From positions 27,998,740 to 28,062,739 of the forward strand of contig CAIIXF020000009.1 in the NCBI GenBank assembly GCA_903813345.2: DNA of 64,000 nucleotides, in the 5' to 3' direction. The DNA comes from Owenia fusiformis (Eukaryota; Annelida; Polychaeta; Sabellida; Oweniidae). The notes under the pieces were generated by a model that was given only the letters and a program-made list of their open reading frames with translations, had not been told where the DNA came from and did not search any database. This document shows, one piece after another, positions 1 through 64,000 of the stretch; position 1 is the stretch's first letter, and every line of letters starts with the position of its first letter. Both the position numbers and the translations under genes were made by a program.

Positions 1-2410
1 AATATTACCTCAAAATCTCCCAAAAAATAATTTTTCTGGCATGATGGAGTGTGTACCAGGACCTAAATCTTATTGCTTGGTTCTTTGGATATACATTTCC
101 CACCAACAAGTGTTATATCTTGTTGGAAAACTGACATATCCTACTGTGCATTGCAATAAACACAATCTTATTCAATTGATTCAATTTGAAGATATTGGGT
201 CCCAAAACCATCATAATATTTTTAAAAATCGAATGATCGCTCGATGAGTAAGGGGTGCCGGATCCAAATTACGCGTCTTAGATATTTGGATATACATTTC
301 CCACTAACAAGTGTTATATCTTGTTGGAAAGCTGACATATCCTACTGTGCATTGCAATAAACACAATCTTATTCAATTGATTCAATTTGAAGATATTGGG
401 TCCCAAAACCATCATAATATTTTAAAATATCGAATGATCGCTCGATGAGTAAGGGGTGCAAGATCCAAACTTTCACACCTTAGTTCTTTGGATATACATT
501 TTCCACTAACAAGTGTTATATCTTATTTGAAAGCTGACATATCCTACTGTGCATTGCAATAAACACAATCTTATTCAATTGATTCAATTTAAAGATATTG
601 GCTCCCAAAACCATCATGATATTTTAAAATATGGAATGATCGATTGGTGCGTAAGTTGTGCCGGATCCAAATTATGCATCTTAGATATTTGGATATACAT
701 TTCCCACTAACAAGTGTTATATCTTGTTGGAAAGCTGACATATCCTACTGTGCATTGCAATAAACACAATCTTATTCAATTGATTCAATTTGAAGATATT
801 GGGTCCCAAAACCATCATAATATTTAAAAATATCGAATGATCGCTTGATGAGTAAAGGGTGCCGGATCCAAATTACACATCTTAGATATTTGGATATACA
901 TTTCCCACTAACAAGTGTTATATCTTGTTGGAAAGCTGACATATCCTACTGTGCATTGCAATAAACACAATCTTATTCAATTGATTCAATTTGAAGATAT
1001 TGGGTCCCAAAACCATGATAATATTTTTAAAAATCGAATGATCGCTCGATGAGTAAAGGGTGCCGGATCCAAATTACGCATCTTAGATATTTGGATATAC
1101 ATTTCCCACTAACAAGTGTTATATCTTGTTTGAAAGCTGACTTATCCTACTGTGCATTGCAATAAACACAATCTTATTCAATTGATTCAATTTGAAGATA
1201 TTGGCTCCCAAAACCATCATGATATTTTAAAATATGGAATGATCGATTGGTGCGTAAGTTGTGCCGGATCCAAATTATGCATCTTAGATATTTGGATATA
1301 CATTTTCCACTAACAAGTGTTATATCTTGTTGGAAAGCTGACATATCCTACTGTGCATTGCAATAAACACAATCTTATTCAATTGATTCAATTTGAAGAT
1401 ATTGGGTCCCAAAACCATGATAATATTTTTAAAAATCGAATGATCGCTCGATGAGTAAAGGGTGCCGGATCCAAATTACGCATCTTAGATATTTGGATAT
1501 ACATTTCCCACTAACAAGTGTTATATCTTGTTTGAAAGCTGACTTATTCTACTGTGCATTGCAATAAATACAATCTTATTCAATTGATTCAATTTGAAGA
1601 TATTGGGTCCCAAAACCATCATAATATTTAAAAATATCGAATGATCGCTTGATGAGTAAAGGGTGCCGGATCCAAATTACACATCTTAGATATTTGGATA
1701 TACATTTCCCACTAACAAGTGTTATATCTTGTTGGAAAGCTGACATATCCTACTGTGCATTGCAATAAACACAATCTTATTCAATTGATTCAATTTGAAG
1801 ATATTGGGTCCCAAAACCATGATAATATTTTTAAAAATCGAATGATCGCTCGATGAGTAAAGGGTGCCGGATCCAAATTACGCATCTTAGATATTTGGAT
1901 ATACATTTCCCACTAACAAGTGTTATATCTTGTTTGAAAGCTGACTTATTCTACTGTGCATTGCAATAAATACAATCTTATTCAATTGATTCAATTTGAA
2001 GATATTGGGTCCCAAAACCATCATAATATTTAAAAATATCGAATGATCGCTTGATGAGTAAAGGGTGCCGGATCCAAATTACACATCTTAGATATTTGGA
2101 TATACATTTCCCACTAACAAGTGTTATATCTTGTTGGAAAGCTGACTTATCCTACTGTGCATTGCAATAAACACAATCTTATTCAATTGATTCAATTTGA
2201 AGATATTGGGTCCCAAAACCATCATAATATTTAAAAATATTGAATGATCGCTTGATGAGTAAGGGGTGCCGGATGCAAATTTTCTCATCTTAGTTCTTTG
2301 GATATACATTTCCCACCAACAAGTGTTATATCTTGTTGGAAAGCTGACATATCCTACTATGTATTAAAATTAACAAAATCCTCTTCAATTTATATAATTT
2401 GAATAAATTT
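1..2410. repeat. 201-bp tandem satellite, about 12 copies
   Basis: The string GGATATACATTT recurs at 87, 288, 490, 691, 892, 1093, 1294, 1495, 1696, 1897, 2098 and 2300, giving a period of 201-202 bp. Copies are very similar and fall into variant types. Type A (ATGGAATGATCGATTGG) is at about 630 and 1230. Types B (CCATGATAATATTTTT) and C (CATCATAATATTTAAAA) alternate from 1294, so 1294-1695 and 1696-2097 look like copies of one 402-bp dimer; both C units share the private change CTTATTCTACTG. The array runs off the left edge and decays after about 2340. Short open frames inside it are periodic artefacts and not genes. Confidence 0.95.
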
Positions 2411-2538
2411 TTTTGAAATATGGAATGTGCTCCCTGAAATCATCCATTGAAAAACCCAAAAAATCTTAAAATGTTTTGAGGGCACTGTAAGTCCTTTATC
2501 TTGTTGCCATACTCATCAAAATATATTTTTCTATTCAG

Positions 2539-5500
2539 ATGTCCGGTTGAGATGAGTGAGTGCCAAAGAAAACGGAAGAAAAGGTCAAAGATTGGGCGCA
2601 TTCATAAGAATGCAAGAAGTAAAGACAAAATTGCAAGGTATGTTGTTTTTAGCAATATCATACAAAATTGATTAAACTCATATCTGAATCTTTCAGCTCT
2701 AGTTTCTGTTTAGTTTCAACAAAAGGTGGTGATTTATTGATAGTACTTTATATATTTGCTGCATGAGATTGTTCATCAACCAGTTGATGAAATCAATTAC
2801 TAGTACAAGTAACATATAAAAAAAAACAGATCTGATTTGCACAGAATAGATTGATAAGTGCACATTTCACATTTTGCCTTTATTTTAGATTTCTGAAGTC
2901 AAAACACCAAGATGTAGTCTGGAAAGACCAGCAACATGCTTCACCTTCACTATCTACTGTTGATGAGGTTGATGAGAGTCAGGTGGACATTTGTGAACCA
3001 GTAGAAGAAGAAGTATCATCTCTTTCAACTGCCAAGAAGCGTAGAAGGAGGAGTTCTATTGGACGAAGGAAAAAATATAGCAGGGTTGCAAATAAGGCCA
3101 AGTAAGTTATTGTTTTATATGTGGGTATACAGTGGTCATTTTAATGAAATGTAAACATAATACCGTATAGTCTAACATTGAAAGAATGTTTTTTTCTTCT
3201 TTATTGTAAACAAGTCATGTCTTTAGACTCTATCCACATTATAAATGTGGGACGTGGGTAAATGAAAACACACAATCCATGATGAAAATTATTATTTTAG
3301 GAAGAATGTTAACATTGTTGCCCATTTTTGCACTTAAAACCAATATTTTCATCTTTTAAAACTGCTCCTAATGAACAACTGTAGATTGGGCAAACATCAC
3401 CGAAAACAGCTCTTTTGTTTATAGATATACATTAAAAACAGTTGAATTAAATTATCTCATTTATATTAGCATGTATCTCATTTATATTAGCATGAAACAT
3501 TTATTGGTATAGTATTATCAACTTATTTTCAGGATAACATTATCGACAGATGCACAGCCCCTTTCAAACGCGATACCGTCAATGTCATCCTCATCAGAAA
3601 ACCTCAGTGACAGCTTAAGCAACATATCTTCAATGAGGGATACCGATTTGGAAGATATTAACAGTGAAAGTGATAACTCAGATGAAGAACTGGTCTTATC
3701 AACATCCTGGAACACTGATTTTGAAAAGAGGTAAAGTTTAACTGTACTACCACATAGGAATCACTATAGAGTTACTGGCATCAGAACCATGTGTGTTAAA
3801 TATTTTGTGTCCTATCAGTATAATGACAATGACGCACATCACAAATATTATCATCAAAATTTCATAATATTGATATTTATTTTTATATTTATCAGAGAGT
3901 GTTTTGGTGAAAGTAGTCTTTGTAATTAAACTCATTTATACACACTTTTAACCTTGTACTTTTATATTTAACAGCTTTTTCAACGAAGACCCTCCAGTGG
4001 AAGTGACAGTTCCAACCTCACCTCAATGTTCAGAGGAACTGACAGCTCCCGCCTCACCTCAATGTCCAGAGGAAGTGTCTATTCCGCCCTCACCTCAATG
4101 TCCAGTGGAACTGACAGCTCCCGCCTCACCTCAATGTCCAGAGGAAGTGTCTATTCCGCCGTCACCTCAATGTTCAGAGGAACTGACAGCTCCCGCCTCA
4201 CCTCAATGTCCAGAGGAAGTGTCTATTCCGCCCTCACCTCATTGTCCAGTAGAACTGACAGCTCCCGCCTCACCTCAATGTCCAGAGGAAGTGTCTATTC
4301 CACTGTCACCTCAATGTTCAGAGGAACTGACAGCTCCCGCCTCACCTCAATGTCCAGAGGAAGTGTCTATTCCACCCTCAACTCAATGTCCAGTGGAACT
4401 GACAGCTCCCACCTCACCTCAATGTCCAGAGGAAGTGTCTATTCCGCCCTCACCTCAATGTCCAGTGAAGGCAATTCCCCCCTCTACACCACAATGTCCT
4501 GTGGAAATGTAAGTACAGCAACTAAATGTAGCATTGTGTAAACTGGAACAATTGAACTGCAAGCTAATAATAGCGCAGTGTTAAAATTATTATTACGCAG
4601 TATTCAATTGTCAGCAATGATATGCAGATGTTGACCATGGTGAAAAAGTGATGAAAATATTTCCTCTAGGGGTTTTGTTGTATTGTAACTTGAAACTGAT
4701 GCCAAATAAATAGGAGCTCGATTACTTTGTCATCAAATGAAGCAATAAGACAAATGTACTTTTAATTTTCAAATGTCTTATTTTCTGATTGCAGGACTGA
4801 TGATACATCCAAATGCCTCGGGGAGTTGCGGAAGCACAGTAAATTATTATCTGATATGGACTATTCCATTTTAAAGCACCCCTCTTCACTAAAGATTATA
4901 AGGATGCACAGTGCCGACAGTTCTGCCATAGAACTTATACTGACTATTGATTCGAATTTAGAAAGAAATATAACAGTACACAATGTCACATTGCCACATG
5001 ACCATGAGGTGTTTAATGGAATACCACGTCTCTTAACAACCGCTTTGGAATTGGACTCTCTCCTTCTAAGACTGAAGGATTTTAAAACCTGTATTGGAAA
5101 CCATGAAGACAAATACAAACCCCTGATCCCCATTGGTGCTGCCATTTATTCTAAAGCTGGTGTGCAGACGGCTTATAGAGAGGGTAACTTTGGTGACTTT
5201 TACGACAGTAGCATTCGTTCCGCCTCTTGTCCAATGCTCATTAGAGAAGGCTGTCGGTGTCGGCAATGTGGCAAACAGAGAAATACTCTCAATGTGTCCC
5301 TGAGCAGACTCAAGGATAAGGAAAAGACAAAGAAACTACCACCACAGTATGACAAAGTACTATCTAATACTACACCCCACACAAAAATGAGCACCAATCA
5401 ACTTTCCCTTAAGATAAAAGCAATGCAACAGGAAAATAGAGAACTAAAAAAAGGATACAATAAATTAAATAGAGAAGTGGAAAAACTTAGACACAAAATA

Positions 5501-8313
5501 GACAATACCATTAAACAGGGAGACAAGCTAAACCCAATAGATTCCCTTGACATTGAAAAAATTTTCCTTTCCAATCAACCTGAAATTGAAAAAATATTTC
5601 CAGACGAAAATTGCTACCAGCGCCTTCTGATTCAACAACAGTTAAAAAGAAATAAATTGCAGGACAAGAGGGGTATGAGGTGGCACCCATGTCTCATCAA
5701 ATGGGCCCTGTTTCTCCACGCTAAATCCCCTAGTGGGTACAGGGCCATGAAAGACAGTGGTTTTCTAAGTCTGCCGAGTGAGAAAACACTGTATGACTAT
5801 AGTCACCATATCAAGACTACAGTTGGTTTTAACTCCAAGGTGAATAGTCTACTGCAACAGGAAGTTGTCAACAAGGATTTAAAAGGTCACCAATTATATG
5901 TCGGTCTCCTGCAAGATGAGATAAGGATAAAAGCAGATTTGGTATATGACAAACACACAGGAGAGCTCCTTGGTAAGTAAATCAGTTATAGGCTTGTTAT
6001 CCCAATGAATGAAGTTCAGTAAGGATAAAGTGAAGCCCTCCGTCTGACTGTCAGTCAAGATCTTTTTTTCAAGATGGCCACCACTTTCAAATGGCGGTAA
6101 TTTTTATCAAAAAACTTACTTTTTTCAAATTAAACTAAAGTCAATATGATATTGTTGTTTGAAATTTTAGTAATGTATTCTCAACATCCATATATTTTAC
6201 CTACCGGATTTTCTCGCATATACGCCCCCCTAAATTTAGGCCCATGGGCCAAAAATCGAATATAGTACGCTTATACGCCCATGGGCCTATAAAAAATGAC
6301 TATTTATTGATTTTTTCAATAAATTCAAGAGTATTTTGTCACTGGCAGATCGTTCTGTCGTACTTTGTTTCATTGTATTAACATTCATTAACAACTTAAC
6401 ATTCCATTGTATTCATCAGCTCTTCTCACCTTTACGCCCACTGGGCCAAAAATCGAAAGTAGTACACTTATACGCCCATGGGCGAAAAATAAGAGGTAAA
6501 ATAACAGATGAAATTGCCCCTTCTTTCAGTTATACGCCCAGGGCTTATATGCGAGAAAATCCGGTATATTCCATGTGTTTTACCCAGGGGCCATGTATGT
6601 ATGGGGGTCTAGAAAATTGGAATTTGTGTTAATTTTGAGATGTTTTTGTGTACTGTAGATTGGGTTAATTTGGTGCTACTTAATTTGGCGATTTTGCCAT
6701 TTTTGGCATATTGGCGGCTATTTAATTTGGCGGATAAGCACTGGCGATATTCACCACGGTTGTACATTTTTGTGAGATCATCCTTTTCATTTTGCCCCTC
6801 GATCGATTCTGCTACTATTCCGCGCTTTTCCTTTCTAGTTTTCCCCGAGTATTAAATACACTGGACGAAAAACCCTAGATAATTCCTGGGGATTCATTCA
6901 AAATTTTGGCGAAGATTTATATTGGTGAATTTTTCAATATCGCCAAATTCCATTATTCGCCAAATTAAAGCGGGCACCAAATTAACCCAATCTACAGTCC
7001 TCAAATGAAAAGCAATTTAGAGTAGATAGTCAACTATTCCATGTGTTCAAATCCATGTAAATAAGTATTTGAATAATAAATTAAACTTTCTATCATCATG
7101 TTTTCCAGGATTTGTGAACATTGGAGATTTCGGAAATGCCCTAGACATGTTGGAGGAACAACGAGCGGGAACAGGACCTGTCTTGGCCCGATATCTACTA
7201 ATGATCATGGTGCGAGGAGTAACATCCAACCTAAAATTTCCATTGGCCCATTTTGCTTCAAATGGAATAACATCAGACTTACTTTACATATTGCTATGGG
7301 AAGCTATCCGAATATTGGAGGTAGACGTAGGGCTGCATGTTCTATTTATAACAGGTGATGGTGCATCTCCCAATAGGCGCTTCTACAAACTTCATTGGAA
7401 TGGCAATGGAGATCCGAATCTTTGCCATTCAACCCCAAATATATATGCTGAACCTACAGCACCGAGAAATATTTATTTCATTTCGGACCCTCCACACCTT
7501 ATTAAGACATGTCGCAATGTCTTTGCAAACAGTTACAGCCACAAATTGAGCCGCCGCATGTGGAATGGACAAACAATTTCATGGATGTACATTGTTGACT
7601 TTTTTCATAACCATTGCAGTGGACTCTATAGAATGGCCCCAAAATTAACTCAAAACCATATAACTCTAACAAGTTTTGGCAAGATGAATGTTGCCATGGC
7701 TGCGCAAGTGTTGTCAAATACTGTAGCTGTTGGATTACAACAAACAGCAGGAGATCAGGTTCAAGCTACAGTGGATTTTATTACAATTATGGACCGATTT
7801 TTTGACACTGTCAATGCCAGTAATACAAATGAGCATATAACTGCCAGAAAGCCCCTACGAGCTCCTTATCGAGATGTAAATGATCCACGTCTTGAGTGGC
7901 TTACAACAGAATTTTTGGAATATTTTTCTCAATGGAAGGAGAGAGTTGAGAATAGGCCTGGGTTCTCGAGGACTGAAAGGAACAGAATGATGATATCATA
8001 TCAGTCAATACGGGGGCTGGAGATCTCAGCCCGATCTATCAAAGCTACAATTTTGTTCCTTTTGAACAATGGGGCAGAGTATGTTTTACCTCGTCATCTG
8101 ACCCAGGATTACTTGGAACAATATTTCGGGGCACTCAGACAGCGTGGTGGGGCCCATGACAATCCAAATGTTGTACAAGCTAATCGACTGATTGGTAAAC
8201 TTAGGCTTGTCAATACTACAAGGTTTGATAATGTTCGTGGGCGTAATGTGCAGAATGGTCAACAGCGCCAGGTTGACAATGATGCTTTGCCACGGAGGCA
8301 AAATCCCAGATAA
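2539..8313 (+). CDS. P-element/THAP9-like DNA transposase, spliced, N-terminus uncertain
   Basis: Exons 2539-2637, 2889-3101, 3533-3730, 3975-4508, 4795-5972 and 7109-8313 (stop TAA) join in phase, giving about 1,140 residues. The first ATG in frame is 2552, but 2539 follows a good 3' splice site (CTATTCAG), so an exon may lie upstream. Seen in order: two basic segments (KRSKIGR, RRSSIGR), an acidic/Ser stretch, 14 repeats of a 12-residue SPQC unit, a Cys cluster (GCRCRQCGK), a coiled coil near 5400-5510, then the RNase-H-like core. Candidate acidic catalytic residues lie in LLQDEIRIKADL (exon 5), GDGASPN (about 7353) and DYLEQYFGALRQRGG (about 8107). VRGVTSNLKFPLAHFASNGI and NPNVVQANR match my knowledge of P-type transposases in marine invertebrates; DVNDPRLEW lies in the insertion between the last catalytic residues. 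No stop or frameshift was found in the exons. No THAP zinc finger is visible; it may be absent or upstream. The C-terminal YIAGY domain of the family is missing here and a relative is on the facing gene. Confidence 0.85.
3997..4508 (+). repeat. 36-bp coding repeat (SPQC units) in the transposase exon
   Basis: Fourteen 12-residue units alternate between two kinds, PEEVSIPPSPQC and SEELTAPASPQC or PVELTAPASPQC, so the DNA has a 36-bp unit, a 72-bp dimer and a partial 144-bp tetramer pattern. Each unit ends in Cys. A second forward frame (4026-4541) is also open, but only because 36 is divisible by three; the SPQC frame is the one joined by splice phase to both neighbours. Confidence 0.9.
6202..6566. 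mobile_element. MITE-like element, TIR CCGGATTTTCTCGCATAT
   Basis: Left end TACCGGATTTTCTCGCATAT and right end ATATGCGAGAAAATCCGGTA are inverted copies of each other over about 25 bp. The ends are flanked by TA, which suggests a TA target of the Tc1/mariner/pogo type. The inside carries repeats of ACGCCCATGGGCC and no coding capacity. It sits in the last intron of the transposase gene. Confidence 0.8.
6652..6998. mobile_element. MITE-like element, TIR CTGTAGATTGGGTTAATTTG
   Basis: The left end at 6652 (ACTGTAGATTGGGTTAATTT) is the inverse of the right end, which finishes at 6998 (AAATTAACCCAATCTACAGT). The subterminal parts are rich in short TTTGGCG / CGCCAAAT inverted motifs. About 347 bp, non-coding. 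The same ends occur on a longer element at 9711-10468, so this is a family. It lies in the last transposase intron, just before the 3' splice site at 7108. Confidence 0.82.
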
Positions 8314-8499
8314 GATATATGTGTTTGTTCTGCCCAAATAGGCAACAAAAGTACTTGTGTAAATAATGACTTTGCACCCATGCTAATTTACTATTTATTA
8401 TAATGTTATCTTGGTCATTTATATACTAGTCATTTTTTTATTAGAAAGGGTACTTTCCATTTTTACCAGTATAAAACACAAGGCTCATTTCAGTATGAT
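8314..8499. other. 3' flank of the transposase gene
   Basis: AT-rich sequence after the stop codon at 8313. No conserved feature was recognised and no convincing AATAAA signal is close to the stop. Confidence 0.4.
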
Positions 8500-9115
8500 G
8501 AACTTGCACATGAATATGATAGTCACAGATGTTTTTTATCTAGGATGATTCTTTTCTTCATCCTAGATGATATTTATGTAAATGGTGCTCACAAATGTGC
8601 AAATATGATTGTCACAGATGGATTTATTGATCCAAATGGTGCTCACAGATGTGTAAATATGATATTCACAGAACCCTCCACAAGCTAAAATGTTGCTCAA
8701 ACATAATGTAAATATGCTAGTCACATAACGATTTATTCATGTAAATAGTGCTCACAGATAATATGATAGTCACAGAACCCTCCATAACCTACAATGTTGA
8801 TCAAGCATTATGTAAATATGATAGTCACAGAAAGATTTATTCATGTAAATGGTGCTCACAGATAATATTATAGTCACAGAACCCTCCATAACCTACAGTG
8901 TTGATCAAACATTATGTAAATATGATAGTCACAGAAAGATTCATTCATGTAAATGGTACTTACAGATGTGTAAATATGATAGTCACAGAAACCTCCACAA
9001 GCTAAAATGTTGCTCAAACGGATATGTAAATATGATAGTCACAGATGAATTTATTCATGTAATTGGTGCTCACAGATGTGTAAATATGATAGTCACACAT
9101 TGATCCATATTGATT
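8500..9115. repeat. Degenerate minisatellite (ATGATAGTCACAGA motif)
   Basis: The motif GTAAATATGATAGTCACAG followed by TTATTCATGTAAATGGTGCTCACAGAT recurs roughly every 60-120 bp from about 8510 to 9100, with variable spacing and point changes. An 84-codon open frame at 8849-9103 lies wholly inside it and reads as a repeat artefact. Confidence 0.8.
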
Positions 9116-9710
9116 CATATATCAAAATGATACTCAGGCAGATGTGTAATATTGTAGTATTATTACTATTATTTGATTGATACCTATATTGGATCCATAG
9201 TCAGATAAAGGCAACCATATGGTGGTCATATGTTTCAAGATATGGAAAAAATGCTGCTTTGAATTTAAGGTTAAGCTATGTAATTTTTAATTAGCTTACG
9301 TGGTGAGCTATTGCAATCACTCACTTACGGTTCAACATTAATTTTGTGAAGCTATGGCTGCCATATTAGTATAGAGTGAGTGAGGCTCAAGCCAAAGTGC
9401 TGCTCACCCAGATGTAAAATGCTATAACATGTTAGTGTCATAAGAGATGGATTGCTGTTGCTTTTTTATGCATATAGGCATATAATCTCATAATGTACTG
9501 TGTAAGTTTAGACCACAGATGGTTTTTTTATCATTTTATTCAACTATGCCAAATATGTGTAGTGTTCACAATAATTTGGGTGAATACATGCATGAACCCA
9601 TGATTGTTGTATTCCACTTAAGTAGATTCCAGATTCTTTATGATATGGTGAATGCTTCCTGGTGTATGTTAAAAGATTCAGACATTAGTCTTATTTTATA
9701 TTCTTGCATA

Positions 9711-10468
9711 CTGTAGATTGGGTTAATTTGGTACCTGCTTTATTTTGGAGAATTTGGTAAAATTGTAAAAATTGCATGTTTACATCTTTGCGAAAGTTTA
9801 AAAAGGATCCCTTGGAATTTGCCTGGTGTATATTTAAGGCCAGGGTGCATGTTGGGAAATTTTCTGCATTCCATTAATTGAGAATAACTCCTTCCTCACA
9901 TTGTCTACATCTTCCAATTTTGCACAAAGAGTGCACATATGTGCCAGAAAAGCCTTGTGAGAAGTTTGTTTTGTAAAATGTATAAAAGATGGAAAAATTC
10001 AGTGAAAAAAAATTCTGAAAGTTTTCTGATTTTTTTCACTGAATTTTCTTGTTTTTTATACACTTTACCAAAACATTCTTCTCACAAGTCTTTTCTAGGC
10101 ACATAAGTGCTCTCTTTGTGCAAAACTGGAAGATATAGTCAATGTGGGGAAGGAGTGATTCTTGTTTGAAAAATAACATGTGACTCAATTGAGGAATGCA
10201 GAAAATATCCCATCATGCACCCTGACCTTAAATTACTTCTGGTTTAGTTTTTACAAAATCTGGAAAGGATAAAAGTGATAATCAGCACATATCAATTTTG
10301 GCTCAGAGGAGTTGCAACAATAGGTGTATCACTATATGTATTTTGTTCAAGTGTGTATGGAAGTTGTGTCACCACAGCAATGTCCAAACCCTTGTGTTTG
10401 CCAAATTAAATAGCCGCCAAAATGCCAAAATGGCTTAATTAATTAGCATCAAATTAACCCAATCTACA
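9711..10468. mobile_element. Second CTGTAGATTGGG inverted-repeat element, TA-flanked
   Basis: The left end at 9711 (CTGTAGATTGGGTTAATTTG) and the right end (AAATTAACCCAATCTACAG, ending 10468) match the ends of the 6652-6998 element. TA flanks both ends, as expected for a TA target duplication. It is about 758 bp, longer than its relative because a foldback sequence occupies its middle. No open frame of note. Confidence 0.82.
9837..10231. repeat. Long imperfect palindrome (foldback) nested in the element
   Basis: The two arms meet near 10015-10030. Outer arms: AAGGCCAGGGTGCATGTTGG (9837) against CATCATGCACCCTGACCTTA (ending about 10231). Inner arms: TTTTGCACAAAGAGTGCAC against GTGCTCTCTTTGTGCAAAA, and AAAAATTCAGTGAAAAAAA against TTTTTTCACTGAATTTTC. 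The arms pair almost to the centre, so transcripts could fold into a hairpin of nearly 200 bp. Confidence 0.85.
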
Positions 10469-11478
10469 GTATACATTGCTTTTCGTAATGTATAATAATT
10501 AAGGGGGTTGAGGCAAAGATATAATGCACTATGGAAAGCAGTTGAATTCCGATGTCTGGCTTACCTTCGGAATAGGGTTTAAGACACCCTCTGTATGTTT
10601 TTTGGATATAAAATAAAACATTTTAAAACATACTGCGCAAATACGAACATGTTTGTTTTATTTTACCATATTAGTAAAACTGGTACTGGCAAATATCATA
10701 TAATTATGGTGGCAGTGATGGGAATTTTCAAATCAATCAATAATAACTGGAACTACACCCCATCACATTCATCAGAGTTCTTGCAAAAAATTCAAATTAG
10801 GTTCTTATTTGAATTTGTTTACTTCATTTAACAGAGACTGATACGTTCCTTCAGGTTCATCTTTAGGTCTTCAAAGTCAAAATCATTTTTCAAAAAACCT
10901 CTCCCATCGAATTAATACTATTAATAATTATTCCTGGTAATCTCTTCAATTTTAATTTAGAAAATTATTATAGAATAAAAATAGGTTATTGATGGTTGTG
11001 ATAGAATATGAAATTTTTCCTCGAGAAAATATGACATAGGCCTCATAAATATCATATTGACACCTGGGCTATCATCCTCAGTCAATATATTTTCCTTGGC
11101 CAATATCATATTTTCCCTCAGATTAGAATTCATATTCCACCTCCCCATTAAATAACCTATATATATCAGTTTGTAATGGACTTACAATCAGGAATTATAA
11201 GACAACTTTTAATCAATTTACTTGGAGACTGAGTAGAAACAGTTCTGAATTTAATGCATTATTATTTTGTAAAACCAGTTTCAAATCTCTTACTTGGATA
11301 TTTTCTCATAATCATAAAAATTGTAGAAATAATATAACATAATACTGGTTTCCTTTGAACAAAGTTTATTAACATTTCAGTTTCTATATACATATATACA
11401 GACAAGTACTAGAAACATCACTCATTTCTTTTATTCAAACAATATAACTTGACTCTGTATACCGAGCAAAGATACAAT
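10469..11478. other. Convergent intergenic stretch
   Basis: Lies between the tails of the transposase gene and the facing gene. AT-rich; no coding similarity recognised. TTTATT at 11430-11435 reads AATAAA on the minus strand, about 45 nt past the stop of the facing gene, and is a candidate poly(A) signal for it. Confidence 0.45.
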
Positions 11479-13966
11479 TTATCTTATATTTGTTAAATTC
11501 TTTAAGCTTTTCCTTAAACCTTTTTCACCCTTGTTACTCTTAGACAGTTTGTTTTTCACAAACTTTGCCAATGTGTGGCCTCTAACGGAAAGGAATGTCT
11601 TAATCAAAAGTTCCAATGTCAGGATACCAGAGTCTGAACTGGACTTTCCCCCAATGAGTTTCTCCCAATACAAAATTACATAGTGGTTTTGGAGCACAAT
11701 CTCTGTTAGCTTTGAGCGCTCCAAAACCTTTGGCCCAAGAACATGAGTGCTGAGATGATCACTCACACATATTTCTAAATGTCGCACCAAGAGAAAAAAA
11801 TTGTCACTGGCAGATGTCAGCCCCCCTCTGTTGATGGCTTCCTGCCAATTTCTGTACTTCGACAGGTAGGTTGGATTTCCCCCATCATTGTCACGCACCA
11901 ACTGCTTTAAAATCGTGTTTACTGGAATGTATTTAGCATTCTTTGAATATCTCCTGCATATATTCTGGAGAGCCCGCAACATATAGCCAGCTATATACAT
12001 GAGGACTTGCTGCTCATTGTCACTAAGTGAGCCAAGTTTATCAATAGCTTTTTTCTGCAATGATTCACCCATTACAGTAACGAGATGTTGAACACAGTTT
12101 GTGGCAATTTCGAGGATGGCAGCACGTACAAAAACAAGTCCGTACAATCTAGTGTCAATGGATTCCACCAGCTTGTTCAGTTCATTCACCTCCATCAACT
12201 TCAAGTACACTCGTGTGTGTATATTTGCACAGATGTTTTCCCTAATCAGGGCAAATGTTGTTGTGTTTGCCTCAATGAGAACATCTGAAATGATATCCTT
12301 TAACTTCAATTTGAACTCCTGGTCCCCCTTTAACTTTCTCGCCACATTGAGGACTTGTCCCCCGCACCTGCTATAACCAGCATTATGGTCTGGATTTTCT
12401 AGAGTTTTGCTGATGCTGTTTGCATACGATGTGTCCCAGTTGTCTTCAAGCCAGCTTGCAAGGAAGAGATCTGAAATTAAAATGAAGAAAATAAATTTTC
12501 ATAACTATATGTTATGTGACATCACAATTACTAGAACAAGGGATTTACTGGTCTATATCCAAGTCTGTATGACCAATATAATAAATGCAAACAGTTGCAA
12601 ACATTCACATTAATGGAATAACATACAAACAGGGCTTGTACACACATGGACATGTCAGGGAAATTGGTTTATTTTTCCAGATGCTGGAAATGTCAGGGAA
12701 TTTTGTATTAGTGTAGAAAACATTTTAGGGCTATGACAGGATATTGATGAAATCCAAAATCTAACATTTAGTTGTATCCAGAAATTGGAAATCTTTTCAT
12801 TGGGGTTGATTGAATGACATTCTACCTGATATAGTCTATTTACATATACATTTGTATATACATATATGTATTGAAGGTACAATACAATTATGCTTTTTAA
12901 TGTAGTAGTCTTAGGCCATTCAAAGTCATATCACATCTCTTTATTTTTTTTGTCACATGTAGGGTATAAACCAATCAGAGAGTGAGGAATATGACAGTGA
13001 TATAATAATTAAGAATATTCACCTTTAGAAGTCTCCTTTGGTTGACTGGGCTTGGTATCTTTAGCATTAGAGGTTGAAGCTGGGACTCTTATATCGCTGC
13101 ATTCTGAAACTGGAAGTACAAAAACAATTTTTTAATTATTTCACTTAATGACCTTACAATGTACAGTTTAGTCAATATATAAGACCTGGATTTGCTTAGT
13201 GAGGATTTCAGAATGAAAAATACACATTCATGTTTTAAAGCAAAATGTAATAATATATGTATCTAGATATTACATTATTCATGTATTATGTAGGATTTCA
13301 AATCACCATGGTCTTTGTATTGACCAATCTGGACATGAAGATTTAAACTACATGTACATCACTGGTCACTTATTACAATAATGCCATAGCAGGTAGGTAA
13401 GTATTAGCATATAAAGTATTATAACATTCGAAAACTTGTAATTATATAATGCTATACAAGGGGCCTTCAAGAGAAAGCCACAAGCCAATGACTATGGTCA
13501 TTTGAATATTAAAACACAATAGATCTATACAGCATGAATCATAACCTACTAATAACAGGAGTCAGTTGTGAACTAAACTGGAGAAATATCAAATACAAAT
13601 ATGACACATGCAAGTTTGCCAAGTTTCGGTCTTACCATGAACATCCTTCCTTCCATGTTGGGAATGAATGTGTTTCTTGTACCCAGTGATGGTTTTGTAT
13701 GCCTTTGTACAATCAGCGCATTTGTGCTCTTTTCCGGCTGGTTTCTTTGTCACTGTTGGGGCACGCTTTTTAGAAGGAGAGCGATATTCTGTAGGTTCCA
13801 AATCACCATCACTCTCACTGCTGTAATCATCTTCATTCAAATCTAACAATTCGTCCTCATCGATGCTACTGAGGCTGGAATTGAAATCATCATCAGTGAA
13901 CTCTCCCTCCAATAGCCCATCAATGTCGAGCAATGGGTCGTCCCAATTTATGTAATCACCACTCAT
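11479..13966 (-). CDS. C2H2 plus YIAGY-domain protein, possible P-like transposon partner
   Basis: Three minus-strand exons join in phase 1: 13966-13636 (ATG at 13966), 13109-13023 and 12470-11479 (stop at 11479), about 469 residues. Exon 1 encodes an acidic N-terminus (DDPLLDIDG, SSIDEDELLDLNEDD), a basic SPSKKR patch, then one C2H2 finger, HKCADCTKAYKTITGYKKHI followed by HSQH. Exon 2 is a short Ser/Thr/Lys linker. Exon 3 has GYSRCGGQVLN, then a mostly helical region with LSDNEQQVLMYIAGYMLRAL and a Lys-rich C-terminus. YIAGY recalls the C-terminal part of P/THAP9-type transposases, the part that appears missing from the convergent gene at 2539-8313. Function is not established: it could be a transposon-encoded DNA-binding partner or a domesticated derivative. 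No frame breaks were seen. Confidence 0.75.
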
Positions 13967-14257
13967 GATACTGATTCATAGAAACTTAGACTATGTAGTC
14001 TAAATAAGTCAATGATAGCCTAAACGTCTATGGCAATACAAAGTTAGCTAGCGCTGGGCTAAACTTCGAAATCCTAAAACCTAACTCTCCTTTTCAAGCT
14101 TAGTGATACATCATATATAAAAGAAAACTAAGTATAAAAAATGTGTAATTGTTTCAATTCCTCGTAAACTAATCAATTAGGCGATGTTCATAGATATTGT
14201 TGTGAAGTCTCAAGATTGATATTTTATTAAATTTAACTTCCGTAAAGGATGTCAAAA

Positions 14258-14268
14258 TGCGCATGCGC
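14258..14268. promoter_or_regulatory. NRF1-type palindrome TGCGCATGCGC
   Basis: TGCGCATGCGC matches the known NRF1 consensus and lies about 290 bp upstream of the minus-strand ATG at 13966, within a short stretch that also holds CTGCGCAATATTTCTGCGC. In otherwise AT-rich DNA this is a plausible promoter mark for that gene. Inferred from motif and position only. Confidence 0.45.
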
Positions 14269-14539
14269 GCTGACCCATATTCTACTGCGCAATATTTCTG
14301 CGCTTCATTAGCATAACAATGCTATAACATAACATTTTCCCCGGGGATAAGGAGTTGCATATCCTTTCTTTTCTTCATCCTAGGAGTTTCAAAGGCAAAA
14401 ATCATATAGTCAAATAAAAATTGTGATATTTTCTAAATTCTTTTGATCTGAATATAATATTGATATACTTTTTCTTGACTACCCAGAGTAACATTAGATC
14501 TGACTCTGAGACAGAGCAAACAGTAACATGCATACTGTA

Positions 14540-15606
14540 CAGGGTTCGAAATTAGCGTTGCGGAAGTAACGATTCGTTCCTTCATTTTCTCAAATCGTTA
14601 CCTAGCAACATGCCCAAGTAACGAAAACAGTTTCCTGGTTTATGGGAAGATCTCTATACGATCGTCAACTCAACTTCTCAATTGAAAAAATGCTGAGAAT
14701 GAAAATATGCTGCCGTGATAAAACTTTTTTTCTTTGGCACTTTTCGTCCTCTTTCACTTCAGCTTTTAGGCTATAACTTCTCAAAACTTAAGATAAAGTG
14801 TTTACTTACCATACAGTTTCTTATTTTTCTAAAATAAAGTCTTAAAAACCGGCAATTTTCAGGTAAAATCACCGTATTATTAAGATACTTTTTGAAGATT
14901 GCTAACTTCCTGATTAGTGAGAGAGGGAGACATCTATTGAGAAAAATACTAGTAATTGCTTTTAATAAGCATACCCCCTTCAATAAAGTTTGCAGTTACC
15001 ATTTTACCATGTAGATTTGAAATAAAAAAATAAAATCTTGGGGAGGGAAACTCTAAAACGCAACAGCTGCATAAATTAAGCAGGTTGACCTTTCACTTAG
15101 AGCCACTTAGGAATGTTTATTATAGTGGGAAATTTAAATTTGAATGTTGAAACAACATGATTGGTCTATTATAATTTGGTCTGATCACATGACTACCAAT
15201 GTTTATGTTCTCATAAGACAACATCTTTTCTCTGAATTGATTGACTTGAAACATTCTTCTAAGGTCTTTTAAAGCTAATTCTATTTACTTTTGAGTCAGA
15301 AAAATACTATTTTTTGAGGCAAATATATCTATATCTATCATTCTGGAAAGAAGGATAGTCCTGTATGATCCAGTTCTTTTTATATCTTATTTAATGTCAT
15401 ATTAAAGGGGGAGGGTTTATTTTGTAAACTATAATAAACTTGAGATCAACAGATTGATAGATTTGTTTTTAGTGTCAAGGAAAACTGTGTCTATCGAAAT
15501 TTTTTCAACCGGTAAAAAAACTACCTTACTTTGGAATTTAGTTACCTAGAAAAAATGTCAGGTAACTATTTTCACTACCAGTCTGAAAAGTTAAGTTCGA
15601 ACCCTG
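14540..15606. mobile_element. Non-autonomous hAT-like element, about 1.07 kb
   Basis: The left end CAGGGTTCGAA (14540) is the inverse of the right end TTCGAACCCTG (ending 15606). CTGTA is directly repeated on both sides (14535-14539 and 15607-15611), as a target duplication would be. The interior is non-coding, with a GTAACGATTCGTT / AATCGTTACC inverted motif near the left end. CAGGG ends are typical of hAT elements; the 5-bp duplication is shorter than the usual 8 bp, so the superfamily is tentative. Confidence 0.72.
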
Positions 15607-15614
15607 CTGTAGCA

Positions 15615-15955
15615 ATGTAATGAGCAAACAGCTAAATATGCACTTTATCAATGAATGAACAAACAGTTACGTTGGTTCTGTGCCCATGAAATGAGCAAAC
15701 ACTACATGTCACTGTGCCCATGAAATGAGCAAACAGCTCCATGTCACTGTGCCCATGAAATGAGCAAAACACTACATGTCACTGTGCCCATAAAATGAGC
15801 AAACAGCTACATGTGTACTGTGCCCATGAAATGAGCAAACAGCTAAACGTGCACTGTACCAATGATATGAATAAACGGGTATATGCCTATTGTGCCTTTG
15901 AAATGAGCAAACGATATACACTGTACCAATAAAATAAGCAAGTATCTACTTACGT
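15615..15955. repeat. 35-bp minisatellite (GCCCATGAAATGAGCAAAC)
   Basis: TGCCCATGAAATGAGCAAAC recurs at 15681, 15715, 15750, 15785 and 15821, a period of 34-36 bp, with degenerate copies on both sides to about 15955. Non-coding. Confidence 0.9.
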
Positions 15956-16918
15956 CGTTATGCCCCATAAAATATCCACAGACTCTACAGGTTCAGCAAA
16001 TTGAAAGGATTTGTACTAAAATGCTTGTTTTCTTGTGTGTTAGACTTTATCCCACCATGTCAGCCATTCTGCTATCTTTCGATTTCAAAATCCGAAGGTC
16101 GAGTAAACTTTGTCATGATCACTAGAATATAGCGATCTAATAGTAAGGCGGGTAGCCTGGGGCGGGTAGCAAAGTCATATAGTCTACTTGCACTCGTATT
16201 GTACCATTGAACTGTGAACCATTAAGTTCAATTTATCATAATATCACAGGAAACATAGTTGATCTGTGAAGCATAAAGTTTACTTCCCGTCCTCCGCGAA
16301 ATTCAGGACGTTGTAAGCTTACGAATATTTTTGGGAATTTCCGCTGTTCAGTGAATATTCTGACTTCTATCTGTAATATTATCTCCGTCAGTGCTTTTCA
16401 GCTTAAAATCCTAAAGCCTACATGTTCCTGATAGTTAGTCATATTGTCTGACGACTAAATCCCATCTATGACACCTTATAAACTGACCTTCTGGATCAAT
16501 GTATAATCCGAAGATAAAACTTTAGTTGATTTTGTAATGGGCGATATTCCAACTCCCAGATACCAGGATGTGTGTACTGAACGAAACGTTAACTTATATA
16601 TCAGACATCGATCCCGGGGATTTCTCTCCCACTAAAACTAAAAACTTCAGTATTTAGAAAAAATATTTGTAGTCATTTCTGGAATCTAAATAAATATTAA
16701 TTAAAGCTTACCTAATATCATATGAAGTAAAACATTGTTAAGCATTTTAATAGTTACTTAAAAATTTAAAAAAAACTAAACTAAAACTACAAAAAATGCT
16801 TACCCTAATTAAGTATTTCAATTTTTACAATTTCAATTGATTTATTGAGGATATAATTTTACAATGAAACTCTTGATATCATTCTTTTGATATTCCCCAT
16901 ATCAAATCCCTCCTGGTG
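15956..16918. other. Intergenic, no gene seen
   Basis: No open frame, RNA gene or clear repeat was recognised. Composition is similar to the flanks. Confidence 0.5.
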
Positions 16919-17191
16919 CAGGGGCGGATCCAGGAACCAACAAGGGGGGGGGGGTCAAATTTACGGTCAGAGAAAAATAGTTGGCCCAAATTTTCAAATT
17001 TTGAGGCCCATATTCTTCAAAATTTGGCCTGAAATTAAAAAATAAGGCCTTAGAAGGCCCAGTAATGACCAAAAGGCCCACTTTTCGGGCCTTAAGGCCT
17101 TTTTGGACCAAAGTTGTTTAAGGACCAGCTTTTTTTCTGGCCCAACTTAGGGGGGGGGGGCATGGACCCCCCCCCCCCGGATCCGCCACTG
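16919..17191. mobile_element. Small MITE with GGCGGATCC ends
   Basis: The left end CAGGGGCGGATCCAGG and right end CCCCGGATCCGCCACTG are inverted copies with two mismatches. G-tracts and C-tracts sit just inside each end, and TGGTG is present in both flanks. The interior has palindromic AAGGCC/GGCCTT motifs. The open frames across it are short and run through the terminal repeats. Confidence 0.75.
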
Positions 17192-20100
17192 TGGTGGATA
17201 CCTACCTTTAATCCCATGGTTGCAAGGATATACATCGAATATCACGTGAAGATATATTTCATGATATGTGGATCAAGATATCATTATCATATATAATCTT
17301 AGCAAAAAATCCCCAAACCATTAAAGTGATAGTTTCAGAAGTGATATTCAGCCAGCTTTGGGTATGGAGGAGGTCTAACATCCCCCCTCCCAAATCTTGG
17401 AGGGGACCGAATGGCAAACCATATTCTGCGCTTGCAAGGATTTTTTTGAAAAATAAGGCCAATTTTCTTTTAAAACAAGGCCAAAAAGCTCTTTAATGCC
17501 TTTCAACACTTTAAGGACCTTCAGCACTTTAAGGCCCTTCAGCACTTTTTTGGCAAAAGGTGTACAAATGTAGGTCCACATATCTTTAACGAGATATCAG
17601 AAGGGTTGACTGAGCCCCTTCCCCGGGTTATGGGCCTCATCTGATCTATACACAATAATCAAAGGATATTGCTTCTCTGAGATCATCATCCATACATTTT
17701 TTGAATTTAATCTATTTTTCTGTAAAGTGTATTCTTTGCAAAATCTTCAATGACAAAGACATTTTTACAGAATTTTCAATGTTGTTATTTCTTTACAGAA
17801 TCTGTTGAGAATTTCTTTATTGATTCTTTACAGATCAACACCCTCACAGTTTCTGCAATGAATTTGTATTTTTTCTGTAATGAGATTTCTTTGCAGAATC
17901 ATTAAAGAAATAAAAACTGTACAGATTCTTCAAATGTATCAAATCTGCAAAGTTTCTTTAATGAATTTCCGTAACGATTTTTTAAAGATAGCCATTCTTT
18001 ACAGAAAATGTAATGGAAAAAATTGCCTGTGTAGTGTGGGCCTGAAGTATTGTATATTCTATTTTAATCTACAGCAAATAAAGTTCCAGGAACCTCGTGT
18101 TAACATTCGCTAGGATATGAATGAATTTCGTTCTGTCCCTTTGAAATATCACAAACAAGAACTTAACTTTTCTTGCAAGAATCACATTTCGCACATATTT
18201 GAAAATACGTTTATTTGATTATTGTCTCTTCGTTGATTTAATGTTTTCCCATTACAGGTTTTAAAGAACTTGTTCAGAAAATCCTTGAATAAATGAGAAA
18301 TTGTTTGTTCAAAAGACTACAAATAGATGTGCACTTATAACAAAGGGGCAACAAAGACGAGCTGAAAATATTATCAAAATATTACAATATTTTTTTGCTC
18401 GGGACATTCCGCGTCATGCGTCATGCCTATTTTTATTTATTTTTACACTCCATTCTTTACTGGCATTTTAAAAAAGCATTATCTACGAAAATAAATACCC
18501 GTTATTGCAAAATCAGGAGTTAAAGTAAGAAAATTAAACCAACTCAAGCATGAGAACAATTAAAGTTCACCTCCTAGTTTGACTAGATTTGTGATGTCAA
18601 ACTTTGCAAGTTTCTGAACAAAATTGAAAATTATACGTTAATCCTATTTCTGCCCCGAAACTAAAATGACATCATAAACAATAGGTGCTAGGTGACTTAC
18701 CAGATTGGTCTATTCTAACAGTACAAAGATATGTAATTTAGGTATTATAAAGAAAGGTGGGCATTGAGGTCTTTATTTAAAGACCAATGTTTAATCCACT
18801 CACATTTACTCCTCTGGTGAAAGATTTGTTAAGTTTGGCAGAACTTATTTGTTTCCAAATGCCTAAATATATTGATAAAACGTTTGAATCTTATTTTTTT
18901 GTAATAAATGTGCATCTGTTAATATAAGTTTTACAGAATATATATTGACATTGTTTCTATTGACATTTCCTTCACCTTTTTCGGGGAAAATTATTGATTT
19001 TGTGAAGTAATTACGTCACATTGTAAGCGCAGAACCTGTGTCACTTTCTGCCAGGGTATGACAATATTGTACAACAGGACACAAGGAAAGGACTTATTCA
19101 GAGACACAATCAAACATAATAGTGATTTGCTTGCTAGAAGTCTGTAAGAATCCTTTGAACTGCTGAATGATCCTTTTGGTGATAGACCCGATCACGGAAA
19201 TAAAATATGCTACCTGAGTTGGTTGGGTCAGATGTACTTTATGTTTTGTCTTGCTTCAAGACTTCACCAACAAAACACAACTTGTGGGAAGGTGTCTTGT
19301 GGGGGGAGGCGCTCACAGGGACTTGTAGCTAGACTTCTATATATTCATAAAACTAGATATTTCTAATTGATAATGTCATAAACAGGGTTCCATTACACGT
19401 AATATCTTACGATCTTGATTTATAAGAAATTCATTTGTCTTAAGGTTGAAGTACAAATGTTATGTAAAATGGATTTATCATTGACCAAAATATATTAAAA
19501 CAGAGCTATACATAATACACATGCGACAATATTCATCCACTTATCTGACTTACGAAATCGTATGTTTTATGTTTCTCCGTGTAAGTGTTGGGAGGGTAAA
19601 TGAACTTTTGTACCATACTACATTTAAGCACTCCCTCGTGATTTCCTCTTAAGTTAGATATCTTCATGGGAAATGGCATTCCTCACGTTTAAATGTGTAG
19701 CTAGGTGGAGTATCAAATAAAGTAGCCGCAGATTAATTTAACATTATCTGAAACTTGTCATGGAATTGACACCATAGATAAGCGTACAATAGAATGTGAC
19801 ATTAAAAAAGTGGCATCGACTCTATTAATTACAAAAATACAAGCATAAATAACAAAAGGCATAATTGATAAGAACGTTTTCTTTTGCTTTATTTGAAAAT
19901 TAAATTCTTTATTCATGTAAATGTATATACTCGCTTCGCTCAGTTAAAACATCACCAATTCGATTGATAGGTTCAATGAAGAACATCAGCCACATATAAC
20001 ATACATCTATTACATGAGAAAATTATGAAATCCAGTACATTAAGTTGAATTTGATAATTCAAAATGGTAGGTTTGAATAAGTGCAATTTTGGACATTGAT

Positions 20101-21333
20101 ATTTAATTTCAATTATTTATGACCCCAGATATGATACTAGCAGGAATTCGTATTAAAATCTCCCAAGTTTATCTCCGAGGACAAATAAAGCTGAGTACTT
20201 CGATAGTAGCCAAGTAAAATGTCCAGTACCACACCCTGAATGTAAAGTCTTAAAAGGCACGAGTGCTTAGTCCATGTTTGACCAGTTTGGCATTTCTTTA
20301 CCGAAACGTCAAAGAGCCTATTTGATTAATTGATTGACGTCAAAGGATCGAAAATTTTCTGAAGAGTTTACTTTTCTTCCATCGTTCTAAGATCAATACC
20401 TCTCCGGGAGTTAGTGCTAGAAGAACAAAGCACAGAGATCTTGGATACTTAGGAATTTATTGTGACAATTTTAGCACACGTTGACTTTAAAACTGGTACA
20501 AAGGTTATTGCCAATATTGTGCAATTAGTTGTATCCATTTGAGAGTTGTTCGTGATCCGAGGTTCCCTAAGTAACAAAGAGGATTTTATTGCCATAGTAA
20601 CGTATTTAAGACTTATACGCAAGGATGATGTAGCAATCGGTATTGGATTAAAAAAGGTGTATACGTTTTTGGTAAGTACAAAACGCTTGGCTAAGCTTTC
20701 TTTGCCATCCGATTATAACGTTTCAAATCTATAAAGAAACCTTTTTTATTGCATATATTTTTACATTGATATTTTACTGGCATTTTATATTTACTTTGAC
20801 AAGTATAAAAGTCACTTATATTATTATTTTGTACATGAAACTCTCACGATTTTGGAGTGGTTATATTGGGACACTTATAAAATCATTTAGCAATTTCTAT
20901 TAATATTTTCCTTAACGATTTTAGCAAGCGATTTTGGTATCAAAAGTTTGTAATAACACATTAGGTGTTACACATTGTAACATTTAATAAAGTTACGGGT
21001 TTTAACTTACAAAGGGATGGAGAGAAAACATAAAAAGCACTTATAAGAGTCGGAAAATAAATATTGGAAGAATATAAAATTTGAACTTGGATATAAAAAC
21101 AAAATTCGGTAATATCTTTGTTAAGAACATGATTGACCACTTGTGACACTGGAGTCTGCATTGAACTAAAAGTACTAATAGTGAATTTGTGGAGTTGCTC
21201 CGAAAGTGAAATAATGTATCATGGTCGCATGAGGATTTCCACACTTTTTGAAACTATGTGGACCAATAATTAAGCCAAAGCCATGTTAAATGGAATTATT
21301 TAATTTGCAGCGACGTGAACTAAAGAAATAATT
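17192..21333. other. Intergenic / 5' flank of the large gene
   Basis: About 4.1 kb with no supported gene. Short local repeats of TTCTTTACAGAATC occur at 17730-18010. The stretch just before the ATG at 21334 has an in-frame TGA at 21316 and a possible 3' splice site (TTTGCAG, ending 21310), so a non-coding first exon may lie in this region; none could be placed. Confidence 0.5.
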
Positions 21334-21396
21334 ATGGAAGGACCCGGATGGGGGTTAAGATGTGTGTGTATTTTCCTGCTTACTTTTGTATACCAG
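21334..21396 (+). CDS. Exon 1: signal peptide
   Basis: ATG at 21334, with an in-frame TGA 18 nt upstream. It encodes 21 residues with a hydrophobic run ([11 protein letters not shown]) and ends CAG before GTAAGT, phase 0. This is a typical secretion-signal exon, so the mature protein should enter the secretory pathway. The distance to exon 2 is 4.4 kb. Confidence 0.8.
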
Positions 21397-24300
21397 GTAA
21401 GTTTTTAGACTATTTTTTTAATTAGTCAGAATTTCAAAGTTTTTTTTGCCGGGAAAAATGTTAAGTGTTGATATGTGTTTACTGCAGAGAGATACGTACA
21501 ATAAAAATCCAAATTTTGGCTACTACCCTTAAATCGTGAAACTGTTGAGGGAGGGTAATTTAATAATTTTTGCAGAAGTCAATATAGTGATGTATCGCAA
21601 AAAGCTCGCGCACGCATTGTTACACATTTTGTGGCGTAATCCAGAGGATCCTCGCTTTTAGCATGGTAGAATGTGACGTTTTTGAGAAAAATGTACACAA
21701 ATGAAAATCCTTTCGTCCTCCACATTTACCTCTCTATCTCAAAACATTTTAGACGAATAACTCTGATATCATATATATATATTGTTAATGGGCTAGGAGC
21801 ATCATAAAACACGAATCAATTGATATTTTAGGTGAAATAAATATACGTGTTGCTGTGCTTGAAAATAGGCGAATGGCGTAAATTAGCCCTATTTTGATGA
21901 ATTTTGAAAACCTTTCGTCCTCCACTTTTCCACATACAACAGAAAACACATACTTTTGCGAACAAAATCAACTATTTATTAATAAACTAGAGTTAAGGAG
22001 CAAAATAATCATGTATGATTTATTAAAAATTGATCTCGTATTCTTTGTTTAATGTACACCTGAAAAGTTGAGGGAACAAAAAAATGAGCAGAAAAGGTCG
22101 CTGTCAACAGATTCTATTTTTCAAACTCTATGACGTCACAATATGGGACGCTTACTAAAATTCATCCTTTGAAATAAAACTTCTATCTACCTTTATCAAG
22201 ACGAAAAATAAGTATAATAGTCATATATTGTTTGAGTTATGAGCGTTTAAAGACGAAAAATAATTCAAAATGTAACGTGTCAACAGGGAATATTTGCCAG
22301 ATGTTTTGGTAAAAAACTATTTTTTTAAAAAAGAACGCGCAAGAATTGTGAACGGAGTGTAGTTGATCTAAAAACTTCATCGAAAGAGCTTTAAAATGAT
22401 ATACAACTTTAATTAGAATATTATTTTATAATCCGGGGAATCAAAGTTACATTCACGCGATACCCCTAAAAAACAAATGCGCCACCTTTTTGCGACACGT
22501 CAGTATGTGCGAAGGAAGGGCGTCCACTTGAAACAGGCGTTCACTAGAGAGAGGTGTTCACTAAGACAGGTTTTACTGTATATTCAAATATCTGTGTCAG
22601 CTTTATTTCAGAATATTGAAAAGGACCGAATCAAATTGTCTGAGAATCATTGGCACTTTTGAAAATATTACTTCCAAAATTGTACACACTTTATTCTTTC
22701 CAATTTTCAATTATCAAATGCGTTGTGTTTAATATTTAGATTATAGTACACTACGGAGGTATGTCTTTTTGTAACTCAACTAAGATTCCTCTTAATATAG
22801 ATGGCATGTAGATTAGATGTTCGTCTTCATCAACATCTTTATTCAACGCCTATCCCTTCCCACACAAGATCGGGTCTTAAACCTTTTTTTTGAACAGCGA
22901 GGCATACCGTCTACAAATAATAAGGAAAACGTTTTGAGTTGATAGATAAGGTGTACGTTATTGAGAAGTGCTGTTTCAAATATGTGGTACTCCACTATCT
23001 GACATCAATTTATGACTTTATTTGTGACATGATGTAATAAAATATTTCGACCGTCAATTTGTTGTTTGAATTTTATTCTCTGTTACGTTTCACAGCTGAT
23101 TAAAGGGCCGTATTCTATAAAAGCTGTGTTCCTCATCCTTATAGTCCTAAACATGTTATTTCATATTGATATGTGACTTATAGTGTAAGTGCTTGTAAGT
23201 CTCATAAAGTCAATGAACTTGAATAGAAACCCTCTTTTGAGAAAATCGATTTTCCTTGCAAGCAGTAGAACAATTTCCAAGTTGAAAAAAACTACTTGCA
23301 CATTTTTAAGTTTCAAAAGGCAATGACTTCAATAGTTCTACATGTATGGATTTTAAACGTTAATGAAGACAGAAAATATTTATGTTCAAGTCTATGGAGT
23401 CTGTAAGTTACATCTGAAGTAAGAATACAATTACTACTATTAACTTATATTACTTCGAGAGTCATGCTAGATTTTGAAACGTATGTATGAGAATCAGCCA
23501 CAGCCTTCTTTGATAGAGGTAACTACACGGGGTTTCAATAGAAGGGTGGGCAACTTCCCATATTGCATACATACATTGTCTTGGGTTTTCAAAATTATAG
23601 AAGAAATGCTTCACATTCCAAGGAAAATCTTGTTTTGTGCTTTTCATGTACGATTTAAAGAAATAACCCAAAAATAAAAACATGATTATCTGCATACACG
23701 TTGATAATTTAATAGAAGATGGAATCTATTGAAAGCCCATGAAGATCGAAACATAGTATGGTCAAGTCTTAATCTAAAGACCAATAGTAAAAGTTGCAAA
23801 GTTTTGAAATTCGCGGGCTAATTGGAAATTCAAAACGAGGCTGGCCGGAAAAAAATGAAAAAATATTTCCGAGAAAATGTTCGTCATTTTATAGTTTTAT
23901 ACAGTCTACTGCGTAAGTTTTGAAAAACTTTATTTTCTATAAGTCTTTGAATATACGAGGTATGGTAATTTTTACTCCCTGCAATTTAATAACTCACGAT
24001 ACGCATGATTTATTATATACTTTAAAGAATTTGAAAACTCGTGGGTGATAATGGGCATGAATACCAGTCTCCTAGCACTAATTTAGTCCGATCGTGCCTC
24101 TGACTGACTACTAAATAGTATTTTGGTGGTTTTCATTGCAACTTTGGAATTTCAGTGCGTTGGGTACTATTGTGAATTCAGTAAAAACTCTGCATCAGTA
24201 ACATGAATTTACATTGCATGAGCTTTACAGTGGGGATCATAAAGAATTGCAAAAGCTATGAAAATTACATGCTGTCGCACATGTACTACCTTCTTACCTC

Positions 24301-27300
24301 AGTGTATTCAGTGCTCTATTTTCTCCGTCTGAGTAAGTCCAAATATAGTGGAATTTGTGTCCCTAACGACAAATAAGAACTTCAAAAGTTGAAGTTGATA
24401 TTCACATGTTATGCCGACTCTTCAAATGTTGAGGTGATTTTGTCGCCCGATTGCGCTGGAACGGAGGATTGGCTCCCAGAATGCAACATGACACGTGCCA
24501 GCTTTCAAAATGCTGTTCCGCCATTTTGAAACCTGTCATGAGTAAATACGGTAACTGATGTTGCATTCTGGGAGTCAACCGTCCTTGGATAACAAACATG
24601 GCGATTCATGAAAACATTCATTCGATTTGGTAGGGATTTATCCATTATTTGCAGGTATGAAGCTTTGGATTCATTTATTGTGCTACTTTAGTGAACAGGA
24701 ATTATTTATCTACTGCTTGGGAGAGTTTGAGACACGAATCTTGTAAATTAGCTCATTGTGACAACTTGTGAACGTTGAGTTTTATTTTTGTCCCCCACTG
24801 TACTCAGAGACAGAAAACATGTTTTATATGTCTCTGTAAGCCTACCCCCATAAATGAGTTTTTTAAAATTATTATTTTAAAAATAATAAAAAACCTCAAA
24901 ATAACCTCACATTTATCATGAGCATTTATGGAGCCTATGGAAAGGGGGTTTTGTCACATAATCACGTCAGGTGATAATATGTTTTCACGTGGCACGTTAC
25001 TAAATCAGAATTACTTTCACATTTCACGTCCTTGATCATCAAAGTATTACAATCACGTTTCACGAAGATCAAATATCATTACATTCACGTTTCACAGCAT
25101 TAAATAAATCGCTAAACCAACCGTCCAATGGCGAAACACAGACTCAGCGAAATCACTGGTGTATAACAAAAGTGAACGTAGGATCAAATGTATTCTCGCT
25201 GAACGAAGTTTCATTTATTCTGAAAAAGTAGCACGAAATAACGAGACTGAACAGAGTCACGGAGGTCTCATAATTCAAAATACGATGTATATATTAGGCA
25301 ATGTTTATTGACTTCACGATGCACGGGGTTAACTTCATGAACGTCTGCATGGGCCTGCAGGACTTGCATTTCACGTTTCTCTTTCAATCAAAATCCACTA
25401 AAACGCTGCACGCCCAAACCCTTTCCATAGCCTCTTTATGGGGGTATGTAAGCCCATATGAAGCAGATATATAATTCAACAGTGATATAATTTGAATAGA
25501 TTATACATGTAATTTAAAACCTTAACATTTAAAAATAGATCTAATAGACTATGGTTTACAACTCATTTTAAAATTGAAAGGAACGTTCCTGGTTTATTAC
25601 ATTAGAAGACTCCTGTTTTCCTTTGTGCAACATGTTGTCCATGGTTAATTATCTGGTTTAGCAAATCCACAAATTAAAGTCACTCTGTCATTATCCCCTA
25701 AAACTTATCTGTCTTTAGCCTCATAATTTCAAAATGAAGTTGACAAAACTGAAAAGTGGATTGACAGTTGGGATCCGAATTGTTTCACTTTTATGTTTTA
25801 TTGATTTTAGAGCCAGTGCCAAGATGTGCAGTACACATTTGATTTGGACTTCTACAATGGACAGTCTTTTTTCAAGTGCCCTGATGGTGAGTCTTACCTA
25901 TTAATGTGGCAAATAACCACTTGTGTGTGAAGAATCAATGATGCTTGAAGACATGGATATTGTGATGTCTTCTTGGGAATATGTTTAGAACAAAATTAAA
26001 TACAATTATGTTGATAAGGTTATTTTTCTTTAATCGTTTAAAGTGTTTGATATCTTAGTTGTTGAAATTAATGCAGAATTAAGTAGATTTACTTCACTCA
26101 GGTCAAGTATATGATGCTTGTTTACTTCTAATTTTCCTGACAAATGAATTATTAGAAATTTATATCCCAGTTTGGCACTTAATTTTATGTCATTAGAATA
26201 TTTTGACTGCTCATTAGAATATTTTGACTGGATCCAGGATTTTTTTCTTTCATTCGCAAGAGATGGAACCCAATTTATTGTTACTTATTTTTATTTTTAA
26301 GTAATTTATCGGGGGAGGATGAAAAGTCCACTTTTATTTAGCTAAAAGCCAATTCACTGCAGATCTACTGACACACCTTTACTGAAAAGGAAATGGGCCC
26401 TCAATGTCTAAACATAGGTGTACCGTTTCACAAAATGTTATTTCAAAATATGATTAAAATATTTTTTTAGGTTTTTTAGGTTTTGAAGAATTTAGCCTGT
26501 TTACCATATAAAATGTGATACCAATATAAAAGTTGAAAAATATTACTTATTTCATCAATTATTAGTTTGTATATTTATAAAAATTCCTAAAAATCCTCAC
26601 TATGCAGATATACCTTGATATTGTTTATTACTTCCATTAAATCAGCAAATCAAATCACATGATTTCTAGCAATGATATAATAATGTATATTACTTCTATT
26701 ACAGGCTGGGACACCAGGGCAAACAAATGTTTTAAAGTTTTCAATACTTCAATATCCTGGGAACAGGCCAGGGAAACATGTGTCAGGTAAGAATGTTTTC
26801 CTAATGTAGGTTTATTTAGAGGACAAAATATCCCAAAATTTATAAATGAACCTCTCTCTATGTATTCTCCATTTTATGAAGATCATTATGAATTCTGGAG
26901 CATTCCTGCCATAGGTTTATTTTAGTTCTATTGGGCTATTCCAAACTATACAACACATCAGATTTTAGGAAGTCATGGAAATCAGAAACTTACTTTTGTA
27001 TCTATTATTACAAGTGCAATCTTATGAGAAAAAAGCCCTGTTAATGTTTGAAACCATGTGACTTTTGCTTAATGTTAATAGTGGCACTGTGAAAATAATA
27101 AGAATCACAAGAAATAATAGTTGAATAATAAGAATATATTTTCACACTTTCTACATAATACAGAGGTAAAAAACTAAGAGTTGAATGACAAATAAGGATA
27201 ACCCGACTTTATTTCTTTTGAAAAATGAAACATGTATATTTTCAAAAAAGTATTTACAGTATAATTCCAAAATATATGTAAGTCCTGTCAAGTGTCTCTG

Positions 27301-30300
27301 ATGACATCTATGCTATCATTCTATTATTCATTTTACTCAGGTATGGCAGTACGCTAGTGACGATCAATGATAAGAACAAGAATCTATTTGTTGGTACGGG
27401 CGTGTTGGATTTCTTTCGACAACTCTCTACCACTATAGAGGGAAAAACTGAGTCGGAGGTCAACAACCTTCTCAGCTCTTTTTGGTCAGGTTAGTTGACA
27501 TACACTCCCCTAGAAAAGTTTGGCAACTTTTTTTCCTTAGAGGGGGGTGTATTTTTGTATTATCAGGTAGTTTTTCGGTGAAAATTTCTAGGAGAAATAT
27601 GAAAATGTGTGGTATTTTAAAAGATTTGATTTAGTTTAGTCGAGAACTTATTAAAGCAATGCAATGAGCATTTTTTGTATTGCTTTTTAACTTCAACTGA
27701 TATTCTGACTAATGATCTAGCATCCTTTTAATCAGCTATGAAGCTATGAGGTAGTGAAGCATAATCTTAAAAATCTTAAACATAGGTCTAGTTGTGTTTT
27801 ACATTACTGTACACTGTGTACATGTATGGATTTTTGCAATAGAATCTGTTTAAAATTTATCACATAACACATGTTGTTAATACTTTCATTATAACTTTCC
27901 AGAATCCAGAATTCCTTTAGATTTTTCAATCAATAGTTGATTCTTTTTAATTTTAGGCTTTAATTGTGAAAACAATTCAACTGGCTGCACATGGCAAACA
28001 GGAGAGACAGCCAGTGTTTATGATGGATTTTGGATGACTGGACAACCTGACTTGGCCACAGGTAAGAGGGGACTTTATATACATATTTATATAAACTATA
28101 ATACTTTTAGAATGAATTAGTAGTTACCAATGATGGCTGATTTATTTGCACCCCTTTGTAGATTTAAGAGTTTGACAGATAACTTAGATTAAGATATGTC
28201 TATTCTTACACCTTTACACATTTTGTAGTATTTTAATACTAGATTAAGTATCATTTTAAGTATAAAGATTAATAAGTCTAATTTGGCACTGCACACTTTT
28301 CCATCATTCAGCAATATTGTTGGCACATCCCCATAAATAAATATGTCTACAAAATGTTTCATTCCAGGTAAATGTGTTGATATAAACATGCAATATGGAG
28401 CTAACTTCTCCTGGTCTGACACTGTGGGGGGTGTAGATACAGGCGTAGAAATCAGCAAAGAGTTCCGCTGGTCGTTCACGGAGTGTGAGGAGCAGAAGTT
28501 CTTCGTTTGTGAGACGACAGCTTGTCTTGAGGGTCAGTTTAGGTGCTTGGATGGAAAGAAATGTCTCGCGGCATCCTGGGTTTGCGATGGATTCCAGGAT
28601 TGCGATGATAGATCTGATGAAATCAACTGTGCAAGTGAGTAATTATGATATATGGAAATAATAGTCATGTTATTGAAATCATGCAATCTCATTGGTTGAT
28701 TCATAATAAACATTTTTTATGCCCTACAGTTTAAATCTCATGAAATCTCTCCCAAGATGCTAAGTAAATAGGTTAAAAAAGTACAACCCCCTAAACTTTA
28801 TTTTCCAATTCAGCCACCAGGCCAGAAATACATGTACATGTCCAATACATGCTAGTGTTCTTAACAGGGTGCTATATTAAACTCACCAATTTTGAGTTAT
28901 CCAGTATGGTACAAAATGGAAAGATCAATAAAGCTATATAAAATATATTGGTTCTTACATGTTGAGAAACATCAAAAGAAAACCTAAATTATCATCTCCA
29001 ACCAGCAGCCCCGATGTCATAAATTATCTAATCTGAATACCATGAAAGTGTTCGGATTAGCAGGTTTTCATATTTCCAATATTTTTAACATGGATGTCTA
29101 TAGAACCCAAATGAGGATTTACACTGAGAGGTTTTCAGATTAGAGAGGTGTCAGGATAATGAGGTGTCGGGATAATGAGGATATACATGTTTTACTGTAC
29201 ATTTTTTTTGATGTTGCATTACAGCATCTTGTGGTGGCAAACAGGAAGGGCTCCAGGGCACTATTGAGTCCCCAAACTACCCAAACCCCTACGAACCATA
29301 TGCAGACTGTGAATGGATCATTGAAGCCCCCCTTGGGTACAAAGTCCAGCTTACTGTAAGTTCATTTCAAACATTCACCATATGTGTCACAAGGGGGGGG
29401 GGATGTTTGAGTAAAGATACAAGTTTAAGAAAATTTATTTTGGATATACATGTACAGGAATTCATTTTTGATAAATACTGGTAAAGAAAAAATTAACTTT
29501 TTCAACAATTTAAAAAATTCAACTATTTTAAAGTAAGACCAGATGTAATAATTTGATGTAACATAATATTTTATTTACATTCACTTTTACAAATAAATGA
29601 TTTTATATACATTCATATGACTTAATGATATTTTATATACATTCACATAAATTTAATAATACTTTATTACTATTGTGTTTTGTAGTTTACAGACATGGAA
29701 ACCGAGCCTTATTTTGATTCAGTCAGTGTTTATGACATCAGGGGTTCTTTGGACAATCGGGAGAAAATTGGTCAATATTGGGGCCAGCAGATTCCAATTG
29801 TCGGATTAAGTGCCTCAAATTTGCTCCAAGTGAAATTCACTTCCGATCATGCAGATAACCGCAGGGGATTCAGAGCAACTTGGGTTGCCGGTAAGTTTTT
29901 AAATATTTTATTTTGTCCATCTCCTCAGGGATGGTGCTGGAAATCAAATGGGAGAGGGGCCTAAAAATTGAATTGAAAAATAGAATTAGACACAAAATTA
30001 TTTATGTTCATGTAGAGTATAAATATGGCCGTGAGAGTCGTACATGTAAAATTATTAATATAAAATTAATATAAATAAATATTGGGCCAATTAACACAAA
30101 ATACAATACCTAGGAAATTAATGGCTAATTTAAGTTAATTAGCTTCAAGAGTTTACAATTTGACATAACTGTTAATTAGCTCAATTGGATATATTATAAT
30201 ACCATCTCCAACTCATTTTCTTTGGCGAAAATAAATCTCCAACTGGTGGTGTAAGCTGGGGAAGGAGGTGAGGGAAAAGAATCGAAATGTATAACTTACA

Positions 30301-33300
30301 TTGATGTTAATGGATTTTTTAAGCACCTAGGGTCTAGGGAGAAAAACCCTCCAACTACAATCCTATCGATATCTCGTCTGAAGTCTCATCTCGCACTCTC
30401 GAGATTTAAAGCTTGATGTTTCGTTCAGTGTAACTTACCAGAAACATTTACCTGGGATAACCGGGGAATGGTCTTCTCAGGGCTTGTTCATACCTAAACC
30501 TTAACCGACTCTCACATTGCCATAAATGAAATTATTGTCAATAATTTGATTAAGAAATATACCCAGCAATGTCAGTTTGTTGTATGTATTTCTTCTGTTC
30601 CCCATTAATGTAGAGGGAGGCAAATTTTGGTCCCAAATATTTTCTTTGGTCACCAATTCTTTTCGCATGTAATAATGCATCACACATCTATGGAAACCTC
30701 CATATTAAAACTCCATGCTAGTGAGCCAGATGTCTGATTCTTCTGACAGTTTTTGTTTAAAGTCATGCTTAAGAGGCACTGGGTGGTAAAAATCATTTAG
30801 TGTTGATTTAGAGCTTGAAAATCTAAATCATTGCAGATTGTTTGAAAACTTAACGAGAATAATCGTATATAGTAACCAATAACATGTAGCTATTTCAATT
30901 TTTTTTACTCTTTTTAAACTTTTTTTTTTAAACTAGTTTTCTAAATGTTTATTAACACTTTTTATAAATGAATGTGTGTCAGTCCTCCAAAATTCATCAA
31001 AATACATGAAGTACAAATACATGTACACAAAAGTTTCATATTTCAGTTCTGTCCATTACATCAAAAAGGCTTTAATTTAAATACAAGTCAAGGTACAACA
31101 ACTTAATTTTGATTTCAATAAATTCACAATTTTTGAAGAAAAAGTCTTTCAAAAACAACTTTTCAAAATAGCATTTGGTAAGACTACAATATAAGCAAAA
31201 GTAGTTTTAACTTTACATGGGGCCTTTAAGACTTCCCATGAGCAATTACACTGTTTGCAATGCCATTCAATGATATCTTTGTAACACATTCTTCCTTTCC
31301 TTTTAGTTAAATAACATAAATAGTAAATATTAATTATTTTATTGGGTCATTATGATGTTGATAATTTTAAAATTATGTACCCTATTTATTTTAAGTCCAT
31401 TCATGTATTTGAGAATAAGAGAGACAAACTTGATCTTAAAATGAAATTCTTTGGTTGGGAAATTAGCCATATGGCCATGTGTTGAGTTGACATGTTGTTA
31501 ATCTTACTTTACAAACACTCCATGGCTTCATTGATTGCAATTTGCAGTGTGTTCAAAAGATCAGTGTTAATATATCATGTAATTTGTTACATGTAAAGAT
31601 ATTTTAGTCTTCAGCCTGTAACATAAAGTGGACAGAACACTCTTAATGGAAAGAGAGAGAAGGAGTGAATTTCATTTATGAAACCAGAGGAATAAACATT
31701 TTGGAATCAAAATAATATTTGTCGATTATCCAGGTTAGCAATTTGACAAATAAAACACTAAAAAAGACTGGGCATTACTTGTGTAAAGTTGGGAAGTTCA
31801 TTTAGAACATAAGTAATCCAGGAAACCAGGTGAATTGGTCTAAGTGGTATTGATGATATAGACATAAATGCCTCTAATCTATGAGGGTCTACTCATATCT
31901 TTGCTGATGTAATCATATCTACGCTGATGTACGCCAATCATATAATCGCTGATGTATCCCAATCTCTGCTGATATACCCCAATCTACGCTGATGTACCAC
32001 AATCTACGCTGATGTACCACAATCTACGCTGATGTTCTGCAATCTACGCTGTTGTACCCTTATCTACGCTGATGTATCCCAATCTCTGCTGATGTACCAA
32101 AATCTACACTGATGTACCACAATCTATGCTGATGTATCCCAATCTACGCTGATGTACCCTAATCTACGCTGATGTACCCCAATCTACACTGCTGATGCAC
32201 CCAATCTTAGCAGATGTACCCTTTACACTGATGTGCCCCAATCTACGCTGATGTACCCAAATCTATACTTAGGTACCCCAATCTATGCTGATGCACACCG
32301 ATCTACACTGATGTAACGTATCTAGACTGTTGACTGCAAATCTGCTGTATTCATGCTGGTACGCTGACCCACTATCTCTTATCATCGCCTGACTTTGAAG
32401 TGCTTTTAGTTGAAAGGTATCTGTAGACAAATTACGGACAATAAAAACTGGTGATACACCTACCTACAAAAATGTCTAACGCTGGTAAAATCGCAAAATT
32501 GAACAAGCAACATAATTGTGAGGTCTGTTTTAAAACATTTCCTTGTATTTCAACACTTGAATTACACTTCCATGTGCATGATGGAGCCCAAGTCAGGCTT
32601 CACAAATGCAAAGATCCACAGGGTAAGGGTAATTTGGTTATGCATGCCGAAGTACATACTGGTAAAAAAAAATTCAAGTGTGATTTTTGTTCAAAAACAT
32701 TTGCTCATAAATCTTCTCTTAGATCACATATTAGAAATCACACCAAGGATAGTCCTTATAAGTGTGATATTTGTCTCAGAGTCTTTACATCAAAGTATAG
32801 TTTGGGAAAACATAATCAGGTTCATTCGGGTGAGAGGCCATTTAAGTGTGATTATTGTTCAAAATCATTTATTCGAAATAGCCACCTCAAAGAGCATATT
32901 ATAATTCACACTAGGCCTAGTGAAAAGGACTTTAAATGTGGGCAGTGTAATAAAGCGTTTATATCAAAGTATAGGCTTGATATTCATGTCAAAAACCACT
33001 CTCTTAAAAAACAATTTGAGTGTCAAGTCTGTTTGAAAATGTTCGCACATATGTCTACTCTGAATTTACACTCTAAAATTCATACTGGAGAAAAAAGTTT
33101 CAAATGCAATGTATGCTTCAAAACATTTACACAAAAAAGCCATCTCCTTGAACATTCAAAGGTCCATTCTGAAGTTTACGACTTTAAATGTGACATATGT
33201 TCAAAACAATTCAAACACAAAGCAAGTCTTACTACACACATTTTACTCCATACTGGTGGAAAGCCTTATAAATGTGACATATGTCCAAGTGCATTTGCAC

Positions 33301-36300
33301 AGAAGGGTAACCTTCTGATCCATATGAAAATCCACCGAGCCCAGAAGGATTTTAATTGTCATATGTGCTCAAGAAGCTTTTCCCATAAGACTACTCTTGA
33401 TGGTCATATAAGATCTCGTCATACTGGTGAAACGCCATATAAATGTGATATATGTTCTAAAGCATATGCGCATAAAGAAAGTCTTAAATCACATTCTTTA
33501 GTCCATACTGGAGAAAAGAATTATAAGTGTGACACCTGCTCTAAAGCATTTGCCCACAAGTCTAAACTAAAAAGACATGTCAAGATTCATACTGGAGAGA
33601 AACAATTCAAATGTGGTGACTGTTCTAAAGAATTTAGTTGTAAGGGTGACCTTGTTCGACATATTAAAATGCATACTGGAGAAAAAGATTTCAAATGTGA
33701 AACATGCTCCAAAGGTTTTATCCGTAAATCTGATTTTGATCTACATATCTTATCCCACACTGGAGAATATAAATTTGAATGTGACTTATGCTCTAAAACT
33801 TTTTTACGCAAAAATAGCTTTAAAAGGCACCGAGGCATACATAATATCGATGGAGAGAACCAATTCAAATGTGAATTTTGTTCAAAACAATTTGCATACA
33901 AGGGTATATATCTTATGCATCGGCAGACACACACTGAAGAAAAGGATTTCAAATGTGATATATGTTCAAAAGGTTTTATACGTAAGGGTGATCTGGAACT
34001 ACATAAATTAGGTCACTCCGGAGGATATAAATATAAATGTGATGTCTGTTCCAAGACATTTTTATACAAGGGAAATTTCAAAAGACATTGTAAAATTCAT
34101 GAGGGAGAATAGGGCCCTTTAAAATATTAATGTATACTGTTACAATCAATCAAGCATAGCTCATTTTAAATATAGAGTGCTAACTTGTGTATTGAATGAA
34201 GCATGCATTGCATTGCATATTAGTGTATGGTATATTTACTTCGAAGTTCAACACAAATGTTAAATTGATTAACCTTGTTAAATTTTCATTGTATGATATT
34301 AAATGTTATAATATATGAACTTGAAATAAAAATGATTAATAAAAAAAAATGAAGCATGCATTGAATGAAACATGCATTTGATGAAGCATGCATTGAATTA
34401 AGCATACATTGAATGTAGCATGCATTGAATGAAGCATCCATTGAATGTAGCATGCATTGAATGAAGCATGCACTGAATGTAGCATGCTTTGAATGAAGCA
34501 TGCATTGAATGTAGCATGCTTTGAATGAAGCATGCATTGAATGTAGCATGCTTTAAATAAAGCTTCGTCAAATATTCAAATTATGTCAGAGGCATTAATG
34601 TTTTAGTACATATCTAGGATACCCCCATAAATGTGGGGTTATTTTGAGGTTTTTGATATTTCAGACATTTGTTTCTCAAAATTTGTTTTGAGTAACAATC
34701 CTAAATATTAAAAATCCTCAAAATAACCCCACATTTATGGGGGTAATCTAGGATAAAATGGGGTTTTGTAGTAATTAAATGTATTTTATTGAATTGTTTT
34801 AACTTTAATTAGACGAAGTTGTTTTAACATAATGCTTAAATAGATTGTTTTCTTTAGAAGTGTTTATACTATAAAGATTTAAATGGGACACATGTTCTAA
34901 AATACATTATAAAATAAATTTGGATATTCATCATTCAACATCATACAGAGTGGTCATAAAACTCATAAGTATGAAAAATTGTGTTTTTTACGAAGCATGT
35001 TCCGAAATAAATCTGGGGGTTATTAACAGAAACTTTCAAGAAATTTTAAAGTTAATTGTTCTCTTACTATGACAACATTATATCCATGGTTACAACAATT
35101 GATTTAGGAGTTCTAAAATTTACAATTTTTTTTGTTAATAAACCCCAGATTGAGTGAATTACAGTATGTGAAATATATTTTAGAGATCAATGCCCAATTA
35201 AACAAATAAATTACTGTTCAAGTATTTTAAACGAATGATTTATGTTGTAGTTGCTAGGTAAATGGTTCTATACAATAAATTTTTCCATTTTAATGCAACT
35301 TATAACATGCATTATATTGAATTGGTGGAAATAAGGACTGAAAGTATCAGCTCTAATTTCTCATTTTAAAGCTGTTAATTTTGTCGAGAATGCTGGTTAT
35401 TGTATAGTACTGTATATATACATTAAAATGCACAAAATAAATGTATTTTTAACATGGACGAAGAGTTGTGCTTATTTGTATTCATTGTAAAGACTGAAGA
35501 ACAGGGTATGTGTTGGTAGGTATATGTTTTCACTCCACACATGTTTGACATTGTTTGATGTTGTTTGACATTGTTTGTGCAATTTTGTTACATGGACCAT
35601 ATATCTATCACCACTTCACATTGACTAAGCCATTGTATTCACTACTCAGACATCAATAGTTGTGGAAGAATTTAGTCAAATTCATAAGTCAGCTTTTGAC
35701 AAGGGGTTTCAAATTCTAATAAATTCCAGGTAAGGATCCTCAAAATGCTCAAAATGGTAAAACTGCATGATTTTGAAAATAATTTTTAGCTGAGGGAGGG
35801 GGTTGAATTTTCAAATCTTGTTATATTTGTTTCTCACAAGGACACATCGTCCCCTATTATATTGGAGTATTAGACAGTGGACATATTAACAAAACCAGTA
35901 GTCCATTTGTTATCTAACACCAAGGTCATGACAGATATGTATATACAGGAGATAGGTTAACTGAGTAGCCATAAGCGTATCAGTTAATTATTAACAATCA
36001 ATTTGAAAGTCGTGACTTCGAGATATCTTCAATTTAATAAATCCCAAAGATAGCAACATGTTTATTTCATATCAGTGATCACTCGAAGTTATTAGCTGTT
36101 ATCTTCAGATGGTGCATTCATTTAATGTTCGATTCTAAATAATAATCTCACTAACTTTTGTAACATGTGAAAATTCAGTGTCTTAAATTTTTCATCCAAG
36201 AGAAAATGATTATAAAGTAAAATCACAATAGAATTTATGTTGTCCTTTTTATATATGACACCAATGGCTTTTATTTTTTTCAAATGTCTGAGGATTCTTT

Positions 36301-39300
36301 TCAACTAAAATTAGACAAAAAGTTTAGTTTCAGTTTTTATTTATACTGGTAGTTAAGGTTTAGTTTCATATGTTTTATCTAATTGTCTATTATCCTAAAA
36401 TCATATTTGGGTATTACAGTTTTTCCACAGAGGTAGTGATGAAGGCCACATGGAAAAGATATACAGGGCGTATCAAAAAAAAAACGCAACAAGTAGTTAT
36501 CTTGTAAAATCTCAAAACTGCAAAAATCAGTGCAAGGGCTAAATGCCAATGGAAGTTCCCCTGACTTGAGTTGTTGTGACTTTTTCTTTTGGAGCTAACA
36601 AATAATAATTACATGAGCATTAACACAGGTGCCAACAGACTATTGTTTTATCTCGTCTAAGACAATGTGGCGACATACATCCCATCAATGAAATAGCATC
36701 CCAGCGTCCCACTTTTATATCCAAATATGGAAACAAGATGTGTGGTAATACGGAGAAGGGTTACACTCTGAATGTAATGAACAAATTAATTTTGCATTTT
36801 AGAAATATTTAAGATATTAGAAATTGATTAAAGGACCCAGTGAATCTTTTGGGCAAGTATAGTCGACAGGTGAAATGCAATCAAAGAATCACAATTTCCA
36901 CTTGAGGCAATCATTCAATAGACATGTAATCTTCTTCGTAAGATACAATGACGCACATTCAACTATTTCTTGTTACATGATTACCTCATGTCCTGTAGCA
37001 AATAAACATGAAACAGCATGCTGTCAACAAATGTTCAAATACTTACTTAGTTGTCTGCTATATCGTTACACCCTTTTTTGATTGGATTACTGAGATCAAG
37101 GTGGAATCGTCACAATGTTTTGTTTATTTGGCACTTAGAAAGTTTGAAGAGTTTATATATTGTATTTGTGACCTCTTCTCTTTGGGTGTCCTCATATGGT
37201 GCTATGTATCACACCTTTCACTTTCAGATATCATTTAATGAGTTTCAAATTCCTAAATACAATTGAACTCCACTTTCATATGTCCATTTATAGGATAAAT
37301 ATCATAAGATAACAAATTCTTATGTCTAGAAAAATATTTCCCATCGCCCAAGCTATTTAGATTTTTGACCTCGCTTTTGCCATGTTTCACCCTACCCAAA
37401 TGTACCGTTGTTATCTCTCTAGCTCTGCAGAGCAGTATTCCAACTCCATTTAAAACAATCATGATTTAAATTACAGTACAGCCAGATGGTTGTGGCGGTC
37501 GCTTGACAGCTGTTTCCGAGAAACGTCATGTGACATCACCAGGCTACCCTGCCAACTACCCTGATAGTACAGAGTGTATCTGGAACATTGAGGAGACAAC
37601 GAGAACTGATATCATCACAGTGCAGGTAACTGGAAGAGGCATCACGAAAAATTATCCCATTCTCTCTACCATTGTATCATATCTTATAGACCATTTGAAA
37701 ATATTAAGATTATAAAAAATGATTTTTATAAAAATCAATGGGAAAGTTAATAAAAAATGAATACGATACCTTAAAGTGGAACACCTCTAGAAGTGGAACA
37801 CCTTTCAGAGTCCCAAGACTAACAGACTTAATGATAGATGAACCTCTATAAATGGAACACCTCTTGAGTAGAACACCTTTTAGAAGTGTTAAATGTGTTC
37901 CACACATTTTTTTCATCTTAGACACTTATCAATTACTCATTAGGCTACATAGACCACAACAGGAGCAGTCTAGTTTTATATATAGATTTCTTTGTTCAAA
38001 ATAAATCCACTATACATTTTTCAGTTTTCCGATTTCTTAACTGAACACCCTCATGACTTTGTGCGTCTTCGTGATGGAAATGGGCCAGCTTCCGCAGAGT
38101 TCAATAAATACACAGGGTCCCAGGTACCCCCTGTTCACATGTCAACCACCCCTGACATGTACATGAAGTTTGCCAGTGACTATGCATATAATTATAGAGG
38201 GTTCAATGCAACTTATTGGAAAGGTATTTATTATTGTTATTTTCTTATTTGTTTGGATATACATACACTGTAACCTGTGGCACTCTAATGCAAATACAAT
38301 ATTAGGTACATTTTTATCTATTACTAAATTCATAGGTTTCATATACTGTTATGTATAAAAGGAGTCATATGCTAAAATCATTAAAATACATTTACATACA
38401 GTGACAGTATGCTTCATATATATCATATGATGATCTTGAAATTGCCATAGTTTGATACAGTATATATGTGATATATCATTAGAAAGCACCGCATAAAACA
38501 TGTACATGTATGTTAAATACAATAAATTTTGGTTAACAATATCTAAGAGCTGATTCTGGCTTGTTTTTTGTATGATTGTATAATATGTAACATATGTCAG
38601 TGACAATCAAAAACAAGAACAGTACATAAGTTACGCTATATCACAAGTAAATAAACAATACAATCAAAATGTTTATCACCAGGATGTGACGTGAGCATAA
38701 TAGATGCCTGGGGTAAAATAGAATCCCCCGCCTACAAGGTGAACAACTACCCCAACAGCAAGGATTGCTCATGGACAGTCTCCCACCCCCAGGGTAGAGC
38801 ATTGACTGTCATCTGGGATCCCCTGTTCACAACTGAGAAGAACTTTGATGTGGTCCAGGTAGGCTCATATTCTAATACAATGTTTAGTAGATATGTGATG
38901 AATTTTTGTAAGTACCATATGTGATGAATTTTGTAAGTACCGTATATGGTTTTTTCCATTGGTGAGCAAAGTGAAATTTGAAAAATAGTTTTTTTTGTTC
39001 ACCTATAAATATGACATGGACGAATGTACATTTTGCAAAATTCCCTAAAACTGGAATTTTTTTATCATATGACTGTTCCCTGTGGCAGTGGTTATATTAT
39101 TATTATTATGGCTCAGGTATACTCGAGTTCCAACTCAACTCTGTTGATAAAGTACTCATAAATCTCTATGTATAAGCCCCACATTGTGTGACAATAAGTA
39201 CTGTCACAAAGCCAAAATTATGGAGGTATATAGCATCAAGTGTGATGTACCATTGGAAGAAGCATTCAAAGTTATGTACCCTTTTAGGGACACCTATAAT

Positions 39301-42300
39301 GTCACTGATTACTTGGTCCCTCATGTATGATTTGTACCTAAAAATGTAGTCTGCCTTTTGGTGGCAAATATTTTTTGATAATGCATATTAAATTTTTGTT
39401 ACAGGTATATGTTAATGGTAATGAGCAAACAGGTACCCTGGCCTCTACCCATTCAGGCACCCAAATCCCCTCTGACTTCAGGACATTTAATGGCCAGTTC
39501 TTCATCAGGTTTACCACTGACTCTAAGATCAACAAACGCGGATGGGGAGCCGCATTCTCATTTGGTAAGTTACAGTTATAGATAAGTGTTTTCTTTTATA
39601 TGTAGTCTAGATGTCATTTTAATAATTTCTGTTAAACCGCAACATATACCCACTAGGGTGTCTAGCGGCTTGTTTTTATAGTGTATATTATATCAGAATT
39701 ATGAAATAAATAGAATTGAATTGAATTGAAACATGAGTAATATTGATAAAATGTTGTTGAATGGCAGAAAACTGCTTAGGCTACTAATAACAATAACAAT
39801 ATTTTATTGAGATTTTAATAAAATGATTTTTTACCTGAAATGATATTAATTCATAAATTCTTTACAATTCCAAAAGCTGTTTTTGGTGATAACGTGCCAC
39901 ATGTCTTGTTAATTCATTTTCATGACATTTAGTTCATATGTAGTATACACTCTGTTAAATGAATATATGTTAGTGTCCCATTTTTAATTGGCCCACCCTC
40001 TATATATATATTTTTTTAATGGAATAATACATATATCTATAAATCAATGTTCCAGATTGTCCATTTATCAATGTCCCATCAAATGGGTTCATTGACACCA
40101 ATACTACATACTTTAACACACTGGTGACATTCTCCTGTATGGAGGGCTGGAAGATTTCTGGAGACCCCACGGATGTAGCAAGGACGCAAAGGAGATGTAT
40201 CCAAAATGGCGTCTGGTATCCAGAAGTATTTCCTGTATGCGAACGTAAGTATCTTGGAAAGTGTTTAAACTACATTTTTTGTGATGCCATTGTCAGATAT
40301 ATCATGGAAGTTGATAGGAAATAAATAAATAAATATGTTCAGATTTTTCTTTCAAGTAGAGCCTGTCTATGATGTTTTAATTGTTTCTGTTTCGTAGAAG
40401 TTTTTCTCAAAATATAAACTATAGTTCTAGGATATAAGTGGATTGTAATTTCAAATTTTGATTTATCATGAATTTAGAATTTTCATGAAAACCCCACCTT
40501 GAAAACATCATCTCGATGCTGATTTATCTCAGTTACAAAGCTGTATAACCCCAGGAGCCAATAATCCAACATTTTACGATATGAATGTATTCTAATTACA
40601 GGTATAATGTGTGATGACCCACCTGTCCTTGTTAATGGTCAAGTGTTCAATGTGACTTCACGCGAATATGGGGGAGAAGTCTTCTATGCTTGTTCTGTAG
40701 GCTACAAAATCATTGGGAACTCTATATCAACATGTGGGAACAATGGCTGGTCTGCAGCTCCTACATGTGAATGTGAGTAAACTTAGTTACCGATTATGAC
40801 AAAACAATTTGTAAATATGAGTTGAAAAGGGAATAGCAAAACTGTATTACAAAGAACAATTAGAAAAAGAAAGACCCAAGAGGTCGCAATGAACCTTGAG
40901 TAAGATAAATCCTCGATTAATTATTTAGGACACCTTTTTAGAAAATACAAGGGTCGTTCGAAAAGTCTTGCACGACAGCTTCTCAAGAGAAGAGATTTTA
41001 TCATTTTTATGTGAAATTTCATTCAGATATAGTATTACCCTTCTTACAAGCTTATATGAAATTTCAGGACCATAAGCAATATACTTCCTGAGATACACTG
41101 ACTTAAAATTTTGAACCAATAGCCCCATGGTACATATGACGTCATTATATTAAAATGATTTTGTGAATGCCTTTATACGAGACTTTATCGTAGACTAAAA
41201 TAATTCCGTCAATCTTTGTTCTTTCAGCTGTTAATCAGGTTATATTATAACTTATTTATATTTAATCTAAATACACAGTACTTTACATCTAGTCTTCCTT
41301 TTCAGTAATGCATTATACTTGTAGCATTACGTCCAGTCCATAAGCAAATGTCTGAACCATCAGTACCTATAGGATGTCAAGCCCTCTCATAACTACAGCT
41401 ACCCTCAATTCATTTCCTTCTCTTATTCCATCTTGGAATACTTAGCAAACCATATTGGAGTCATCATATGCAATATGTCTTAATCGTGAATGAATTTAAC
41501 TTGTGTAATACTGTTTTCCCATTCTTTATCATGTATTATATCAATGTTTTCTGCTCCAAATTTATATTATTCCATATTCTCCAATATTTCCTGAATTCAT
41601 GATGAGAACTTTGATAACATCACAAAATCAGGTGATTTTTTCAAGATGTTTGATGAGTATGTTTACGGTCATTCTTTGACATAACCAAAGAAAACAAGAT
41701 GGTAAATATTGAGATAAGATTCACATTTTCCATGAGAACAATACTAGAAATTGTTTAAATCTAAATTGACAGCTCATGAAAGTTAATTTAGCATGCTTAG
41801 TAACATTGATCTTTAATGTGTTACTAGTTATCTTTTACAAAATGATATGTACCATAGCGTCATCGCCGTGGTTACTATAGCAACTGTAAAATGTTAAGTA
41901 GAAGGCATACATACATGAAACTTTGACAGTGTAAGGGAATAAGATATGGGCACATACATACCAACTATGAATAAGATTGGACCATTATTCTCACAATTAG
42001 ACATATTTGTGCAAAACTTTTTGAACAACCCTTGTAGTTGGAAGAATTAGCTCCGGAAATACCAAAATGAAATTAAACTAATTTTTTAAATTTAGTTTGG
42101 AGAAATACCCTTTTCGATTAACTTAGTGTCTCTTTTTTAATGTGACTTTGCCCATGTTTTTTCATATTGAATATAAGTTTTTGGTTTATTTCCCAATTTA
42201 TAGCTACATATATATATTTATATTATATATACATTTGTTCGTTTGGAGATATCTTGGAAAATAATCAAGGGTGAATAAGATAATGATTTAAACTTTGCTC

Positions 42301-45300
42301 ACTTGACACTTATGCTACTGATAATGGTAGTATTATTTTGTAATTTTAAAGAATTCTTCAAAATTCTTTCTTTTTATTATGTCCCTCCTTCTTTATTTAT
42401 TTCGCATCCTAGGAATTATGCGTAAGTAGTATATTCTCAAAATCACTGTGTATTTGGTGTGAAATTTTTCTATTCTAAACAAGTTAATTTCCTAAGATTA
42501 AACATTTTACCATATTAAAGTTTGCTGAGTTCATATACATTGTCTTATGTAGGAGAAGCCCCTCATAATATATGCTCTTTTATCTAACTAGAATCTATGC
42601 AATCGAGTTTACATTTGTATTTTTTGGCCATTTTCTGATATTCACAAAAACCTTTGTTCCAGTGATAATGTGCCCCACTCCAGTGGCTCCCTCTAATGGT
42701 CAGGTGATCGGAACTGATTCTAGTTATGGCTCCCAAGTCACATACACCTGTAACTTCGGATATCAGATAGATGGTGCCAGAAGTGCTTTTTGCACGGAAT
42801 CTGGACTCTGGTCGAACCCCATGCCAAACTGCAACAGTAAGTGTCAGTTATTTATGGAAACTATGACATGTCTTGAGATTTTTTAATAAAAAGCTAAGGC
42901 CCCTCAGATTTATACATAGTCGTTTTTTTTCTTGATGTTGTTCTTTCATATGTAAGACTAGTTCTGTCATCATTAAGTGTTAAACAATTCTTAATGTGCC
43001 CATGGTGTCTAGTCTCATGGCATACAACAAATAAACAAAATAAACTGAAACAAAATAAATGAAATAAACAGAAATAAAATGGATAAAATAAACGAAATAC
43101 ACAAAATACACAATAGAAAAAATATTAATATCACTACTAGCCATTGACAGCTCACATCTTTGAGTGTTTGGGGGAGATAGAGAGACATCTCTGGGATGTA
43201 GAGAGGCCACACACTGTCATTCCGAAATAATATTTCACAAATCCCTACCTGAGAAAAAGTTTGCATAGAGGATTATCTTTAATCTTGAATATGAATTATA
43301 ATTTGGCATGTTAAGATTATAGATGTAAGTTACATGAAAACATATGTAAAATATCTTGGGCAAACTTATTCCAAAATGGATTGATACCTTTGATTTGACA
43401 TGTTCTTGAATTACCTGGCTATACTTAAAGGCACAATTAACTCTTCGCAATCTCTGTTTGAAAATGCTAGCTCTGGCAGATTAAGTCTTAGAAATAAAAA
43501 TATTTACTTAAGCCCAACTTATAGAATATGACACTTTTGGAATTTTGTGCTTTAGGATTTATATTATTTGAATTAAATATTACAATGTTCATGTACTATC
43601 AAGTTGGTTATTATTGAATTAATTAATAGGTATACATCAAACCCTCTTTGAAAGATTCTTTGTGTTAAGAGAAAGTTTAAAATCATTGTTTAAAAAAATT
43701 AGCAGTAAAATGAAAATATCTTATTTTAGTGAGAAAATTTTCACAATTTCAAGACTATGTTTTTAGAGCCTTATCCTATTTTTAGTAATGTTTTCTCTGC
43801 TTTTACAGTGGACTTTATTTCTCAAGTGTTTGTCCTTGTGTGTTGTTTGCTCAGTCTGTTTGCTCTTGGAAAATCTGGACAAATGATGGCAAACAAATTC
43901 TTCTGTTGTTTCTCAATTGATTATTTATAAATAGGGTGTGTTTATATACTCTTAACCCCTAGAAGGTTAGAGAGTTGGGAACTTTTCATGCCTTTAATGT
44001 ATTTATTTAGAATTAAGAGTGTGGAATCAAGTTTTACAATGAATGAGTATGATTTCCTGAATTGTTTTTATATGTACAGTTTGGTCTTCAACATTTGCTT
44101 TAACAAGTTATGACATAATATCACCAATCTTTTCAGCATTGACGTAATCGTAAGTCAGTGGGTGCTAAATCTGAAAATTCTTGAATTCTATTGAATTTCA
44201 CTTTCAAATGAAAGGATGAATATTTTAAGATAACAAATTCTCATGTCAAGAAGAATATCTCCCATTCCATGGCCTGAAGCTATCAAGATTTTCGAGCTCA
44301 CTTTTACAATATTCCACCCAGTCAAGGTGACTATTATAAAAATCACCACCAATGATGGCTCACATCTTTTAGTGTTGAGGTGGGAGTTTGAAAATAACCT
44401 TACATCTATTAATGAATTCAAATATCACGTAACACTGAGGTTTTTTGACCAGATTTGTACATTGTTTAGTATACGCTTTGCAGCAATGTGGGCCACAACC
44501 TTCAATATTTTTCCATTCTATTTTATTCTATAAATGAAAATCAATTATTTTCACATGTGTTTATTGATAGACTTACAGAAAATGTGTGGTTTATGTAATC
44601 TTCAGGGGGTTTAAAACCATCACAATACAAAAAATCTGAAATGCTAGGTTCTTCAATTTTCCAATTTTTTCACCTTTTTTACTGTCCTTTTAATAAAAAT
44701 GCAGGTATGAAATCAAATCACCCATGTAACTTTTTGCTTAAATTGAATTTACAATTTAATTACAATTTGCTGAGTTGAAAATTACAACTTTTCAATTTCA
44801 ACAATATGCTTTCATATCAGAGTGCCCGCCCTGTAACAATTTTCAATAAATCAGTGATCTCCACAGGATATTTTCTCAAGTGGGTGCAAAATTCTCATTT
44901 TCACAATTCAGACCAAAATTGGTAAAACATGCCCATTTTCATAATTTTTCTCATTTTCAAGTGGGTGCAAATAGATTTTCAGGTGGGTGCAAGCCTATTT
45001 CCAAAATCTCAGGTGGGTGCTGCGCCCACTTGCTTTAATGCTGGGGAGATCACTGCAAATATAATAAAATCTACTGATCATCTAATTGCTTTCTACAGGA
45101 GTACGTTGTCCAGCTCCATCCTCAACTCCTAATGGAGTTGTCAACAGACCCGGACCCTATCTTTACCAGGACTCCATAACTATAATATGTAACAGCGGGT
45201 ATGAAGAAGTTACTGGTCAGATCACCTGTACTGGATTTGGTAATTGGACTGGCAGTTTAGCATGTAGAGGTACGTTTTAGAATCCTTCAAAACTTTTGAA

Positions 45301-48300
45301 TCTCCAATAGGGTCCTGAATAATATCCCTGAATATAAATATGTATAATGCTTCCAGAATTTCTTTGGAAGTTTTCTAAAATTTTTGAAACATTTATTACC
45401 TGAACTGGTTCTAACATGAGTTTATTATGGGTCTTTTTAACTTATTTCCATATATTATTTTTCATAATATTATTTTACTTGTAGATATCAATGAATGCAA
45501 TGTGATGGCTGGTACATGTGGTATTCACACCTGTGTTAACACACCTGGTGCCTACAGGTGTGATTGTCTACCTGGATATAGGAACACTAATCCCACTGCA
45601 TGTGAAGGTAAGGAGAATATGATATGTATGGATTATCCTGTATGAGGTTCAGGATATTGGGATTATCTATTTATCAAATTGGAATTTGATTTTTGAATAT
45701 AGCTGTAATTCATGCATCTAGACCATTGCTTTTGTTACATTGACGTAAGTCGTCAAAGTAAAATACATTGGTAATATAACGAACTTTCGTCAATGTAACA
45801 AAAGCGAGTGGCTTAATATATGAATTGCAACTTCATTTACAAAACAAATTTCAAATCGAAAAAACTTATTAAAACTAGATTATATTTCCTAGCTTTATGC
45901 GAAATTATAAACTGCAACTTGAAGAAGGTTTAAATCGAAAAAACAAAAAACTCATCCAGGAATTTCATCCATTTTGTTACATTGACCTTCCGTCAAAGTA
46001 ACTAGTTGTGGAACAGTGATCCTGCCTGCTGATGAAATCTCTTTACGATGCTTAAAAAATTTGGCTGAAAACTGTAAGGATTAATACAATAACATAATTT
46101 TGTACTCTATTTTCCAGATATCAATGAATGTCAAGTTCAAAATGGTGGGTGTGACCAGGTTTGCAAGAATTTGATTGGAAGTTTTGAATGTTCATGTCAG
46201 GAGGGGTATGAGCTGTTCACTGGGGCATCACAAGGCCTCGTCACAACCAATGGACTCATTGTGGGCAAATCCTGTGTTGGTAAGTGATATGGGCAATTTT
46301 TATGTCACCACCACAAGTGGTGCCATATTGTTATAGACTCTAACTTTTTTCTGGACGGTGTTCGGTGGTCAATGGTTGGCATTTGGTGATTGGAGGTCAG
46401 TGTTCAGTGTTTGTAACAAATGGAAGGTTTTGCACGTTAATGCCCTGTTTATGATTTTTTGCTCTCAGAAAAATTAAGAAAACAACAATTAAGTATTTAC
46501 ATGTACATGTGTTTTATGTATTAATTGTATTATACATTATTATGTATATTGTAGTATTTTATATAGGAAATGGCAAGTCTTTTGTCTCCACTCCGTTGTA
46601 TGATGCTTAATATTTTTCGTGTCTGACATTATGCAATGTGTTTGTTTTAGCTGTTACATGTCCATTGTTGCCTCTACTCACAAATGGTCAAGTTTTCTAC
46701 AACAGCGCTCCAAATGACGATGGAATGTTTATTTTTGACACTAGAGCAAGGTTGGTATTGCAGGAGAAAATATAATGTTTAAAAGGGAAATAGAAATGAA
46801 TACGTAATGAATAATGTAAAAAAAATAAAATAGAAAAAATGTAAATATGCATGGAGAGAATACCTCTATGAAAGAAATGTAAAAATAGAAACATTCATCC
46901 AAAATGTTATGTAATTACATGTATGCAATGCAAACGAAACAGGTGTAGGGAATTTATAGAAATAAAATAATTTTGTATTTTTAAATTTTAGTTTCCTGTG
47001 CAACAGAGGTTTCACAGTAAATGGACCTAGCATGGCTGTATGTCGTAAAGATGGAACATGGACTAACTCTCTTCCAATGTGTGCAAGTAAGTATATAAAT
47101 GAATATTGTATTTTATTGTATTGTATTGATATATGTTATTGTACTGCATTGTGTTGTTTTGTCAGACATTGAGTTTTTTATTGTATTGTTTTAAATATAT
47201 AGATTTGTTTTAAACTTCTTCAATTTTTATTTCAGGAGCTGTGTGCCCAGCCCTTGGTGGAATTATGAATGGGCGGATCACTATTAGTGACAATCTTTAC
47301 TATGGCAGTGTCGCTACATACTCATGCGATTTAGGCTACAATTTGATTGGTACAAAAACAAGAGAATGTGATTGGTCAAATGAAGTTGTACTTGGACTGC
47401 AGTATGCTTGGAGCGGCTCTGAGCCTCGCTGTCAAAGTAAGTTTAATTTGGTCATGGTTAATGATTTTCAAGATAAGTTATTAACAATTTTTCCCAGTTA
47501 TTTGTCTCCACTGAGTGCAAACATCATTTACTGTAGATTAGACAGATTAAAGGAAAGTATGACAAATAAATTGGCAGCTCAATTTTCTTGTTGTCATCTC
47601 AAATTGTTTTTGTGATATTTTACTAGATGACAGGACACCAATACATTAATACTTTAAGGACAATCACAATGTTGTAAATTATCTCCAATTTTCAATCAGA
47701 AACCAAGAGAAATCCAGCAAAATTCCAACAAATTTTGACTCGCAGAATTCATTTGAAGAAATTATTATTTCAACTGCATAAATCTGAGATGAGTGATGTA
47801 CATGCTTTAGTTTCCCTCATTACTATCACAAATTACATTGTCATAGTGATTATTCTTAAAATAAACATGAAAAATAAGATAACTAATGCTTTGTGATTTT
47901 TGAGTCTTCACATTTATTGAATGCCTGCCATCTTTTGTCAGTTGCTGACTGTGGTGGAGTGCCACCTATTAGCAATGGAGCAGTCACGCAGACAGGAACA
48001 GTTTTCAACTCAACCATAACTTACAGATGTTACACTGGGTTTGAACTTGTTGGGGCGTCAGTGCGTACATGTGAAGCCAATGGCCAATGGTCAGACACTA
48101 GTCCTGTTTGTACTGGTAAGTGTAAAGTTGAACACCCCTTGAGTTAGAATTGACTATATTGAAAAAATTTGTTTGTGGGTATTTTAATATCCTCTGCTTT
48201 AAAGGGGGATCAATAACTCACACAATCTGATGAAAAATGATGTCTTTCTAGATCAAGCACAAAATTTTATACTCAACAATGAGGTCCAAAGAAACCACTT

Positions 48301-51300
48301 CAAAGAAAGATTTTGATTTATCATTTAAAGTGTAGTTTTATATGAATGAATTTTTACTTAAGGTATGAGGTGTCCTGACCCAGGTGCTCCTGTGTTTGGA
48401 TCTGTAGTAGGGGGCTCCAGGAATGGTTTTGAAGTTGGAGCTAGTGTACAGTTTCAGTGTGACAAGCCTGGCTATGAAATAACAAGTAAGTAGTGCCCCC
48501 CCCCTTAAATTAAGGGGACAGGTATATTAAGAAAGGTTGCGCGAAGAGAGGTCTATACCACAGGGATTCGGAGGGGTGGAGAAAAAACTTCAATACAATT
48601 CAATTTTTTATCAATGAGACAGTAGTTGCAGTAACTTAATTGCCTCAATTATACAGAAAAGGAAGAAAGCACTGAATGTTTTGGGATAGCATGAATTGAG
48701 AAAAAACAAATACATATAATTAAGTGGAAATCAAATTAATTGTTTAAAGTGCCTGATAAACTATAAAATGCGCATGCGTCCAGGTGTTGATAAACTATAA
48801 ATAGCGAAACCCCAGGGTTTGTCATCACAAGGTAAGCCAGGACGTGTTGAGCGAACATCTAGTGTTGATATTGAATTTACATGTAGCCAGATAAGTTTCC
48901 TTATTGAAATTACATATAGTTATTAGCAATACTTTGTAGGTGAAAATTAATAAAATATGAGTATATATGAGAGAAATTGGCCATTTCGAACCTGTTGAAA
49001 GTTTGTGGCTCTCGGCTACACCGGGGAATTTACTTCCATGAGTACAGACACAAATGTGGGGCTCCCCAAGAGGTACGCGAGAATGTGACCTGGCATCAAA
49101 TGTACGACTAAATGCTTCTATCGAGTAGATAAAAGAACGAATACGACAATAAGTTATTGCAAACGACAATTCCGAGCATTCATCTCACTGAAGTATTTTG
49201 AAGTGAAGAAAATATGATTTTTGTTTTGAAACATGGATTCAGATGAACGTAACTTCATTCTGACAACTAATCAAAACTGAACAAGATTGATTATACGTAA
49301 CAGACGATTTATTGTTTTTGTTTTACAATGTTTTGATCGGCTAAACGAATGAAACCAAGAAATTATGACATGTAAAATGGCAATTTTGAAATGTAAAATT
49401 TAAAAGTGACAAACACAACCTCCCTATCCACTCTTTATGAGCCCTAATATGTACATGCAGCAGTGGTAGTGTACAGCTTATTATCACACTACTGGGCTTT
49501 GTATTCTAAAGCTTGTTGTTTTTAATAACACTGTTCACTCGACGTAAATGTTTTGTGTGTGCGCAGTCAACGATAATCATTGTTTTATCCCGGTTATATG
49601 ACCTCGGCAATTATAACAAAACCGTACTAAACGAAAAAACGCAAATAAGAGAAGGCTTTCACACACATATAGAAAATGAACTAGTCTAATCCGCCAGTAT
49701 AAACTCTGTTATATACGTAGCCAGGTCGGGCGCACACTTTAAGCGATTTTTTTTATTTATTAATTAAAATCATATGTACATAATAGTGATAAAGACACCC
49801 CAGGGGGTGTATGGCATATCACAATTTTAGATTAATAAAACCTTTGACCCTAGGTAAAGATTTTTGGGGCTTTACTTAGGGTCAATGGTTTTATTAATCT
49901 GAAATTGAACTGTGATTTTAATCAGAAACGTTTTGTGTTTTCAGACCCGAACCCAATATTCTGTGTTGTCGATGAGAAAGAATCAGGTAATTATGACAGT
50001 TTAAAATATACACATGTAAATAGATAAAAAATGAATAAAAACTATGATATTAAAAATCAACTTAATAATAATTATTGAAGTATCATAATAAAATTATGCC
50101 GCTTAATGAGATGTAAAGGAGTTTTCCTTCGTATGTGAATTGATAAAGATATATTACTAAGAACAGATAAAGAGTACACCCTTTGATATAATAATAGTAG
50201 AAGTTATGAGTGAAACAAATGTTTCTATACAAAGTTTTTTATTTTATTTTTATTTTATTAAAGTGAACATAGTGTGTAATATCGAGCCCTTACTGGGGTT
50301 ATTAGAAATGTGAAACATTTAATTGTGAATCTATATGTATGATTGTTAATATATATGTATCTATATGTATCTTTCCTATATTAAAAATACAGTTCAAATA
50401 GTTTGCAAATTTTTTAAATAATATTCTTGGTTTTAAATGATTCACTATGTGTTGCTAAAAATGAAAGGATGTAATAAGGTTCCAATTTAAGATAAGGTTA
50501 TTAATGATCCATACAGTCTATTGAAATATATAAATGTACCTGTTCTGAATTTTGAAACATTATAATTGTGAATCTTTAGCTAAATCTTGTAGAAGTTCTA
50601 AAACTTGATCTAAAACTTGATTAACAAAAACATGCATTTACTGTTTTATCACCTAATCGCCAGGAAGTTGTGACATGTATTAAGACAATATGACATATTT
50701 GATAAATGTGCTACTTTTTTGCATGGGCTTTCAAGAAAAACTCTATTTGAAGTTAGATTTACATAATAAGTCATTGGTAAACAGGTTAAAATGCTATTGT
50801 ACTTATGGATATAGGGCATGCAGAGAGTTCAACCATATCAACTTCCCATGTTCCTATGACTTCATCATCAATCAAAACACCACATACTACCAACACACCG
50901 ACAACCACAACATCGACCACCACACCAACGACCACCACACTGACAACCAACACACGGACGACCACCACACCGACAACCACCACGCTGACGACCAACACGC
51001 CGATGACCACCACACTGACAACCACACCAACTACCACCACACCGACTACCACCACACCGACTACCACAACGCCGACAACCACCAAGCCAACCACACCAGT
51101 AACCACCACACCGTCAACCACCACACCGACTACTACCACATCGACAACCACCACACCGACTACCACCACACCGACAACCACCACACCGTCAACCACCACA
51201 CCGACTACTACCACATCGACAACCACCACACCGACTACCACAATGCCGACAACCACCAAGCCAACCACACCAGTAACCAACACACCGTCAACCACCACAC

Positions 51301-54300
51301 CGACTACTACCACATCGACAACCACCACACCGACTACCACAATGCCGACAACCACCACACTGACAACCACCACACCAACTACCACCACACAGACAACCAC
51401 CACACAGACAACCACCCCACCGACAACCACCACACCAACAACCACCACACCAACTACCACCACACCGACTACCACCACACCGACAACCACCACACCGACT
51501 ACTACCACATCGACAACCACCACACCGACTACCACCACACCGACAACCACCACACTGACTACCACCACGCCAACAACCACCACACCGACTACCACCACAC
51601 CTAGATCTACAACAGTTGATGTGGGCCAGCCAGAGCCAGGTAAAGAAAGGAATGTACCATGTACATCGTCCAATGTCCATGTCTTTCAATGTGGTGCAAG
51701 TAAATATTGAGCAGGGAAGCATAAATTGATTGTACATTTACTAAATCTAATAAAGGTGTGTTCGTATTGTACTAAGGACGTCGACAATTGTGGAACTGAC
51801 GGAGGAAATGATTTTAAGATTTTACTAATACATGTAAAATACCTTCATATTTGTTATTTAGGTTGTGCATCAAGGAGTTCTAAATGTGCATATATAATTA
51901 TATAATATTCATATATCTAACTTACATGTATGTCTGAGGATGTCTGCATGTATTGTTGTATTTATTGTATGTCTATATAATACAAATATGTCAAACCCAT
52001 ATTAATATGTTCTTGGTGTTAGCACCCATAAAAAAGGCCCATTTTCACCTGTGTTCTTTAGAAGCTTAAGAATCAGGTATAACAGCACAATAAATCATGA
52101 TTCAATAAATCCCTTAACTTTGGTCAATGCATGTTTTAACGAAGCTTTGGGCTCATATTCACCTTGGTGTTTTGTTTTCATATTAATGGTGCATTTGTGT
52201 CAACACGTATCTAACCTTTATGTGACAATGGGTTTAACACGTTGATCATTTATGATTAGGGATTATAGTTTCTTATATGAGATATACCATTACTTTGATA
52301 AATTTTCAATTTTTATGTATTCCTATTCTTATTGACTAAAATTGCCGCTAATGTTTTTAAAACAAACAATTGCTTGTATATTATTGTTAACTAAAGGAAT
52401 AAATTGATGTACATGTATACAAAAAAGAAAAGTACAGTAAAATCACTACCAGATCTATATGTGATTGTAAGCTGAGAAGTTTTATAATGTAAGCTCACAT
52501 ACATTATATTTGTTCCATCTTGGAAAGAGTCAAAAATGAATTGTTCTTAGATACAAACATACAATAAAATCTGAATAATTAAATTTTTTATAGCATTTTT
52601 TACTCTGCAAAAATTAGGATGCCTAATGACTTTCGCTTTTGACCGCTTTTGACCTTGGCTTAAAAGGTAAAGACATTAAACAGAGATCTGAGGGACTTCA
52701 AGACTAACCCATTCTCACTATCCCATTGGAAAGCCACTAGAGCACTATTATGAAGGTTAATACTAATTTCATGTTGTTATTTCCAGATTGTGGCCTTGGT
52801 TTATCAGTGGTGGCAATAGGTGGCAGGTATGCTACCCAGAGTGCACCACCAGACAATGCCTTATGCAAGACCTACTACAGTCTACAGGTGGTATCTCTCC
52901 TACAAGCTATCAAACCTGCCCTTGATAGCTTTGTTTGTACAAGCCCTAATGTTGAACTGGATGTGGACAGTGGAGCTGATATTTACTATGAAGGAAATGT
53001 TGTAAGTAAAGTTAAACAGATAATAAAATATGTTTTCTGTCAATCTCATGGCGTAATTTTTTGGCTCATTCATTTCCCTCGCTTCAAAAACTCTAAATAT
53101 AATTCCATGTCAAAGAATTGATCATCATATAGCTGCATTGGTACAGTTCATCGCACGTACACCTTCTACCCACCTAAGGAAGGGTTGCATACCTGGTTCA
53201 TCCTTTCAGTGAAGATCATACCCAATATACAATAATGTTACCAATATAACCATTATGGATAACCATTATGGATTTACTACAGAAGAATCACAGAATCCTT
53301 ACAGTAACAAACTTTATTGCATTTAACCAGATTGTTGCGACAGCCAGGATTCGTGTTTCTGCTGCCACAAGTGCTGCCACCTACGAAGATATTCAGGACT
53401 GTGGAAGTGCGCTCCTTGTGACGCTCACTGATCCCTCGTACCTTGCTATGTTCCCAGATCTCCTCCAGATAGAGGCCAGTGGGACTTGTATAGGTAAGCA
53501 TTGATTTAAAACCAGCGCGAACTTGAGAATCTAAGGACCTTTAAAATGTTGAAGAATATTTATTTATTTTGTCACCATTCGCTCCTACATACAATTGAAC
53601 ATTCCTAAATTAAACTGCATGACATAAAAATTCTTTGTTAGATTGAAATTTAAGTTTTAAACTTATAATATATGTGTGTAATAATAATATATCTTTTGGA
53701 CAGTCTATATCTATTATTAAGTTTTATTTTATATTTCAAAACATGATAAAGTTTCACACATGATGCATGTCACTATATATTACAATAAACAACCAAAGCT
53801 ATATATATGAGGAGTGATCATAAAATTCCTATTAATCCAGCAAAAAGCATTTAACCATAGTAACCAAAAGTTGAGGGACCAAGGGCAAATAAAAAACTTC
53901 TGGCAATGACATTCATATTTAAATAGTACTATATAATCAAGTTATTAGACACATTTAAATGTTATAACTTCTACCTTATATTATTAATTATAATGTATAA
54001 ATTGTATGAAGTTTCATCTTTTGCTTGCAGGAGGTGTCCTGAACCCCCAGCAATTGACCAATGATGGACGTATATACACCTGCCCTGAAGACTATACCCT
54101 AGGACCAGATAACCGCTGTTGTCGTAAGTTTGTATTTGGCTCCAAAGCATATGATTGACCCACATGGGCACACATGTCATTGTAAATTTGAACTAATGTA
54201 ATATACCATTTTTTTCTGAAAAATGCACACATCCCATAATTTGGGTATTCAGAGTAATACCATGTATCCTGCTATAATACCACTTTTTCAACAAAACGCT

Positions 54301-57300
54301 CACAACCCATAATTTGTGTATCCTGAATAATACCACTTTTTCAACAAAATTCGCACATCCCATAATTTGAGTATTCAGAAAAGTACCACTTTTTCAGCAT
54401 AATGTCCACATCCGATGATTGGTGTATTCTGATTTGAATACCAGTTTTTTAACAAAATGTGCACATTCCATAATTTAAGTATTCAGAAAAGCACCATTAT
54501 TTTAGCAAAATGCTGTCATCCCTTATTTTTTTTATTTTGAGTGTTAAGAAGTGTTCCAATAATAGACCTTTCCAAATTCTATTAAACCCTGCCTTTTGGC
54601 ACATCAAGGAAGCTATGATCCATTTGGCTATATTGATGATGTAATTGATAAGTTTATCCTATTTTTGCACGAACAAATTGCTACCTACAACCAATGACAT
54701 CATCAATATGGCCAACACATCATAGTTGATTTTCAAAAGGTTACAGGGTTTATTGGAAACGGATATTCCTTTTGTCCTATCCAAAAAGACAAGCACTTAA
54801 CATTAACAATCATTTTTAAAGGACAAGTTTATTAAGTATAAGTGTTGTATTTAAATACATGAAACTGTACACATGTAAGAATAGGATTAGCGTTTCTTAC
54901 AATTATTTTACACTTTTTTTATCATTTGTAACACTTTTTGTATGTGAAGTTTTCAATATGTGTGTTTATAAACCATTTGTAACAATTGTATTACTTAATT
55001 TATGATTTCCAGCCCTATTTACCACTACAAAACAACCATGTCCCACTCTTCCCCCAACCACACCAGCCCCCACAACCCCAGTACCCACAACCCCAAGACC
55101 AACCACTCCAAGGCCAACAACTCCAAGACCTAAAACCCCAAAGCCAACAACCTCAAGACCTAAAACCCCAAGGCCAACAACTTCAAGACCTAAAACCCCA
55201 AGGCCAACAACCTCTAGACCTAAAACCCCAAGGCCAACAACCCAAAGACCTAAAACCCCAAGACCAACAACCTCTAGACCTAAAACCCCAAGGCCAACAA
55301 CCTCTAGACCTAAAACCCCAAGACCAACAACCCCAAGACCAACAACTCTAAGACCTACAACCCCAAGGCCAACTCGAAGACCCACTACAACACGTAATCT
55401 ATTTAATTATTACCTTATGGAAGCCTAGATGTGAATATAGTAAGCCTACATGTGGCTTGCCTTGAGCTTAGTATTGTACACTAATACTTCCATAAATCAT
55501 TTATACTGGATGTTTATATTTCTGACATGCCATTACTTGTATACTTTAGGCATGAATACTTTTTTCTCAGCTATGAAATACTCTATGACATTTATACTCT
55601 ATTAAAGCCATGCTGCTGTACTCAAAGACATTATTACAGTATACAATTATATAAAACTCAATACTCTACTCTTAGACACGTGTATTGTACTTTAAGCCAT
55701 AAATACACTATTTTTACATATATTTACTGCACTCAATGAATTAATACTTTACACTTACATATGCACATTGTACTCAAAGACATTGATACTCTACCTCCAC
55801 ATGTGTATGATGTACAGAAAGACATTGTTTATTTATATTAAGCTCAATACTCTACTCTTAGACATGTTTATTGTACTTTATGGCATTAAAACTCTACCTC
55901 CACATGTGTATGATGTACAGAAAGACATTGTTCATTTATATTAAACTCAATACTCTACTCTTAGACATGTTTATTATACTTTATGGCATTAAAACTCTAC
56001 CTCCACATGTGTATGATGTACAGAAAGACATTGTTCATTTATATTAAACTCAATACTCTACTCTTAGACATGTTTATTGTACTTTATGGCATTAAAACTC
56101 TACATTTACACATGTATAATGTATTTGAAGACATTATTGCACATGTATATTTAATTCAATACTCTACTCTTAGTCATGTATATTGTGTACTATTCTCTCG
56201 GACATAAATATTTGCACATGTATACTATTCTCAGACATTAATACCCATTTACACACATAAACTGTAAAAATAAATACATTGATACTGAGCATTTACACAT
56301 GTATACTGTACTTCAATACATTTGTACATGTACTCTACATTTACACACATTATACTGTACTTAAAGACATTGATACTTTACATTTACACAGACATACTGT
56401 CCAGGCCTGTTGCCATTGGGGATTAGGGGTTTCGAGCAATCTTTCAAAATAATGCAGTTTTCACCATTCTGAGCACCTTCAAGTGATTTTTGGGCTTAAG
56501 TTGTCAAAAGTGAACCCCCCTTGGCAAATCCTGGCTACAGGCTTGAATGTACCACTTTGTATCTCCATTTTATTCTTCCCCTGAGTGCACATAGCTAACT
56601 TACATGCATGTTTATCCCTCAACTAATATTTCAGTAAACTCTCTCATATCCTACCCTGTTTGTAGAGTTAAATTAGCAGACGAAGCACTCTTTTAAGGAG
56701 CCAAGTTAAAAAATGCAAGTGGTACTCATTACCGCTTCCATAGCAGTAATTCAGCTTCTTTGATGGCATGGTGGTCAATCCTTTACCTGCAAACACATAA
56801 GAGAGACAGTCAGAAAATATGTTGAAGTTGTCATTCTGTCTCACATTGATAGAAATATTGAATTGGACTCGTCAATAGGACTCGATATCTAATGTACTAA
56901 ATTGGTTGACATGATGCCAGTAAAGATTCAATACAAAAGCTATTTAGTTAATCTAAATGGCAGTTTATATTTGATATATCTATCATATATGGCTCATAAC
57001 ATTCATCATCTAATTTGTTCACAATGGTAAACTCAAGATCACCATGATATTTTCCAATCTGTCTCCTTGACAACCTAAGGCCTGTTTCTTAACTACATTC
57101 CTGAACACATATGTAAAGTAAAATTGTGAAAATCAAGAGTTCCAATTTTGGGATTCTCGATTTTCAAATGGCCCAGTCCTCTGTTTTTCTATGTTGTGTT
57201 CTAATTCTTCTCTAGCATCATTCGCTACTACGGTTGCTCCTATATCTACAACAACTGAAGAGGGTTCTGGTGGCTCCGGGGGTTCTGGAGGTTAGAATCT

Positions 57301-60300
57301 CAGAAAATGTCATGGTGGTCATATTTTCTTTTGAGAAATACAATATTTTAGAGAGGAATTAGCAAGGAATGGAATAAATGGGTATGGAGTATATATTCAA
57401 AATTGTATGGAAATTCAAAACATTGGACATTTTTTCATGTTTTGGTGAAAAAGGAGTGAAAAAAGTATGACCGCCATGAATTATTTTCATATTTCATAAT
57501 GATTCTTCATAATTCCTCATAATTTCCTTTAACAAATAATGTATGAATTTTCTTTAAAATTCTCTGGAAAGTCTATGCTTTGTGTTGTATCCTTATTTGT
57601 GGCTTAGTTGTGTTTGTTGTGTGTTTCTGTTCCTTATATGGATAAGTCCATTATATTATAGAACTCATAAAATTAAAAATAGTTTAATATAGAAATAATG
57701 TTTTCTAAATGGTAGGTCCCCAAAATTATTAAAAATGTATTGTTCATTCTTTGATGTCAAAGTTTACATTCTGACAGAATTCCAAAATTGAATTTTTTTT
57801 ATAGCATCTGGGTCTGGTGAAGAAGTAACCAGTTGTTATACATGTACCAATGCTGCCACTAACGATCAATGCAACTCGGGTGGCGTGCAGGTGTGCGACG
57901 AAGGGGTAAGATGACATTTCATTCTTGTAGACATTATTTGGACATTCTATCAAAAATTAATAAACACAGTAGATAAAGTCAAATTGTTGTCTCTATCAAT
58001 GCCAATGTCACAAAGTTGTCATGGCTACCATTGTGTCATATTTTATTTGGTATTACATGAAACAGTATCACAACAGATGACTTATTTCATATGATTTGTT
58101 GGAATGCAACCAAACATTACTAGGGGTACCACGATACGAGAAATTGAATATCGATACGTATCTACGATACTGACCTCACGATACGATATGAACGATACAA
58201 TACAATGATACAGTGTAAATTGAAGTAAAACTGAACTTTATTCTAATTTTTCAAACTTGTAAAGCCGAAAATACTTCAAAGAAGGGACTTCCGGTCAAAA
58301 AACGATACGACTGATATTCATTTTATGTATCGATACAGCTCGTATCGGAGGTGAATTGCTCGAGCGCTCGCGGTACCGTCATTACATCACCTTGTGTATA
58401 TACTATTCTTGTACTGTATCTGTATTTTCAGCTTTATTCATTCATCAGTTTCACATTTTGCTAGATTTAGATTGCATATCTTACCCATTGTTTAGAAGAT
58501 GAATTTCAGTGTGGATTTGCTTGATATTTAGGAGATGTGCTCTATGGAAGTGAATGATCCTGGACACATATATAGCTATTCCCAAATTACTAAGCAGTGC
58601 ATGAGAGAGGATCTTTGTCTGGGATTTGAATCACAGAATGATATCTGGTGCAGGTTCTATGGTATCTGTATAGGGTGTTGCCATGGAGAGTATTGTAATG
58701 GTGATGTTCCAGATTTTTATGACTTCTACCCTGGTACGACCAAATGGATATTCTAGATTACATGTCACCAAGAGGTCTTGACAAAGAATCAAATTATATT
58801 TTGATTGAGCTCTCACAGAACACATAAAGCACAAAATGAAGGGATAAACATTACCATTTGTGCAAAAATAGTCTGACATAAAATATTTTGATTTTGCAAG
58901 ATCTCCATATTATTGTTGTCTGTCACCCAGTGTGTCACCTGATATTTTATATATTTTATGTATTGCAGTTGACCATTTTTTTTGTTTAATTACGCACATC
59001 TAAGAAGTGTTTATGTTTGTTCTTACATTGCAGCACACAATATTCTACTAATATGGTGAATTTAATCAATTTTAGGCAAATACCCCAGTTGTTCTAATAC
59101 TGCACAGTTTTATCTTTGATTTAATCAACCATCCCTTTTATCAAAATAACCCAGCCTAATATGGCTAAAAAGACTCTAGGTTATTTTTCCATCCATGGGG
59201 TGATTATACTATACTGTCTCCCCTTCAGAGTATATGTGAGACAAGAGTGATCTTTGAGTTTGAAGAGATTGTACCCCCTACAGCTGCACCTACAACAGCT
59301 CCTAAATCCAAGAGTAAATCTGCAAAATCATCAAAGGCATCTAAGGCGTCATCAAAATCATCTAAGGCATCAAAGGCATCTAAGGCATCATCAAAGGCAT
59401 CAAAGGCATCTAAGGCATCATCAAAGGCATCAAAGGCATCATCAAAGGCATCATCTAAGGCATCATCAAAGGCATCATCTAAGGCATCTAAGGCATCAAA
59501 GGCAACATCAAAGGTGTCAAAGGCATCAAAGTCTTCAAAGTCGAAGGGCAAGAGAAGAAGAAGAAGATCGAAATCAAAGGGATCATCCAAAGAGACATCC
59601 AAAGGAACATCTAAGGGAAAATCTGCAAAATCATCTGGTGTTGTTGATCCAACACCTACTTATAAAAGGACAACCATTATTAAGAAGAGATGCAAGAGAG
59701 AGAATGCGTGCAACACGGCAATGTTGAATAACCCAACCCAATGTAACCCATTGTCCCCATCCCCTGTCTGTGTGTCATGCTGTACGGGACGAAGGTGTAA
59801 TTTCGCCTTACCATCCAACCTGCCGTATCCAGGTATACATACTCGGAATCTGCCTGGAGATTGTTTCTTAATGTAACTCTGCTTGCTCTCCTACTCCATC
59901 TACCTCCTTGGAGTTTCTTTTAGAGGCCTTTATTTAGATACATTACATTGGATATTTCTACAGCAGAGGTGAATTATAATGGCTCTCTTGAAAAGCCAAT
60001 AGAAACCCTAGTTTGGCATTGATCTATTTTAAAAGTAACTATGATAGTTTTTCACCATATGAGCCCACTGAATGACGCCATTCCCATCCTACTGTATTTC
60101 AGATTCATCTAGCTTGATATTCTCAACTAATTAACTCCTAATATAGCAACCATTTGACTAACAATAGTTACTCATACTTTTAGATGAATGCTTGATTATG
60201 TCTTAAGCCATCCTCACATATGAACGAAAACCCCCGAAAGAATGTTAACATTCCCGATGACCAGATTTGACAATTTACCCAATTTGCAACGCTGCGTTTT

Positions 60301-63149
60301 GTGGATTCGTTCATATGTGAGAAGGCCTTTATATTTTTACTAATAATTATTTCTTATCCTTCAGTAGCAGATCATTGTCTTTGACTGTCGGCTGTCTTTG
60401 CTAGAACCTTTTTGACTAATCTTTGTCTGTTTTACCATTAATCATCTACTAGCCGCTGTGAAGCTTGTATTTATACCCTCTAATATAATGCCTTACTAAC
60501 ACTCTACTTCTAGTTTGCCTGCTTGACTGAACTCCGAACGACTAGAAATGGCGCAAAGATTTCTAAAAAATGTCAAACTGAATTTGAATGTTCCGGTCTT
60601 CGTGAGAAAAATGCAAATTTGTGTTTTGCTCAGAATGCAACTAACTCACCTGTGTGTTCGTCTTGTTGTGTTGGGATTGGATGTAATATAGGAGTACCCA
60701 CTGCCTTACCTTACTCAGGTGACTGTCTTGATTGAGTAAACCTGTCTAAAGTGAAATACAGTAAAACCTGTCTAAAGTGAAATACAGTAAAACCTGTCTA
60801 AAATGAAATACAGTAAAACCTGTCTAAAGTGAAATACACTAAAACCTGTCTAAAATGAAATACAGTAAAACCCGTCTAATATTATATACAGTTAAACCTG
60901 TCTAAAGGGAAATCTGTCTAGAATTGATAGAGTAAACTCTGTTGAAAATGAAATTCAGTAAAACCTGTCTAAAGTGAAATACAGTAAAACCTGTCTTAAG
61001 TGAAATACAGTAAAACCTGTCTAAAGTGAAATACAGTAAAACCTGTCTTAAGTGAAATACAGTAAAACCTGTCTAAAGTGAAATACAGTAAAACCTGTCT
61101 AAAGTGAAATACAGTAAAACCCGTCTAATATTATATACAGTTAAACCTGTCTAAAGGGAAATCTTTCTAGAATTGATAGAGTAAACTCTGTTGAAAATGA
61201 AATTCAGTAAAATCTGTCTAAAATGAAATATAGTAAAACCTTTCTAAATCGGTAGACAGTAAACTTGTCTTAAATAGAAAAACTTAAGCACAAAACACAT
61301 GTAAAATAAAAATAGAGCTTAAATGAACTTTAGAGTAAATTGGACTTCAATGATTTTGGACTGAACCTATGTCATATTTCCATTTTCTTTAAACACACAA
61401 GTACACATATAACAAGTTTTACTGTAAGCCGCTTATATAAGAATAAGCCAACAGCATTAGAATGTACATCTTTGGGAATACATTACTTTGCTGTTCTTTT
61501 ATTCTATTAAAAAAGCTTGTTGTGTTTTCGAAATTCTCTTCTTTCTGCACTGTTTTGCTTCTCAATTCCTCATCTTGAAAACTTATGCAATGAGCTGTAA
61601 TTGTGTGCTAAAATTGTAGTATCTGTGGAAAATTGTCGCCTTTATGTAAAATTGTAGTTTCTATGTAAAATTGTGGTTTCTGTGTTTCTCTAATTCACAT
61701 TATTGCTTCAGTAATCAACAATTATTTTGCCGAGAAAACTAATTTATTACACTAAATAGTGCAATTGTTGTAATATAAATTTAATGTGAACTTCTCATAT
61801 GTGATTCATATTTCGACATAATTAAATAATTTTTTACAAAAACTACCCTTTACTGTACTAGACTATCCTAAAATCCTTCTCAAAATATTTCCAGTGAATC
61901 GCAAGAAGAGGGCTGCTACATCCATATATGATCATTGGAATAACGAGGAGTTTATAGTTGCTGATGATAAACCAGCCTACTGGAATGGCACTGTACCAAC
62001 ATGTAATGGTGAGTTTAAAGCTACACTTTTTCTCAATTACAGACACATAATTGGTAAACCTGTTGAAATGAATCATGTAATAATACAAAAATCTATATTT
62101 TCTGCATGCAACATTTTCTAGCATTTTCAACATTTCAACATTTTTCTTAAATTATACCTAGATGAATTATTTCCATGATTTTATTAAGTTACTTGAACAT
62201 TGCAGATGTTGAGCCCCCTGTATTCACACATTGCCCCAAGGAACTGAACGCGACCCTGACCTTGAATGGACCCCTGCCAGTAGACTTTGTAGTCCCCACA
62301 GCAACTGATAATTCGGGGATAACACCTACTATTACATCAATCCCTGCTGGGATTCAACCACCTTATGTTTTTGAGCAGGTAACCATTTTTAGATTTGTGT
62401 ATAAATTCATTAATAGTTAAAGGATTATGAAATTGATGGAAAAGTCAGATGATGAAAGTTGGAGATTAAGACTAAGAAATGATGTCAGAATATGAAATGA
62501 TGAATTATATATTCTATTACAGGATGGCTATGTTGTATATGTGGCTACAGACAGTGCTGGAAACCAAGCTAACTGTACAATCAAGATAAACCATCTAGGT
62601 ACATGTGCTGTTTGACATTAATCCAACAAGTTGAAGCAGCAATAAAAACTAGACCAAAGATTTGAGATTTACTAGTGAAAATATTGTCACAATATCAGGA
62701 TAAAACCTTTATTTTTAAGCTTATTGAACTAAATTTTTATCAATTATAAAAAATGAAACATATTTGATATTTCTGCATCTGATATCCTTAGTAACGTCCA
62801 CAGTTGACCATTTATCACATTTGGGACCAAGAAAAGTGTTTACTTTGAGAGATTAGAGAGGTGTTTGAATATACAGGTTTCACTCTATTATTTTATGTAA
62901 TAGATGGTATCCCACCCAGAGTACAGTGTCCTCAAGAGAAAGTTGTTGATCTCCACAACACTACAAGCTTCGTTGTTCCCGCCCGTTTCCCCGATGTAAT
63001 TGCTACAGACAATGTAGGTGTAGTGAGGGTTGTGTATGACCCTCCTAATGGCACCATCGTCCAAATGAGACGTTACTTGACTGTTACCGTTACTGCTTAT
63101 GATGAGGCTGGAAACCAAGGAGCATGCAGTTTTAACTATGAAGCCATTC
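21334..63149 (+). CDS. Giant CTLD-LDLa-CUB-sushi-EGF-mucin-LU-HYR protein gene (runs off right edge)
   Basis: Thirty-three constitutive exons and one of three alternative exons make about 2,050 residues up to 63149. Approximate residues: signal peptide 1-21; C-type-lectin-like 22-210; LDLa 211-247; CUB 250-359, 363-475, 476-587; sushi 588-822 (four); EGF 823-917 (two); sushi 918-1107 (three) and an incomplete one to 1162; Thr/Pro mucin 1163-1437; unrecognised Cys domain 1438-1594; TTPRP mucin 1595-1721; Gly/Ser linker; LU 1747-1847; linker; HYR 1886-1968 and 1969-2050. Splice phases agree at every junction. Nearly all module boundaries are phase 1, as is usual for shuffled extracellular domains, while CUB modules are split internally at phase 0. 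The domain order suggests a secreted or surface adhesion/recognition protein; no membrane segment was reached. I do not recognise an orthologue with this exact order. The 3' end lies outside the window. Confidence 0.88.
24463..24590. repeat. Short inverted repeat in intron 1
   Basis: GGCTCCCAGAATGCAACAT near 24470 pairs with ATGTTGCATTCTGGGAGTC near 24555, with a loop of about 60 bp that includes GCCATTTTGAAA. Possibly a small non-autonomous transposon; no target duplication was identified. Confidence 0.6.
24843..25447. mobile_element. Foldback element with TACCCCCATAAA ends
   Basis: TACCCCCATAAA at 24843 is mirrored by TTTATGGGGGTA ending at 25447. A second inverted pair lies inside: TATGGAAAGGGGGTTTTG near 24936 against CCCTTTCCATAG near 25419. 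The left portion (AAAACCTCAAAATAACCTCA) is similar to the compact inverted repeat at 34620-34745, so they share a family. The middle contains many CACGTTTCACG motifs and is non-coding. Confidence 0.65.
25811..28634 (+). CDS. Exons 2-6: C-type-lectin-like domain and LDLa
   Basis: Exons 25811-25886, 26705-26786, 27341-27489, 27957-28061 and 28368-28634. The lectin-like fold is shown by [50 protein letters not shown] and [11 protein letters not shown], with conserved Cys and Trp positions. The usual EPN/QPD-plus-WND calcium/sugar motifs are only partly present (a GQPDL is seen, WND is not), so sugar binding is uncertain. The last exon also encodes an LDL-receptor class A repeat: [30 protein letters not shown], with its acidic calcium cage intact. 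Extracellular ligand binding is inferred. Confidence 0.85.
29225..29890 (+). CDS. Exons 7-8: CUB domain 1
   Basis: Exons 29225-29355 and 29686-29890, joined in phase 0. CUB hallmarks: [19 protein letters not shown], then [19 protein letters not shown], then [12 protein letters not shown] and [16 protein letters not shown]. In CUB domains this fold binds protein or glycan ligands, often using calcium; the Glu/Asp pattern looks compatible, but I did not verify each ligand residue. Confidence 0.9.
31875..32320. repeat. 20-bp minisatellite (CAATCTACGCTGATGTACCC)
   Basis: CTACGCTGATGTACCCCAAT-type units recur about 22 times with period near 20 bp and scattered changes. The array ends about 150 bp upstream of the nested zinc-finger ATG. 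Confidence 0.9.
32472..34112 (+). CDS. Intronless C2H2 zinc-finger protein, 18 fingers plus one degenerate
   Basis: Start chosen at the ATG at 32472 ([10 protein letters not shown]); the open frame extends upstream to 32451 only through a non-ATG codon. About 546 residues, one exon, stop at 34112. Eighteen fingers follow the CX2C-X12-HX3-4H plan with TGEK-type linkers; examples are [19 protein letters not shown] and [19 protein letters not shown]. The second unit ([15 protein letters not shown]) has lost its first Cys pair. There is no KRAB, BTB or other N-terminal domain. A DNA-binding nuclear factor is the expected role; targets cannot be read. It is nested in intron 8 of the large gene on the same strand. 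The lack of introns and an A-tract after an AATAAA downstream raise the possibility of a retrocopy. Confidence 0.9.
   Translation: MSNAGKIAKLNKQHNCEVCFKTFPCISTLELHFHVHDGAQVRLHKCKDPQGKGNLVMHAEVHTGKKKFKCDFCSKTFAHKSSLRSHIRNHTKDSPYKCDICLRVFTSKYSLGKHNQVHSGERPFKCDYCSKSFIRNSHLKEHIIIHTRPSEKDFKCGQCNKAFISKYRLDIHVKNHSLKKQFECQVCLKMFAHMSTLNLHSKIHTGEKSFKCNVCFKTFTQKSHLLEHSKVHSEVYDFKCDICSKQFKHKASLTTHILLHTGGKPYKCDICPSAFAQKGNLLIHMKIHRAQKDFNCHMCSRSFSHKTTLDGHIRSRHTGETPYKCDICSKAYAHKESLKSHSLVHTGEKNYKCDTCSKAFAHKSKLKRHVKIHTGEKQFKCGDCSKEFSCKGDLVRHIKMHTGEKDFKCETCSKGFIRKSDFDLHILSHTGEYKFECDLCSKTFLRKNSFKRHRGIHNIDGENQFKCEFCSKQFAYKGIYLMHRQTHTEEKDFKCDICSKGFIRKGDLELHKLGHSGGYKYKCDVCSKTFLYKGNFKRHCKIHEGE
34324..34349 (+). terminator. 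Candidate poly(A) signal and A-tract after the nested zinc-finger gene
   Basis: AATAAA occurs at about 34325 and again at about 34339, the latter followed at once by a run of A. It lies about 210 bp after the stop codon. It could be the normal 3' end, or the fossil tail of a retroposed transcript. Confidence 0.5.
34345..34565. repeat. 16-bp minisatellite (GAATGAAGCATGCATT)
   Basis: Units alternate between TGAATGAAGCATGCAT and TGAATGTAGCATGCAT for about 13 copies. GCATGC makes each unit partly palindromic. A single related unit lies upstream at 34194-34215 in the 3' flank of the zinc-finger gene and may be the seed. Antisense open frames here (34286-34549) are repeat artefacts. Confidence 0.92.
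34620..34745. mobile_element. Compact inverted-repeat (MITE-like) hairpin
   Basis: TACCCCCATAAATGTGGGGT at the left is the exact inverse of ACCCCACATTTATGGGGGTA at the right, and pairing continues through TTATTTTGAGG / CCTCAAAATAA. The loop is about 50 bp. The outer flanks also carry CTAGGAT and CTAGGAT. It shares its ends with the element at 24843-25447. Confidence 0.8.
37290..37450. repeat. Dispersed repeat, copy 1
   Basis: GATAACAAATTCTTATGTCTAGA followed by ATATTTCCCATCGCC, AAGCTATTTAGATTTTTGACCTCGC and CACCCTACCCAAATGTAC matches, with about 20-25% differences by eye, the stretch at 44226-44335 in the same orientation. The family is not recognised. It sits directly before the CUB 2 exon. 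Confidence 0.6.
37477..38223 (+). CDS. Exons 9-10: CUB domain 2
   Basis: Exons 37477-37625 and 38025-38223, joined in phase 0. [20 protein letters not shown], then [13 protein letters not shown], then [20 protein letters not shown] and [21 protein letters not shown]. All four CUB strands with the Cys pair of the first half are visible. The exon split lies at the same place as in CUB 1 and CUB 3, so the three arose by duplication of a two-exon unit. Confidence 0.9.
38683..39564 (+). CDS. Exons 11-12: CUB domain 3 (divergent)
   Basis: Exons 38683-38858 and 39405-39564, phase 0 inside. [53 protein letters not shown] and [20 protein letters not shown]. It follows the CUB plan but lacks the usual CGG start and the DGD-type loop, so calcium binding is less likely than for CUB 2. 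Confidence 0.85.
40056..40772 (+). CDS. Exons 13-14: sushi (CCP) domains 1 and 2
   Basis: 40056-40244 and 40602-40772, each a complete phase 1-1 module. Sushi 1: [38 protein letters not shown]. Sushi 2: [42 protein letters not shown]. Four Cys and the conserved Trp are present in each. Sushi modules act as extracellular protein-binding units. Confidence 0.92.
40948..42034. mobile_element. Non-autonomous mariner-like element, TA-flanked
   Basis: Left end ACAAGGGTCGTTCGAAAAGT (40947) and right end ACTTTTTGAACAACCCTTGT (ending about 42035) are inverted copies, flanked by TA. A subterminal inverted pair, CATGGTACATATGACGTCAT near 41128 and ATATGTACCATAGCGTCATC near 41846, extends the repeat. Ends of the form ACAAGGGT..GTTC are known from Tc1/mariner elements. 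No transposase reading frame remains. It lies in the intron between sushi 2 and sushi 3. Confidence 0.8.
42663..42836 (+). CDS. Exon 15: sushi domain 3
   Basis: Phase 1-1 module: [48 protein letters not shown]. All four Cys and the Trp are present. It ends before GTAAGT. The intron behind it is 2.3 kb and carries a dispersed repeat copy and a small MITE. Confidence 0.92.
44226..44335. repeat. Dispersed repeat, copy 2
   Basis: GATAACAAATTCTCATGTCAAGA, ATATCTCCCATTCC, AAGCTATCAAGATTTTCGAGCTC and CACCCAGTCAAGGTGAC align with the copy at 37306-37420. A few words (GCTCACATCTTT.AGTGTT) just downstream also occur at 43149-43170, so a third partial copy may exist there. Confidence 0.6.
44852..45055. 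mobile_element. Small MITE with CAGTGATCTCC ends
   Basis: CAGTGATCTCCACAG at the left is mirrored by CTGGGGAGATCACTG at the right. The interior repeats CAGGTGGGTGCAA and ends with GTGGGTGCTGCGCCCAC, a local palindrome. It stops 43 bp before the sushi 4 exon, so it sits in the zone where the branch point and polypyrimidine tract should lie. Confidence 0.75.
45099..45269 (+). CDS. Exon 16: sushi domain 4
   Basis: Phase 1-1 module: [50 protein letters not shown]. Complete four-Cys pattern. Confidence 0.92.
45485..46279 (+). CDS. Exons 17-18: two calcium-binding-type EGF domains
   Basis: Exons 45485-45607 and 46118-46279. Both start DINEC, the calcium-binding EGF signature, with six Cys each. 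EGF 1: [19 protein letters not shown], then [14 protein letters not shown] 2: [18 protein letters not shown], then [12 protein letters not shown] with a longer last loop before KSCV. The Asn and aromatic residues for calcium ligation and beta-hydroxylation are largely kept. The tandem cbEGF pair should form a rigid calcium-dependent rod. Confidence 0.93.
45728..45805. repeat. Inverted repeat between the EGF exons
   Basis: GCTTTTGTTACATTGACG at 45728 pairs with CGTCAATGTAACAAAAGC ending at 45805, an 18-bp perfect inverted repeat. A third, direct copy (TTTTGTTACATTGACCTTCC) is at about 45974. Probably the remains of a small transposon. Confidence 0.75.
46651..47436 (+). CDS. Exons 19-21: sushi domains 5 (split) and 6
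   Basis: Sushi 5 is split in phase 2 between 46651-46750 and 46992-47086: [47 protein letters not shown]. It is the only internally split complete sushi here. Sushi 6 is 47236-47436: [33 protein letters not shown], a slightly long insert, then WSGSEPRCQ. Both have all four Cys. Confidence 0.88.
47942..48115 (+). CDS. Exon 22: sushi domain 7
   Basis: Phase 1-1 module: [34 protein letters not shown], then [16 protein letters not shown] textbook sushi repeat. Confidence 0.93.
48363..49986 (+). CDS. Exons 23-24: incomplete sushi domain 8
   Basis: Exon 48363-48485 gives the first half of a sushi domain ([27 protein letters not shown]). The only in-phase continuation found is a 42-nt exon, 49945-49986 ([14 protein letters not shown]), which supplies a third Cys but not the Trp or fourth Cys. 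Either the module is genuinely degenerate or an exon was missed in the 1.46-kb intron. The small exon is less certain than its neighbours. Confidence 0.6.
49815..49917. repeat. Inverted repeat hairpin in intron 23
   Basis: ACAATTTTAGATTAATAAAA and CCTTTGACCCTAGGTAAAG pair with CTTTACTTAGGGTCAATGG and TTTTATTAATCTGAAATTG. The stem is about 45 bp with few mismatches and the loop about 12 bp. It lies just upstream of the 42-nt exon. Confidence 0.75.
50815..51639 (+). CDS. Exon 25: Thr/Pro-rich mucin segment (275 residues)
   Basis: A single phase 1-1 exon of 825 nt. After a short start ([16 protein letters not shown]) it is almost entirely TTTPTTTT-type repeats, a likely site of dense O-glycosylation and an extended stalk between folded modules. 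At DNA level it is a CCACACCGACTACCA-type minisatellite with longer duplicated blocks (about 51097-51180 and 51181-51300). Two other frames are open by periodicity (a His/Thr/Asp frame and an antisense Val/Gly frame), but only the Thr frame splices in phase at both ends. Confidence 0.85.
51640..52786 (+). other. Intron 25
   Basis: AT-rich, no gene or clear repeat seen. Confidence 0.5.
52787..54123 (+). CDS. Exons 26-28: unrecognised Cys-containing extracellular domain
   Basis: Exons 52787-53001, 53331-53493 and 54031-54123, about 157 residues, entering and leaving in phase 1 like other modules. Cys positions: [41 protein letters not shown]. It has predicted strand/helix alternation ([33 protein letters not shown]). 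The end, [21 protein letters not shown], reads as a short Cys-rich cap. I do not recognise the family. It sits between two mucin stalks, so it would be displayed as an isolated folded unit. Confidence 0.8.
54190..54530. repeat. About 58-bp tandem repeat in intron 28
   Basis: CACTTTTTCAACAAAATGC..CACATCCCATAATTTGGGTATTCAGA-type units recur about six times with degeneration between 54210 and 54520. Non-coding. Confidence 0.75.
55013..55393 (+). CDS. Exon 29: TTPRP mucin/stalk segment
   Basis: A 381-nt phase 1-1 exon of TTPRP and TSRPKTPRP repeats (127 residues), Thr, Pro, Arg and Lys rich, after a short [14 protein letters not shown] start with one Cys. Unlike the exon-25 mucin it is strongly basic. 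The DNA unit is about 30 bp (AAAACCCCAAGGCCAACAAC) and the antisense frame is open by periodicity only. Confidence 0.85.
55500..56400. repeat. 103-bp tandem repeat within a looser repeat field (intron 29)
   Basis: CCTCCACATGTGTATGATGTACAG recurs at 55794, 55897 and 56000, so three near-identical 103-bp units. Related shorter motifs (ACTCTACTCTTAGACATG, ATTGTACTTTA) continue on both sides from 55560 to 56390. Non-coding. Confidence 0.85.
56400..57215 (+). other. Rest of intron 29
   Basis: No gene, RNA or repeat recognised. Confidence 0.5.
57216..57905 (+). CDS. Exons 30-31: Gly/Ser linker and N-terminal half of the LU (three-finger) domain
   Basis: Exon 57216-57290 encodes a Thr/Ser then Gly-rich linker ([12 protein letters not shown]). 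Exon 57805-57905 continues [13 protein letters not shown], then [21 protein letters not shown] is the start of a Ly6/uPAR domain. The exon enters in phase 1 and, unusually for this gene, leaves in phase 0, which fixes the three downstream exons as interchangeable partners. Confidence 0.85.
58121..58380. mobile_element. Possible hAT-like fragment (GGGGTACCACGATACG)
   Basis: TAGGGGTACCACGATACGAG with many ATCGATACGTATC-type words, and GCGGTACCG near 58370 as a weak inverse of the left end. It resembles widespread elements with CACGATACGATAC ends, but the inverted repeat is poor. It sits just upstream of alternative exon A. Confidence 0.4.
58532..58733 (+). CDS. Alternative exon A: C-terminal half of LU domain
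   Basis: 202 nt, phase 0 in and phase 1 out. [42 protein letters not shown], ending FYDFYPG. With exon 57805-57905 it completes the LU plan, including the diagnostic CC...CN end. It is acidic overall. Exons B and C are its paralogues: each begins two residues before the first Cys and ends YPG or YSG. It cannot be spliced to exon B or C in frame. Confidence 0.85.
59229..59832 (+). CDS. Alternative exon B: LU half with Ser/Ala/Lys repeat insertion
   Basis: 604 nt, phase 0 in and phase 1 out. It starts [13 protein letters not shown], then TAAPTTAP and a run of [13 protein letters not shown]-type repeats and [13 protein letters not shown] (over 100 residues), then [12 protein letters not shown] and [16 protein letters not shown] with LPYPG. 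The Cys frame matches exons A and C, so the repeat is an insertion in the loop between the first and second Cys of this half. It is extremely basic. The DNA repeat unit is AAGGCATCATCT/AAGGCATCA. The antisense Asp/Ala frame is a shadow. If the 5' splice site at 59833 is not used, the frame stops after GDCFLM. Confidence 0.82.
60514..60718 (+). CDS. Alternative exon C: C-terminal half of LU domain
   Basis: 205 nt, phase 0 in and phase 1 out. [53 protein letters not shown], ending LPYSG. It has the same Cys pattern as exons A and B with a short loop, and one NAT glycosylation site. Its 5' splice site (GTGACT) is weaker than most here; read through, the frame ends after GDCLD, so it might also serve as a terminal exon. 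Confidence 0.82.
60737..61270. repeat. 26-bp minisatellite with 240-bp higher-order duplication
   Basis: CCTGTCTAAAGTGAAATACAGTAAAA (26 bp) recurs about 18 times. A variant block starting CCCGTCTAATATTATATACAG occurs at about 60870 and again at about 61110, 240 bp apart, with the same following changes (TAGAATTGATAGAGTAAACT), so a whole segment was duplicated. It lies directly after alternative exon C. Confidence 0.9.
61271..61894 (+). other. Intron before the shared downstream exon
   Basis: AT-rich; three near-copies of TATGTAAAATTGTAGTTTC at about 61635-61685. No exon or RNA gene seen. Confidence 0.5.
61895..62008 (+). CDS. Shared exon after the LU alternatives
   Basis: 114 nt, phase 1 in and phase 1 out, 38 residues: [19 protein letters not shown] then [17 protein letters not shown] contains RKKR, a possible furin-type cleavage site, directly after the LU domain, so the protein could be processed there. 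The function of the rest is not recognised. Confidence 0.75.
62206..62598 (+). CDS. HYR domain 1 (two exons)
   Basis: Exons 62206-62378 and 62523-62598, joined in phase 0. [53 protein letters not shown]. The FTHCP start, the AxDNSG motif and the YxATDxAGNxAxC end are the HYR (hyalin repeat) hallmarks. It is an immunoglobulin-like adhesion module. Confidence 0.92.
62904..63149 (+). CDS. HYR domain 2 (one exon)
   Basis: 246 nt, phase 1-1: [58 protein letters not shown] complete HYR repeat in a single exon, unlike HYR 1. It ends before GTATGT, so the gene continues past the window. Confidence 0.92.
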
Positions 63150-64000
63150 GTATGTATCTCAATGCTTTAAATTGGCAGTATTAGAAAATCAAGTTTAATA
63201 GTACATAAGAGGTTTTAATAAATAGCTAAAGGATAAGCCATTGTTAATAAGTGAGTTGATGTAGTATGCAGCTAAAACCCAGTTGTAGTTGAGTGTTAAG
63301 GTAAATTATGCCATTTTATTTTTATAATTATCAATAATTTGTATTACTGAAATTGTTAATAAGATATTTGCATATATGAAATCAAATTAGATGGCAATAA
63401 TATTTACCCAAATTAATTTCAACTTTTTGTGACAGTGCAGAACTACCTTAAGATTTTCGTACAGGGCAATAAGTGATTTCAATTAAAATTATTAGCTCAG
63501 CATTTATATACTTCCATTTCACAAATGGCAAAACAGGTTCATTAAAAGCAATGATGAGTCTCACATGACACCACTTAACAAGGGGTTATATATTTAAGGT
63601 CAATACTTGAATTATTGTTCAAACCACTGAACCAACTTATCTACATTAGCCTTAGCTAACATTCGAGAATTCAACTGTCCATTGACGGCTGATGATTTGT
63701 TTGCAATTTTTATGGCCAAATCATTTATTTAAGTATTCATATCTAAATGAGTTTCCATAAAATAGATACCCATCAGGTGATAGTTGAATTCAGTTTAATG
63801 AATGCTTGCTTTAAGGCTTTTATTAAACTGTGTTCGGATTGGTCAAAAGTGACAATGCATGCCTATCTGTATGTGTGATATCTAAACAGTGCATGGACTT
63901 TTGTTTCCCGATTGATTTCTCTCTTCGGTTTCTTTTGCATGATGGCTGTATTTCAGCGATTTCTGGATTATTAAACTGATTTTAGGGATTCTTAAGATGA
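63150..64000 (+). other. Start of the next intron
   Basis: AT-rich with no exon seen up to the window end. The next module of the large gene should lie to the right. Confidence 0.55.

Follow-up and report, generated by a model that had tools for sequence, protein, structure and literature searches.

Three candidate mutually exclusive exons for fingers II and III of a LYPD6-like Ly6/uPAR domain in a large mosaic gene of Owenia fusiformis

The window analysed here is a stretch of 64,000 nucleotides of the Owenia fusiformis genome (C9:27998740-28062739; 498-Mb assembly of 525 contigs). Towards its 3' end the forward strand carries a constant exon (U), three tandem exons (A, B and C) that probably replace one another in the mRNA, and a second constant exon (D), all placed among the exons of a large mosaic gene. 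The features referred to throughout are the following.

37470 to 48144, forward strand: upstream CUB, sushi and EGF exons; six frames were scanned and all six match CUB, sushi or EGF over the cut-off
57216 to 57290, forward strand: constant linker exon, Gly/Ser/Thr-rich, 75 nt, phase 1 to 1, placed by eye
57805 to 57905, forward strand: exon U, constant, 101 nt, phase 1 in and 0 out, finger I with cysteines 1-4
58532 to 58733, forward strand: exon A, 202 nt, phase 0 in and 1 out, fingers II and III, eight cysteines
59229 to 59832, forward strand: exon B, 604 nt, phase 0 in and 1 out, fingers II and III, eight cysteines
59316 to 59540, forward strand: minisatellite-like coding repeat within exon B, six overlapping rows with periods of 9 to 39 nt
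60514 to 60718, forward strand: exon C, 205 nt, phase 0 in and 1 out, fingers II and III, eight cysteines
61895 to 62008, forward strand: exon D, constant, downstream, 114 nt, phase 1 to 1
62207 to 63151, forward strand: downstream HYR-domain exons (PF02494) in the same reading, borders by eye

GT-AG borders flank U, A, B, C and D, and the coordinates that a sequence-only reading of the window had assigned to these five exons proved correct to the base. Its lengths for A, B and C, each leaving a remainder of 1 on division by three, were likewise recovered, as were the phases of 0 at the end of U and 1 at the start of D. The 3' border of the linker exon reads GGAG/gttaga by eye and generates an in-frame junction with U (G+CA, an Ala codon). 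Introns of 495 nt and 681 nt separate A from B and B from C, respectively. The latter holds a MITE-like element (window 60205-60329) whose 24-nt arms are 88% complementary and lie 77 nt apart, while a tandem repeat of about 26 nt (window 60738-61248), organised in a 249-nt higher-order unit, fills much of the intron connecting C and D.

Downstream of exon D the PF02494 model matches the frame 62849-63181 over its cut-off (E 1.4e-8) and the frame 62166-62417 below it (E 0.0041). Beyond the 3' end of the window lie ephrin-receptor-like repeats, EGF repeats, a weak laminin-G/pentaxin match and another HYR domain. A hydrophobic stretch of 29 residues (L007, 9542 onward), with a best 19-residue Kyte-Doolittle mean of 2.9, is a probable transmembrane segment, and the polar, initially basic frame that follows could be its tail. 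A Pfam match at E 0.05 or better was obtained for 14 of the 20 frames scanned and none for the remaining six. Strand, domain content and phase where it was checked (linker exon to U, and D to the first HYR exon) suggest that the CUB/sushi/EGF, Ly6/uPAR (LU) and HYR exons belong to one gene. The giant receptor-like protein proposed earlier gains support as the predicted product of a large mosaic gene with a probable transmembrane segment. The combination in one stretch of sushi, HYR, ephrin-receptor-like and EGF domains with a weak laminin-G/pentaxin match is SVEP1/polydom-like, these domains constituting the SVEP1 set. In contrast, the CUB domains, the LU domain and the probable transmembrane segment distinguish the mosaic gene from SVEP1/polydom, which carries a von Willebrand A domain near its N-terminus.

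The six match-free frames are located at window 52741-53118 and 53250-53501, at L001 207-500, 1009-1392 and 1509-1805, and at L002 6878-7276; some have cysteine-rich ends that look alike by eye and perhaps represent a repeated undescribed module. Two long open frames of low complexity, rich in Thr and Pro (window 50790-51707 and 55006-55425), share their strand with the mosaic gene and are likely exons of variable length. Upstream of the gene, window 32445-34109 is an open frame with many C2H2-like zinc-finger repeats, recognised by eye, and beyond its 3' end L009 4036-7605 contains a retroelement, DIRS-like by eye, with reverse-transcriptase-like and tyrosine-recombinase-like frames.

The domain formed by U together with A, B or C resembles LYPD6. 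PF16975, the LYPD6-type Ly6/uPAR model, is the top match for both U-A-D (20.5 bits, E 0.00056) and U-C-D (29.7 bits, E 7.8e-7), C being the best LYPD6 match of the three exons; for U-B-D it scores 18.3 bits (E 0.0028), with a CDC27 match within the low-complexity insert ranking just above (E 0.0026). PF00021 reaches 12.7 bits for U-A-D (E 0.18) and is absent from the matches listed for B and C, and the three-finger model PF00087 matches weakly (E 0.0037 for A and 0.67 for C). Because none of U-A-D, U-B-D and U-C-D attains the curated whole-protein cut-offs of 31.5 bits (PF16975) and 24.8 bits (PF00021), the domain is termed LYPD6-like, with no certified PF16975 or PF00021 membership. When U-C-D was searched against the PDB, the only three matches at E <= 10 were LYPD6B/LYPD6 chains, namely 6zso (LYPD6B, E 2e-5), 6ib6 (E 4e-4) and 6gbi (E 8.8e-4), and exon U aligned to the N-terminal half of LYPD6/LYPD6B. 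For the three-finger fold itself, the exon C half alone was modelled, from the three-row alignment of A, B and C, with low confidence (mean pLDDT 62.6, pTM 0.44), and a Foldseek search of this model against the PDB gave no match at E <= 0.001.

In the cysteine mapping adopted here, which is our own, U contributes cysteines 1-4, and A, B and C each contribute cysteines 5-10 together with a further pair located in loop 3. In the LU fold, finger II extends from Cys 5 to Cys 6 and is followed by finger III. Since A, B and C hold Cys 5 onward, the swapped part would comprise fingers II and III, and the earlier view that the exons encode half of a Ly6/uPAR three-finger domain, with two of three fingers exchanged, is borne out by cysteines 5-10 in each exon and by the PF16975 matches. 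The locus displays the ten cysteines that are the rule for LU domains, ending in CC..CN, as well as the typical two-exon architecture flanked by phase-1 introns, located here before U and after A, B or C (rule and architecture as given in the accessible part of PMC6600238). In contrast to the LU archetype, whose dividing intron lies at the tip of loop 2, the intron here falls between Cys 4 and Cys 5, and according to the same excerpt few LU domains sit inside proteins of other kinds (PMC6600238). The extra cysteine pair of A, B and C fits the extra loop-3 disulfide described for Lypd6; Lypd6 is a GPI-anchored LU protein, whereas here the LU domain is part of a mosaic and has three second halves (PMC6600238, in part). 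Lrp6, named in PMC6600238, and nicotinic receptors are among the partners of LYPD6.

The paralogy of A, B and C, previously put forward from their cysteine pattern and ends, extends beyond chance. With the 129-residue low-complexity insert of B removed, BLOSUM62 local scores are 71 for A-B, 67 for A-C and 107 for B-C against best shuffles of 40, 48 and 56, and in no pair did any of 1000 shuffles reach the real score. The three-row alignment displays eight cysteines in the same order, a common CC..CN end and a Tyr near the donor, and the protein similarity extends to the donor itself (LPYP/G, LPYS/G and FYP/G). At the DNA level homology has faded. When exons with 100-nt flanks were used as blastn queries, the only match at homologous positions among the best three per pair was one of 30 nt between A and B (E 0.13); two matches with lower E-values, both A-C, are non-homologous (E 0.006, on opposite strands; E 0.067, an 11-nt word at unrelated positions). 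These comparisons indicate that the paralogy of A, B and C is old, its trace in the DNA being almost gone. In a tree of nine second halves they fall together with two C5 exons (90/86) on very long branches, and none of the six inner branches reaches the starred support level.

At such divergence the eight cysteines would not be expected to persist without selection, because neutral runs rarely keep all of them: in a simulation started from C (20,000 runs of a one-lineage toy model, distinct from a dN/dS test) with per-site differences of 20, 30 and 40%, all eight survived in 0.885%, 0.075% and 0% of runs, and an open frame persisted in 16, 9 and 6%. This bears on the possibility that the gene uses a single one of the three exons, C or A being the best candidates, and that the remaining two are old duplicates with little or no inclusion in the mRNA. 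The repeat expansion of B and the splice sites of A, the weakest of the three, would suit such a history, but all three exons keep open frames, phases, GT-AG borders and eight cysteines despite near-erased DNA similarity, and it is judged rather improbable. A single assembly stands behind the locus, and the wrong joining of copies from different loci or haplotypes could in principle imitate an array. When exons C, A, U and D and the tail of B were searched against the genome, however, each was found in one identical copy, here, the other matches being one another or distant paralogues; the introns are moreover dissimilar, which leaves an artefact of this type exceedingly improbable.

The reading frame admits a single copy only. 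Out of eight splice paths tested, three are open, U-A-D, U-B-D and U-C-D, which agrees with the earlier statement that exactly one of A, B or C restores the frame, and the other five (U-D, U-A-B-D, U-A-C-D, U-B-C-D and U-A-B-C-D) contain stops. In the four multi-inclusion paths the stop precedes the D junction by 190 to 800 nt, and skipping produces a stop at the U/D junction itself; where A is joined to B the sequence reads TAT ATG TGA, as originally noted. Nonsense-mediated decay follows a rule of 50-55 nt from the stop to a downstream junction, and because further junctions follow D, all five closed paths should be decay targets. The arrangement therefore combines tandem homologous exons with a frame that is compatible with single inclusion only, features by which mutually exclusive clusters are recognised. 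Length likeness within the cluster is evident between A (202 nt) and C (205 nt), in contrast to B, which reaches 604 nt because its finger II holds the 129-residue insert. Full tandem LU domains assembled from overlooked first halves between A and B or B and C were also considered and rejected: none of 13 phase-compatible candidate exons (AG...GT, 20-400 nt, right phases, GT donors only; eight in intron A-B and five in intron B-C) carries the CxxC of a first half.

The exon ends also bear on whether one or more of A, B and C might act as an alternative last exon and give rise to a short soluble form ending after the LU domain. Past the donor, the frame of each exon stays open for no more than about 5 to 14 codons, the frames ending at 58753, 59873 and 60732, and an AATAAA is present at 61305, about 0.6 kb after C. 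Nevertheless, neither AATAAA nor ATTAAA is listed for introns A-B and B-C in a scan of 57905-62010, and the conserved ends stop at the donors, in the sole phase that D accepts; alternative termination is accordingly given only a slim chance.

Exon anatomy, phases, paralogy and the frame rule together make alternative splicing at A, B and C likely. In the interpretation that we consider probable, the exon that encodes fingers II and III in a LYPD6-like LU domain was duplicated in tandem to give A, B and C, within the gene for a large mosaic protein probably located at the cell surface. Every productive mRNA would include one of the three copies between U and D, and the otherwise constant protein would carry the LU domain in one of three forms. 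All three exons would be used and their choice would be regulated, and the swap would alter the ligand-binding fingers, with B adding a long basic finger-II loop that bears furin-type motifs.

How a single inclusion might be enforced was approached from the introns. Competing intronic RNA pairings, with a docking site and selectors as in Dscam, operate in a number of genes with exclusive exons (as far as the consulted part of PMC6071210 describes them) and could impose a strict choice. The competing stems to which the sequence-only reading had pointed were not borne out: pairing of the U-A or C-D intron windows with the A-B and B-C introns was not beyond chance, 22 of 40 and 29 of 40 dinucleotide shuffles being at least as strong, in a test on a single genome that has no comparative power and that weak or conserved pairings could escape. 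Among the 25 longest of 44 inverted pairs, many of which originate from the C-D tandem repeat and the longest of which is the MITE-like element of intron B-C, no selector-like set linking the introns was seen by eye. Similarly, blastn between introns gave, in the best three matches per pair, none longer than 37 nt or with E below 0.097. A pairing device is judged very unlikely at this locus. Blocking between close splice sites requires a very short intervening intron, and by the limits usual for such blocking the 495- and 681-nt introns are too long. AG-free zones of 20, 47 and 48 nt precede A, B and C, with no sign of distant branch points, and a U12-like donor string has no match in 57906-61894, where borders are GT-AG throughout.

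Since docking/selector signals, short introns and U2/U12 devices were not found, frame surveillance combined with a trans-acting choice provides the simplest account, and reading frame plus nonsense-mediated decay with such a choice is the likeliest form of enforcement on the features of the locus. Skip and double-inclusion mRNAs would be removed by decay, which would render the choice effectively exclusive without an RNA-structure device. The donor of exon A is the weakest of the three (U1 duplex -4.1; B -7.2, C -8.1), and the pyrimidine fraction is likewise lowest for A (0.55; B 0.77, C 0.73), so that B or C might be the default in the absence of regulators.

Other LU loci of the genome place the array in context. 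A genome-wide PF16975 profile search gave seven weak matches, three of which are exons A, B and C, with none of the seven over the cut-off, and PF00021 gave no matches, nor did its controls, which makes the latter search uninformative. A separate LYPD6-like gene at C7:18267088-18269109 has, by eye, a phase-1 intron at about the same place. In each of three comparator loci, C7:13577345, C5:37374334/37375262 and C5:29951672/29951229, a phase-0 intron separates a first-half exon from one second-half exon, and the phase-1 exit of the second half was seen for C7:13577345. Within the 20, 19 and 17 kb examined around C7:13577345, C5:37374334 and C5:29951672, respectively, all three comparators have a single second half, versus three at the present locus. 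A profile of six second halves was run against the six frames of the comparator loci and of an extended 114-kb C9 stretch; it recovered its six input exons at E below 1e-22 and no other strong match, the next being L027 (E 0.0075), which by eye represents a different LU domain within the same C5 gene, followed by L028 (C7:3599594, E 0.011); no fourth strong second-half copy was detected in the C9 stretch. Further weak matches are located at C7:16903515, C7:3599594, C3:24092990 and C5:6061945; the genome searches used can miss matches, and other arrays may exist.

These loci modify one element of the sequence-only reading, which had taken duplicated neighbouring exons of asymmetric length as the signature of exclusive splicing. 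The tandem, paralogous and asymmetric nature of the exons is supported, but the dividing phase-0 intron is no adaptation to exclusivity, as it is present in three other loci for which one second half was seen. As judged from these gene structures, other LU genes share the phase-0 dividing intron, and the distinctive trait of the present locus is the multiplication of the second half alone.

Two of the C5 regions have further features. The minus strand of C5:29943000-29959999 (L026, L027) holds what by eye is a mosaic gene: two LU domains are accompanied by a thrombospondin-1-like stretch, by Lys/Ser/Gly-rich repeats similar to the tract in exon B, and by an RKKR soon after the second LU domain, like that of exon D. 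In C5:37368000-37386999 (L024, L025) an LU domain is followed on the same strand by C-type-lectin-like exons, again by eye.

The insert of exon B occupies finger II and is Ser/Lys/Ala-rich, its 129 residues including 44 Ser and 39 Lys or Arg against 2 Asp or Glu. Its repeat structure indicates that it derives from a coding minisatellite. RRRR motifs occur within the insert and RCKR after it, and exon D presents a furin-type RKKR motif directly after the LU domain; furin-type cleavage at these putative motifs is a guess. The insert could mark a decaying copy as well as a function. A more speculative proposal, which we hold to be on balance unlikely, is that the head of the protein is switchable by splicing between the compact A and C versions and a B version with a 129-residue basic finger-II arm and furin-type motifs. 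Such a switch would let the protein alternate between different ways of engaging ligands, for example through fingers that bind proteins or through an arm that binds polyanions or matrix and can be clipped by proteases, and it might be tissue-specific or immune-induced. Were it true, this would be, to our knowledge, the first half-domain exon array for the LU fold.

The principle of such an array is already known, while its LU half-domain and mosaic setting are new to us. Tandem exon duplication is common, affecting about 10% of animal genes in a 2002 study cited in the available text of PMC9013439. The closest parallels are arrays 4 and 6 of arthropod Dscam, which are likewise tandem paralogous exons used one per mRNA, each encoding half of an extracellular domain (half of Ig2 or Ig3) in an otherwise constant protein (PMC3236188, as partly available). 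In contrast to the present locus, Dscam involves Ig rather than LU domains and many more than three exons, its exclusivity is established where ours is inferred, and no signal like its docking/selector pairing was found here. Similarly, the thioester proteins BgTEP2 of Biomphalaria, CfTEP of Chlamys and TEP2 of Drosophila are large and secreted and have one segment swapped by alternative exons; BgTEP2 has 12 exclusive exons of varied length with conserved residues at the C-terminal side (both as related in the accessible section of PMC7016707). The thioester proteins differ in that a bait or variable region is swapped and no LU domain is involved. The likeness to both systems would be one of working only, and descent from Dscam or thioester-protein arrays is not claimed. 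No description of exclusive LU half-exons was found in the titles and abstract openings among the matches listed, where subscription literature is thinly covered.

The LU fold has been described as diversifying by gene duplication (PMC6600238, in the part available). If transcripts confirm the proposed splicing, it would join the Ig fold and the variable regions of thioester proteins as a substrate of exon swapping, and the constant part of the protein would serve as a built-in control. Because the usual physical devices were not found, the locus would also offer a clean case for the question of whether exon choice can be exclusive with nothing but frame and decay to enforce it.
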